The position numbers and the translations under genes were made by a program. The notes under the pieces are model-generated. The model had not been told where the DNA came from, searched no databases, and saw only the letters and a list, made by a program, of their open reading frames with translations. 64,000 bases of DNA from Ziziphus jujuba (taxonomy: Eukaryota; Streptophyta; Magnoliopsida; Rosales; Rhamnaceae): positions 29,526,501-29,590,500 of the forward strand of contig NC_083384.1 in NCBI RefSeq assembly GCF_031755915.1, read 5' to 3'. Shown here in pieces: positions 1 through 64,000 of the stretch. How positions within the stretch are numbered: position 1 is the first letter of the stretch; every line of letters starts with the position of its first letter.

Positions 1-822
1 TAAAAATATTACAATAAATGATCAATTATAATTCATCAAAAAAATAAATAATCAATTATAGATAATTTAAAATCTATTTTAAGTTAAAATTTTTATATTT
101 CTGAAATAAACTAATAATTATATTCTATTTAATAAATACATGTATATATTATATTCTATGTGTATATTATATATATGCCACTCCTATGCCAGAAGCCGGC
201 CCTCAACACATTCCCTCTCTATTTTCTTCTTCCCATATCAAACCCACACACACAGACCACGAGTTTTCATGGAAATCACAGGAAGAATACAGAAAACTCT
301 CTCTCTCTCTCTCTCTCTCGTGTTTTCTCTCCATTCCTTTTTCACTAAAAAAGGTGAGCCGTATATCTTACGAGAAATCCCTTTTCACATTTAGCTCAAT
401 AACTAAAGCCGTTGTCACATGTCCTTTTATTATTGGGATAGTAAACTTCTTGAACAAAACTAAAACACAACATATATATGTGTATGTGTGTGTGTGTGTA
501 TATATAACACCCCTCTAAATAATGAACCACATAATATGTACATGACAAATCCTCAAAATATATTTCGTGACAAATAATTTAATTTCCCTATGTGTTTAAC
601 ATTTTGAACAAAAGACAACATCTGTTTTTGGAGATTACCTTCCAATTTTTAAACTTACTAGTTTATATATTAATACCACCAAAATTCTACAAAATGCTAA
701 AACAGAGTATATTAACTCCTGTAAATTAATTTGTCCCCAAAAAAAAAAAAGGTGTAAATGCGATTTACATATTTTTAAATATCTTGAAATGTCGTTTATA
801 ATAGTCTTCTTCCTCAAGAGAA
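1..822. other. AT-rich region downstream of TNL-A, microsatellites
   Basis: No convincing gene is seen. There is a CT run near 298-320 and a TG/TA run near 475-505. The stretch from about 600 to 760 resembles 33610-33760, downstream of TNL-C, and 62990-63160. Both resemblances include a conserved AAGGTAA-type splice-donor-like string when read on the minus strand. I therefore read 600-822 as TNL-A 3' flanking or 3' UTR-intron sequence. The short ORFs at the left edge are low-complexity. Confidence 0.6.
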
Positions 823-1359
823 TCAACAAGCTTCACTTCCACTTGATTCACAATATTCATTGAAGCGTCTCTTATTCTTTCTATCAGTTTTTTCATAAAA
901 CCTCTCTAAGCGTTGTCTGTATATAAACTGAACCCCAAACTTCTTAATCTCGCGAGACTCGTTTGGACCCAAATAGGCATGGAAAGAGACGTCAGCGCAA
1001 CAAGTATTTGGCCAATTTAGTTCATCCATTTTCTGTCGCAAAACCGATTTTTTTACATGTGCCACGAACACATGATCTGAACTCTCCCTATTCCTAACTT
1101 TGTCTGGCCAAAGATTTGGAAATGAATTCCAAAAAGAGATGGTTTGAGAATTGAATTTCCATTTGATTTTAAAATCTGTACCCAAGACAACTGTATTCTA
1201 ATGAAGAACAATGCAGAAAGCGAACGACAAGAAGTTGGGATCATTCCAATTTGGAGGAGGCATAATATTACTGATTGAAGTCCCACAAGTTTGATGGTCG
1301 AACCATTATGGAATTTCATCTCCTGGATAGCAAAAATAATCTTAACGACAACCACTGGC
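823..1359 (-). pseudogene. TNL-A C-terminal jelly-roll (C-JID) exon
   Basis: The minus-strand reading matches the post-LRR C-JID exons of TNL-B, C and D in this window. Recognisable pieces are SDHVFVAHVKKS, MDELNWPNTCCADVSFHAYL, IKKFGVQFIYRQ and a Lys/Arg-rich tail ending in EYCESSGSEAC. The acceptor AG lies at 1361-1360, at the same place as in TNL-C. The first part, near 1190-1355, is in a different frame from the rest, so at least one frameshift is present. C-JID domains in TNL proteins contribute to recognition of pathogen effectors. That role is family knowledge and is not shown here. Confidence 0.75.
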
Positions 1360-1378
1360 CTGTTTCATGAACGGGAAA

Positions 1379-2266
1379 TTAATCAACTTGCTCAAAAATT
1401 AAAAACCATCTCAGCAAAGGAAGAGAAATAGATATACATACAAAGAATCCATTCAGATGAGACAAAATATGAAATAGTGCCTGATCAGCAAGCATGTGGC
1501 GTGTGTTCTGATCTAGTTTTTCACAACCGTAAAATGTAAAGTAATCAGACCATGATGTGTAGCCACGTTCACACACACTTAAAAATCGAGATGGAATCTT
1601 TGACAAAGATCTTTAAAATTGAGATGGAATCTCTGGCAAAGATTTCAATCTATGATAATAATTCTCACACAAGGTGTTCAAAGATGGTGAAATGGGAGGC
1701 AATTCTTGAATTTTTGAACACTAGTAGAGCGACATCAGGCTAAGGTTCCTTAATTTACCTAGACTGTTGGGGAGAAACTCAAGGTCCTGGCATTCATCCA
1801 TACATAAAATTTTAAGGGATTCTAGATTTTCAATCGACTTTGGCAACTCTTTGATCCCACTCTCACTTAAATAAAGTTGTTTTAATCGTACCATAGGCTC
1901 TAGGATTTCTGGCAACGTTTTCAGTTTCTCACAACCTTTTAGATATAATGATTCAAGAGATTTCAAATGAAAATTGCTTGTTGGAAGACTTTTAAGTCTT
2001 TTGCAAAACCCCAAATCTAATTCAACAAGACCCGACAGATACCAAATTGATGGACGCACTGTTTCTATAGCAGTCTCACGTAAAAGTAAACATCTTAAAT
2101 TGGGTGCAAACTTTTGACAAATGTGAGCCTGAGATGGGTATGGCCATACATTGGTTATAAACTTTTGGATCCAACTTTCAAAAAATTCCTGTGTTCTCTT
2201 GAACATCCCTTCAACATATATGGGTTTGGAGCAGCCATTCAAATTTAGATAAGTAAGCTCATCAAG
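1379..2266 (-). pseudogene. TNL-A leucine-rich repeats, 3' part of split exon
   Basis: Several LRR units are readable between 1721 and 2266: LRCLLLRETAIE, LVELDLGFCKRLKSLP, LESLYLKGCEKLKTLPE, LKQLYLSESGIKELPKS and LKILCMDECQDLEFLPN. They match TNL-C repeats one by one. The ORF stops at 1721. The stretch 1379-1560 continues the family with FYGCEKLDQNT and the C-terminal end of the exon, but in another frame, and about 60 residues of LRR found in TNL-C are missing. The exon is cut at 2266/2267 by the CACTA element. It continues on the far side at 18251. Confidence 0.8.
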
Positions 2267-2269
2267 ATT

Positions 2270-2282
2270 TACTACTAGAATC
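2270..2282 (+). repeat. Left terminal inverted repeat of CACTA, degenerate
   Basis: The sequence TACTACTAGAATC starts directly after the ATT target copy. It pairs with CACTACGCGAAAA at the right end over the first six bases apart from the initial C to T change. Loss of the terminal C would be expected to hurt excision. Confidence 0.75.
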
Positions 2283-2309
2283 GAGCTGATACATGACGCA
2301 AGTACTGGA

Positions 2310-3030
2310 TCGCACTAAATAAATAGCGACGCATTCGATGGAGTTGCCAAATATCCTATCGCCAAATATATAAGACAACGGGCAGTGTATCATAACAGTC
2401 ACCTATTAACATTTTTAGCGACGCACATTTAATTTTTAGCGACGCATACAACGATGAACTTATAGCGACGCATAAAATAGAGACTCTTTAAAATATTGTC
2501 ACTAAAAATTTTTTAGCGACTTGTTCATAAACTGTCGTGAAATATTTGTGTCACTAAAAATAGATTTTGAATAGTGACTCGTGTAGTTTTAGCGACTCAT
2601 TTTTGTCGCCTACTTAGCTACTTATGATGTTTTAGCGACGAATTATGTGAGTCTCCTTTTTAGCAACCTATATATTTTTAGCGACTCTTTTTTAGTGTCT
2701 CTAAATTAGCGACGCATCCGTGTTTTAGTGACAAATTATAAGAGTTGCATATTTATGTGTTTTTAGAGACTCATTTTCTCATTTAGCGACATATTCAGCA
2801 ATTAACTTAAAGCGACTCATTGATTTAGCGACACTTTATGAAAAAGTTGTTAAAAATTTATTAGCGACGTTTTCTTTTAGGGTCGCTATATATTTATGTC
2901 GCGAAAATGGAAAAAAATCCTTTTAGCGACATTTTGTGTAGAGTCGCGAAATTTATGAGTCGCTAAATTTATCTTATTATATGTCATTATATATTTTAGG
3001 CGACTTTTTAGTATCTTAATGAGTCGCCAT
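2310..3030 (+). repeat. Left subterminal cluster of TAGCGAC motifs
   Basis: The heptamer TAGCGAC and close variants (AGCGACGCA, AGTCGC, AGCGACTC) recur roughly every 30-50 bases through this block, mostly in one orientation. This is the layout of the subterminal repeats bound by TNPA-like proteins in En/Spm elements. The binding role is family knowledge and the motif here is read directly. The opposite end of the transposon has the same motif in inverted orientation. Confidence 0.8.
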
Positions 3031-3555
3031 TTCTTTTATATTTTTTTAGATTTATATTTTTTAATTTTTAAAAATTTATTAAAATATAAAAGTAATTATA
3101 ATACAAAAAAATCCGAACTAGCTTCGTCCAAAATAATTAGAATATAAAAATTTAAAATAAATACTTGTTCATAACAAAACAATTATCAATATAATTAAAT
3201 ATCATCTCATTGACATATTTTTACATATGCATACTCATTGAGATGGAAGTTGATGTCCTCGTGTTGACGATATTACACCCTCATACTGCATATGGAAAAA
3301 TAAAAAAATTTATTAACACTTACGCAAAATAAATTAATAAAAACTTAATCATTAATAAATTAATTTGTAATTTGGTAAATGAGAATTTAATGAATGAGAA
3401 TTTAATGAATGAGAATTTAATGAATATTTACCTTCTTAAGATTTGGCGTGGCACATTTCTCCTAATTAAAGTGGAAAATACATAAGAAAAAAATAATTAA
3501 TGAATAAAAAAATATTACTTAAAACATAAGTTAATAAATATACGTATCAATTTAT
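3031..3555. other. AT-rich non-coding part of CACTA
   Basis: No gene is seen. It lies between the left subterminal motifs and the 3' end of the minus-strand transposase. There is a triplicated string GAATTTAATGAAT near 3380-3425. It probably holds the transposase 3' UTR and terminator. Confidence 0.5.
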
Positions 3556-4240
3556 TTAGAAGATATTGTTTATCCATATCCCCTCACAGTCATTACGAAC
3601 ATAGCCACTTTCACATTCATCCTCATGATCATTTTCATCAACACTAGGCAATTGTATGGCAAATGGATTGTGAGCCATTGTGGTATCGCCAAGAACATCT
3701 TCTTCAACCAATTCTTCTTCAACCAATTCTTCTTCAACAAAAGTACAATGTCGTGGTGGAGTTAAAACAACAGACCATCTCGAATCAAGTTGATCTTCAA
3801 CATAAAATATTTGTTGAACTTGTGAAGCCATGATGAATGGGTCAGATTTATATCCAATTTTACTAAAGTTAACACATGTAAACCCCATCTCATCAACTTT
3901 CACACCAGTGCTGTCAACCCAATCACACTTGAACACTGGAATTCGAAGCATAGTGTAATCAATGTCCCAAATCTCTCTTATGATCCCATAGTATGTCATC
4001 TCAGCTAAAATTGGGTTATTATCCTTAGCATTAGCAAAATGCTCACTTTTGGCAATAACTTTGACACTACTATTCTATGTGACCCTCTTATTATCTATAT
4101 TTATAGTGTTGAATCTAACCCCTCTAAGGGCATATCCTTCATGTTTCATTACCACCCATTGCGAACCGTGGGCTAACCATCTTAATGTTTCAAAAACTAT
4201 GTGATTAGGTTGACTTCGCTCTTGTGCAATCTAGTCAATT
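3556..4240 (-). pseudogene. TNP2 C-terminal DUF4216 region
   Basis: Readable pieces are MTYYGIIREIWDIDYTML, PVFKCDWVDSTGVKVDEMGF, SDPFIMASQVQQIFYVED and WSVVLTPPR, the typical DUF4216 end of CACTA transposases. A short acidic duplication, VEEELVEEELVEED, follows. Upstream pieces of the domain continue to about 4240 in broken frames. Confidence 0.8.
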
Positions 4241-4560
4241 GAGAAAAATATGAAAAATTAAAGCTAAAACAATGATATTATATATTGAATATTTAACTTT
4301 CCCATACCTTATCATGTAACCAGTACATAAATGTACGTTTGTGTTCATCTTGAAACAATTTTGCTTGTTTTCCTCGATTTTTTTTGCTTGACTTCAAGAC
4401 TTCAAAATGAATACTAAAACAAATAAAAGTTGTTGTAATTAATAAAAATATCCAACATATAAACTATTGATGCATATTAATATATTCAAAATATCAACTA
4501 AATTATACATGGTGATATATATATATATATATATATTAAAAATATCAACTAATTTATACA

Positions 4561-5460
4561 TTAACATGTATATACGCACCTGACATATGGTTCCACTTCT
4601 GGTGTATTCGAAAGTACGCATCTATGGACTTGCTCCCAAAGTTGTTGATCAATTAATTGATTTTTTCCACCTTTAATGGGGGCACCAACATCATCCTTAT
4701 CATTTAACTTTTGATATCTACCAATTGGGTTTCCAACTGCATCTAACCCTCTCTTAAATTCACTACAAAACTTAATCACTTCTTCACATATGTAACCCTC
4801 GGCAATACAACATTCTGGCTGATTTATATTTCGAACATAACTTTTGAATGCTTTCATTTACCTTTCAACCGGGTACATCCACATGAAATGTATTGGTCCA
4901 CACAATCTTACCTCTCAAACCAAATGTACAGTTAGATGAACCATTACATCAAAAAACGATGGTGGAAAGAATTTCTCTAGAAGGCACAAAGTTATAACAA
5001 GATCATTTTGAATATTTTCCAATTCAGCAACAATGATAGACTTCTTGAAAATTGCATTGAAGAAAAAACAAAGTCTTGCAATTGCATGTCTCACATGTTT
5101 AGGAAGGATTGCATGAATTGCAAGAGGCAAGAGTTGTTGCATCAATGTATGACAATCATGAGATTTCAATCCTACCATCTTTAAGTCCTCCACTGAAACA
5201 AGATTCCTAAAGTTTGAAGAATAACGATCTGGAACCTTTAAGTCCACTAAACACTTACAAAACAATTTCTTCTCATGCTTTGATAATGTATGGCAGGCCG
5301 ATGGTAGGAAAGTTTGATTTCCTTGAGGCTGAGGGGCTAAGTCGTTCCGCAAACCCATTTCTTGTAAATCTAATCGAGCATTAACTTCGTCCTTCATCTT
5401 ACCAGGAATATTAAGCAATGCACCATATATGCTCTCACAAACATTTTTCTCAATATGCAT
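4561..5460 (-). pseudogene. TNP2 DUF4218 region and following linker
   Basis: The block begins MHIEKNVCESIYGALLNIPG and contains MVGLKSHDCHTLMQQLLPLA and LEKFFPPSFFDVMVHLTVHL, all hallmarks of the DUF4218 segment. After a break near 4860-4915 the linker reads MKAFKSYVRN, PECCIAEGYICEEVIKFCSE. Part of the segment between VHLV and MKAF, normally about 40 residues, is only partly readable. Confidence 0.8.
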
Positions 5461-5708
5461 GACATCTAAATTATGTCACACATGGAGAAATTTCCAATAT
5501 TCCAATTAAAAAAAAATTGGACTTCCTCTTCCAACATTCTTTAGAATCAACAGTCATTTTCCTCTTGTTTGAGTTATCAAATCTCATTGCATTAAGCTTA
5601 TCTAAGATTTCTTCTCCAGTCAACGGTTTTGGAGGCACTCCAAATTGTTGAAATCCATTGAAAGCCTTCTTTTAACTTCTATAGTGATGATTTGGAGGAC
5701 GAAATCTT

Positions 5709-7027
5709 CTATGCCCGGTAAAACTCATTTTTTTTTCCATGCTTTAGCGTTGTAGCAAAAGTATTTTCATTGCAAATTGGACAAGCATAATATCCCTTCA
5801 CCGCATGACCGGACAAGTTACCATAACCTGGGAAATTATTTATTGTCCATAGCAACACTGCCTTCAAAGTAAATTTCTCTTGACCGTACGCATCGAAGAC
5901 CGTAACACCCTCATTCCACAACCACTGCAGGTCTTCAACTAACGGCTCCATGTATACATCAATTTGATTTCTGGGTTGCTTTGGTCCATAAATTAGAAGG
6001 CTTAACATCATAAATTTCCGCTTCATACACAACCAAGGAGGAAGATTATACACAATCGTCATCACAGGCCAACAACTATACCTACTACTTAACATATTAT
6101 GTGGATTAACTCCATCGGCCGCGATCTCAAGTCTCAAATTCCTATCTTCGGATGCAAAGTTTGGCCATAAACGATCAACCAACTTCCAAGATGGAGAATC
6201 CATAGGCATGCCATGTCAAATTCTTAGCCATTTCAACACTACGAAACATTCGTTTAAAACGCGGAATAATAGGAAAGTACCATAAAAATTTATTTGGAAT
6301 ATTGTTAGCAACTCCATTCTTATCAATTTTCCATCTAGCAGATCCACATTTAGGACATTCATTAAGGTCCACATATTCCTTCCCAAACAGAATACAACTT
6401 TTAGGACATGCATGAATCTTGATGTACTCCATTCCCAAAGCAAGTCTTCTTAACATTGTACATGGATGCTGGCAACACATTGTCATTTGGCAACATCTCG
6501 AATAACAATTGCAACAGTACATCAAAGCTCTTATCAGAATATCCATATCTTACCTTTAAGTTGTACAATTTAACCAAGGCCGACAACTTGGTAAATTTGG
6601 TACAACCTAGGTACAAAAGTTTCTCTGCATCCTCCAATAAGGTAGCAAATTCATTAGGATCATTATCAAAAGTTTCTAATGAAGCACGGGTCATGTCTAA
6701 GCTATTGAAAGCCACGTCTTCCTTACTACTGCTATCATTTTCATTATATTCTATATTAATATTCCCAAAATGAGAAGATGGTCCAATACCATCAGCACAT
6801 GACTCACCATGCCAAATCCATCGCCGATAGTTGACATCAAACCCATTCCAATATATATGGCCTTTAATATCCCTAATGGTATGGATTTTCATATTCCCAC
6901 ATTGCATGCAAGGACACCATATGGCATTACAATCATTGGCATTCTCCATGCTAAATTTCAAAAATTCACTCACCCCCTTAGCAAAATCGCTTGAGGTTCT
7001 ATCCTTTGTTATCCATGATTTATCCAT
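5709..7027 (-). pseudogene. TNP2 N-terminus and transposase_21 core
   Basis: The N-terminus has WCPCMQCGN and HIYWNGFDVNYRRWIWHGE (Transpos_assoc type). A core follows with CPKSCILFGKEYVDLNECPKCG, AADGVNPHNM, SCWPVMTIVYNLPPWLCMK, IYGPKQPRNQIDVYMEPLVE, TINNFPGYGNLSGHAVKG and YACPICNE. Frames change near 6400-6540 and near 6200, so the core is split into at least three pieces. I cannot tell from one copy which breaks are introns. Confidence 0.85.
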
Positions 7028-7439
7028 TTCCCTACCAATCTAAGCATAACAATATCAAACAATATCACAAAAAAAATTATCGACAAAAGCAAGATTAAGA
7101 AAACCCAGCGAACCTAACCTTTGGTTATAATGAATAAATAAATAAATAAAAAATAACCCAATCCACCACATGTCACCTTCAATCATAAAGCGAAAAGAAA
7201 CTCACCGAAACCATGGAGACGAAGAAAGAAGAAGCCAAGCTAACCACGAGGGCGACACAGAGAAATCCAACTTCCAAATAGCAACGCAAGCAAATGGAAA
7301 CTTAAACACAAAATATCCCACTCTTCAAGTCTCTTTTAAATTGCTTCCAATTCTAACACCTATTATGAAGTGTACTAACACATATTTTGTGAAAAGAAAT
7401 GGTATTCAAAATCCCACGTAAAATTTGAAAACGCACCAA
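7028..7439. promoter_or_regulatory. Probable 5' leader of the TNP2 gene
   Basis: This gap lies between the transposase start and the first palindromic repeats. It is A-rich on the plus strand, with a tetranucleotide AATA/AAAT run near 7135-7155. No motif is certain. I looked for an internal CACTAC terminal repeat here that would betray a second nested CACTA and saw none. Confidence 0.35.
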
Positions 7440-10400
7440 AAATTTTAAGAAAATGGATAAACAGGCGACGTATTGAGATAAATTGTGTCGCTAAAGGATA
7501 AACAATTTCATAGACACCCTTTTTTTTAATTCTTTAAAAACAAAAAAGTTTCTCCAAGTACTATTTATTTCCTTCTTAAACTTTTAGCAATAACTCTAAA
7601 ATTGTAATTTTTCATTTAAAAAACTAGATGAACTAGCGACTCATTGAAATAAACAGGTGACACATTTACATATAAAAGGGTCGCCTTATCCAATAGTAAT
7701 TAAAATTTATTTTTTAAGTTACTTTTTTTTAAATTACATCTAAAAATATTTCAACATAGCATTCCAATGAACATCAAGTCAATTAATCTAAAAATAGAAA
7801 ATAGTTTTATCAATGCTCTTTTCAATTATTCACATATATGTGTATACACAAACACAAAAACACATCTCGCGACATAATTTGAGATAGGATATAACAATTG
7901 TAAATTGATCTAAAGCAAGGACCCATAGTCCAATTGCTCAACGTAAGTATGTTCAACGAGTTGAACTTTCATGTTTTTGGCTATTAGTGATAGTTTATTT
8001 GAACTCAAATAAAATAATAGATTACATTTGTTTCTTCATTTCAAATAACAAGTGACGCATTAAATGATACATGGGTCTCCATATCATATAAGGCGACCCT
8101 TTCGAAGACAATAGGCGACGTATAATAATATTTACATGTCGCCTGTTAGCAAATATATATATATTTTTTTGGTTCTTTTTATTTTCAATCAATTTGATTT
8201 TCTTTTAACGTCAAATATCCAGTGAAAATATTTAAGCAACTTATTAACTGAACATAATTTTTTTTTTTTAAATCATGGTAACAGGCAACAGATAACAATA
8301 TTTGTGCGTCGTTTCTTAGCAAATATTTTTTTTTTTTGTTTTGGTGGGTGCTCTTTCTGTTTAATCAATCTGATTTTTTTTTCAATATCAAATCACCAAT
8401 GAAAATATTAAAAAAAAATAAATGAGGGTTTTTTTTTTTTTTTTGAAATCATGGTAACAAGCGACGCATAAATATTTTTATGCGTTGCTTGTTAGCAAAT
8501 AATTTGTTTTTTTGGAAGTGTGATCTTTCTGTTTAATCAATCTGATATTCTTTCAGCATCAAATCACCAATGAAAATATTTAAACAATATAAACTAGTGT
8601 TTTTTTTTTTTCATTATAAGTAATAGGCGACGTATAAAAATATTTCCACGTCGCCTCTTAGCAAATATAATTTTTTTTTTAACTCAATCTAATTTTCTTT
8701 ACAACATCAAATATCTTGTGGAAATATTTAAGTATTTATGTGTCACTTGTTAGTGAATAAATTTTTTCTTTTTTGTGTGTGATCTTTCTATTTAATCAAT
8801 CTAATTTTCGTTCAGCATCAAATCACCAATGAAAATATTTAAACAACATAAACTATTGTTTCTTTTTTGTTTTTTTAATTATCAGTACTAGGTGACGCAT
8901 AAAAATGTTTCCATGTCGCCTGTTTGCAAATATAATTTCTTTTTTTAATTTTTTTTAACTCAATTTAATTTTCTTTACAACATCAAATATCCTGTGAAAA
9001 TATTTAAGTAACTTATTAAATTCACATTTTTTTTTTAAATCATGGTAATAGGCGACAGATAAAAGTATTTATGTGTCGCTTGTTAGCAAATAATTTTTTG
9101 TTTTTGTGTGATCTTTCTATTTAATCAATCTAATTTTTGTTCAGCATCAAATTACCAGTGAAAATATTTAAACAATATAAACTAGTGTTTTTTTTTTTAA
9201 AATTATCAGTAATAGGCGACGCATAAGAATGTTTCCACTTCGCCTGTTTGCAAATATAATTTTTTTTTTAACTCAATTTGATTTTCTTTACAACATCAAA
9301 TATCCTGTGAAAATATTTAAGCAACTTATTAAATTCACATATTTTTTTAAAATCATGGTAACAGGCGACGCATAAAAGTATTTATGCGTCGCTTGTTAGA
9401 AAATTTTTTTTTTTTTTTTTTGGTGTGATCTTTCTGTTTAACCAATCTGATTTTCGTTCAACATCAGATCACCAGTGAAAATATTTAAACAACATAAACT
9501 AGTATTTTGTTTTTTAATTATCAATAATAGGCGACGCATAAGAATGTTTCCACGTCGCCTGTTTGTAAATATAATTTCTTTTTTTAATTTTTTTTAACTC
9601 AATTTGATTTTCTTTACAACATTAAATATCTTGTAAAAATATTGAAGCAACTTATTAAATTCACATTTTTTTTAAATCATGGTAACAGGCGACGCATAAA
9701 ACTACTTATGCGTCGCTTGTTAGCAAATAATTTTTTTTTTTTTTGTGTGTGTGTGATATTTTTGTTTAATCAATCTGATTTTATTTCAGTATCAAATCAC
9801 CAGTGAAAATATTTAAACAACATAAACTAGGATTTTTTTTGTTTTTTTAATTATCAATAATAGGCAACGCATAAAAATGTTTCCACGTCTCCTGTTAGCA
9901 AATATAATTTCTTTTTTTTTGTTTTTTTTTTTAACTCAATCTGATTTTCTTTACAGCATCAAATATCCTGTGGAAATATTTAAGAAACTTATTAAATTAA
10001 CATTTTTTTTTTCTAAATCATGGTAACAGGCGACGCATAAAACTACTTATGCGTCGCTTGTTAGCAAATAAATTTTTTTTTTTTTGTGTGTGATATTTCT
10101 GTTTAATCAATCTGATTTTTTTTCAGCATCAAATCACCAGTGAAACTATTTAAACAACATAAACTTGTGTTTTTTTTTTTTAATTATCAATAATAGGTGA
10201 CGCATAAAAATGTTTCTGCGTCATCTGTTAGCAAATATAATTTTATTTTTTTTTTGTTTTTTTTTACTCAATCTGATTTTATTTACAACATCAAATATCC
10301 TTTGAAAATATTTAAGCAACTTATTATATTAACTTTTTTTTTTTTAAATCATGGTTACAAGCGACGCATAAAATATTTATGCATTGTTTGTTAGCAAATA

Positions 10401-10640
10401 ATTTTTTTTTTTTTGGTGTGTGATCTTTCTATTTAATCAATCTGATTTTCTTTCAGCATCAAATCACCAGTGAAAATATTTAAACAACATAAATTAGTTT
10501 TTTTTATTTTTAATTTTTTTAACCAATCTGATTTTCTTTCAAGTATAATTATTTTTTATTTAAGCTTTCAAAACACTTCAAATTTATATGCTTTTTAATT
10601 TTGATAGGCAACGTAGTTTCTTCTTTATAAGTCGCCCATT
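7440..10640 (+). repeat. Left palindrome-cored tandem array inside CACTA
   Basis: From about 8040 the array is regular. Its units average about 165 bases, each centred on AGGCGACGCATAA...TTATGCGTCGCCT. Cores lie near 8461, 8628, 8891, 9051, 9215, 9364, 9530, 9688, 9863, 10028, 10196 and 10360. Two unit types alternate, giving a higher-order period near 330. One type is followed by GTTAGCAAATAA plus a GTGTGATCTTTCTGTTTAATC stretch. The other has AATATAATTTTTT and a TTTCTTTACAACATCAAATATC stretch. Looser copies lie at 7464-7690. It separates the two divergent transposon genes. Confidence 0.85.
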
Positions 10641-11709
10641 CTAATTTCTTCTTTTTTTTTCTTTTGTATTTCAATTTTTTCTTTTGTTTGGGTCTTTAAA
10701 TATTTTTATTTGCCCCTAAAATGTTTTTAATAACCATTTTTTATTCCCCAATATTCAGGAAATATTAAAAATAAAATGGCACGTTATTCAATGGGCTTTC
10801 TTTTCAACAATTAACCCCAAGTACGGATACTTGAGAGTTGGAAGCAATCTAGGAAGTATGAGAAGATTTTGAAGGATCACGCTCTCATTAGGCATTCGTG
10901 TTTCTTTCAAGGGTTTGAAGGATTTTGTGGGTTTCTATCCTAAATTTCAAAGTTCCTTCTTCCTTTGCTTCTTCTTCTTGCCAGTGGTTGGGTTGGAAGC
11001 ACTTCACCCTTTTGCCATGGCTGTCACCGCCGCCATGTTCGGTGGGTCGTGTACTTCGCCGTCGCAGTGGGTCACTGGGATTTTTGCCGTCTCGTCGCTA
11101 GGATTGGGTTGCTGGGTTTCTGCCGTGCCATCGCCGTCGCCTGCTGTGGTGGCTTGAAGTTCCTCTTGATTGCTGAATTTGTAAAGGTGTGCTGTTTTTC
11201 ATCCGTTTTGGGGTTCGGTAGTGTATGTGTTTGCTTAAAAAGATATTCTGTTTGCTGGTTTTTTTTATTTTTTTACATATTTGTTCATTATTGTAATTTT
11301 GGTGGGGTTTTATGTTGTCAAAATCATGACTTGTCATCGACAATGGGTTAGCTAAATTTTGTTTGGAAAAATAGCTATATTTATTGAGTGGGTTCGATTA
11401 TATGTAAAGCAAAATGATATGCTAATATTTGTATTATGTGTTTATATGTTTAAATTCAAGATAAAGCCTTTATAAATTGCGTGGGAAATGTCAACGGTAT
11501 CACAGATGGTGCTCTATTGCGGGTCTTAAAGTGACGTCGTTTGTATGGCTCAAAATCCATTAGTGATTTAGTCGCCTATTGTGTTTGAAAATGTTAATGA
11601 CTGTTAAAGAGGATAGATGTTAAGAGAAGATACTATTATTGCATCACTTGGTAAATAAATTACATGAATTTATCATTTATTATTGTTATTAATGGTTTAT
11701 TCATTATAC
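10641..11709 (+). promoter_or_regulatory. Promoter and 5' leader of the CACTA plus-strand gene
   Basis: Between the array and the first recognisable exon the composition becomes GC-richer (about 10980-11160). Short plus-strand ORFs occur there without any family resemblance. A donor-like string AAAGGTGTGCT at about 11183 and AT-rich sequence up to 11700 fit a non-coding first exon plus intron. The assignment is inference from position and composition. Confidence 0.35.
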
Positions 11710-13140
11710 TACACCCTATGTTCATATTGTTGGATCACCATCCAATGATACGGAAAGACCGAATACGTCATCCCCAAGGCATAGAAAACAAGGGGCTGCA
11801 ATAATGAAAGGCCTTAGGAAGTATTTGGTGGGAAATAAAAGCTTGGAACCTCAATATAATGAGGTTGGAGTTGCTATTAACTCTGAGGCCGTTCGACTAA
11901 ACAATTTGGAGGGCTCGTTGGCTAGGAGCACAATACCAATTAATATACCTAATTGGAGAGATGCGTCAGATAGGTTAAAAGATAACCTATGGGCATCAAT
12001 AAAGGTACGAAGTGCATTATTGTTAAATATTGTTTATTATGAATCATATTTAATTGATGAAGATTTTATAATTCCTTTTTTGCATTTGTAGCTTGTATGC
12101 ATTTTACTTGCATTTCTAACTTACCACATTTACTTGCCAATCAATGTTACTAAATATATATATATATTTTTTAATTTTGCAGCAATATACAGGTAAAGAT
12201 GATAGTTTTAGGAAGGTAACTTTAAAAGATTGTTGTGACAAATGGAGAAAATTCAAGAATTACTTATATAGATATTTTGTTCGACCATATATTGAACACC
12301 CGAAAAGTTGAAGCATCGACCCTCAATGTATGAATTCATAAGCCAAGAGGTGTGGGATGATTTTGTACAACAAAGGTTGTCGGATAAATTCGAGGTATAA
12401 TTTTATTTAATGCACGTTAATGTTGTATTAAATTGCGTTGTCATTATTTATATAAAAATTAAAATTTGTTATGGTGACTTAAATTATTTGGGTTTTCTAA
12501 TATGTATATTTATAACTTTTGTAGGCATTAAGTCAAAAATATTCGAAAAAACGGCAATTAAACAAGTATTCGCATAGGATGGGTGCAATGGGCTATGCGA
12601 GATTAGAAAGAGCCATTGTATGCAATTTATTTTTATTTACATTTAACCATATTAATTTTGTCATTGTTACTTGATCACTTGCATTATTAAAATTAATTTA
12701 TTTGTAATTTTGAAGCAACTTGAAAGAGGCACCGAAGATTATGTAGACCGAGATGACCTATGGATACGGGCACGTATGGGGAAGGACGGAAAATATGCAA
12801 AGGAAGAAACTGAACATGTAGCGGAAAAAATTGTGAGTATTGTATTTTTTATGAATGTTTGTTGCATATATTATTATTTAGTTCATTATTATATAAACTG
12901 ATATATTTAATCATTTAAACAATATATTGTAGAATGACTTAAAGAAGAAGGCAACAGAAGGAGAAATTCAGCCTTCACCTCCGGTGGATATCCTCACACA
13001 AGCTTTGGGAAAAGAGGAGTATGGAGGTAGGCTTAGGGGTCGAGGCAAAGGATACACGGTAACTAACTTTTTCCATACTCCTAAGCCGAGTTCACAAAAA
13101 AAGACCAAGTTGAAGGGAAGTGGAAACAATGTAGTCTATG
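11710..13140 (+). pseudogene. Plant transposase (Ptta/En/Spm) domain exons
   Basis: Spliced reading gives RKYLVGNKSLEPQYNEVG, IPNWRDASDRLKDNLWASIK, then QYTGKDDSFRKVTLKDCCDK and WRKFKNYLYRYFV. It continues MYEFISQEVWDDFVQQRLSD, YSKKRQLNKYSHRMGAMGYA and DYVDRDDLWIRARMGKDGKY. The W...F...RLSD, K.R...Y.HRMG and R..LW..A pattern is typical of PF03004. One base change of frame at about 12298 (before the PEKLKHRP match) disrupts the second exon. Confidence 0.8.
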
Positions 13141-13254
13141 AGATGCTGCTCAAAGGTCTGGTGGCGATCGTCAGAAATTCAAGCAGCAGCAACGCTGCCC
13201 AAGTTGATGCGCTCATATTGGCATGTGGTATTGACATTCCATCACTCACTCATC

Positions 13255-13460
13255 CAGCCGATGCTGTTGCTACTCCTGGGACCCAAGTCGATGATGTTGC
13301 TGATCAAGGGACCCCCTCAGCCCATGATGTTGATGCTCCTGGGACCCAAGTCGATGATGTTGCTGCTCATGGGACCCCCCCAGCCGATGATGTTGATGCT
13401 CCTGGGACCCATGTAGATGATGATGTTGCTGCTCATGGGACCCAATCTACATCTTGGGTT
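13255..13460 (+). repeat. In-frame minisatellite in the CACTA plus-strand gene
   Basis: A unit of about 60 bases encodes roughly DDVDAPGTQVDDVAAHGTPP. It is repeated a little over three times with small changes (DADQ, DDDV). The repeat stays in frame, so it lengthens an acidic, proline/glycine linker between the transposase and DUF8039-like domains. Confidence 0.8.
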
Positions 13461-13495
13461 GATGCTTCTCGGATCTATCCTGAGGTAATTATTTC

Positions 13496-13526
<31 letters not shown>

Positions 13527-13668
13527 TTAAGTGGGTTATTATTATCTATATAGCTCCCATGGTTGAAGAGCCCTACCTACTGCCATGAGGTCATGGGATC
13601 GAGTCTTTAAGATGAAGGAATATTGTCATGTGAACATATATTAATTTTTTTTTTTTTTAACTTTGCAG

Positions 13669-13920
13669 GGTGTAAAATGCAATCTTGCACAAGGCAATGT
13701 TGGCCATATAGTAGCACGTGGCACTATGGTACCTTCGCTGCCAACGAATATGTGCCATGGTGTGAAGCTAGGTGCAGCAAATTATAAGGTCACTATTGAT
13801 GATGTTATTGATGGATTTGCACCTTTACCTATTCTGTCATTTGACATCATACGTGTCGGTGATGCTGAAGGTGCATTTGTTGCATGGCCAAGAGATCTTG
13901 TTATCTTGCCATCTAAGGAG
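13669..13920 (+). pseudogene. DUF8039-like domain exon
   Basis: The exon, bounded by CAG| and |GTATTG, reads CNLAQGNVGHIVARGTMVPS, MCHGVKLGAANYKVTIDDVI, and AEGAFVAWPRDLVILPSKE. The pattern C.L...N..VA.G.......HG..L......V..D and a final W P..L matches the domain often found just before Ulp1 domains in plant transposon proteins. Its function is unknown. Confidence 0.65.
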
Positions 13921-14045
13921 GTATTGTTCGATGCAGCTATATATATTAATGAAGTTTAAAATAATTTCATTTTTGTATATAATAATGAAGTTTAAAATAA
14001 TTTCATTTTTTTTCTACTTTAAATGTTGTTTGTTGATATTTGTAG

Positions 14046-15270
14046 GGAAGCTTGAATAGGTCAAATGTTGAGAATGATCAAGATGATAATGTTGATCCCT
14101 TAGTCGTTACCCCAACGATCCGAGAGTTGCTACGTCGGATCAAGGACATCGATAGCGATCATTTATGGTTTTTTAATATGAAAAAGAAGATCTTTGGGGA
14201 AGAACAACAGTTTGGCATAGCGAGGAGTGATATAAATGATTTTTGTTAAATGCAAGAATTATCTTCTGAATGCATCTTGTTCTACATAAGGTAAACTAAA
14301 TTTCGATGTCTTTATAACTAATTCATCAATTTAATTAATTATACACTATAATTACTTGTAATCGGATTATGTAGGCATTTATGTGAGGGATTGACGGGCT
14401 CCTTCGAAGGGAATTATTGCTTTGTTCATCCGGATATTATTGCTTCGGTTGGTCATCCAAACCCTCATGAACGGATGATAAATATGTTGAGTAGATGGCA
14501 AGATGTAAGAAATAATCAACTATGCTTCTTTCCCTACTGTGCAAGGTAATATTGTGTTAGTTTGAATTGAATTATGTTGTGAAAATATTAATTTCGAAAC
14601 ACATCATATTAACTAAAATATTTATTGGTGTTTTTAGGAATCATTGGATGCTACATGTTGTTAATTTATACAAAGCAGTAGCATGGTTTTTTGATTCTTT
14701 GAAGACTCATTAATAACTTTAATTTTTTTAATTAATTGTTCTTATATTGGATTTGTACTTTTAAAGCTACAATATAATCTTATACAATATTTATATTTCT
14801 ATATAGTTCCTTCGTTGCATGGGATCAAGGAAAGACATCTGAAAAGAAACTTCGATGGCAAAATACTAAGGTAATTATTATATATAAACTTAGCATTATT
14901 AGTTGTTAGTTAATTTAAATAGTTGTATATATTCATATCTAATATTACACATAATTTACTGTTTGCAAATTTAGACATCGATGCAGCCCGGGAGTGCGGA
15001 ATGCGGTTACTATATTATGATGATAATGCGAGATATCATTAGGCGCAAAGTTCCTCCCCGGGACTTAAGAGCAATGGTAAATTATTATTAATTTAATGAT
15101 TCATCGTATTTGTATTATGTAATAATTAATATTTATGATTATTTGTATATGTATGAACATAAGTTTCTCATGTTCAGTACGAAGGTGTCACTTGGTTACA
15201 AGCTGAAAATGTCAACGAATTTAGAGATGAATGGGCAATAGCGATGATCATAAGTATCTCAAACCAATGA
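14046..15270 (+). pseudogene. Ulp1-like (C48) cysteine protease domain
   Basis: Catalytic landmarks are readable: His in RNHWMLHV (codon 14642-14644), Asp in WFFDSLK (codon 14693-14695), and Cys in QPGSAECGYYIM (codon 15002-15004) with the oxyanion Gln just before it. Upstream, ELSSECILFYIR fits the usual start. The stop TAA near 14247 falls just ahead of it in the same frame. Ulp1 proteins cleave SUMO or related modifiers. Why transposons carry them is not settled. Confidence 0.8.
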
Positions 15271-15459
15271 ATATCTATGCATGGTAGTGAAATAGCTAGC
15301 TTCTGTTAATAGCTTTTGTTTGTACATATAAAATATTGTAGACCAATTTGTGAAAATCGCTCATAAGGTAATATTTGTTTTGCATGAACTTTGGTTTTAA
15401 ACATACCAATTTTACAAAAATTCAAACAATATTAAAAATAATTAAAATAAACGGTGACC

Positions 15460-17965
15460 AGGCGACGCACAATATGCTTGAGAGTTGCCTAATACAAATA
15501 ATGCAAAAAAAAAAAAAAGAAAAATCATCACAGTTATGTGCTTAAATATTTTAACTGGTTATTTGAAGTTGAAAATAAAACAAATTGATTTATATTTTTA
15601 CAAAACCCAAAAAAAAAAAAATAAAAGGTGAACAGGTAATGCACAATAAGCTTTAGCATCGCCTGATACAAATAATGCAAAAAACAAAAACAAAAACCAT
15701 CACAGTTATGTGCTTCAATATTTTAACAGATTATTTGATGCCAAAAGTAAAACAGATTGATTAATATTTTTACAAAACCAAAAAAAAAGAAAAAAATACA
15801 ATAAAAGGTGAACAGGCGACACACAAAATGCTTGAGGGTCGCCTGATACAAATAATAATAAAAACAAAAAACAAAAACCATCACAGTTATGAGGTTAAAT
15901 ATTTTAACTTGTTATTTGAAGTTGAAAGTAAAATAGATTGACTAATATTTTTAGAAAACAAAAAAAATAAAAGGGTAACAGGCGACGCATAATACGACTA
16001 TTCGTCACCTAATACAAATAATGCAAAGAAAAAAAAAAACAAGAACAATTATACTTCTTAAATATTTTAACTGGTTATGTGAAGTTGAAAGTAAAACAGA
16101 TTGATTAATATTTCTAAAAGCCAAACAAATAAAATTAAATTATAACAGGTGACGCACAACCATATTGTGTGTCGCCTTATACAACCAAAAAAAAAAAAAA
16201 CCAACACAGTTATACTTGTTATTTAAAGTTGAAAGGAAATAAGATTGATTAATATTTTATAAAAAAGAAACATAACTAAATTTTTAGTGAACAGGCGACG
16301 TACAATATGCATTTGTGTCGCCTGATAAACATATTTTTGAAAAAAAAAACAAAAACAAGCTTTGTGAAGCTGCTTCAATATTTTCTCTTTTTATTTAAAG
16401 TTGAAAGAAAATTAATTGATTAATATTTACAAAATATATATATATATATATGTTAATAGGCGACTCATAGAGATGTTTATGCGTCGCCTTATATCAATAA
16501 TATGCTAACCAAAAAAATAACAATTCAGCTCTGTTATTTTTTCAAAATATTTTTACTGGTTTTTAAAGTTGAAAGAAAAATCAAATTGATTAATATTTTA
16601 TGAAAAAGAAAAATAAATAAATATAAGGGCATCAGGTGACACAAAATATATCTATGTGTCGCCTGATACAAATATTTTTTGTAAAAAAAAAAAAGCTCTG
16701 TGTTGCTACTTAAATATTTTCACTTGTTATTTAAAATTGAAAGAAAATCAACTGTTTAATATTTACAAAAAACCAAAAAAAAAAAATTAATAAATTAACA
16801 GGCCACGCATAATGTTGATTATGCGCGCCTGATATCAATAATGTGCATTGTAAAAAAATAGAAATCCAGCACTGTTATTTTTCTTAAATATTTTCACTGG
16901 TTTTTAAAGTTGAAAGAAAATCAGATTGATTAATATTTTATGAAAAAGAAAAATAAATAAATATAAGGAATAAGGTGATGCAAAATATACCTATGCGTCG
17001 CCTGATACAAATATTTTTTGGAAAAAAAAAAAAAAAAGCTCTGTGATGCTGATTAAATATTTTCACTTGTTATTTAAAGTTGAGAGAAAATTAACTGCTT
17101 AATATTTACAAAAAACCAAAAAAAATAAAAAATAAATTAACAGTCTATGTATAATGTTGATTATGCGTTGCCTGTTATCTATAATGTGTGTTGTAAAAAA
17201 AAACAAATCCAGCACTGTTATTTTTCTTAAATATTTTCACTGGTTTTAAAAGTTGAAAGAAAATCAAATTGATTAATATTTTATGAAAAAAGAAAATAAA
17301 TAAATATAAGGGAATAAGACGACGCAAAATATACCTATGAGTCACCTAATACAAATATTTTTTGGAAAAAACAAAAAAAAAAAAGTTCTGTGATGCTGCT
17401 TAAATATTTTCACTTGTTATTTAACGTTGAAAGAAAATCAACTGCTTAATATTTACAAAAAACCAAAAAAATAATAATAATAAATTAATAGGCGATGCAT
17501 AATGTTGATTATGCGTCGCCTGATATCAACAATGTGTGTTCCAAAAAAATAAAAATCCAACGCTGTTATTTTTCTTAATTATTTTCACTGGTTTTTAAAG
17601 TTGAAAGAAAATTAGATTGATTAATATTTTATGAAAAAGGAAAATAAATAAATATAAGGGCATCAGGTGACGCACAATATGCCTATGCGTCGCTGATGTA
17701 TATATTTTTGTACAAAAAAAAAATTATCTCTGTGATACTGCTTAAATATTTTCACTTGTTATTTAAAGTTGAAAGAAAATCAACTGATTAATATTTACAA
17801 AAAAACCCCAAAAAAAATTAATAAGTTAATAGGCGACGCATAGAGTTTGTTATGCATTGCCGGATATCAATAATGTGGAACGAACAAAAAATTAAAATCC
17901 AGCTCTGTTATTTTTCTTAAATATTTTTACCTATTTTAAAGTTGAAAAAAAATCAGATTGATTAA
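15460..17965 (-). repeat. Right palindrome-cored tandem array inside CACTA
   Basis: About fifteen units spaced 145-185 bases apart have cores near 15472, 15632, 15814, 15980, 16149, 16292, 16457, 16632, 16799, 16973, 17139, 17308, 17480, 17664 and 17829. The text between cores is the reverse complement of the left array: left units contain AATCAATCTGATTTTCTTTC and GTGAAAATATTTAA, right units carry GAAAATCAGATTGATTAATA and TTAAATATTTTCACTGG. Two unit types alternate here as well. This is the right partner of an inverted pair of arrays. Confidence 0.85.
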
Positions 17966-17989
17966 CATTTTTCTTTAGTGTAGCATTTA

Positions 17990-18247
17990 AACAATACAAT
18001 TCATATAAAATATACGCATTCTATTAAAGGCGACTCTGTTGGGCTGAATATTCAGCGACTCTTAACGGATGCGTCGTGTGTTGTTGTTTCTAGCGATTTC
18101 TTGACATCGACATTTTTCGTATGTGTCATCTATTTATTGAATTTTTACTAACGCATTAACCTCAGAGTCGCGGTTTTGTTTTTTTAGACGCATTTATTTC
18201 ATAGCGTCGCTAAGAGTGTGTCGCTAGATCTTACTTTTCGCGTAGTG
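17990..18247 (-). repeat. Right subterminal motifs and terminal inverted repeat
   Basis: GCGTCGC, GTCGCTAGA, AGCGACTC and related copies crowd the last 250 bases, ending in TTTTCGCGTAGTG. Read on the minus strand this starts CACTACGCGAAAA and then gives AGCGACAC motifs, mirroring the left end. Confidence 0.8.
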
Positions 18248-18250
18248 ATT

Positions 18251-18612
18251 TTAAAGAGATGAACGAAACTAAACCAAGCTTATACAACCTTTAGGATTTA
18301 TCTTTTCCAAATTAGGAGCCCATGTCAAATTTGGTACTTGAGTAAGGAACTTGGAAAAACTAAGATCCATCCTTCTTAACACTGGAAGATACTATCAAAC
18401 AAGGGAGAAAAGGGGTTAATTATTACTTCATATATGCATGCACTTTAACATGTAATTCAATATAACTAAATTAAGCATACCACAACTTTATGCGTATTCC
18501 AAAGCTTTTCAACATGGCTGCCACGAAGTAGAAGTCCAACAAGATTCTCAGGATTAAATTGTGATGGCAATGATTTCGAAGGGTATGACTCCCATTGGCT
18601 GAAGCTAGGTTG
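18251..18612 (-). pseudogene. TNL-A exon 3 end and start of LRR exon
   Basis: Two exon pieces match TNL-C. At 18481-18612 the minus strand reads YPSKSLPSQFNPENLVGLLL, RGSHVEKLWN, followed by the conserved donor GTATGC. At 18251-18395 it reads LRRMDLSFSKFLTQVPNLTW and APNLEKINPKGCISLV, then a stop TAG and the CACTA junction. The upstream edge, near 18612, ends in Copia-derived sequence. About 75 bases of exon 3 found in TNL-B and C are missing between this piece and 23164. Confidence 0.8.
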
Positions 18613-18640
18613 ATTGTAGTGTACCCAAGCAAACTTGACC

Positions 18641-19503
18641 ATGTCCACTAAGTTTGAGGTGGAGAAATTCACGAGCTCAAATACTTTTGGCCTTTGGAAG
18701 ATGAAAATGAAGGCGGTATTATTAAAGGAAGGATTAGATGTGGCTTTAGAAGGTGAGGAACATTTACTGGAAACAATGGATGTTAGAAAGAGGAGGGAAT
18801 TATTGAAAAAGGCATATAGTTCAATAATTCTTGGTCTTGGAGACAAGGTGTTGAGAGAGGTGTCAAAGGAAACAACGGCGACTGATGTTTGGAGAGTTTT
18901 GGAAGAGAGGTACATGGCTAAATCACTACCGAACCACATCAATTTGAAGCAATGGCTATATGGCTTCAAAATGAAAAAGGAAAGGTCTTTGAGTGATAAT
19001 CTTGATGACTTCACTAAGTCGATTCAAGATATGAAGAGTATGCAAATCTCAATTAAGGGTGAGGACCAAGCAGTGATTTTGCTTAATTCTTTGCCTCGAG
19101 GAAACAAGCACTTTCTGGATACTCTCAAGTATGGAAGACAAACCTTGGATGTGAAGGAAGTTATAGCAGCGATAGTTGCTAAGGATGCGGAGAAGAGCTT
19201 AAGTGGCAAGAGTAATGATAAGTTGGGACTCACGATGAGAGGTAGAACCTCGGATCGGCCTAGTGGTAGAAATTGGCAAGGTAAAAGATCAAAATCAAGG
19301 GACAAAATGAGATGTTTCCATTGTAATCAACTGGGGCATTTCAAGAAGGATTGTCCAGAGAGGCTTGGAAAGGGGAAGGAGAAGCAATCTGATGGAGATG
19401 CAAGTGTTGCCTCAGAAGGTTATGAAAGCTCCGAAGTATTGCTTGTAACCGATGGAGACAATGGCATTGAGTGGATACTTGACTCGAATGTACTTTCCAT
19501 ATG
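18641..19503 (+). pseudogene. Copia gag with zinc knuckle
   Basis: From ATG the product reads MSTKFEVEKFTSSNTFGLWK, then the UBN2-type gag body and the CCHC knuckle CFHCNQLGHFKKDC (around 19315). The ORF ends right after WILDS, at the start of the protease. One base is missing near 19488, so the active-site region (normally D-S/T-G-C) is put out of frame. The next stretch continues in another frame with FHMSPMRSYF. Confidence 0.85.
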
Positions 19504-22500
19504 AGTCCAATGAGGAGTTATTTTGATACATTTGAGGAACTAGATGGAGGACATGTTCGAATGGGGAACAATATGGTTTGCAATGTTGAGGGGATTGGTA
19601 CGATAAAGTTGAAGCTTCATGATGGAGTTGTGAGAACTTTGTCGGATGTGCGGTATATTCCCGGGTTGAAGAGGAATTTGATTTCTCTTGGTACATTGGA
19701 TGAGCATGAATAAAGTTATAAGGCTTATAAAGGCATTTTGAAGGTTTTAAAGGGTTCAATGGTAGCGATGAAGGCTTCTAAGAAGAATGGCTTGTATGTG
19801 CTAGATGGAAGTGTGGTTCAAGGTGAAGCTTTGATCTTGGTAAATGAGAATGTGAGCGACACCACACTTTGGCATAGAAGGCTAGGCCATATTAGCAAGA
19901 AAGGGCTAATTAAGCTTAGTAAACAAGGGCTTTTGTGTGGGCACAAGGCGGAGAAACTTGACTTTTGTGAGCATTGTATCTATGACAAGCAAGCTAGGGT
20001 GAAGTTCAACATCGTGGTGCATCGAACTAAGGGGATCTTGGATTATGTTCATTCTGATGTATGGGGTCCCCATAAGAATGAATTCAATGGGTGGTTGTAG
20101 GTACTTCATGACCCTCATTGATGATATTCAAGGAGAGTATGGGTTTACATATTGAAAACCAAGTATGATGCTTTCATTAAGTTCAAGGAATGGAAGGTTA
20201 TGGTTGAGAACCAAACCAGAAAGAAGATGAAGATGCTCCGAACGGATAACGGGCTCAAGTATTGCAATAAGGAGTTCAATTCCTATTACAATGAGCATGG
20301 AATTGTGAGACATAGGACCGTGCGGATGACTCCTCAACAAAATGGTCTTGCTGAACGTATGAATAGGACCATTTTGGAAATAGTGAGAAGTATGCTTTCC
20401 AATGCTAAGCTACGTACAAGTTTTTGGGTGGAGGTGGTGAAGTGCTATTGAGTTCAAGACTCCAATGGAAAAGTGGTCCAAGCACGCACCGGATTTAAGT
20501 AATCTCAAGGTCTTTGGTTGCACTTCGTATGTTCATGTAAACGAAGGCAAGTTACATCCAAGATCTATGAAATGCATTTTCTTAGGGTACCTGGAGGGTT
20601 TCAAAGGCTATAGACTTTGGAATCTAGATACAAGGAAGTGTGTGATTAGTAAGGATGTGGTGTTCAAGGAGAGTGAGATGCTTGGGTTGGCGAAGGATAG
20701 AGAATCTTCGAGTGGAGATGAAGTTGTCAAGGAGACATTTGATCTTGGGATTGAGGAGAATCCAAGGAAAAAAGTGACTCATGAGGAGCACCGTGATACA
20801 CAAATGGCTCAAGAACAAGTTGATGAGGTAGTTGATTGTACCGATGAGGAGGTGGTTGATGTTGATAATCTCCATGATTATAACTTTGCTCGTGATAGAG
20901 AACGGAGACAATCCAAGGCACCGGTGAGATATGGTTTTGCAGATTGTACTGTATATGCTCTCGAAGTTGCAGAAGAAATGGACTCAGACCCTAACACTTT
21001 TAAGGAAGCTTTAGCTTCAAAAGATTCGATAGAGTGGAAGGCGGCCATGGATGAGGAGATGGATTCCTTGCATAGGAATCAAACTTGGAAGTTAGTAGAT
21101 AAGCCTAAAGGTGGAAGGATTATAGGTTGCAAGTGGGTTTTCAAAAAGAAAGAAGGTGTACCCGAAGTTGAGGCACCAAGGTTCAAAGCTCAATTGGTTG
21201 AAAAGGGTTATACTCAAAAGGAGGGAGTGGATTTCAATGAAATATTCTCTTCGGTGGTGTGACACACTTCTATTCGGATCTTGTTATCACTTGTGGTTCA
21301 TAAGGGTCTTGAGTTGCATCAATTGGACATCAAGATGGCATTCTTGCATGGAGACCTCGAGGAATAGATTTACATGGCTCAACGCGAAGGATATGCAAAG
21401 GGTGCCAAGGTATGCTTGCTTCAAAAATCCCTTTATGGCTTGAGACAATCTCCTAGGCAATGGTATAAGAAATTCGACATGTTTATGCTTGGTATTGGCT
21501 TTAAGAGGAGCACGTTTGATCTTTGTGTGTATTACAAAAAGTTTTCGAATGGGGAGTTCATTTATCTCTTGCTGTATGTTGATGATATGTTGATTGCGTG
21601 CAAACATATGGATGAGATTGATAATTTGAAGAAGTTGATGAGTTTTAAGTTTTAGAAGAAAGACCTTAGAGAAGCCAAGAAAATTTTAGGGATCGATATA
21701 TTTCGGGATAAGGAGAATAGGGAGATATTTGTCTCTCAAAGGAAGTATATTGAGAAGGTCTTGGAAAGGTTCAACATGGGCAGTGCAAATTCCGTGATCA
21801 TGCCTTTAGCACCTCACTTCAAATTGTCATCCAGGCAATGCCCGAAAAGTGAACAAGAGAGGGAGAGCATGGCTAAGATGCCATATGCAAGTGTCGTAGA
21901 TTGCATAATGTATTTGATTGTGTGTACTAGACCGGACATCGCTCATGCGGTTAATGTGGTAAGTAGATTTATGATTAATTCGGGAAAATCACATTGGGAG
22001 GCTTTGCAATGGATTCTAAGGTATTTAAAGGGACCCATGGATGTTGGCTTATTGTATCGGAAAGAGAACAATGGTAATGGTGATTGTATTGTCGGATATT
22101 ATGATGTGGATCTTGGTGGTGATCGACACAAGAGAAAGTCCTTGACGGGTTATATATTTTCTGCTTGGGGTAATACAATTAGTTGGAGAGCATCGTTACA
22201 ACCGGTGGTTGCACTCTCAAGTATCAAAGCCGAATATATGGCAGCCACGTAAGCAATAAGGGAGGCATTATGGTTAAAATGGTTGGTAAATGAACTTGGT
22301 GCTCCCCAAAAACAAGTTATTGTGCATTGTGAGAACCAAAGTGCAATCTTCTTAGCAAAGAATTAAGCCTTCTCGGACCATACAAAGCATATCGAGAAGA
22401 AGTACCACTTTGTTTGAGAATTGATCGACAAAGGTGAAGTGGATTTGGTGAAGATTGCGGGTGAAAAGAATCCGGCGGATATGTTAACTAAGGTAGTGCC

Positions 22501-22552
22501 AACGAAGAAGGTTAGGCTCTATGTGAGTCTAAGCAATGTGAAAAGCACGTGA
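19495..22552 (+). pseudogene. Copia pol: protease, integrase, RT, RNase H
   Basis: The integrase zinc finger (WHRRLGHISKKGL, CEHCIYDK) and catalytic core (DYVHSDVWGP, RTDNGLKY, NEHGIVRHRTVRMTPQQNGL) are followed by RT (WKAAMDEEMDSL, WVFKKKEG, SLYGLRQSPRQWYKKFD and the YVDD box at about 21578) and RNase H (GGDRHKRKSLTGYIF, SIKAEYMAAT). Breaks include TAA at about 19711, frameshifts near 20095, 20155, 20450 and 21262, and stops near 21365, 21653, 22250 and 22363. No functional polyprotein is possible. Confidence 0.85.
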
Positions 22553-22631
22553 TGAGGATGACTGTGCAAGCAAAGAGTGATGAGAAGTGATTTGGAGAGT
22601 TTGTGAATTTAGAGTCAAGGTGAAGAAATGT

Positions 22632-23163
22632 TGTTTTTTGTGACTCTAAATTAATGGTGAGCATGAGGAGTTGATGGGATGATGTTTGGTGATGAAGTGA
22701 AAAGGAAGAAAGCAAGAGGAAAAAAAAAAAAAAACCAAAATTATGATTTTGGCCTCTTTAATGATATGTTAGCCTAGGAATTCATGCACAATAGTAAAAA
22801 GAGTGTTTTCTACTGGTTTTAGAGAGAGAAACAGTGGGTTCTTCAAAATCCCATCAATGGTACCATGCTCTTGGTGATTAAGCTTGTAATCTCTTCAAGT
22901 TAATGAGAATCATCATCTCCTTGCTTGCCCATGGATGTAGATCAATTTGATCAAACCACGTAAAAACTTTTGTGTGTTTTTCTCTCTCTCTCTCTCTCTC
23001 CTTTTATATTTATGTGCTTGTCTTTCTCTCTCTAAAATTTTCATATGGGTTTGTTCTGAGATCTTCTATTTCATCTATATTTGCTTGTTTGTGGACTTTT
23101 TGTGGGTTGTGTGCTACTTGTGGATATATATATTGCTTGCTATATACAGGTTAAATCTCTACA
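22632..23163 (+). repeat. 3' LTR of the Copia element
   Basis: The start is placed after a purine tract AAGGTGAAGAAATG, giving TGTTTTTTGTGACTC. The end CTCTACA lies directly against TNL exon 3 at 23164. There is a CT-rich run at 22980-23000 and again near 23030, as is common in such LTRs. No second copy remains in the window, so the boundaries rest on TG/CA ends and the TNL junction. Confidence 0.65.
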
Positions 23164-24425
23164 GACCATAATAAACTCTGAGAAGTCGTAGGTTGCGCAT
23201 GTTTGAGAAGGCTCCAGGATGCACTATCACATTTTTTTCAATTTCAAACATGTCCAATGATATGACTTCAACTGCTGCGGTTCCCTGGCATTCAAGATGA
23301 ACATCAATATTATAAATAGGATACAATAAAGCTAAATTTATTCAGAACTTGTTGTTATATATATGAACCTAATTTTGTTTGTTTGAAATGGTTTTGTAAG
23401 AAGAATTCTATCACTTTTAGAAGAAATGAATAATGCATTTATACTTATTGTACAATTTTCAAATACATCACAAACTTCCACAACATCGCACAACCTACTG
23501 CGTTTACCAGGTTCTTTAACTTCATCACATACAATTTCCTGACCCATTTGGCACAGCAAATCATGCATCTGTAGCTCGTTACCTTCATCATCTTCAATTA
23601 AACACTTCTCAATGAGAAGAGTTATTTCCATTTCCACAGCATCACCTAACATGCTTTTTGCATGTTCTATTGTAAAAAACGAATTAAATAAGAAAGCAAT
23701 GTTCAGAAACATATCCTTGCTCCCATTATCCAGCCCATCTTAATTGATTTTCAAAACTTCTTTAATTTCCAAATTTTGATTCTTTTTCAGCTTCTTTAAT
23801 ACACTTTCCCATTCATCTTTAGGTCTACGGCAAAGGGAAGAGCCCAAGACCTTAAGGGCTAGTGGGTTCCCATAAGCATATGTTGTTGCCTCTAACACCA
23901 TTTCATAATCAATTGTTGGAGAGTTTTCACGAAAAGCACATAATCGGAAGAGCTCAAGAGATTCAATGTCATTTAACCTCTCAACCTTGTGAATACTATC
24001 GGTTGCTGTCTTAAGCACTTGCTCATCTCTAGTTGTAACAATGATTCTGCTTCCAGGAGCAAGTACGCAACATCCATTAATAAAAGCTTCTAATTGGATT
24101 GACCTATCCACATCATCCGAAACAATAAGTGCCTTTACACATCGAAGTCTCTGAAAAATAGTAGGATGATCTAATCCGTTGGGTCCTTTATGTATTTTTC
24201 TAACATCTTCAAGGAAACAGCAACAATCGAATGATTGAGAATTTGATAATTTTTGAAATACAACTTTAGCAAGGGTAGTCTTACCCATACCTCCCATGCC
24301 CCAAATACCAATAAAGCGAATATCTTTTGAGCCAATGGATAATAGCGATTCAATTTCCTTTATTTTTTCTGTAATTCCAATGAGTCCCTTGAAATATTGC
24401 TCATCTGATGATCGACATTGTAGTA
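23164..24425 (-). pseudogene. TNL-A NB-ARC exon and start of exon 3
   Basis: The NB-ARC exon (23449-24425) has the P-loop GMGGMGKTTLAK, a kinase-2 box LIVSDDVD, RNBS-B GSRIIVTTRD, GLPL box GNPLALKVLGS and MHD-type MHDLLCQMGQEIV. About 25 residues are deleted just before kinase-2. TAA at 23740-23742 sits in VLKIN*DGL, where paralogs read ISYEGL. The 3' donor is AT not GT. Exon 3 restarts near 23290 and runs to 23164, where the Copia LTR ends. Confidence 0.85.
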
Positions 24426-24555
24426 ATGTTTTTAGTATATATTAGGAAAATTTCACAGAATAGCTTTTTCAAATAAACATGTTTTCAATACTGGTTACAT
24501 GATATTACCTTATGGCTTGTTAAATTATTTGAAAGTAACTATAAGCATATTTCTC

Positions 24556-25213
24556 TTAGTTGTGGAGCAAAATTGTTATGTTTTTCTTTGAATTTATCAT
24601 ATGATGCGATTGATCATCATCATCATCCTCATGAGAGCCAACAACTTCACGGCTTCCACTTGCTTCACAATATTCCTCAAAGCTTCTCTTTCTCTTTTTT
24701 TTTAGTTTCTGCATCAAATCTCTCTATATCTTCCTTGTATACCAACCATATCCCATACTTCTTTGTCTCACAATGTTCACTTCCCCAGTTGTCAACTCCA
24801 AAATCTTCAAGATCGAAGAACGAACGTTGGAAATGAATTGATGCCTCAGTGCTAGAAGTACAAGGCCAACTTAGTTGAATCATTTCTTTCTAATTTTTCA
24901 AAAATGATTTTGAGACGGACCACATGAACGTGTGATCTGGACTAATGATGCTGTGATTAAGTCTTAAACCATCATCAAATTCATAAGAATGGTCATCATC
25001 GGTAGTTTTGAAAGTGAGTTTGCATTCTTTGCTAACATATAAAAAAGGCTCATATTTCTTGCGATAAAAAACAACGCAGAGAGCCAAACCCAAGAAGTTG
25101 TCGTTATTCCAGTATGGAGGGAGCATAATATTCATTGAAGGTCTTGAAGTTTGACTGGTGAACCGCTTTGGAATTTCATCTCCTGGATAACATATATTAA
25201 GAGTTACATTGCC
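24556..25213 (-). pseudogene. TNL-B C-JID exon
   Basis: The acceptor AG at 25215-25214 is followed by GNVTLNICYPGDEIPKRFTS, NIMLPPYWNNDNFLGLALCV, SPDHTFMWSVSKSFLKN and a TAG near 24890. It continues in frame with MIQLSWPCTSSTEASIHFQ, ETKKYGIWLVYKEDIERF and an EYCEASGS-like acidic tail. The ICYPGDEIP and ALAFCIV-type motifs are the usual start of C-JID domains. The final stop is at 24556-24558. Confidence 0.8.
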
Positions 25214-25400
25214 CTGTATCATGAATAAGAAATTAATCTAATCTGATGAAAATTATAAACATTTTATCACAGAGTTCTTAAAATTAGAGCACAGAAGGAG
25301 AAATAATGAACATATATATATATATACCTAATCTTTTTAAAAATCTGCAGCATAGAGAACTCTAATTACTACACAATCAATGACTATGTTGTTGCGTGTA

Positions 25401-25733
25401 TTATGATCCAAGTTTTGACAACCAAAGTTTCTTAACATGACTGCCACGTAATACCAATTCAACAACATTCTCAGGAGAAAAAATTGATGGCAATGATTTC
25501 AAAGGGTACAAATCCCACTGAAAATATCTTAGCTGATTAGAAAGATCATAAGAATCAAGGCTCTGAGGAATTAATAGTTTGAAGTTATTATCCCCAATAT
25601 TCTCACCAATATTGTCACAATAAAGTTTGAGAATCCGTAGATTATACATCTTTAAGAGGGCTGCAGGACACACTTTTACATCTCTATTAATTTCAGACAA
25701 GTTAAGTGATATTCCTTCAACTGCTGCAGTTCC
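25401..25733 (-). pseudogene. TNL-B exon 3, start of LRR region
   Basis: It reads GTAAVEGISLNLSEINRDVK, CPAALLKMYNLRILKLYCDN, LRYFQWDLYPLKSLPSIFSP, and VVELVLRGSHVKKLWLS, then a stop near 25401. In TNL-A and TNL-C the exon ends in a GTATGC donor, which is lost here. No LRR exon follows. Confidence 0.8.
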
Positions 25734-26345
25734 CTGAGAGTCAAAATGAACATTGATATTGATAAGGATACAATATACATATAAATATATAAAAAAAAAC
25801 TTATTAACAACTCTGTATGAACACCTAATATTAATTGTCAGTTGGAAATGATCTTATCGGTACTGTCTCTTTTTGTTAGAAGACATCAATGATGAATTTG
25901 TTTTGCACTTACTGTACTTCGTTCCAATAATTGGCAGATATCCTTGGCATCCCACAACCTACTACGGTTACCAGGTTCTTTATGTTCATTACGAACAATT
26001 GCCTGACCCATCTGTCATAATAAATCATGCATTCTTAGCTCATTGTCTAAGGGACTGTCACTACTTTCAATCAAAGACTTATGAATGAGAATTCTTATTC
26101 CTATTTTCACAAATGAATCATCGAAATCTAATATGCTTTCTATATGATCTCTTGTAAATGCCGATTGAACAGACATGCAAGGTCAAGAAATAGATTCCGA
26201 GCCTATTTATCATCTAGTCCCTCATAACTTATTCTTAGCACATCCTGAATTTGAGGGTTGGGAACTTTCTTTAGTTTGTTTATTGTAACTTCCCATTCTT
26301 CTTTGCTTTTGGAGTGAAGGAAACAACCCAAAATTTTAGAGCTAA

Positions 26346-26517
26346 TGTAACAGCCCAGTACCATCTGCATCAAGATATTGTCCTCTTTGGCCCAGGGTTC
26401 ACTCCCTCTCTCCCCCCTGGCCTCAAGGTTTTGTCAAAACGCGTCTTGAAGGGAGAGGTATTCACAGCCTTATAAAGGCCGCTTCGTGCCCCTCTCCAAC
26501 CGATGTGGGATGTTACA
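26346..26517 (-). repeat. TRIM LTR (3' copy in element orientation)
   Basis: TGTAACAGCCCAGTA to GGGATGTTACA on the plus strand. It differs from the other copy at a handful of positions, suggesting a fairly recent insertion. Confidence 0.9.
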
Positions 26518-26582
26518 ATCCTCCCCCCTTGGGGCCCAGCGTCCTCGCTGGCACACCAATCCGGGTCCGGCTCTGATACCAC

Positions 26583-26753
26583 TGTAACAGCCCAGTAGCA
26601 CCCGCATCAAGATATTGTCCTCTTTGGCCCAGGGTTCACTCCCTCTTTCCCCCCTAGCCTCAAGATTTTGTCAAAATGCGTCTTGAAGGGAGAGATATCC
26701 ACAGCCTTATAAAGGCCACTTCGTGCCCTCTCCAACCGATGTGGGATGTTACA
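26583..26753 (-). repeat. TRIM LTR (5' copy in element orientation)
   Basis: Next to the primer-binding site at 26570-26581. Same ends as the other copy. Confidence 0.9.
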
Positions 26754-27446
26754 GCTAATGAATTTTCATTTGCATAACTGGTCACTCTTATTGATAGCAT
26801 TTCATAATGATCTCTTGCAAAAGGTTTTTTTCCAAAAGTATTCAAATGGAAAAGCTCAAGGGAATCACTATGATTTAATCCTTCAACCTTGTAAATATTT
26901 TCAGTTACTTTCTTAAGCACTTGCACATTTCTAGTTGTAATAATGATTCTACTTCGAGGGGCAAGCTGATCATACCCTTCAACTAATGCTTCTAATTGGA
27001 CCGAAGTACCAACATCATCTAAAACCATGAGGACCTTTTTTCGGCGTAACTTGTTATGAATAAAAGGTGATGCTACAAATGGCGAATCCATCCTTGCAAT
27101 AGCTTCATGATTTGATAACCCCAACAGAAGTTTCTTTCTCAAATAATCCAGCCCATATCCTGCATATTCTTCCCTAACATTCCAAAGAAAGTAATGACCC
27201 TCGAACTTTGAATATGATAGTCTTTGAAATAAAACACTAGCAAGGGTGGTCTTACCAATACCTCCGATGCCCCATATGCCTATAATACGAACATCTTTTG
27301 AGCCAATACATAATTTTGATTCAATTTCCTTGATCTTTTTTTCAATTCCAGTGAGGTGTCTATTAATATGCATAGTTGATGAAAGATATTTAGGCAATTT
27401 CTTTGAAACATCTTCAACAATTTGTTGAATTAATTTGTTCTCACGC

Positions 27447-30400
27447 CTGTTTTAGCCTTTTTTTTTTTTTTTTTTTGGCTAAATGCCTGTTTTTGTAATT
27501 TAAAACGATGCTCTTACCCCCAAAATATAATTGCAGTACTATAAACTAGATCATAGATAAATATTTACCAAACATTCTTCTCTTCGGTTAAAATAAGTTG
27601 GAAATCAAAAGCTTTTTTTTTTTTTTTTTTTTTTCAAATCAAAAGCTTTAGCAGACAAACCACATTGCATGTTATATTAATTTGTTTATTTTACAATAAA
27701 CTACAAAATAAAAATAAAATAAAATAACCCAAACATGTTTTTTCTTTTTTTTTTTTTTGGTAAATAAAAATAAATGAATAAAACGCAAAAATGTTGACTC
27801 TGTCACGTGGTTGTGATCATAATAAACTGACGAGCGGAGCCCACCGTAGCAGAAATCCCTCATCATGTCTTCTTTAATTAACTTTCCTAAAATTGGAAGC
27901 CTAAAAAAAAAAAAAAAAAAAAGTTTCGAAGCCTAAAAAATAAAAAATAATCACTGAAAAAAAAAGAAGAAAAAAAATGTATTAGCTCATAATGAAAATA
28001 ATGATTAAAACTCTAAAATTTATGGTTAAATATTTTAATCCATAATAAAGACTTATCAGGTGGCCAATAATTAATCTCATAGTTAAAAGTTTATAATCAT
28101 AATTTGTTGTGGTAAAAAGATTTTAACCTCAATCTTGGCAACAATTAATTGCTATGGCTAAAAGCTATTTGTTATTGTCAAAAAAAAAAAAAGGCTTTTA
28201 ACTACAGTAGGTCAAAGTGACTATGAAATGCCATGGGTAATGTTTATTTTTTAATAAAAATATTCTCGTTTGACTGAAAGAAAAATATTATCTTATTTAA
28301 CAAAATTAATTAATGCCGCTCACTTTTCCTGATTATTACACATGATTCAACTCTTCTGTAAAAGATTCTCTTCCTTGTTCCCCTTCGCCCCTCCTCATCG
28401 TTCACGGTCCTGTCATCTCCACTGTCTTTATTCATTTTATTCCTATTCCCTCTGAAATCTACAATCTTCCATAGAATTTGAATAAGTATATATACGGTGA
28501 TGATAATGATGATGATATTTCCATGGCGTTAAGATGAAGCTGGTTGTCTGCGAATTGAAATTGTTCTTTTTAAAAAAAAAAAAAAATCATTTTGCAAATA
28601 AATATGAGTAGGAATAGAGTATAAGATACTCAAGTTTTGAAAGAAATTAATCTGTGCAAACCTGAATTTATAAGATAAACAGTTTTGAGTCGTCAGTGCT
28701 AGACGAAGAAAATTAGGTTAGAGGGACACCATGAAAATATTAAAAAAAAAAAAAATCCCTCAAATTATAATTGTTCATAATAAAGCAACAAAACTTATTC
28801 ATCAAGGCACAGTTAGTAATTTATATTTACAATTTAACTATTTTAATATATTAATTTAAAATAATAAAATTGTTTAATAATAGAAATAATATTTAAAAAG
28901 AAAAATATTTTACGTATATTATACTCAAAAACTAAAATGAAATTGATATTTTTGTATATAAAAAAAAACTAGTTTCAATGGTGAAAGATATTTTTAGATA
29001 TTATTTTTATTTGTCAAAGAAAGAAAATTGTAGGCTTACATGTAAAGTTAAATATTTTTGGACTGTTTAATAGATTTTTTCTTTTTGGTCATATTTAATA
29101 GAGTATATTAGACAAATTAATTAAGCTAAAAAGGAAAAATTAAATTTTATAAAGAAAATTAATGAATACTAAATAGGAAATCAGAAATTGAGAAGGGGCT
29201 CATTGCCTAAATTTTAGTAATAATATGTAATTAAGGAAAAATAACATGTTTTATATCCGCCCACGCGAGTCATGTTTTAAATGTTGTATAAAATAGACCT
29301 GAAATACACGGCTTAAACTAAGATTATCCACACACACACACACAAAGAAAAAGAAAACTAAGAATATCCAAATTTATATGCATGGAAAATGGTCAATAAA
29401 ATCTCTGTTCTTTTGGAGAGGCAGAGCATAATAGAAGAAGTAGAAAGAAAGCTGATGATACTAATCAAATAAGTTATACAAGAAGATTACTTAAACAAGA
29501 AGTTTTTGATTCCATAATTAAGTTATCAAAATATTTAAAGCTCTTAAGAAATGGACAAAACCATGTAAGATTTAAATTATGTAAGAAATGGAACTCAACG
29601 TAAAATAAGAAAATCAAGTTCTGTTTGTAAACTTCTACAATACTCGAGTTTTGAATAAAAAAATAATTTTATGCAATATGAAGCACAAGAATTCAAGTGG
29701 CAATGAAATTCATGACTCAAGGGATACCAAAATTTACATTGAATAAAATGGTCAAAGACCTTATAGACCCTTTTAGAATCTCTAATATAAATTAAGAAAG
29801 AAAAAAAGTTAAAAATGTTTAACAAGATGTTACATAAGTAAATAGAAACAAAATGCACCATACACAATTCAGAGCCATATTCATATGAAATATAATTGTT
29901 TATTTTAATTAATATTCCAAATCATGGGCATGACATAGACAAGACTCATGTTTCAGGTGCTGTCAAAATGGAACTAAAATCCACAACTTGAGCTAAAATT
30001 AGCAAAATTTATATATATTGAAATAGTCAATAAAATTTTTGTTCTTTAGGGAAATTGATAAGAGGCAGAGCATCATGGAGAGCCTCTAGTAGTAGAAAGG
30101 AAGTTGACCGTACTAATTGTATAAGGTCACCAAAATCTCTTCTATATTCCACCAAATTGAATCACTCAGTGCTCCAAAAATTAGATTCTTGATACCATAT
30201 TAAGGTATCATTTGCTTCAAAACTTTAAACTCTTAAGAAATGGACCAAATCACGAAAGCTAGATGATCTCTGACAAGAGAAAAATAACTGTAGCTTTCAT
30301 TAAAATTAAATTCCTAAGCTCTTGTAAATGGTCAGGTACTTGAAAACTGATCTGATAATGGACTTGTGGGATTGAATTATAAACTTTGATATTGAAATCA

Positions 30401-31275
30401 AATTAACTTCTAACGGGGGGCTCTACTATTTGAAGTAACTACCATAAGTTTGGCATTGGAATTAACAACTTTATGTTTGATTTGATCCTTTCTTTTTTTT
30501 TTTTTTTTTTTTGGTAATTAAAAATTGTGTTAGTATGACCCCAGTGATGAATGAGACATATATAGGACATATAGTATGTCAGTGTCACATGCTTATTCAT
30601 CTATTTCATCCACTCTTTCGATTACTCAAATATATATGATTAACCTTAAGTCCCCAGTTTTACAAGTTCAGGATGGGTCAGAATTCAGACGCAGATCATA
30701 GATATGACTTTGCAGAATTTCAATGAGCTGCAATTTGTTACCTTCCTCTTTGGATGATTCCTGGTTCATTGGAACAAAATGAAAGCAAGTAAAATAATGA
30801 ATATGCCCTGAGACTGGTCACCGTTGGTTTGGTTGTGCTTCATCCTTGGCATGTTTGACATGCAAATTTTTTGACGAATCTGAGGCCTTTTTGCTCGTCT
30901 TGTTGTAAAGAAATTGGGCTTTTATTATGGGCCTATTTTATCTTAGGCAATTTTGGTCCATATACATATATGGACCAAAATTGCAACTCCATATCCAGAG
31001 TGTCATTTCAAGATTTGCATCCAACTGTCACGCAGAAATCCGTTATGAAAGTTCTTAGATACTGGTGACTACAGAAAGGACCACTGCTTCCAAGCCCCAA
31101 TAAATAAATAAATAAATAAATAACTAAAGACACAAGAGGGACAGAGAACTTTTCAAAGGTACCACATCATTCATTTGAAGCATAGTGTCAAAGCATTTCC
31201 ACAATTGACACGCAGGTTCTTCATAACCTGAAACCAAAAGGGAAGCCATATTAAGAATAAGCAAAGTTCCCCCAC

Positions 31276-31306
<31 letters not shown>

Positions 31307-31600
31307 TGAAAAAGTCCATAAAACAATTTTTGAAACAAATAAGTTGTGTTCCTTTTTTTTAAGTATAACACTTCAAACAAAAGAAAATTAACTTTTACCT
31401 TTAATTTGCAAGCAGCCACAGGATGAGGATGGCTTATTTTCAAATTAATCCTAGGATATAATCTGTCTGTCCCTTTTTTCTTCCTCATACATCAACAAAA
31501 AACTCACTTGCACTGGTTACATAATTATTAGCAAAAAATGTCCCCTAGTTGTAGCAGCAAGTTGCTCTGTTTTCTAGCTCATCAGCATCCAATTGCTCTG
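27447..31600. other. Non-coding DNA between TNL-B and the TNL relic
   Basis: AT-rich with long A or T runs (27460, 27615, 27750, 27905, 30490). Three parts resemble other places in the window. The stretch 27790-27865 resembles 38510-38575 upstream of TNL-C. The stretch 28340-28570 resembles 39740-39940. The stretches 29290-29600 and 29970-30360 resemble 40020-40168 plus 48422-48660, and 61240-61560. The stretch 30530-31070 resembles 51650-52050 and 61770-62200. No gene is supported. A TA/CA microsatellite lies at 31275-31306. Confidence 0.6.
30797..30870 (+). other. Broken copy of the repeated short hydrophobic ORF
   Basis: This is homologous to the short ORFs at 51860, 58303 and 62033, but extra bases after AATATGCCCTGAG and changes in CATCCTTGGC shift the frame. 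The flanking context is the same: AAAGCAAGTAAAATAATG upstream and TGCAAATTTT, GAGGCC downstream. Confidence 0.45.
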
Positions 31601-31609
31601 CATTATACA

Positions 31610-31870
31610 TGCAACAACTAAATTTTACACGTTTATTTGTAAGCAGTCACATAATCTTGAATTTCTTTGAATTAATTGCAGGATGCGATTCATCATCATC
31701 ATCTTCCTCATGAGAGCAAACAACTTCACTTCCACTTGCTTCACAGTATTCATCAAAGTGTCTCTTCTTCTTAACTTTAATTTCTGCATCAATTGCTCTA
31801 TATCTTCCTTGTTTACCAACCAAATCCCACACTTCTTTATCTCAAAAAAATCGTTTCCCAAGACTCAAGA
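31610..31870 (-). pseudogene. Solitary C-terminal relic of a TNL C-JID exon
   Basis: The minus strand reads a piece close to FFEIKKCGIWLVNKEDIE, then in the next frame AEIKVKKKRHFDEYCEASGS and EVVCSHEEDDDDESH. These match the last 70 or so residues of TNL-B and TNL-D. Nothing of the LRR or NB-ARC is found nearby, so a whole gene copy has been deleted down to its tail. Confidence 0.75.
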
Positions 31871-33935
31871 GACAACCAATTTTTTTTAATCATATGATAT
31901 GGCTTTAATTATGAATTATTAGTCTCAATTATTTATTCCTTTTAAGTATTATCTTCTTGTCTCTCCTCTTTTTATTATATAGAAAAGCACTTGGAGAGTT
32001 CATACATCATTGTAATTACTTAACCTCAAGAATTTGGTCATTACCGAAAAAAGAGAGAAGGAAAAAAAAGAAGAAACAAAACTAGGATTTGGTGAAGACT
32101 GCCCAATTTATATGTTTTACAGACAATGACAGAAGCATATAAATTAACTACAACAGAAGCTTTGTTGGGCATCATTGTAATTACTTAACCTCAAGAATTT
32201 GGTCATTACCGAAAAAAGAGAGAAGGAAAAAAAAAAAGAAACAAAACTAGGATTTGGTGAAGACTGCCCAATTTATATGTTTTACAGACAATGACAGAAG
32301 CATATAAATTAACTACAACAGAAGCTTTGTTGGTGCCCAGTAAGCGAACAAGTACTAAATCAGATTATACATAAAAACATAATCAGAATTCTGAAAAGAA
32401 AGAAGTAAAAATTTGCATTGCTGCTTATTCGGTATTAATAGTAACAAAATTATTGAAACAGATTAAGTTATATCCAAGGAACTGCATCTCTGCTTCGCTG
32501 CCAGTTCAATATGAAGTAGAATCCTTACACTTTTAATTTGACACATAACCATAACTTGACAATGAACCTATAAAACTTGCTTACTAAATGTTACAGTTTG
32601 TTTCCATCAATAAGAAAAATAATACAATTCGTATTGAGCAGTTTCACGATAATCTTAACAAGACCAGTCAAAATGAAATGAGTCACTATAGATAGAAACT
32701 CACACCATATTTTATCAAGAAAAAACAAAGGCACCCAATTGTTCAGCTTGATGTTACAATGCTGTCCATGTATTAACTTAATGGTAGTACTGCTCATGTA
32801 GAAAGATATTTGATGTAACTCTGTAGAGAAAATAATTAGTTGAAGGAACAAATTAGAAGAGAAAAGAGCTCCTAGCTAACCCATATATCATGCTTGGTTG
32901 TTTAACTTCTTGGTAGTAATCAAGCTAATATTTCAAATGCATGCATACTGGATGCAATTGATCATAAAATCGATATATTTTGGCAAAATGACATCATCTA
33001 ATTCAAAACCAAATCTATGCTGACTCAGAAATCTACTATTTAGCTCGTAATGGAAAGAGTATTTGTTATGACAAAGTACAATTCAAAAACACAAAAATGT
33101 CCAACCATTCATAAACACGTTTTATCAAACACTTTTGCAGAGAATAATAACAAAGTAAGAAATTAAATCAAATAGATAAATATTATATTCAGAAAGTTAA
33201 GAATGTTCGACAAGATGTAAAGATGTACTTACCCATAAAATGCATCAAAAACAACTCAGGCTCATAATTCTTATGAAATACATTCTTATTTTATTTGATT
33301 TCCTCTGCAAACATATGTAAAATGGTTCATAGTTATTAAAGAAATTCATATTGATATATAAAATTAAGTAATGCAATGCCAAAATAAGAAGAAAAACAAG
33401 AGGAAGAGAGAACTTCTCCAACTTACTATACCATTCATTTATTTGAAGCTACGTGCCATGGTGTCTACATAGCTCACACACATTTTCTTCGAAGCCTGAA
33501 ACTACAAAAGACATGCCAAATGGTGATAAACGAAGTTCACCAATATGTACATGAAAAGTCCATCAAAATACTTTTCATAGCAAATATTTTTATTTTCCCT
33601 TTGTGTGTATCATTTCAAACAAAAGACAAAAATTTCCTTTAGAGATTACCTTACAATTTGTAAATTTATTAGTTTATATCTTAATACAATTAAAATACTA
33701 CACAATGCATGTTGTAAACAGTATATTAACTCATACACATTAATTTGCCAAAAAAATAAAATAAAATGGATTTACCTTAGGATACACAGAATATGCTTTT
33801 GATTTTCTTGTTCCATATACATCAGAGCTAACAATGATTTCATAATTAGTAGCAAAGCATTTCTTGAAGTTGTAGCACAAGTTGTTATGTTTTTTAGGTT
33901 CCTCAACGTCCCATTGCTCTGCATCTTCTAAACAG
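31871..33935. other. Non-coding DNA downstream of TNL-C
   Basis: No gene is seen. It contains a 165-bp tandem duplication (32005-32334). Parts of 33240-33900 recur at 600-830, 59180-59560 and 62700-63250, all at a similar distance 3' of a TNL C-JID exon. Minus-strand AAGGTAA donor-like strings recur in each. This looks like a conserved TNL 3' UTR with introns, or simply duplicated flank. Confidence 0.5.
32005..32334. repeat. Tandem duplication of a 165-bp segment
   Basis: CATCATTGTAATTACTTAAC through ACAACAGAAGCTTTGTTGG occurs twice, starting at 32005 and 32170. The copies differ mainly in an A/G run. This is a recent local duplication. Confidence 0.9.
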
Positions 33936-34608
33936 TCATATAACTTTTAGTTTCTTAGAATGTGATTCATGATCAGAGTCTTCTTCCTCAAGAGAGTCAA
34001 CAGCATCCCTTCCACTTGATTCACAACATTCATTGAAGTGTCTCTTATTCTTACTTTCAGTTTCTGCATTACATCTCTCCATGTCTTGTTTGTACAAAAA
34101 CCGAACCCCAAACTTCTTAATCTCGCCATACCCATGTCTTGTTTGATCACTTCCAATGTCTAAAATTTGTTCACTATCATAATAACAAGGAGAGACATGG
34201 AAAGAGGTCTCAGTGCTACAAGTAGATGGCCAATTTAGTCCATCCATTTCTTTGCTAAGTATATTCCATTTAGAATATTGCAAAAACCGTTTTTCTACGT
34301 ACCATATGAGCACGTGATCTGATCTAACATTGTTTTCCGATACCCACCAAGAATAATCATGATATTTGTAAAGATGACCATCATCGATAGTTTTGAGATT
34401 TAGTTCACAGTGAATATCGAAGTCTATCTCAGGGTCAATTATTCCGACGAAGAACAATGCAGAAAGCCAAAGCCAAGAAGTCATCATTATTCCAATATGG
34501 CGGAAGCATAATATTATTGATTGAAGTCCCACAAGTTTGATAGCTGAACCACTTTGGAATTTCATATCCCGGATAGCGTAAAACTGGAACATTAATGTTA
34601 TCGTTGCC
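33936..34608 (-). pseudogene. TNL-C C-JID exon
   Basis: It reads GNDNINVPVLRYPGYEIPKW, NIMLPPYWNNDDFLALAFCI and, after a frame change near 34440, IDFDIHCELNLKTIDDGHLY, RSDHVLIWYVEKRFL, EIKKFGVRFLYKQDMERC and the acidic SLEEEDSDHESH tail with SKKLKVI at the end. The Lys-rich end may act as a basic patch. Confidence 0.85.
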
Positions 34609-34692
34609 CTGTTTCATGAACGTGGGAAATTAATAAACTAGCTTAAAAATCATAAAGCATCTCAGCAAACGAAGAGAAATAGATATACATAC

Positions 34693-35763
34693 AGCTTTTA
34701 CAAATTTTAGACGAGATAGAATTTGAATTACTGCACGATTATCGAGCATGGTGTTGCATGTGTTCTGTTCCAATTTCTCACATCCATAAAAGTCAAAAGT
34801 TTGAACAGAATCACCCCTATTTCCAGTGATATCAATATCCAGATCGTCTAATAGTGGAGCCCTCCATTTTAAAATTTTCTCCAGTGACGTGCAGCCTCTT
34901 GCATACAAATCCAAACATAGTGATGGCAGCTCTGGTAAAGATTTCAATTTCTCACAATAATCCAGAGACAAGTAGAGCAAAGACGGTGGAAGGGAAGGCA
35001 ATTTTAGAAATTTTGAACAGTGGTTGAGCCTTATCGTTTCAAGGTTCGTTAATTTAGATAGACGGTTGGGGAGAAACTCAAGGTCTTTGCATCCATGCAT
35101 AGATAATTCTTTGAGGAATACTAGATTTTCAATTGACTCTGGCAACTCTTTAATCCCCGACTGATCTAAATTAAGAGATGTCAAGTGTTCCATAGGCTCT
35201 GAGATTTCTGGAAACATTTTCAGTTTCTCACAACCAGACATATTCAGTGATTCAACAGATTTCAAATGACAAATGCTTGATGGAAGACTTTTAAGACTTT
35301 TACAATAACTCAAATCTAATCGCACAAGACCCGAAAGATGCCCAATTGATGGGGGCACTGTCTATAGAGGTGTTTCACTTACAAGTAAACATCTTAAATT
35401 GGGTGCAAACTTTTGAGAAATGTGACCCTGAGATGAGTAGAGGCATCAATTGCCCGTAAAACTTTGGATGCAACTTCTGAGAGATGTGAAATTAATTAAA
35501 AGATTCTTAATGCCTCCTAACCTTGCAACATCCAAGTACCCCTCTGTTCTTTTTGATATCTCTTCAAAATCTCTGAGTTTGGAGCAGCCACTCAAATCTA
35601 GATATGTAAGCTTGTCAAGATTTTGAAGAGATGAAAGAACCTGAACCAAACTTTTACACCCTTTAAGATTTATACTTTCCAGATTCGGAGCCAGAGAGAG
35701 ATTTGGTATTTGAGTAAGGAACTTGGAATAGCTAAGATCGATCCTCCTTAATGTTGGAAGCGA
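34693..35763 (-). pseudogene. TNL-C main LRR exon
   Basis: About ten leucine-rich repeats: LRRIDLSYSKFLTQIPNLSL, LESINLKGCKSLVQVLSSL, LTYLDLSGCSKLRDFEEIS, LVRLDLSYCKSLKSLPSSI, VESLNMSGCEKLKMFPEISE, LTSLNLDQSGIKELPESI, LKELSMHGCKDLEFLPNRL, LETIRLNHCSKFLKLPSLPP, YLSLDYCEKLKSLPELPS and LYARGCTSLEKI. Stops TGA at 35446-35448 and TAG at 35362-35364 break it where TNL-A has sense codons. Confidence 0.88.
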
Positions 35764-35847
35764 CTGTAATAGGAGGAGAAAAAAAAAGGATTAGAGTTAA
35801 TTAGAATGCAAGTTAATATCTAATTACAGTAGACATATAAAGCATAC

Positions 35848-36162
35848 CTTAACTTCATGATGATTCCAAAGTTTTTGAACATGGCTGCCACGTAGTATCA
35901 GCTCAACAAGATTTTCAGGAGAAAACTTTGATGGCAAAGATTTTAAAGGGTATAAATCCCACCGAAGATATGTTAGCTTATCAGAAAGATAAGAACCAAG
36001 ACCTCGGGGAATGTACAGTTTGAACTTGTTCTCATCAATATTGTCACAATAAATTTTGAGAATTCGTAGATTATACATCTCTGAGAAGGCTGCGTGGCAC
36101 AATGTTACATCTTTACTAATTTCGACCATGTTAAATGAGATGCCTTCAACTGCTGCAGTTCC
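35848..36162 (-). pseudogene. TNL-C exon 3, linker and first LRR
   Basis: It reads GTAAVEGISFNMVEISKDVT, FSEMYNLRILKIYCDNI, LTYLRWDLYPLKSLPSKFSP and ENLVELILRGSHVQKLWNHH with donor GTATGC. No lesion is seen in this exon. Confidence 0.88.
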
Positions 36163-36340
36163 CTGATGATCATATGAACACTAACATAGATAAGGATAAT
36201 TAAGGATATCTATTAAGAAATCTTATATACACTTCATAATTTTGTTTCTTGGAAATGATTTTGTATTTATTATTTCTTTTGTAAGAAGTTATCTGTCATT
36301 TAAAAAAGAAAAAAAAAATCAATAATGCGTTTGCACTTAC

Positions 36341-37453
36341 CGTATTTCTTTCGAATACATGGCAAACATCTCTGGCATCCCACAATCTGCTACGATTACC
36401 AGGTTCTCTATGTTCATCAAGAACAATTGTCCGGCCCACTTGCCGCAACAAATCATGCATCCATAACTTGTTGTCTTAACGACTTTCAATTAAAGACTTT
36501 TCAATAACAACAGTTAATCCTATTTTCACAAAGGAATGACCCGCATCTAACATGTTTTCTGCATCATCTCTAGTAAAAGACTGATTAATTAGACATGCAA
36601 TGTCAAGAAATAGATTTTTGACTTCTTTATCATCTAGTCCCTCATAACTGATTCTCAGAACATCTAAAATGTCCTTGTTGGGAGTGGTTTCAGTTTCTTT
36701 AATGCACTTTCCCTTTCATCTGTGCTTTTGGAGTGAAGGAAAGAACCTAAGACTTTAAGAGCTAATGGATTTCCATCAGCATAGCTTGTCGCACGGTTTA
36801 GCAGCAGTTCATAATCTTTTGAAGGGGAACTTTTTCCAAAAGCATGCAAATTGAACAGCTCTAAAGATTCAGTCTCATTTAACCCTGCAAGCTTGTAAAT
36901 ATCATCAGCTTCTTTTTTAATCAGTACTTGCATGTTTCTAGTTGTGACAATGATTCTACTCCCAGGTGCAAAGTGATCATATCCTTCTACTAAGGCTTCT
37001 AAGTGGATTGAACTATCCACATCATCTAGAACAATGAGCACCTTTTTGCGGCTGAGTTTGTCATGAATAAAAGGTGATGCTACAAATGGGGTATCCATCC
37101 TCAAAATAGATTCATCACTTAATAACTCAGACAAAAGTTTTTTTCTCAAATAATTTGGTCCACGCCTTAAATATTCTTCCCTAACATTCCAAAGAAAGCA
37201 GTAACTTTCAAATTGAAAATACGACAATCTTTGAAAAACAGCACTAGCAAGGGTTGTCTTGCCAATACCTCCCATGCCCCAAATACCTATAATGCGAACA
37301 TCTTTTATGCCAATGCATAATTTTGATTCAATTTCCTTGATCGTTTTTTCAATTCCAATGAGATGTCCATTGATATGCATATTTAATGAAAGATATTTTG
37401 GCAATTTCTTTGAAATATCTTTAACAATTTTTTGAACTAATTTGTTCTCAAGC
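36341..37453 (-). pseudogene. TNL-C NB-ARC exon
   Basis: The order is LENKLVQKIVKDISKKLPKY, P-loop GMGGIGKTTLAS, RNBS-A FLWNVREEY, kinase-2 KVLIVLDDVD, RNBS-B GSRIIVTTRN, RNBS-C LELFNLHAFG, GLPL GNPLALKVLGSFLHSK, then a frameshift near 36690. In the next frame come RISYEGLDDKEVKNLFLDIA, a stop TAA at 36476-36478 (IESR*DNKLW) and MHDLLRQVGRTIV. The ATP-binding signature is intact but the frame is not. The exon would act as the molecular switch of the receptor. Confidence 0.88.
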
Positions 37454-37773
37454 CTACAAAAATGATCGAAAGAGATATATAATTGTTAGAAAAATAGAAC
37501 TTGACATAAATTCATATAGATATAAAGTGTCTTATGTGAAAAAAAAAATGTAGCAACTTTAGTAATATATTTATTAATTTATTTGAAATAAGCAATTTAG
37601 CTATTTTCATTGTGGTTCTGGCCAATTTGAAACGAAAACAGAGTTTTTTTATTGACTACGTTTCATTATTATTATATTATTTTAATATCTTTTATCATCT
37701 TAAAATGGATTTTATCAATTTTCTATCATTCATTTAAAGAGATGTAGTTAATGATTGTAGAATAGAAAGTTAC

Positions 37774-38248
37774 CTGAAATCCTTCGAATCCAACCGCATA
37801 GATTAGAGGCTTCTGTCAAAGCAAACCTCCACTGGTGCACCTTCTCCATTCTATCCTTGAAACGTTCTTCAAGTTCGGCAAATGAAGCTCCATAGCTCCC
37901 CTTCTGTTTTCGTACAACCGATGGATCTACGCCGTAGAAGATTGGCATAACAATCTGCCCTCTTGTTTTCTTGCATTCAAGTATATGCACAAGTTCATGC
38001 AAACACCATGTGGATGACGCATAGTTTTCCGAGAAAATGATCACCGAAATCTTGGATTCTTCGATGGCTTTGCTAAGTGTTGGTGAAATTTCATCCCCTC
38101 TCTCAAGCTCGTGATCCATGAAAGTTAATATTTGCTCTGCGGATAAAGCTGCATAAAGATAGCTAGTGAAAGTATGACGCGTGTCCTCACCTATGAAACT
38201 GAGAAACACATCGTACTTTTCTTCAAGAGAAAGAGAAGAAGAAGCCAT
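37774..38248 (-). pseudogene. TNL-C TIR exon
   Basis: From MASSSLSLEEKYDVFLSFIG the exon has the TIR motifs DVFLSF, EDTRHTFTSYLYAAL, a central SVIIFSENYASSTWCLHELV with the catalytic-type Glu in the CLHEL box, and VMPIFYGVDPSVVRKQKGSY. TIR domains of plant TNLs have NAD-hydrolase activity (family knowledge). Near 37789 one base appears lost: GGTTGGATTCG would be expected as GGTTGGGATTCG (G-W-D-S). Only then does the donor phase match exon 2. The start is the first Met before the TIR core. Confidence 0.88.
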
Positions 38249-40168
38249 GCTCTTGCTATAACCAGCAGCAAATCCACAAGTAGAAGGAAAATGTTAATGG
38301 TAAAATCAAAGTTTTCTCAGCCAGATTTTATGTATATTAGGATGCACTCAGAGATGACAGATCGAAAACTCTCCTCTTCCGGGAAGATGCGCAGAGATAA
38401 TTAATTAAAGTTATCAGAAAATAGTTACGCTACTTCACTATAGACTAGATCGGAGAACAATATAATTGAGGTTAGCTTTATCAAGGAAGACCCACTTTTG
38501 TACTACATATTGACTGGTCATTCGGTTCTGATTATAATAAAATGAAAGGTGGAGCCCACGGCAGATCAGACATGTTTCCAAAATTTATTTATTCGCTTAA
38601 GGTTATATAAACATGGAATATCCTTGTGATTTGTTGGTTTAAAATTAAAGCACAATACAAACAATAAAATAAATTACATAACCAGACAAAGAATAGTTAA
38701 TTTGAATAAAAATCTGAGGTTGTTAACATGTTTAATTTTTATACATTTTTTTAAATTGTATATAATTTATTTATTTTAATTATTTATTAAAATTAGTTAA
38801 TGATAAAATATGTTAATTAATTACCAAATATGAAGGAAGGAAAAAAAAATTAAAAACTAACACAAGTTAAAATTGTTTTTGATTTTGTATTTATATATAT
38901 ATTTTTTTCTTACGTTTACAACTAATAAAAATATCTAACTTTCGTAACCAATACCAATACTAATAATAATAATAATAATCATAATAAAGTAAACAAACTA
39001 TATACACTTTAAAAAAATAAACACATCAATAAATAACACGCTGTCAGTGCCAATTGTTTAATATATAATTAATAATTTTCAAGTTGGCTTGTTCTGCAGC
39101 ACTCATCAAATAACTCAATCATAATTCTAAAGGCTCAAACTATAATTTATTATTTTTTAAGAAATAATAATATAATTTAATATTTAACACAAAAAAGTTG
39201 TTAATTTTATTTTACAATAGAATACCAAATCTTTTTTTTTTTAAGGAAAAAATACCAGAAGTTCCTATGAATATTAACTAAATTAAATATTTAGCTATAA
39301 TTGTTTTTTTGGAAACTAATATTGAGTAATAAATATGTAAATATGAATAATTATCACTGAAAGTTATCACTAATAACTTAATAAATAATTACAATATTAT
39401 CTAATAATTAAATTAATTAAATCTATAATTTAAATAGTATCTTTTATCAAAAAAAAAAATCTTGTATTTAACTAAAAGTGTTTATAATATAAAAAGAATA
39501 TAATGTCTATAGATAAGTTAATTCTTTATTTAGGGGGTCAAATATATATTTAAGTGATTTTTTTCTTAATATCTAAAAAATAGTATATCTATTTTAAAAA
39601 TAAAAATAAAAAAGCTTAAAATACATTCTCTATTTTATTTTATTTATAATTTTTCTAAATCCATTATTTATCAGCTGTGTGCATGGTAGCTGGATCGGAA
39701 AATTGACCAAATTTTCTGTGTTTTTCCACACGTTTCGAACTTTTTGCAAAAGATTCTCTTCCTTTTTCCCCTTTACCCTTACTCACGGTTAGGTTTCCCA
39801 TTGTCTTTAATTTATTTGTTGAATTCTTTTCCCGCTGAAAGCTCTTCCACAAATTTGGAATAAGTATATGAAAGTCTTTGATGTTAAAATCTTTTTGCGA
39901 GCTGGCTGTTGAGAATTGATATTGTTCATTTCTTATTTTTTATTTTTTATTCTTTTTACAAATAATATCGTGTTTGGAATAAAGTCCAAAATACTCGAGT
40001 TTTGAAAGAAAAATGTTAATATGGACCTGAAATACACGGCTTAAGCTAAGATTATCTAAATTTACATACATTGAATATGGTCAAATAGATCTTTGTTTTT
40101 TAGGGAGCATGAGAGAGGCAGAGTATTTTGTAACTAGTAGAAAGGAAGTTGATGATACTAATTGAATG
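38249..40168. promoter_or_regulatory. Upstream region of TNL-C
   Basis: The first 350 bases are the likely promoter. The stretch 38510-38575 is shared with the upstream flank of TNL-B (27790-27865). The stretch 39740-39940 is shared with 28340-28570. The rest is very AT-rich and no gene is seen. At 40020-40168 a duplicated cluster segment (ATACACGGCTTAAGCTAAG) begins. It is interrupted by the Copia element and resumes at 48427. Confidence 0.5.
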
Positions 40169-40173
40169 AGCTT

Positions 40174-40720
40174 TATTGAAACTTAATTCAATCCTAAATC
40201 AACTTATAGTAGCAATAAAGAAAGAACACAACTTTTACGAGGTTCAGTCTAGAAATGACCTACATCCTTGGTGAATTCCATCCAAGAAGTTCTTGCACTA
40301 TGAACAAAGATCAAATACACCATTGTAGCAATTTCTCTTGGTTTTACAGATTCTCTACACCTAGAAACCAAACTAGAAACCCCTTTACAACCTCTCTCTT
40401 TCTCACAAATCACTCACCCAGAATGATCCTAAATAATACCAAGAGAAAGAGAAAAACAATGAGAAAGAGGATACAAGGAGAAAAGAGAAAACAAAAAGAA
40501 CAAAGGCTTTTATCGAGAACTAACATCTTGTGTTTCTAGCTACTCTGTTTTTGCAGTTATGGCACTTTTATATGCCTCCAAAAAAAGAGAACTAACTTTG
40601 CTGACTCATCCTAACCAATTCTTTAAGTGTAACGGTACCGTTATCATAACTGAAGCATATATATATATATATATAATAGCTGTGGACTTTGACCACATCT
40701 CTATTGAATCACAACCAGTA
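40174..40720 (-). repeat. 3' LTR of the minus-strand Copia
   Basis: It begins TATTGAAACTTAATTC and ends CACAACCAGTA on the plus strand. It aligns end to end with 47874-48421. The purine tract AAGGTAGAG lies just inside, at about 40721-40732 on the minus strand. Confidence 0.88.
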
Positions 40721-40798
40721 TACTCTACCTTGATTCAAGTGAGAGGGAAAAATTGTGTGCAAGACTCCTTGGACTTCTCAGTTCACTGATTTAACCTA

Positions 40799-41475
40799 TC
40801 AACTAGGTTCAACTCTTAGCAAACTTTTGCAAGTTTCAAGTTTGCTAACTGGAAGGACTTTGGTTCCCATATCTGCTGGATTATATATTGTTGCAACCTT
40901 CTCCAAGCCTATAACTCCTTCATTCACAATAGCCCTTGTGAAATGGTACTTCACTTCAACATGCTTTGTTTGATCATGATAAACTGGATTTTTACACAAA
41001 TGAATTGAACTTTGACTATCTAAATATATAGTAACTTCACCATCTAAAAGCTTCAATTCTTGCAGCAAACACTTTAACCATAAAGCCTCTTTCATAGCTT
41101 TTGCAGTAGCAACATATTCAGCTTTGGTTGATGATCATGCCACTCTTGACTGTAGCCTAGACTTCCAGCTGATACAATTATTGCAAAGTATAAATACATA
41201 AGAACTAGTTGACCTTCTTCTATCTCTATCACCTGCATAATCAGAGTCTACATATCCTTTGAGAACCACACTTTCTTTGCAGTGACTAAACATCAAGCCA
41301 ACATCATAAGTCCCCTTAAGGTATTTTAGAAGCCATTGAAGAGCCTCCCAATGTTTTCTTCTAGGATTTACCATATATCTACTAAGAACACTGATTGCAT
41401 GAGCTAGATCATGCTTTGTACAGATCATAACATATATGACAGACCCTATTGCACTTGCATAAAGCACATTATTCA
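40799..41475 (-). pseudogene. Copia RT end and RNase H, downstream of the nested LTR
   Basis: The minus strand reads MNNVLYASAIGSVIYVMICT, LAHAISVLSRYMVNPRRKHW, LKGYVDSDYAGDRDRRRS, then one stop and KAEYVATAKAMKEALWLKCL, LDSQSSIHLCKNPVYHDQTK, HVEVKYHFTR. This is the Copia RNase H with its conserved SDYAGD and KHIDV-like ends. Confidence 0.85.
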
Positions 41476-44400
41476 TGTCAGGATCCGTCCAAGATCCCTT
41501 ATCGGAACCCTAGACAAGCCCTGATCCCAGGAAAACCCTACCGAACCCTCCAATGGAAAATCCTGCAGAAACTCCCCTAAGGGATGGACTTACCACAAAT
41601 TCCCCATACTTAAAACACACTTCTACATACACCACCTTATTCCTCCCTTCTTACTACAATTCAAGTCCACCAATTTGTAGCATTTCAATAATCAACAAGG
41701 AACCAATGCATAATTAAATAAATAATTGTTCAAATAGTATACAGAGCATTATCAAATACAATTGACTATGAAGTTTAATACAATAAAAGAATAAAAGAAA
41801 TAATACAAGATAGAAAGTAAAGGAAGAAAAAGCCTCTTGGACTTTCGGCAACAAACCAAGATGTCGAGCTCGCCCCCGGACAATCAACGTCGACTTACCT
41901 GGGCCTATGGGAACGGAATTTAAAAACGTGAGATGGTAATTATCTTAGTGAGTGACCCAATCAACTAATCAGGAAAATAAATAATAATCGTATAGCAATA
42001 ATATGAACTTGATTAATTAATAATAAATAAGTAATTAATTACTAAGTGTTTGAAAATAATATTTTCTCTCAAAACCCTTACGATTCACTCAATTTGAAAT
42101 ATTCCCTTTTTAAAAACATTTCACAAAACCCGATATTTTATGCCCCAAGATTCAGAAAATAATTAGTCAAATAAATTTCAAATAAAATACAAGAGTTTAA
42201 GGATCTAAAATTATAATGGAAATAAAATATCTTTAGATAAAATAAAATAAAATCATAAATAAACTTGTATTCAAGAAATTTGGTATAAAAACAAAAATAA
42301 ACCCAATATATAAATTTTAAAATTTATTAATTAAATCAATGAAATAATCAAAGAAACATTTTAAATCAATTTAAACATCTATTTAAAATAAATGATAAAA
42401 ATATAATAGAATTTATCTTAAATACCAAATCGATTTAAATGATAAAATCAAGGCAAATACCTTTTAAAACATTAATGAGAATAGGTAATAAAATCACGAT
42501 AACATTTTCATAAAATTTATGTAAAACTTTTAAATTTAAATAAATAGTAAAAACATTATTAAATACATTTAATTTAAAATCATGTCATGAAAACAATTTG
42601 ATGCATCAACTATATACCAGTGGCACCAATGGTACCCAGCGTCCCAAGCATCGCCAGACAGGAGGTTAAAGAGAAAAACTGGCATACGGTCGCGTGACGT
42701 CCTACTGTGCCGCTGCTAATAGGTGTCCCAGTCATGAAGAGGCGGCCTACCCTCATCTGATGGCAACCATAGGACAACCCCATAAATCAGCTGTATGCTA
42801 CTCACACCCACCTGTGCACTAATCACATCCACTTGTCCGCTAATCATATTCATGTATACAGAACACCAGTACGTGTATGGTGCATCTAAAAATCATAAAA
42901 TTCATACATTTTCAAAATCTCGAAAATTTCATAAGTACCACTTGGTTTATTCCATCCAATTAAACCCGTAAATTTTTCACAATTCCTTTATAAATCATCA
43001 CCATAAATCCATCGCGTAAATTCCATCAATTTCAAATCCATCAATGAAATTAACAATAATTTAAAATAAATATTCCTTCAATTCCTCAAAATTCAAAATA
43101 TAATTAATCACATAACAAACATAACAATTATTAAAGGAAATTGAAATCACAATTTCTTTTAATTCCCAAATATATTTTTGGCACCCAAACATTTATTAAA
43201 ATAACATAAATTGGCAATCTAATTTAGATGGAAATTCTATTCATATTAATTACATAAAACATATTTTTCAAATATTTAATTATAAAATATTCCAACAACA
43301 AAATTCAATAATTATTAAGTTAAACCTCAAATTCAAGAAAATTCTTAAAACCCAAAAAATATTTATAATACAAAAATAACTTAATTTCCTTCAATTTTGG
43401 CATAAATTCCAATTATAATTTACTAAACAATTAACACATGAAATATTACATTTTCAAATAATCAATTATCACAAAATACATATAAAATACATATAATTAA
43501 ACATCCAAAACTAAATTTGAAGGTAGATCACTCACCTCGAGCACGCAATCCAACTAAGATCTTCTATAGTATCAATTTTACGACTCGCATGTGCTCCTAG
43601 AATAATAATATTACACAGGATCAAATAAATTAATATTTTATTCGGATAAATAATACCCGGTACCTAGGGGTTTAACATAAACGGTGTCCAAGATTTGTAA
43701 ATAAGGTATCAACGAAAAGCTAAGGGGATGAGGATCACATTACCGACCTCCGTTGAACTCAACTCGACTGGAAATAGCCGGAAAGTGAACGGAAGGTTTC
43801 AGTAGAACTTCCCCCTCTTCTATCTCACAAACGGCTCGAAATTTAGGCAAATGAAGGTTATTTTTGGAACTAAGGGGTTGAAATCTAGGGGGAAAGACCT
43901 GTCTCACGGCCAAGAACAGCCAAAAAATGGCCGACTGGAGAACTGCCGACCGCCGACTTTGGGGAGCTGATCCCGGCATGTCCGTCGGCCATTCGGCCAA
44001 AAACTTGGCCGCCGAAGTCGCCCAGCCATGGAATGTCACGCTGGCCAGCTTGTGCCTCATTTCGATGGCCGGAGAAATTAGAAATGGGAAGACCCGAAAG
44101 AGAGAGGGAGAAGAAGAGAGAGAGGGAAGAGAGAGAGAAGGAGAGGGAGGGGGTGATGAATAGTGTTCCTTTTTCCTTTTTTTTTGTTCACGTGCCCGAA
44201 AGAAAAGAAAAAGAAAGAAAATAAATAAAGAAAAAGAAAAAGAAAAAAGAAAAGGAAAAGAAATTAATAAAATAATGTAAAATAAAATAATAATAAAATA
44301 ATGATGTATTAGAAAACTTTGCAGATTCATAACTTTTAAACCATATATCCATTTCAGGCATGCCACTAGTCTATGAACTTATATGGATGATTACTTTACA

Positions 44401-44663
44401 ACCATGCATGAGTCAAAGCTCAACTTTGCATAAACAAAAAGTCAACTCCGGCACCCTTTGAACAGTTTGGATCTCAACTTGTTTTGCTCATACCTTTCAA
44501 ACTGTAGCTCTGTTTTTGACTTGCTACTAGTCTATAGACTCGGATCGATGCATACTTTGCAAAAAGTCAAATTTTTACCCTTCTCGGTCAACGACAATCA
44601 AACCCAATCAACCTCGATCAATGTGACAAAAATTTCTGATGTACTTCGGGACGGGATGTTACA
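41476..44663 (-). mobile_element. 3.2-kb solo LTR nested in Copia RT, TSD ATTCA
   Basis: Exact 5-bp copies ATTCA (41471-41475, 44664-44668) flank a stretch that starts TGTAACATCCCGTCCCGAAG on the minus strand and ends GGATCCTGACA. No retrotransposon coding is seen inside, only GC-rich sequence at 43900-44160 with a GAGA-type run. A second diverged copy is at 48665-51591. TG/CA ends, TSD and a related copy point to a solo LTR, probably from a Ty3/Gypsy element with very long LTRs. The superfamily is a guess. Confidence 0.75.
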
Positions 44664-45320
44664 ATTCATGTCTTCCTTTTCTTCTTCGATTTTAGGACAC
44701 AAACTGGCAGATAGCTTGAAGTGATTCTCAAGTTGTACATTTGTTGAATTTGTAGCACTCATAGAAAACTTAGACAATATTTTTTGATTCAAGAAAAGAT
44801 GATTCTTCAATCTGTCCTTTTCAATATTCATGCCTAAAATTTTCTTTGCTGGTCCAATCTCCTTCACGTCAAATTCAGCCTTCAACTCATCCTTAATGAC
44901 CTTGATATTCTCTATAATTTTTACTAGTTAATAACATGTCATCTACATATAATAGTAAGTAGACTGACTCATGATAGTTATCACCCTTGTAATACAAACA
45001 ACTATCATAGCTGCTCCTTTTAAATCCAACTTTTAACATATAAATGTCAAACCTTCTATACCATTGCAGAGGTGATTGCTTCAAACCATATAATGACCTC
45101 TTCAACAAGCAAACCATCTCCTTACTATCATCCTAATAGTTGTGTACTCCACCACAGGTGAGAAAATTTCAGTATAATCTATCCTTTGTATCTGTGTGAA
45201 TCCTTTGGCAACCAATCGTGCCTTAAATCTGACTGGATCAGCACTTGATATCCCCTCTTTCACTCTAAAATTCCATTTGCAATCAACTATCTTCTGAGTT
45301 GCAGGTTTAGGAACCAACAC
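44664..45320 (-). pseudogene. Copia reverse transcriptase, upstream part
   Basis: It reads KIVDCKWNFRVKEG, FKARLVAKGFTQIQRIDYTE, IFSPVVEYTTIRMI, then directly VCLLKRSLYGLKQSPLQW, LLLYVDDMLL and MKAEFDVKEIGPAKKILGMN. About 60 residues normally between TTIRMI and the SLYGLKQ block (the FLHGDL-type region) are missing. The YVDD box is kept. Confidence 0.85.
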
Positions 45321-45597
45321 CCATTTCTTATTTTATGTAAGGACTTCAATTCTTCCAACATAGCTTTATACCACAATCTGGAATGCTTACTCTTCATAGC
45401 TTCAAACTAGGTTTTAGGTTTCTGATCTGCAAGTTTCTGAAAGCATACTAGAGTAAACATAGTGGAGTTAAAAGAAATAAATTTGACAGGGGGTGTTACC
45501 ATTCTTCTTTGCCTATCTCTGGTCAGCTGGTATTGTTGTAGAGGATTAGAGCCTTCACCAATTGATTCTTCTTTAGTTTCTTGATCTAGTTGCTCAT

Positions 45598-47760
45598 CTA
45601 AAGATTCTGGAAGTTGTATTCAGCTTCAGCTTCCATTTGGGTTATTTGGTCCTCTTTTGCTTTCATATATGGCTTCACTTCAAACTGAACTGACTTATCT
45701 TTGGTGGAAATTTTAGTCCCTGTATCTTTATTACTCAAGCAAGGCATAATATTTTCATTAAAAATAACATCCCTACTTATGATGGATTTAAAGTCTTTCA
45801 AGTCTCTTGTCTACAACCTATATACTTTGACTCCCGCGGGATAACCTAGAAAAACACACTTTAATGATATAGGCTTAATTTTCCCTTCATTTTGATGAGC
45901 ATATGCTGCACATCCAAAGATTTTTAGTCTAGTATAATCCGCGGGTTTGTCTGTCCACATTTCTTCAGGAGTTTTAAATTCTATAGTAGTTGATGGACAT
46001 CTATTAACCAAATAGGTTGTTGTCATGACAGCTTCACCCCAAAATGGTTTTGGTAGACCAGAACTTACCAACATGCACCTAACCTTGTTTAGTAAGGTCT
46101 TGTTCATCCTCTCAGTAGCTCTATTTTACTGAGGGGTATAACTAACTGTCCTATGCCTAAGAATTCCAACATCTTTGCAGAAATTGTCAAATTCTAGATT
46201 ACAAAACTCCAACCCATTATCAGTTCTTAACACTTTCAATTTTTTCCTTGTTTGGTTTTAAACTAAAGAACGCCAATGTTTAAATTTAACAAAAGCATCA
46301 CTTTTATGCTTTAACAGAAAAATCCAAACTTTTTTAGAAAAATTATCAACAATTGAAAGGAAATACCTGTTACCTCCATGTGTAGGTGTTCTGGCTGGTC
46401 CCCATAGATCTGCATGTGTATAGTCCAGTGTTGAAGTAGCTTTATGAGTTCCCAACTTGGAACTTAATCGGTGTTGCTTTCCAATATGCAGTGCTCATAA
46501 AATTCCATCTTACTAATTTTGTTCTTACCAAACAGCCCTTGCTTGTTGAGAATCTGAAGACCTTTCTCATTGATATGTCCCAATCTCTTGTGCTAAAGTT
46601 GAGTCTCATCATGATTCGAACTCACAACTGCTACATTAATCCCAGTTACTGTTTTTCCTTGCAAAACATACAACCCATTTCTCTTGATTCCTCTCATAAC
46701 AGTAAGAGCACCTTTACTGATCTTCATGGAGCAATTTTCAGACTTACAACTATAACCAGATTCATCCAAGACTCCAAGTGAAATGAGGTTTCTTTGTAGT
46801 TCAGGAGCAAGCTTGATTATTGCCTAACAGCACTTGACCACCATTTAAGTTTCGAAAATTAATAAACCAATAATGTCTTGGACACATATGGAAGGTACAT
46901 CTAGAATCCATAATCCATTCTTGACTAGTTTGATCCATTGAAACAGCCAAGAAATCTCCAATGTCATCCTCATTGCTTACTACAGCAGCATTTCCATTTT
47001 CAGAACGTTTTCTTCTATTTTCTTTATTTATCCTCTTGTAGCAATCTTTAATGAGATAACCTTCTTTCTGGAAATAATAACATTTCCTTCCTTTACCTCT
47101 TCACTTAGATTTAGACCTGTCTCTGGATTTTCCCCTGAAATTGTCATTAAAGCCTTTCGAGTTTCTAAGAGGATTTCTTCCTCTAGTAATCAGACCTTCC
47201 CCACTAGTGTTAGGCCTCTGAATTTTCATTTCCAACTCTTTTGCTCTCAAAGAATTTCAAACAATATCTATAGTTAAGATCTCTCTTCCATATTTAATTG
47301 CATTCTTAATATCCTTATAACTATCAGGAAGAGAATTTAACAAAATCACTGCATGATGTTCATCAGTGAACTTTTCGTTACAGTTAGCCAAATCTAAACC
47401 CAATTTGTTAAATTCATCAAGATTCTCCTCTAAATCCTTTGTTGGATTCATCTTGAAACCAAAGAATTTCTCTAGCAAGTATATTTTATTTGGAAAAGAT
47501 TTAACAAAATATAATTGCTCCAATCTACTCCAGATTTCAGACGCAGTCTTAGAATCATTTACCTTCCTCAAGATGCTATTAGAGATATGCAATATGATGG
47601 TGCTGTAGGCAATCTCATCCATGTCTCTCCTCTGCTCTTCCCTAAGACTCTCTGGAAAAGACTCATCTATGGCTTTGGCAACTTTTTGTTGTACCAGAAC
47701 TGCCTTCCTCTTCTACCTCCATAAAAGCAAATGTCCTTTTCTGTTGAAGACTTCTAATTC
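45598..47760 (-). pseudogene. Copia gag, protease and integrase
   Basis: Gag reads MDEIAYSTIILHISNSILRK and EEHHAVILLNSLPDSY-like text at 47257-47622. The zinc knuckle near 47040-47100 has lost its first Cys codons (CYYFQKEGYLIKDC). The integrase at 45811-46455 reads TSTLDYTHADLWGP, FGCAAYAHQNEGK and CVFLGYPAGVKVYRL. Frames are broken in several places. A stop lies in the TDNGLE region around 46200-46260. Confidence 0.8.
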
Positions 47761-47860
47761 TACCTTGGATCCCATTTAGACTTCTGGTTCGTCACTCAGG
47801 AATTTGTTCAAACAGATGGTAAATATAAGCTTCTTTCTTATGAATTGAGTATGTAGGATT

Positions 47861-47872
47861 GCTCTGATACCA
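47861..47872 (-). other. Primer-binding site of the minus-strand Copia
   Basis: TGGTATCAGAGC on the minus strand, one base from the 5' LTR, complementary to the 3' end of initiator Met tRNA as in most plant Copia elements. Confidence 0.88.
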
Positions 47873-47873
47873 C

Positions 47874-48421
47874 TATTGAAACTTAATTCAATACTAAATC
47901 AACTCAAAGCAGCAATAACGAAAGAAAGAAATAACACACAACTTTTAGAGTTCAGTCTGGAAATGACCTACATCCTCGGTGAACTCCATCCAAGAAGTTC
48001 TTGCATTGTGAACAAAGATCAGATACACCATTGCAGTAATTTCTCTTGGTTATACAGATTCTCTACACCGAGAAACCAAACCAGAAAACCCTTTACAACA
48101 TCTCTCTTTCTCACAAATCACTCACCCAGAATGATCCTAAACAATACCAAGAGAAATAGGCTACAAGAAGAAAAGAGAAAAAAAAAAAAGAAGAACAAAG
48201 GCTTTTATCGAGAACTAATAGCTTCTGTTTCTAACTGCTCTGTTTCTACAGTTATGCCACTTTTATATGCCTCCAAAAAAAGAGAACTAACTTTACTGAC
48301 TCATCCTAACCAATTCCTTAAGTGTAACAGCACCGTTTTCATAACTGAAGCACATATATATATATATATATATATAAAAACTGTTGACCTTGAACACCTC
48401 TCAATTAAATCATAACTAGCA
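47874..48421 (-). repeat. 5' LTR of the minus-strand Copia
   Basis: It pairs with 40174-40720. It contains a TA run at 48355-48376 that is shorter in the other copy. On the minus strand it starts TGCTAGTTATGATT and ends TTTCAATA. Confidence 0.88.
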
Positions 48422-48664
48422 AGCTCACTAAAAATCTGTCTTATTTTCCACCAAATTGAATCACTCAGGCTCCTCAAGACACAGAGGAAAAAACAGCTCA
48501 AAATGATGAGGTTGTAAGTTATAACCGCATCATTTTTATATATACAATTTGAACTTTAGGATCCAAGCAGAAGATTAGTTAGCAACTAGTTTTTGATACC
48601 ATATTAAGTTATCACTAGCTTAGAAATTTAAACTCTTAAGAAATGACGCAAATTATGTAAGTTG

Positions 48665-51591
48665 TGTAACACCTTGTACCAAAAATACACATATTTTAAC
48701 AAGTTTGACCAATGAATAGTATGTAGGGCCAAAGTTAACTTTGTTTATGGATAATATTGTTATTTGACCGATCTACCATTGTGTAGAGCTCTTCGATACG
48801 AGTTCATAGACTAGCGGCATGCCAAATTCTGAGTTACAGATAAAAAGTTATGATTCTGAGAAGTTTTCAGTATAAGTTTTATATCAGTGTCCAAACTAGT
48901 CCCAGATTTCATCTGTTAGTGACCCAAGATTTTATATAAATGTGGAAAAGCATGCTCTATAAGAAACAAGTTCCAAAATAACCATTTTATCACACAAACT
49001 GGACCCACCGACTCGAACTTGGCCGTTCCAAACCCGTTTTTCACCTAACTGGGTCATTGCTGTTTTGCCTGATTCCAACCACCCTCCTTATGCACGCACA
49101 TGATAACCTTTTGAGACACCCCCAGGCAACCTTAAGGGTAAACTTTCAGGTTAAACCGCCGCTAGACGCGTCGGGATCGACCGTTTGAAGCCGGCGGCGG
49201 TAGTTTGATGTTTTTCGGCCGTTTGGCCGTTTTCCAGCCATTTCAGGCCAACCTATAGACCTTTTCCACCATTTTTGGGCCCTCTGAACTCATTTCTTCA
49301 GTCCTTTTTCCAAGATTCCTCACCGTTTGAGAGATACATCAACTTGGACTTTGGTAAAAGCTTCAACAAAGTTTTTCGACCATTGGAGGAACTTTTGGAC
49401 CAAGGTGAGCATACTGGCGAGTTCCTTGTCTCTTAGGATGTTTTTCAATATAAAGTTTATGAATTTTGGAGGTCATTTGATAATTTTTCCATTTTTGGGT
49501 GAATTAGTTAATTTTCGGATAAATTCCGATTGTGTTTAGACAAAATTGGTTAATTCTATAAAATTAGAGTTGGACTAGTGAAATTAGATATTATTAGGAT
49601 CCATTAGAAGGTTCAATTTCAAAAAATTAGCTTCCAGACGAAAAGCCCCAATTTTGGGTACCGGGTCCTAAGGGCAGGCAGTATAATTGGACCTTCCAGT
49701 GTTCAATTTATATAATTTTATAGTAGTATAAATCAATTTGAGACATTTGGGTCATACAAGTGTCTTTGGGTTTAGTTATTGGAGCCTGAAAAATATTTTA
49801 TTATATTACAAACACTTTGTGTTGAGTCTGGAGGCGGTCCTGCAGGGGAGTAAGAGTGAGCATCTGTAGTACTGTGAATGGTTATACCATTTTTAAATGT
49901 TTTGGGTATATAGTATAATATATATGTGGTTTAAATATTTTACGTATATACCATTTGATTGAAATATTGTTTTGTGCATATATAAATATCTGCTTTCACA
50001 TATATGTGCTATCATTTTATATGACTTTTGATAATATTTTAAGTGATTTTCAATTTTAATGGGTCCATAAATGGACTTATGGTATTTAAATATCTTGGTA
50101 ATTAAATTGAGGTTTTAAATCATTTTGGAAACTATTTGATTTGAGAAAGCATATTGAAAATCATATGATTTTAAGCATGATCAAATATTTTAAAATTGGT
50201 TTATGGTGAATATATTTCACTGTCGTATTTTTGGTTTTATATGAAATGATGATTTGAAATTTTTTTAATATTTAAATAAGCAGATAAATTTGGAAATCAA
50301 ATAAGGACTCATGATATAGTATTGTTCGGAAAAGTATTTGAGATATTACGAGATTATTTTAGGGATACTGTATTGGCTGTTTTTAATTGATGTACCATGT
50401 AGTACTAGAGTTTCGATTCAGTATTATATTACAGCGCGCTGGATTTACCACGGTGCTATGAGGTTGGTCTCATCCAACGGTTTATTATTACCATGGACCA
50501 TGAGATTGGGTTTATTCGACAGTTTATTATTATTATTACGGTGCCGTGGGGTTGGTCTCATCCAACAGTTTATTATTACCACAGATTGTGAGATCGGGTT
50601 GATCTGATGGTTTATTATTATTACCACGGTGCCGTGAGGTTGGTTTCACCCAACGGTTTATTATTGCCATGGACCGTGAGGTTGGATACGTCCCGACGGT
50701 TATTTATTATTTCCATGACACCGTTCGTATATTGAAGGTCCTGAGATGGGTGTATCCCAAAGTTTACAGATTGGTACATCGTATGGTACATTATATACGT
50801 TTGAATATATTGTTGACTTACAAATATTGTGGTGATTTCTTCATTTTCATATTTATTTGGTGGAACTGTGTTTATTATATTTTATGCTCAAATATTTATA
50901 TCTTGATTTGAGATATTTTATAATATTATAATGATCGTTCATTTATACTTTTGAGAATCGGTTTTTATGATATTAAATTATGGTACAAGTTTGGATTTTG
51001 TGAAATGATTTTTAAATGAGAAACTTTTTAAATGAGTGAAACAAGAGGTCTTGAGAGAAAGATTTTTCAGAAATAAATTATTAATTTTCTATTATACTAT
51101 GCCACTCACTAAGATTTCTTTATCTCACATTTTATTTGTTTTAAATTCATTCCTCTAGACTCAGACAGCTAGCAGCAGTCTAACTCACGCACAACTTATG
51201 GCTTGTTTCCTTCCACGATAGCAGTTGTATTTATCCTTTCTTTATTTATTGTTATCTTCTGAACTTTTTATTTACTTATTTGTACTCCTAGACATCGTTG
51301 ACACTTTTAGAATGCTCTGATTTTAAATATGGGATTCAGTAGAGACCATGGTACTTATGTGTGTAGTTATGGCCTGTAGTACAGTAGGCCGGTTGTGGAT
51401 TTTACACTATTATAGATTTGTTTTTATATATATATATATATATATTGAGGTATTATTGTTATTGTTTGTGTTCGTTGTTCACGTTTTAAGGTGAGGTTCC
51501 ATTGGATATTCTTTAAGGATTGTCCAGTGAGACTTCATTAGGCGGGATCACTCGGAAGGTCCTGGGAGGGTTCCCAGGGCGGATCTTGTCA
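48665..51591 (+). mobile_element. Second, diverged long solo LTR (2.9 kb)
   Basis: It starts TGTAACACCTTGTACC and ends GGCGGATCTTGTCA. It shares with the minus strand of 41476-44663 the block GACTAG.GGCATGCC...AAAAGTTATGATTCTG near the start, a GGCCGTTTGGCC-rich middle and the terminal GGATC.TG.CA. No protein domain is seen. The expected TSD is not clean (AGTTG at left; AGATG, one base further out, at right). It sits inside the duplicated cluster segment, which resumes after it. A small AT-rich ORF at 49327 is probably chance. Confidence 0.65.
50440..50725 (+). repeat. Minisatellite of hairpin units inside the solo LTR
   Basis: About six units of roughly 45 bases contain CCGTGAGGTTGGTCTCATCC, AACGGTTTATTATTACCA and variants. 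Each first half holds the inverted pair GTTGG...CCAAC. Two unit versions alternate (…GTGCCGTGAGGTTGG… and …GACCGTGAGATTGGG…). Confidence 0.8.
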
Positions 51592-54500
51592 AAGATGGCT
51601 CTCGTATAAAATGGCAGGTGATAATTAATAATTTTATTTTAGTATGATCGTGTTGATGAATGTGGTGTGTCAGTGTCAGATATGTTTCTTTTTATTTCAT
51701 GAACTTTCTCCATTACTCAATTATATGTGGAAAATCTTTATTTGAGAATTCAAGCTTAGATCATAGAAATGACCGTGCAGAAATTTGATGATTTCAAGTT
51801 CATGTTCAGGTTGGATGTGATTTCTGCTTGATTGGTATAAAAGGAAAGCAAGTGAAATAATGAACATGCTGAGACTCATGATTGTTGCTTTAGTTGTTCT
51901 CATCCTTATAACTTGTTTAACAAACAAATTATGAAGAAATTGAGGCCCTTCTGCAGATCTTGCACTAATGAAGTTGGTTTTTATTAAGAGTCTATTTAAT
52001 TTTGGGCATTCTTTCCATAGGAAATTGGATATTACTTGAACACAAAAGAAACAGGAGGGAACACATGGAATAAATTGTCATTCTCTAGATTTGAATCTTG
52101 CTGTCGAGTAGTAGTAGAATATTTCGCAGGAAGGAACACATGGATCAAATTGCTGCCAATATTTCCAGTTCATGTATTTTGTAGATAACCATATAAATTA
52201 ACTCCAACAAAAGCTTTGTTGGATCCCAGTGGTTAAACTACTATCACAAAAACAAGGCATTCCAATGCCATGATCAGAAAAAAGATAGGTGTATTTAACA
52301 TCAAGAACATGTAGACAAAATTAATGTGTCGAGACTGCATAGTTCATGTCAAAATTGACAGCTCTCCATTCATTCGTAAACAAGTGTTTTGGTGCCTGCA
52401 TAGCGCACACACACGGATTCTTTGGATATATACAGTATTAAGTTTTTTTTATTTTTTTTTATTTTTTTTTTATTTTTTTTTTCGTTTGTGATTTTGTTGT
52501 GCTTGTTTGTTTGTTTTTGTATATAGTTCATCAATATATTCTTGCATATCCTTAGTTTTCTAATGTATGTAAGACATGCTTTCTTTGAGTGCATTTGAAT
52601 GCTGCTTTTCTCTTCAGTGTTAAAGAAAATGTATAATGTCTTTGTGCTTGAATATAAACCTTATTTAGAGGGAAAATTATCTCAAAATTTACAATGGTGG
52701 GATGATTTAGTTGTTGAAAACCACCCTCTAAAAGTCATTTGTATAGTATATCTTAAATGATTGCTTTTTTAATTTATTCTAAACTAGAGGATCTAGCAGT
52801 TGATTATGAGTCTGAGGGAGAAAAACCAGAAAGAAAGTTGATGTTTGTAAAATAAACTCACTTACACTTATTAATTCATCCAATCGAATCAGACACTCAA
52901 CTGAATTTTCCTCTCCCAAGTAGTCCTCTTACCTTTTACAATTTGAAAATATTTGTAACTTTTTGTGAAGTTAAGGTCAATTCAGGATACCAACAGAACA
53001 TCAATTAGACAACTTGGCTAAAGTAACTTAAAAGAAATTCTATAAGCTGTTTTTTGGCCAAAGATTAAGTACTGAAAACAGGTCTAGTAATACATTTGAA
53101 GGATCGAATTATACTTAAAGAACTTAGATCAAAGTTCATAATTCAATTCAAACTTACTAATCAACGACCCCAATATTGAAGTAAGAAGCAATTAGTGACC
53201 AAAATTTTGTGTGTTAAACAAATAATATTTGTAAGTAAGATCTTGATGATGCATGAGACATATGATGTGGATTGTGCCTAAAATTGCTGGTTATCTAGGT
53301 CTAGATTTAGACAATTTTATTCAAGTATATTGGATAAGAAAGGACCTTCTGGTGATAACAAATTTTAGTTGCCAAGAGCATTGGAAGAAGTCATTCTGCA
53401 TATTTAGACTCACTTGTGCTCCATTTCAGCTTAATGTAGCTACAAGTCCCCAAGAAAGCTGAATCCCCTCTTTGTGAACATGCCTCCATGGCATCATTCA
53501 AGCTGTTAGTTTTCGAAGATTTGATACTCATATTTTCAAAGATAAAGACGTTATTTTTGTAAGTTTATAACATGTTTTACATACATCATATGAAGAATCT
53601 GGTGCCGTTTTGCAGATCTTGCAGTAAGAAACCTGGTTTTATTGGTGGAAATACCAGGACTTCTATGGAAGAGAACCCCCACAATCTGAACAGTAGCAGA
53701 CTCTGCATGCAATGGTGAAGGAATGAAGCTATGGTAGTTTGAAAGTCTGTAGGTCCATATATATGAACCAAATTTCTCATTGCATGTCCAAACTATCTTT
53801 GTTGGATTAGAATCTTATCATCAAGTTGCAGTTGAGATTTGTTACAATGTAGCTTATATAGGGAAACACATGAACAGTTCATAAATATTGGTGGAAATAT
53901 TATAAATTTTGTGTCATCTATAATTAACATGAAGGACTTGTCAAGAATTCCCATTGCCTGTGAAATGTCCAGAAGATTTGAAGTGTCTCGCTGCTTATGA
54001 AAGCATAGCCTATAAATTAACCACAAAAAAAAAAAAAAAAAAAAAAAAAAACTTTCTTGGGAGCCAAGTTATGCTAGAAGCAACAAGAGAAACTATAAAG
54101 AATCAGTTCAGTCACAAACAAATTTGTAGCGAAATAGTTTCCACTGCTGCTTGTGAGGTAGTATTAGTAACAAAAAAATAGTGGAACAAATGCAAGTAAA
54201 CTTCTTCAGGAATAGTCTTTTAACTAAGCACTGCAGCATTGCCATTGCTGTGCAAATGATCTGTTACTGCTTTATTACCTGACCTTGAAACACTGCGTAT
54301 TTATATTATATTACATTATATGAAATATTGGTCATTCTTCCACCTATCGATGTATATATATGCAAAGGTTGTTTTTTAGAATTTAAAATTTATATATTTA
54401 ATGTGAAACACACACAAGAATACTAATGGGACTAAATTATTAACAAAGAATATGATTTCATTAACTCTTCACTCAATTGTTATTCTCTTATACATTTTCT

Positions 54501-54718
54501 TAATTATTAATCCATCTTGTTCTCTCACTCTTTCCACTTACTCTGCTTTTCCATGCCCTGCCCTTGTTTTTTTCCCATAAGGCCATAACCCCTGTATCTT
54601 CTTCTTCCTCCGTCCATAATTCAGCCATTGCTAACCATTTGCTGCATTTTTTGATTCATACTTTTTCTCTGAGAAAGGCAAAGGGCAGAGAAAGAAAGGA
54701 AGAAGATATAGGATACGA
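51592..54718. other. Duplicated non-coding DNA between solo LTR and DUF4220 gene
   Basis: The stretch 51650-52360 copies 61770-62480 in pieces. The stretch 52850-53460 and later text contains further diverged cluster repeats. A T/A low-complexity run is at 52445-52485 and an A run at 54026-54050. The last 200 bases, with a TATA-like TATATTA near 54305 and a CT-rich leader, may be the promoter and leader of the DUF4220 gene. No other gene is seen. Confidence 0.5.
51860..51934 (+). other. Short hydrophobic ORF copy, 24 codons
   Basis: ATG-started reading MNMLRLMIVALVVLILIT then CLTNKL and a stop TGA. It is repeated with the same context at 58303 and 62033. Residues 7-18 would span a membrane if it is made. 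Translation is unproven. Confidence 0.35.
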
Positions 54719-55441
54719 ATGGAGACACTAATCCGCAAAAATCTCAAGAAGCTATGGGATTTGTGGGACATCCGGTTGTTCATTCTTTTAAGCCTTTCGC
54801 TACAAGTTTTCTTAGTGTTTTTTTCATCGTTAAGGCAAAGAAGTAGAAACACATTTCTTCTCATGATCATATGGTCGGTGTACTTGATGGCCGACTGGGT
54901 GGCTGCACTTGCTATTGGACTGATGACCAAAACTCACACCAACACTTGTCACCCTCACAGAAAAAATGAAGACCTTTTTGTTTTCTGGGCTTCTTTTCTG
55001 TTGCTTCATCTCGGCGGTCCCGATAGCATTACTTCTTTTGCTCTTGAGGACAATGAGTTTTGGCTCAGGCACTTGTTTGGATTGATTTTGCAGGTTATTG
55101 CTGCTGGCTGTAGCTTCTTCCTAACACTTCCAAAGAACGATCTATGGGCTCCAACGATTCTAGTCTTGGTCGTTGGAACTATTAAATATGCAGAGAGAAC
55201 AATGGCTCTGTATCTTGCAAGCTTGTACCGTTTCGGAGCTACTGTTTTGCCTCAGCCATACCCTGGTCCTGACTACGAAGAGGCTTGTGCAATATATTCT
55301 ACAATGAGGTCGGTCCAGGCTCCAGAACAGACAGAGATTACATTGACGAATGTTGGGAAATCTAAGGATCCAAAATTTGATTTCGAACTACACTCTGTAT
55401 CAGATGAAATGGAGTTATTGCTGGTAGCTTATTCTCTTTGA
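54719..55441 (+). CDS. DUF4220-family membrane protein, C-terminally short
   Basis: An uninterrupted 240-residue ORF starts METLIRKNLKKLWDLWDIRL. It has family marks RLFILLSLSLQVFLVFFSSL, VYLMADWVAALAIG, WASFLLLHLGGPDSITSFAL, EDNEFWLRHLFGLILQV and GTIKYAERTMALYLAS. These fit the N-terminal DUF4220 domain of a plant family whose members are usually 600-750 residues and end in DUF594. Three to four membrane segments are visible (about residues 20-38, 45-68, 85-100, 115-150). It ends in MELLLVAYSL*, far short of the family, and no DUF594 follows. It may be a truncated gene or a single-exon fragment. Function is unknown. A CT-rich leader precedes it. Confidence 0.8.
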   Translation: METLIRKNLKKLWDLWDIRLFILLSLSLQVFLVFFSSLRQRSRNTFLLMIIWSVYLMADWVAALAIGLMTKTHTNTCHPHRKNEDLFVFWASFLLLHLGGPDSITSFALEDNEFWLRHLFGLILQVIAAGCSFFLTLPKNDLWAPTILVLVVGTIKYAERTMALYLASLYRFGATVLPQPYPGPDYEEACAIYSTMRSVQAPEQTEITLTNVGKSKDPKFDFELHSVSDEMELLLVAYSL

Positions 55442-56281
55442 AAACTTCAAGGGGCTTACTGGATTCCTTCTTAGCTCTAAGCTGAGAGAATCAAGCCAAA
55501 AGTTCTTTCAGAATACAAATGCAAAAAATGGTTTTAGATTGATAGAGTTTGAGCTCAGAAAACTCTTCACCTTCGATAGTGTTTTGCTTTATCGAAATTG
55601 GCTAGATACTCAATCTCTGGGCTTGTTTGGAAACCACTCATAAAAGCAAATGGACATATTTTCTGCCAAATAACTTAAATTCTCTTCATATTTAAATTGT
55701 GGATATTCCTTGAATGGGGGATGGAAGAATACCTTTGTAGGTGCTTTTCAAGAACACTGGTCAGCTTTTTAGTGAAAATCTTCCTTGAACTGCTATATGA
55801 CATGAATATCTCATAGGCAATAGTCGCTAATGTTGAAAATTTTCATTTGATCAATTACATAAATTATTATTATACCAAGTAACAAACCAAAAGAGCAATA
55901 AGTAAGTTTAAGTAATATTATTAGCCAATCACAAGTTTTCTTCCATATTAAGTACCCAATTGAAACACTTCATTCTATATGAATAAGTTGCTCAATTTTA
56001 TAGAACTACAAGTTATTGTTTTTAACAAGAGATAGAATTGATGTATCACTGCTTTTATTTGTCTCCCATACAAAAGTAAAATCTAGTTGTTACCTGGTCT
56101 TGATTTATACGACAACAGTAAAGTTTAAAAGTCAAACTTTATGTACAAATGAGTCCATTTTTACAAGTTAAGGTTGAACCAGGATTTAAACTTTAGATCA
56201 TAGATATGATTTTGTGGAATTCTGATGATCTGCATTTTGATCACATGTCTGTTCAAATAATACAATAAAGCAAGTCAAATA

Positions 56282-56335
56282 ATGAATAAGCCGAGACTGA
56301 TGATTGCTGCATTTGTTGTGCCCATCTGTCCGTAA
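56282..56335 (+). other. Diverged short ORF copy
   Basis: Same context as the other copies. It reads MNKPRLMIAAFVVPICP and stops early. Confidence 0.3.
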
Positions 56336-58302
56336 GAAAAGCACTGTTAAAATTAGTATACAAAAATAAGCAAAAACAAAAACAGAGGCAGAAACAGAGA
56401 GAACCCAAAAATAAGCAAAAACAAAAACAGAGACAGAAACTGAGGTTTTTTTTTATTTTTTTTATTTTTTATTTTTTATTTTCTGTCAGAAAAAAGACAA
56501 GAGGGTCTTAATTATAATTTGATGGGAATTTTGGAGAGACTTTCAGAGGTAGCATGGAAATATGTCCATATATATATATATATATATGAATCCAAGACAC
56601 ATAGATATATAATGGATGCTTCTGTTAAAGCATCGTTCCAACCTTCTCCACTATGTCCTTGAACCGTTCTTCAAGTTCATATATCTGTACTAGCTTTTGT
56701 AGTTCTATATATATAATTGTTTAAAAGTTAAACATCACAACGATTCTAGTGTAACTTTGGACAAAAAAATTCCTGAATAATAGAATTTTTCATATATATA
56801 TATATATATATATATGAAGATCTAGACTGGACTTTCCTGTTTTTCCATTCTAGAAGTTTATCATTGATTTCTTATACGTCTGCTTGTACAATTTTTCTTT
56901 CTACCTCATTTCATTCGTTATTTGTAGTTAGTAGAGCTGCTGTTTCTGTGTTTCTTTGGTGCTTGGTGCAGTTTCATTTGAGAGAGGGACTTAGAAATTG
57001 TCCACCTTTGCATTCCACATCAAGCATTAATTCCACATCTGCTTTTAGTCATTCCAATTCACTGCCCTCTTTTGATTGGTTGATAGTCTTTTATCTTATC
57101 TGGTTTCTGGTGGTTGATTGACTGCTCTATAGCTTCACTAATTGTATAAAAAGGTCAAAAACCTGGATTGCTTTTTATTTTCTTAGTTCTTGTTGTTTGA
57201 CATTTTAGTTTCTTAGTTCTTGTTGTTCTCAATTACTGCTTTAGTGCTTTTCTTATTCTTCAATTCTATCATTCGTTTTCTCATTGCTGATAAAGGAAAA
57301 GAGAAAAAAAGAAAACAAAAAAAAAAAAAAATCTTTCATTGCAAATTTAAGCTTTAAGGAACAAAAAGAAGAAAAATAAATTCCATATGAGCACCACCCA
57401 TATTGGCTTTTGCTGGTATTCCACAGGTGAATTAACGTTTTGATTTGAAATTCTATTTTTTTTTTTCTTTTGCACATGTCAGGTTTTCGGAAAAAAAATA
57501 GTTATCCTCCCTTTGGTCATGTACAATTGTAGTTGTCTGTTGTTCGATAGATGAGGTTGACCCTATGTTTCTTTACATCCATATCCATATATTTAGTCAG
57601 ATTCAAGTAATGCTTTCCTCACTTTTATATTAGGAAATTATTGTAATTATTATGACAAAAAAAAAAACTCCTTTGTTATTCATTTTCCCTTCTATTTTTT
57701 TGATAAAATATTTATCTTCCCATTGCTAATATGTAGTAGTATAACCTTTGCACTGTTGCCACATATGTGGAGAAAATACTTACACTTTTTTATTTTATAC
57801 ATTACAAAAACAGAAAAACTTGCTTACCAAATATTAGAATCCATTTTATTTGCCTCAAAAACCAACAACATTTTCATGCAATCAAAATCATTGACAAAAC
57901 CAGTCACAATGAAATAAGTCAATATGCATTTTTAGTGTTGTTCCCCACAAGAAAAAAAAAAGATATATGGCTTCCAAATGTGTATATATTTAATTTTTTA
58001 TTATACCCTGCTAGAAAATGTCGACGTCCTTACATAGAAAGGCAAGGCACCACACCGTTCATTTGTAGCCAAGTGTCAAACGTGTCTGCATTGACATTTC
58101 ACGCACGGTTTCTTCATTTGTACGAAGGCACCACACCATTCATTTGTAGCTAGCTATTAGCTGATCTTGATTTATACAAAAGCAAATAAGTCCCTATTCA
58201 CAAGTTCAGGTTGGATCAGGATTCAAATAGAGATCATATATATGATTTTGGAGAATTTTGATGATCTGCATTTTTGTCACATGTATCTTCCACTGGAGAA
58301 TA

Positions 58303-58377
58303 ATGAATATGCTGAGACTGGTGATCATTACTTTAGTTGTGCTCATCCTTATAACATGTTTGACATGCAAATTTTGA
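58303..58377 (+). other. Short hydrophobic ORF copy, 24 codons
   Basis: It begins MNMLRLVIITLVVLILIT and ends CLTCKF. The frame stays open upstream to an ATG at 58261, which would add 14 codons. It is closest to the copy at 62033. Confidence 0.35.
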
Positions 58378-58576
58378 AGAATCTGAGGCTTTTTTTTGGC
58401 AGATCTTGTAGTCATGAATTTTCTTTTTATTAAGGCCCTGTTTTATATGAGGCATTCTTTCCGTGGGGGATATATGAACGAAACAGGATGGAACAGATGA
58501 AATAAAATATCATTTTTTTATTTGTATCTTGCTGTCAAATTGTAGTCAAAATCTGTACAGACTTCATGTAGAAGTA

Positions 58577-58654
58577 GTGAATACGCTGAAAATGGTGATT
58601 CTTGCTTTAGTTGTTCTTATCCTTATACCATGTACTTTCACATGCAAATTTTGA
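58577..58654 (+). other. Short ORF copy without ATG
   Basis: GTG replaces the ATG. It otherwise reads NTLKMVILALVVLILIPC then TFTCKF. It lies only about 200 bases after the 58303 copy, so the block was duplicated locally. Confidence 0.3.
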
Positions 58655-59584
58655 AGAATCTGAGGGGTTTTTGCAGTGGTGAACCATTTTCGTCTTTTTT
58701 TTTTTTTTTTTTCTCCCTTCCCATATAAGGATAAATGGAAATTTACAAGCCTATTGGACCTTTTCCCAAGGCCACATTTGTTTTAGAGAAAAAAAAAAAA
58801 TGTATACCAAATTGTTAAATGAAAATATACAGTATCATTCAAGGAAACAACATCCAAACACAGAAATGATCGCCAACTATACACAAACACATTTTGCCAA
58901 CCATGAGGCGGAGAATTTGGGGGGCAGGGGTGGGCGGGGATTAAAAATCAATCAAGAATACTGTTTCTTTCTTATTCCGAAAATTTTCCCAGAAACCAAA
59001 GTCGGAAAGCCTTTCAAATACACATTCTTTAACCTGATATTAAGAAAGATAAGAATGTTTAAAGAAATTCGTATGGATATATGCACATATACAGGGTATA
59101 CCAACTCCAATACCAGGACCAAAAAAGAGGAAGAGTGAGGACTTTTCTATAAGTGTTGTGGTGCCTGCAAACCTCACAGAATGTCTACATAACCTGAAAC
59201 TGAAAAATCCATAGAAAATACAAATAAGCATTATCTTTTTCCTGTATCATTTCAAATGAAATAAAATGCGCTTCCATTTTGAAATAACCTTATAATTTGC
59301 AAACTAAGCATACAAATTAAATAAAATTAAAATACCTCAAATTGCATATTGAAAATAAAGAATACTAACTTGTAAAATTAAAATTTTGTTTTGAAATTGA
59401 TTTACCAAAGCAGCCACGGAATATGCTTAATTTTTGACAAAGTAATCTTTAGGATTTTCTGTCGGTGTCTTTCATCCAATTGCTCTGCTTCTTCATCATT
59501 CACACGAAGCAAACTCCACTCGTTTGTTTGCAATTGTAAGACACTATGGTAGTGACGTCACATAACCTTGTATTTCATTGAATT

Positions 59585-60238
59585 AATGGTAGAATGTGAC
59601 TAATCATGATGGTCTTCTTCGTCATGAGAGCCAGAGGGAACAAATTCATCACTTCCACTTCCACTTCCACTTGCTTCACAACCTTCATCATCAAAACGTT
59701 GTCTCTTTTTCTTGCATTGAACAGTTTCTGTATTAAATCTCTCTACGTCTTCCTTGTTTATGAACCAAACTCCACACTTCTTTATCTTGCAATATTCATT
59801 CTCCAAGTTGAAAAGCCATATGGATTAGACGGATCACCATAGTCAAGGAATGAGGGGAAAACATGCAAAGAGACCTCGATGACACAACTCTTAAGTTGCA
59901 ACAGCGATGGCAAGGAGAATAACCATTTTGGGACATGCCTAATGTACACGTGATCGAAACATTTGTCTGCCAGAACCAGCATATTTGAATGGAATTTACG
60001 AGGACAGTCATCATCAATGGTTCTGAAATTGAGTTTAGAATTAATACGAACTTGTGCATAAGGTTTCTTTTTATTCGCATCAAGAACAACTTAGAGAGCC
60101 AAACCCAAGAAGTTGTCATCATTCCAAAATAGAGGAAGCGTAATTTTCAGTGAAGTCCCCGAAGTTTGATTCCTGAACCACTTTGGAATTTGGTCACCCG
60201 GATAATGAAGTTCGGCATCTGAATTTGAATTGGCCTGT
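59585..60238 (-). pseudogene. TNL-D C-JID exon
   Basis: It reads pieces corresponding to the PGDQIPKWF start, a WNDDNFLGLAL-like segment, and after frame changes KIKKCGVWFINKEDVERFN, RFDDEGCEASGSGSGSDEF and the acidic SHDEEDHHD end. The SGSGSG expansion is unique to this copy. Confidence 0.8.
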
Positions 60239-61243
60239 ACCATATATCAATGGGAAACTAAGAACCTGGATAACAAAACTTGACAAGCAGGGATGATGGT
60301 AAGCATACCGATTGAAGTATGTTAAAAATTGAATTATCAGGGATGATGGTGTTGAGGGTATACTGATCCAACTTTTGACAATCAGAAAAGTCAACTTTTG
60401 AAGGAATTTGTTCAATGATGTGTTGGATTGCAGTACTCCAATCTGATACTTTCTCCAGTGATGTGCAGTGTCTTGCATCCACGCTTTCACAAAATAATGG
60501 AAGATCTGGTAGTGATTTCAAGCTATCACAATATGGGACCTTCAAATATAACAAAGCAGGTGGAAGGGGAGGCAATTTTTGAAGTTTTCAACACCTTCCG
60601 AGGTGCAAGAAATGAAGTGTCCTTGAATCACACAACCTGTCTGGGAGAAAATTTCCTTGCAACTTTCTAGTTGGAGTATTTGGAGGGAAATTTGATTATA
60701 AATGGACTCCGGTAACTCTTTAATCCTTGTTTGAAATATGGTTAGATTTGTCAAGTGTTCCATAGGCTCTAAGATTTAAGGAAAATTTTCCAGTTCGCTG
60801 CAACAATACAGATTTAGCAATTCAAGAGTTCTCAACTTGCAAATGTTGGTTGGAAGACTTTTAAGTCTTTTGCAACAACTCAAATCTAATTCAACAAAAC
60901 CAAAGAAACTTGCAATTGATAAAGGCACTGATTCTATAGGTAAACTTTGCAAACATAAAACTGCTAAATTCACAGGAAACTGTTGGCAAATGTGGGATCC
61001 GGGTGAGGAGAGTGACGAAATATTGTTTGTAAAACTTTTAAAAAATGCCAACTTCTGCTGACAAATGTTGCTTAGAAAATTCTTAATACCTCCAAACTTT
61101 ACAAGATCCAAATACCATCTGCTCCATGATATGTCTTTAAATTCACTAAGTTTGGAGCAAGCATTCAAATATAGATAAGTAAGCTTGTGAAGATTTTGAA
61201 GGGACGGATGTACCTGAACCAAACTTGTACCGCCTTTAATATT
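59585..61243 (-). pseudogene. TNL-D: 3' half of a TIR-NBS-LRR gene
   Basis: Only the LRR and C-JID exons remain. The LRR piece begins at about 61243 within the G-C-x-SLVQVHPSLQ repeat, and beyond it the duplicated cluster segment starts abruptly. So TIR, NB-ARC and exon 3 are lost. LRR units include LTYLYLNACSKLSEFKDIS, FVELDLSCCKRLKSLPTNI and LELLNLYCCSELENFP. They are followed by a stop near 60776, then LTNLTIFQTRIKELPESI, a frameshift near 60560 and LKVPYCDSLKSLPDLPLF. The break falls within a few codons of the CACTA insertion point in TNL-A. Confidence 0.85.
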
Positions 61244-64000
61244 ACCACATGGCTTAAGCTAAGATTATCTAAATTTACATATATTGAATTGGTCTATAAG
61301 ATCTCTGTTCCTTGAAGCAGGCTGAGAGAGGCAGAGTAGTATGGAAGTAGTAGTAGAAAGGAAGTTGATCATACTGATTGTATAAGCTCACTAGAATCTC
61401 ACCTGTTTCCCACCAAATTGAATCACTCGAACTCAGGATTCCTCAAGACACAGAGGAAAAAGTTTTTGACTCCATATTAAGTTATCATTAGCTTGAAAAT
61501 TTTTAATGCTTAAGAAATGGACCCAACATGTAAGTTAGCTCTCACAAGAAACAATTAACATTAGCTTCCACTAAAATTCAATTCTTAAGCTCTTATCCAT
61601 GGTTACGTACTTGAAAAACAGGTCCAGTAATGGACTTGATGAGGAACTGAATTATAAACTTGGATCAAGTAGGAGAATAGAAATCAAATTAGCATACTTA
61701 CTGGGGGCTCTAATATTGAAGTAACTATCAGAAGTTGAGCATTGGAATTAATAATTTAATGATAGTGTATGATCCTGATATGAATGTGGTGTGTCAGTGC
61801 CACATCTGTTTCTTTCTATTTCATGCACTTTCTCCATTACTCATACATATATACATATATATGGTTACCTGGCCCTCATTGACACAATTGGAGTCATTAC
61901 TCCATTTCTATTCCAATTCAGAATTCAGAATTGGATCATACATATGACTTTGCAGAATTTTCATGAATTCTAGTTCAAGCTTAAGTTGGATGATATCTGT
62001 TTAATTGGTTCAAAAAGAAAGGAAGTCAAGTAATGAATATGCTGAGACTCGTGATTCTTGCTTTAGTTGTGCTCATCCTTATAACATGTTTAACATAAAA
62101 ATGATGAAGAAATTGAGGCCCTTCTGCAGATCTTACACATTCTTTGCATAGGCATAAATGAAGTTTGCTTTCACTAAGGCCGTGTTTTATCATAGGCATC
62201 TTTGCATAGGAAGCTGGATACTTCTAGAACACGGAAGAAACAGAAAGAAACACATGAAATATAGTAACATTTTCTAGGTTTGAATCTTTCTGTCAAGTGG
62301 CTATTAAAATCTGTACAGACCTTTTATAGTAAAAGAAAATGCGTGGAGACTAAGAACATACGCTGTTTAAAATAGGAATGCAAGTATTTTGCAGACAATG
62401 ATAGGACCATATAAATTAACTACGAAAAATAAATAAATAAATAACTTTGTTGGAATACTACTAAAAGGCAACAAAGCAAAACTCGTACTAGACTAGATTA
62501 TTAACATGTATCACATATAAGATTGCAGTAAGAAATTACTTTGCTGCTTATTGAGTACTTTAGTAACAAATTAGAAAGCCTTTAAAATACACACACAGTA
62601 TGATAGTCTGAAAAAAGTTTAAGAAGTTCAACTCGATGAAAAGATGTATTTACCCTTGGAAGTCATCTTAAAATCGGAATCATAGTGTACTCTAATGTTT
62701 ATTTTGTTTACTTTGTTCAGCAAATGTATGCATGTGGCTCATAGTGGTTAAAGAAATTCATACTGATATCACAAAAACAGGCCATCCAAATGCCATGATC
62801 AGAAATCAGACAAGAGGAAGAGAGAACTTTTCCAAGGTACCACACCAGTCATTCGAAGCTAGTGTCTGCATAGCTCACAAAAATATTCTTCATAACCTGA
62901 AAGTAAAAAAGCCACGCCAAATTTGTGGATCAACAAAATTCACAATAAATATACATGAAAAATCTGTCAAAATACTTCTCCCAACGAATAAGTTCAAACA
63001 AAAGAAAATAAACCTTTCCTTTAGAAATTACCTTATAATTTGTAAAAGTAGAAGATAAATTAATACAATGAAAATACTATGAAATGAATGTTGTAAACTG
63101 AGAATGTTAAGTGCATAGAATGTTGTAAACAGAGTATATTAACTTCTACAAATTAATTTTGCAATGAAAACAAAATCAGTTAAATTGATTTACCTAAGAA
63201 TAAAAAAATTTGCTAGACTAACTTTTGATTGGTCTTAGGATTTTCTTCTTCCTCGTACATTAGAGCAACAACTTCACATTAACTGCTTTCATAATTTTCG
63301 CATCAACTGAATACTTCTGGTGTATGAAAGAAAAAAAGAAGGAGCACATGGGATAAATAAATAATCAAACAATCTGAAAGATCAATGGAAGTTTAAAGGC
63401 CTATTGATTATCTTCAAAGCCCACACATATAGACCCAATTTCTCACTGCGTAAATAAAAAAAGTGTCAATTTTTAGACTTGAATCTCACTGTCAAGCATA
63501 TTAGTTGAAATCAGCACAAAGTTTTTAGAGAAAATACTTGGGAGTGTTCATACATTTTAGTGACTACAGAAGAAACACTGCTTAAAGTTAAAGTGGACAT
63601 GCCAATATTGTAATTAACTTCAAGACCATGTCAAAGACTTCACAGCTCATGTGATTTACAGACAAATGCCAGAACCATATAAATTAACTACGACAATGGC
63701 TTTGTTGGAGCCCAGCACTACTAAAAGGAAAAAAAGCAAGCTAGTAGTGAATCAAGTTATATATAAACATGAATAACAGATGCAGCTGAACTTCTTCAGC
63801 TATATACAAGCAATAGGCACCGTTATCTGTTCTATGGAGCAGAGTACTTGCACTTTTAATTTTAAAAAATAACCAAAATTTGACAATGAACCCGTAAATC
63901 TTGCCTTACTAGATATATTACAATCCACTTCCCTAGAAAAGAAAATAAAATAAATCCATATTAAGCAATTTCACAATCATTAGCAAAACCAGTCAAACTA
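61244..64000. other. Duplicated non-coding DNA at right edge
   Basis: The stretch 61244-61570 matches the segments at 29290, 29970 and 40020/48422. The stretch 61770-62480 matches 51650-52250 and 30530-31070. The stretch 62700-63250 matches 33240-33800. By analogy with TNL-C this is the 3' flank of another TNL gene lying beyond the window. No coding exon is seen inside. A weak C-JID-tail echo may lie at 63240-63320. Confidence 0.5.
62033..62098 (+). other. Short hydrophobic ORF copy, 21 codons
   Basis: It begins MNMLRLVILALVVLILIT, then CLT and a stop TAA. Context is as in the other copies. Confidence 0.35.

Follow-up and report, generated by a model that had tools for sequence, protein, structure and literature searches.

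Why should a transposon carry, around one of its own genes, two long tandem arrays of palindromic units that face each other? The 64-kb window of the jujube (Ziziphus jujuba) genome analyzed here, meaning the whole stretch, contains a single CACTA (En/Spm) element of about 16 kb (2270 to 18247). Its borders and target-site duplication are fixed by a paralogue of the target LRR gene that lacks the insertion and lies farther along the window (33900 to 36100; empty site near 35.6 kb). When the joined flanks are aligned to this paralogue without gaps at the junction, the 3-bp duplication of the CACTA superfamily appears as ATT on both sides of the element (2267 to 2269 and 18248 to 18250) and once in the paralogue, and LRR domains were found in the interrupted gene. 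The right terminal inverted repeat, CACTACGCGAAAA (18235 to 18247, minus strand), is intact, while the left one, TACTACTAGAATC (2270 to 2282, plus strand), has lost its first C and shares 8 of 13 bases with the right. Subterminal repeats like GCGACGCA are present in both orientations, 8 forward and 2 reverse in the left subterminal region (2270 to 3040; mean 0.35 and maximum 1 in 20 shuffles) and 0 forward and 3 reverse in the right one (17972 to 18247), the latter being marginal (mean 0.25 and maximum 2 in 20 shuffles). Descriptions of CACTA elements usually confine such repeats to the terminal few hundred bases.

Both genes of the element are damaged. The tnp2 transposase gene (3556 to 7039, minus strand) is broken, with Transpos_assoc, Transposase_21 (E = 5.4e-72), DUF4218, and DUF4216 in separate open stretches. 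The second gene (11735 to 15258, plus strand), placed by eye in about 13 exon pieces, encodes a Transposase_24 domain (E = 6.2e-16; 59.2 bits, Pfam cut-off 28.7), a Transposase_23-like piece below the cut-off (E = 0.03), and a Peptidase_C48 (Ulp1)-like end that scores just under its cut-off (E = 6.5e-4; 20.0 versus 20.7 bits), in which HW and Q...CGYY motifs that we take to be catalytic are visible by eye. A 63-bp tandem repeat detected by TRF lies in frame within this gene (13254 to 13443, plus strand), and at least one in-frame stop and at least one frame break interrupt it. The element, the one copy on which this analysis rests, is therefore dead and lacks the intact genes of an autonomous one; membership in the CACTA superfamily is possible without autonomous activity, and the combination of tnp2 with Transposase_24 is known from CACTA elements. 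Elsewhere, tnpA homologues were picked by this same Pfam domain, according to the available text of one study (PMC8195511). A protein search with one exon of the second gene gave no match, the joined pieces gave one among the 7,991 scored candidates that shared most words, and viral contigs gave one 13-residue match and none to the repeat unit. The VANC domains DUF1985 and DUF287 were absent from the Pfam matches of the joined pieces up to an E value of 0.1.

The left array (8101 to 10620, plus strand; 15 units plus partial ends) lies between the divergent tnp2 and second genes, as a sequence-only reading of this DNA had proposed, and the right array (15430 to 17971, minus strand) consists of 15 copies of the same ~165-bp unit in the opposite orientation, the two facing each other around the second gene. 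The orientation, also part of that reading, was borne out by BLASTN between the arrays: the plus strand gave 61 matches, none of at least 60 bases (best, 51), and the minus strand gave 210, of which 45 were of at least 60 bases and the best spanned 1,843 columns at 64.7% identity (E = 6e-72), so that all long matches are on the minus strand and a same-orientation arrangement was not seen. A 55-base anchor located the 15 left units (8187 to 10435) with one weak partial (10521) and the 15 right units (17963 to 15590); units scored 19 to 47 and the partial 16, against maxima of 10 to 12 in 10 first-order Markov shuffles made from the left and not the right region. Core spacing was 107 to 176 over 13 intervals on the left, where the value of 107 adjoins a unit with a deletion, and 146 to 180 over 14 intervals on the right. 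TRF covered the right array over its length and the left array only at 8187 to 8680, and among the strongest self-matches of the window listed (best 40 of 47 and best 60 of 107), array matches were confined to the arrays. The earlier reading, which covered the stretch from 7440 on, placed the start of the left array at 8040; the motif copies between 7440 and about 8040 stand singly and do not belong to the array proper (4 copies at 7400 to 8100, between the tnp2 start and the array; mean 0.05 and maximum 1 in 20 shuffles). The description of a giant inverted repeat holds as far as inverse homology around the second gene is concerned, but since the arrays average no more than 63 to 67% identity to each other, their likeness is old homology and not a near-perfect inverted repeat.

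The palindromic core of most units contains the element's own subterminal motif, GCGACGCA. With at most one mismatch, this motif occurs 10 times at the left end, 4 times at 7400 to 8100, 18 times in the left array, 19 times in the right array, and 3 times at the right end (shuffle means in these five zones, 0.05 to 0.35), and elsewhere 2 times in the tnp2 zone, 0 times in the second-gene zone, and 2 times in the 45.8 kb downstream; the array counts are not independent, as the units are copies of each other. Block, pairing, and tree comparisons used 28 of the 30 units, L04 and L15 being dropped as truncated. Between the arrays, half-sites are 70% identical where composition predicts 27%, linkers 50 to 53%, and the loop 58%. 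The highest value, 78%, belongs to the body, a second conserved block of each unit that lacks the motif; no counterpart of it was found elsewhere in the element, and it was seen only in the arrays.

That the units are centered on a near-palindrome was confirmed strongly for two even-type cores of the left array, which form a stem of some 17 pairs (z = -9.6 and -8.5), and more weakly for three other units (z = -3.5, -3.7, and -2.7; 0 of 200 shuffles were as stable); one further fold (z = -1.6), whose coordinates missed half its core, was not used. Of 278 cells, 68 depart from the palindrome on one side only and 10 carry compensated changes. Across the 28 units, the halves pair at 74.1%, versus 70.1% when randomly re-paired (4 of 1000), an excess that is weaker within single arrays (44 and 112 of 1000), and some pairing constraint on the halves may exist. 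RNA structure as the selected feature was rejected because most changes affect one side, even if pairing lies a little above that of randomly re-paired halves. The arrays have CpG observed/expected ratios of 1.27 and 1.02, the ends 1.9, and the 45.8 kb downstream 0.45. CpG decay was not relied on as a methylation footprint, since the signal in the left half-site (transitions in 16/112 versus 6/166, P = 0.0024) was lost once both halves were pooled (36/228 versus 37/340, P = 0.097).

The alternation of two unit types, noted earlier for both arrays, extends from about L3 to L15 and from R1 to R10, but is broken at L2 and absent from R11 to R15. Each array's units group in a single clade (support, 100/99; 28 units), and all four cross-array pairings of the alternating types that were compared were rejected (p-AU, 0.0009 to 0.0013, values that are optimistic because the groups were defined only once the tree was known and R11 to R15 stayed among the other rows), which speaks against a shared origin of these types. 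Because each array is one clade and all four pairings failed, the dimer patterns of the two arrays probably arose separately. The inverse arrangement probably goes back to a founding event in which an inverted copy of a single unit or a short array was made, each side then being amplified separately.

What the arrays do is a matter on which we hold our favored reading with about even confidence, namely, that amplification made them platforms to which the TNPA/TNP1-like protein of the element would bind. Of the options raised earlier, this one is preferred because the cores contain the subterminal motif and departures from the palindrome are far more often one-sided than compensated, and since most repeats hold the symmetric motif of the element ends, the element seems to have multiplied the sites at which its own control protein would land. 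The CpG ratios, higher in the arrays and ends than downstream, the half-site identity between the arrays, and the Transposase_24 domain of the second gene also count in its favor. In the mechanism that we propose on top of the observed element borders, array orientation, motif sharing, and separate array clades, the subterminal recognition motif, as a palindromic pair, would sit in a ~165-bp unit whose amplification gave two arrays, one in the interval between tnp2 and the second gene and the other past the second gene, before the right end. The TNPA-like/Ulp1 protein of the second gene would bind the palindromic cores at two half-sites per unit, and the many regularly spaced sites might then control the divergent promoters and might help element assembly or de-silencing, with TnpA in Spm and VANC in VANDAL21 as models. 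Several observations weigh against this platform: the block best kept between the arrays is the motif-free body, the three motif copies at the right end barely exceed the shuffle maximum, the motif counts of the arrays come from copied units, some pairing constraint may act on the halves, and the one copy is dead. A more elaborate version, which we consider rather unlikely, is an independently evolved VANC-like antisilencing system in a CACTA element, in which a Transposase_24/Ulp1-like protein with in-frame peptide repeats acts on amplifying palindrome arrays, one located between the divergent genes and one at the right end, and each array develops a two-unit higher-order pattern of its own.

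The main rival is a functionless satellite with units of roughly nucleosome length, which the subterminal motif captured or seeded and which expanded neutrally by unequal exchange in noncoding parts of the element; we regard it as possible at clearly less than even confidence. Half-sites and body kept between the arrays far above the linkers, and a core motif that is the element's own, speak for a platform over such a satellite, but the arrays do lie in noncoding DNA with differing length patterns and separately formed dimers, like neutral tandem arrays, the body has no counterpart elsewhere in the element, and in a 16.5-kb quinoa CACTA element the 32.5 copies of a 171-bp unit near its 3' end are regarded by the authors as captured (PMC8978399). 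We consider it improbable that the arrays are an inverted-repeat siRNA source whose read-through transcripts pair both arrays and feed silencing of the family. The opposite orientation over the whole array length and the strong folding of single cores would suit this role, and tandem repeats can yield siRNAs (PMC10398659, in part), but the longest perfect complement between the arrays is 23 nt (runs dominated by one base left out), perfect runs of at least 21 nt make up 2.7% of the left array with none of at least 24 nt, and the arms lie 4.8 kb apart with the second-gene zone between them. The earlier suggestion of a double-stranded RNA source is thus weak for the present day, although the arrays were probably more alike when young and may then have served it better.

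Very improbable, in our judgment, is a composite origin in which a second element, inserted around the second gene, has the arrays as its ends. The arrays and this gene resemble a unit with inverted ends and motifs start near 7.46 kb, but the whole element has one clean empty-site junction, and tnp2 and Transposase_24 already form a CACTA pair. Among 11 CACTA and 16 TAGTG strings at 2.2 to 18.3 kb, equal 3-bp flanks occur only for 4761-11565, 4761-18247, and 14344-7989, where 4761 is within tnp2, 18247 is the outer end, and 14344 and 7989 are in the wrong order. Looser 10-of-13 end matches exist, many by chance across the window, and by eye no pair of them encloses both arrays and the second gene; the array flanks are unlike, with shuffles as high in 30 of 200 cases (outer) and 120 of 200 (inner). 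The scar of a nested element proposed earlier was accordingly not supported, as neither the equal-flank search of intact strings nor the 13-base end score gave a convincing second pair, although decayed ends could escape such searches, the true left end itself no longer reading CACTA. Both this scar and a present-day double-stranded RNA role are disfavored because the searches for nested ends, shared flanks, and long complementarity were unconvincing.

The literature searched, mostly outside subscription journals, yielded no description of a pair of inverted arrays whose core is the subterminal motif. What is new is the packing of this motif, within a palindromic core, into nucleosome-sized units that were amplified twice in inverse around a probable binding-protein gene, with a second conserved block found only in the arrays and with separate array clades, each apparently with its own dimer pattern. 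If binding is real, this would be a second transposon superfamily multiplying its own control sites, and one element would show twice, side by side, how a satellite is born and how higher-order repeats form; if not, the arrays still clearly exemplify satellite growth linked to a motif of a transposon.

As far as the available text of the cited reports goes, one functional model is maize En/Spm, whose second protein, TNPA, binds repeated subterminal motifs (PMC2613891), as the jujube protein would, and in which activation by TnpA correlates with demethylation (PMC10398659), for which a jujube equivalent is conceivable; its 12-bp motif lies at the ends, and comparable arrays are not described there (PMC2613891, PMC10398659). 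VANDAL elements encode a transposon protein, VANC, with variable peptide repeats, comparable to the in-frame repeat here, and its target motifs are rapidly changing tandem repeats in noncoding parts, like our arrays, but VANDAL elements belong to the MULE superfamily and VANC to another protein family (PMC5735166, PMC10398659), whose domains Pfam did not report in the jujube gene. Soybean Tgmt* is likewise a large CACTA element with subterminal motifs as palindromes (12 at the right border and 2 at the left), but its palindromes are confined to 159 bp and 732 bp at the ends, tnp2 and TNP1 domains share one gene, and 165-bp unit arrays are not described in that text (PMC2613891). For grapevine CACTA-ULP families, the words tandem and subterminal are absent from the main text (PMC2528002). 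The quinoa Jozin-type CACTA-like element shares the size of about 16 kb and a tandem ~170-bp unit near the 3' end, but one array is reported instead of two inverted ones, its authors saw no sign that the element generated the array whereas the jujube core holds the element's subterminal motif, and the description of the array does not mention a dimer pattern such as the jujube arrays have (PMC8978399). In type 4 of the same study, Transposase_24 and Peptidase_C48 may co-occur in ORF 2 (PMC8978399); in the jujube gene, Transposase_24 is accompanied by an end that scores just under the Peptidase_C48 cut-off.

The two arrays of roughly 165-bp units inside the CACTA (En/Spm) element, one at 8101-10620 (units L1 to L15) and the other at 15430-17971 (units R1 to R15), lie in opposite orientation, as the sequence-only reading had claimed: long stretches align from left to right array on the minus strand only. 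With a 55-base anchor, 15 units were located in each array, and the left one holds a weak partial in addition; the scores exceed those of shuffled sequences. Mean unit identity is 0.83 to 0.89 within unit types; it falls to 0.67 to 0.70 when the two types of the same array are compared, and to 0.63 to 0.67 across arrays. The alternation of two unit types, which had been ascribed to both arrays, holds from about L3 to L15, on the side adjoining the second gene of the element, and from R1 to R10, on the side adjoining its right end, but does not extend to R11 to R15, the side of the right array adjoining the second gene. Since alternation faces the gene on the left and the element end on the right, the two arrays do not mirror each other in detail. 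Elsewhere in the window, a tandem duplication at 32005-32333 (99% identity) has the 165-bp length of the array unit, and no match to that unit was found among the self-matches listed.

A tree of 28 of the 30 units places each array on one side of a branch with support of 100/99. Trees forced to unite one type of the left array (its odd or even units) with one type of the right array were rejected in all four combinations tested, with p-values that are optimistic because the groups were named after the tree had been seen and because R11 to R15 were kept with the other rows. The simplest reading is an initial inverse duplication of a monomer or short array, after which a dimer array was built up separately in each copy, while strong gene conversion within each array could instead have produced the same separation. 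The flanks of the two arrays showed no likeness when left was compared with right, and therefore no longer inverted duplication is visible.

The element itself extends from 2270 to 18247 and interrupts a host gene encoding leucine-rich repeats of the disease-resistance type. Its right terminal repeat is intact, and its left terminal repeat has lost the first C and agrees with the right one at 8 of 13 positions. The borders are supported by more than these repeats, because a paralogue at 33.9-36.1 kb carries the same sequence without interruption; when the flanks are joined with a single ATT and aligned to this empty site, there is no gap at the junction and 574 of 781 columns match (73%), with gaps elsewhere. 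Related disease-resistance-like gene copies are found in the window at 774-2177, 18248-18594, 33900-36100, and 60071-61243, one of them being the source of the empty site. Remains of a Copia-type retrotransposon, with gag, zinc knuckle, and RVT_2 pieces in several frames, lie immediately downstream of the element at about 18620-22250.

Two divergent genes are carried by the element, a broken tnp2 gene on the minus strand (3.5-7.0 kb) and the multi-exon second gene on the plus strand (11.7-15.3 kb), whose exon pieces were placed by eye and which combines Transposase_24 with a C48-like end that scores slightly below the Pfam cut-off. The window is of plant origin: among the best 120 of 556 matches, the nearest named relatives of tnp2 include those of Cucumis, Prunus, Humulus, and Acer. 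The second gene also contains a 63-bp in-frame tandem repeat (13254-13443) coding for an acidic repeat peptide, which resembles the variable peptide repeats described for VANC proteins.

Each unit contains a near-palindromic core, formed by two half-sites and a loop, and a second conserved block, the body. Between arrays, the half-sites are 70% identical, against 27% expected from composition, and the loop (58%) and linkers (53% and 50%) are less so. The half-site motif is also the motif repeated at the element ends, with marginal evidence at the right end. In En/Spm, TNPA is reported to bind subterminal motifs and to be required for transposition (PMC2613891), and activation of Spm by TnpA is described as correlating with demethylation (PMC10398659). 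The target motifs of VANC proteins of VANDAL elements are reported to be often tandem repeats in noncoding parts (PMC5735166), and some VANC genes contain a Ulp1 domain, according to a review (PMC13317346). Because of this analogy with TNPA/TnpA and VANC, the palindromes are likely to be paired sites for the Transposase_24/Ulp1-like protein, sites that would have been multiplied both in the space separating the divergent genes and close to the right end; from binding onward, every step of this scheme is one that we infer from those systems.

A putative binding platform had been among the three readings first offered for the arrays, and it gains from the motif shared between half-sites and element ends. 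Against it, the body is conserved better than the motif, with 78% identity between arrays over 54 alignment columns versus 33% expected from composition; this copy of the element is dead and single; and pairing within cores is somewhat above random re-pairing. The body scores in both arrays far exceed those of shuffled sequences; in the five other element zones tested they stay inside the shuffle range, with 33 to 194 of 200 shuffles scoring as high. This best-conserved block between arrays, for example at 10435-10488, is AT rich and lacks the terminal motif. Each ingredient of the element has a precedent, since a published quinoa CACTA element is reported to carry an array of 171-bp units close to its 3' end, regarded by its authors as captured, palindromic motif pairs are described for soybean Tgmt*, and ULP domains are reported for grapevine CACTA families. 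A limited literature search did not meet the combination of these ingredients.

The element family has a relative in jujube, which suggests that the window comes from Ziziphus or close to it, judging from matches of the second gene to protein P0121 of Ziziphus jujuba var. spinosa, a stretch of which is 80% identical over 127 residues and the last 18 residues of which match the reading of the window near 13.55 kb at 17 positions. P0121 is annotated as an ALG10-like glucosyltransferase, and its final 160 or so residues are second-gene sequence (12525-13610); this tail may be either an exonized transposon piece or an annotation fusion.
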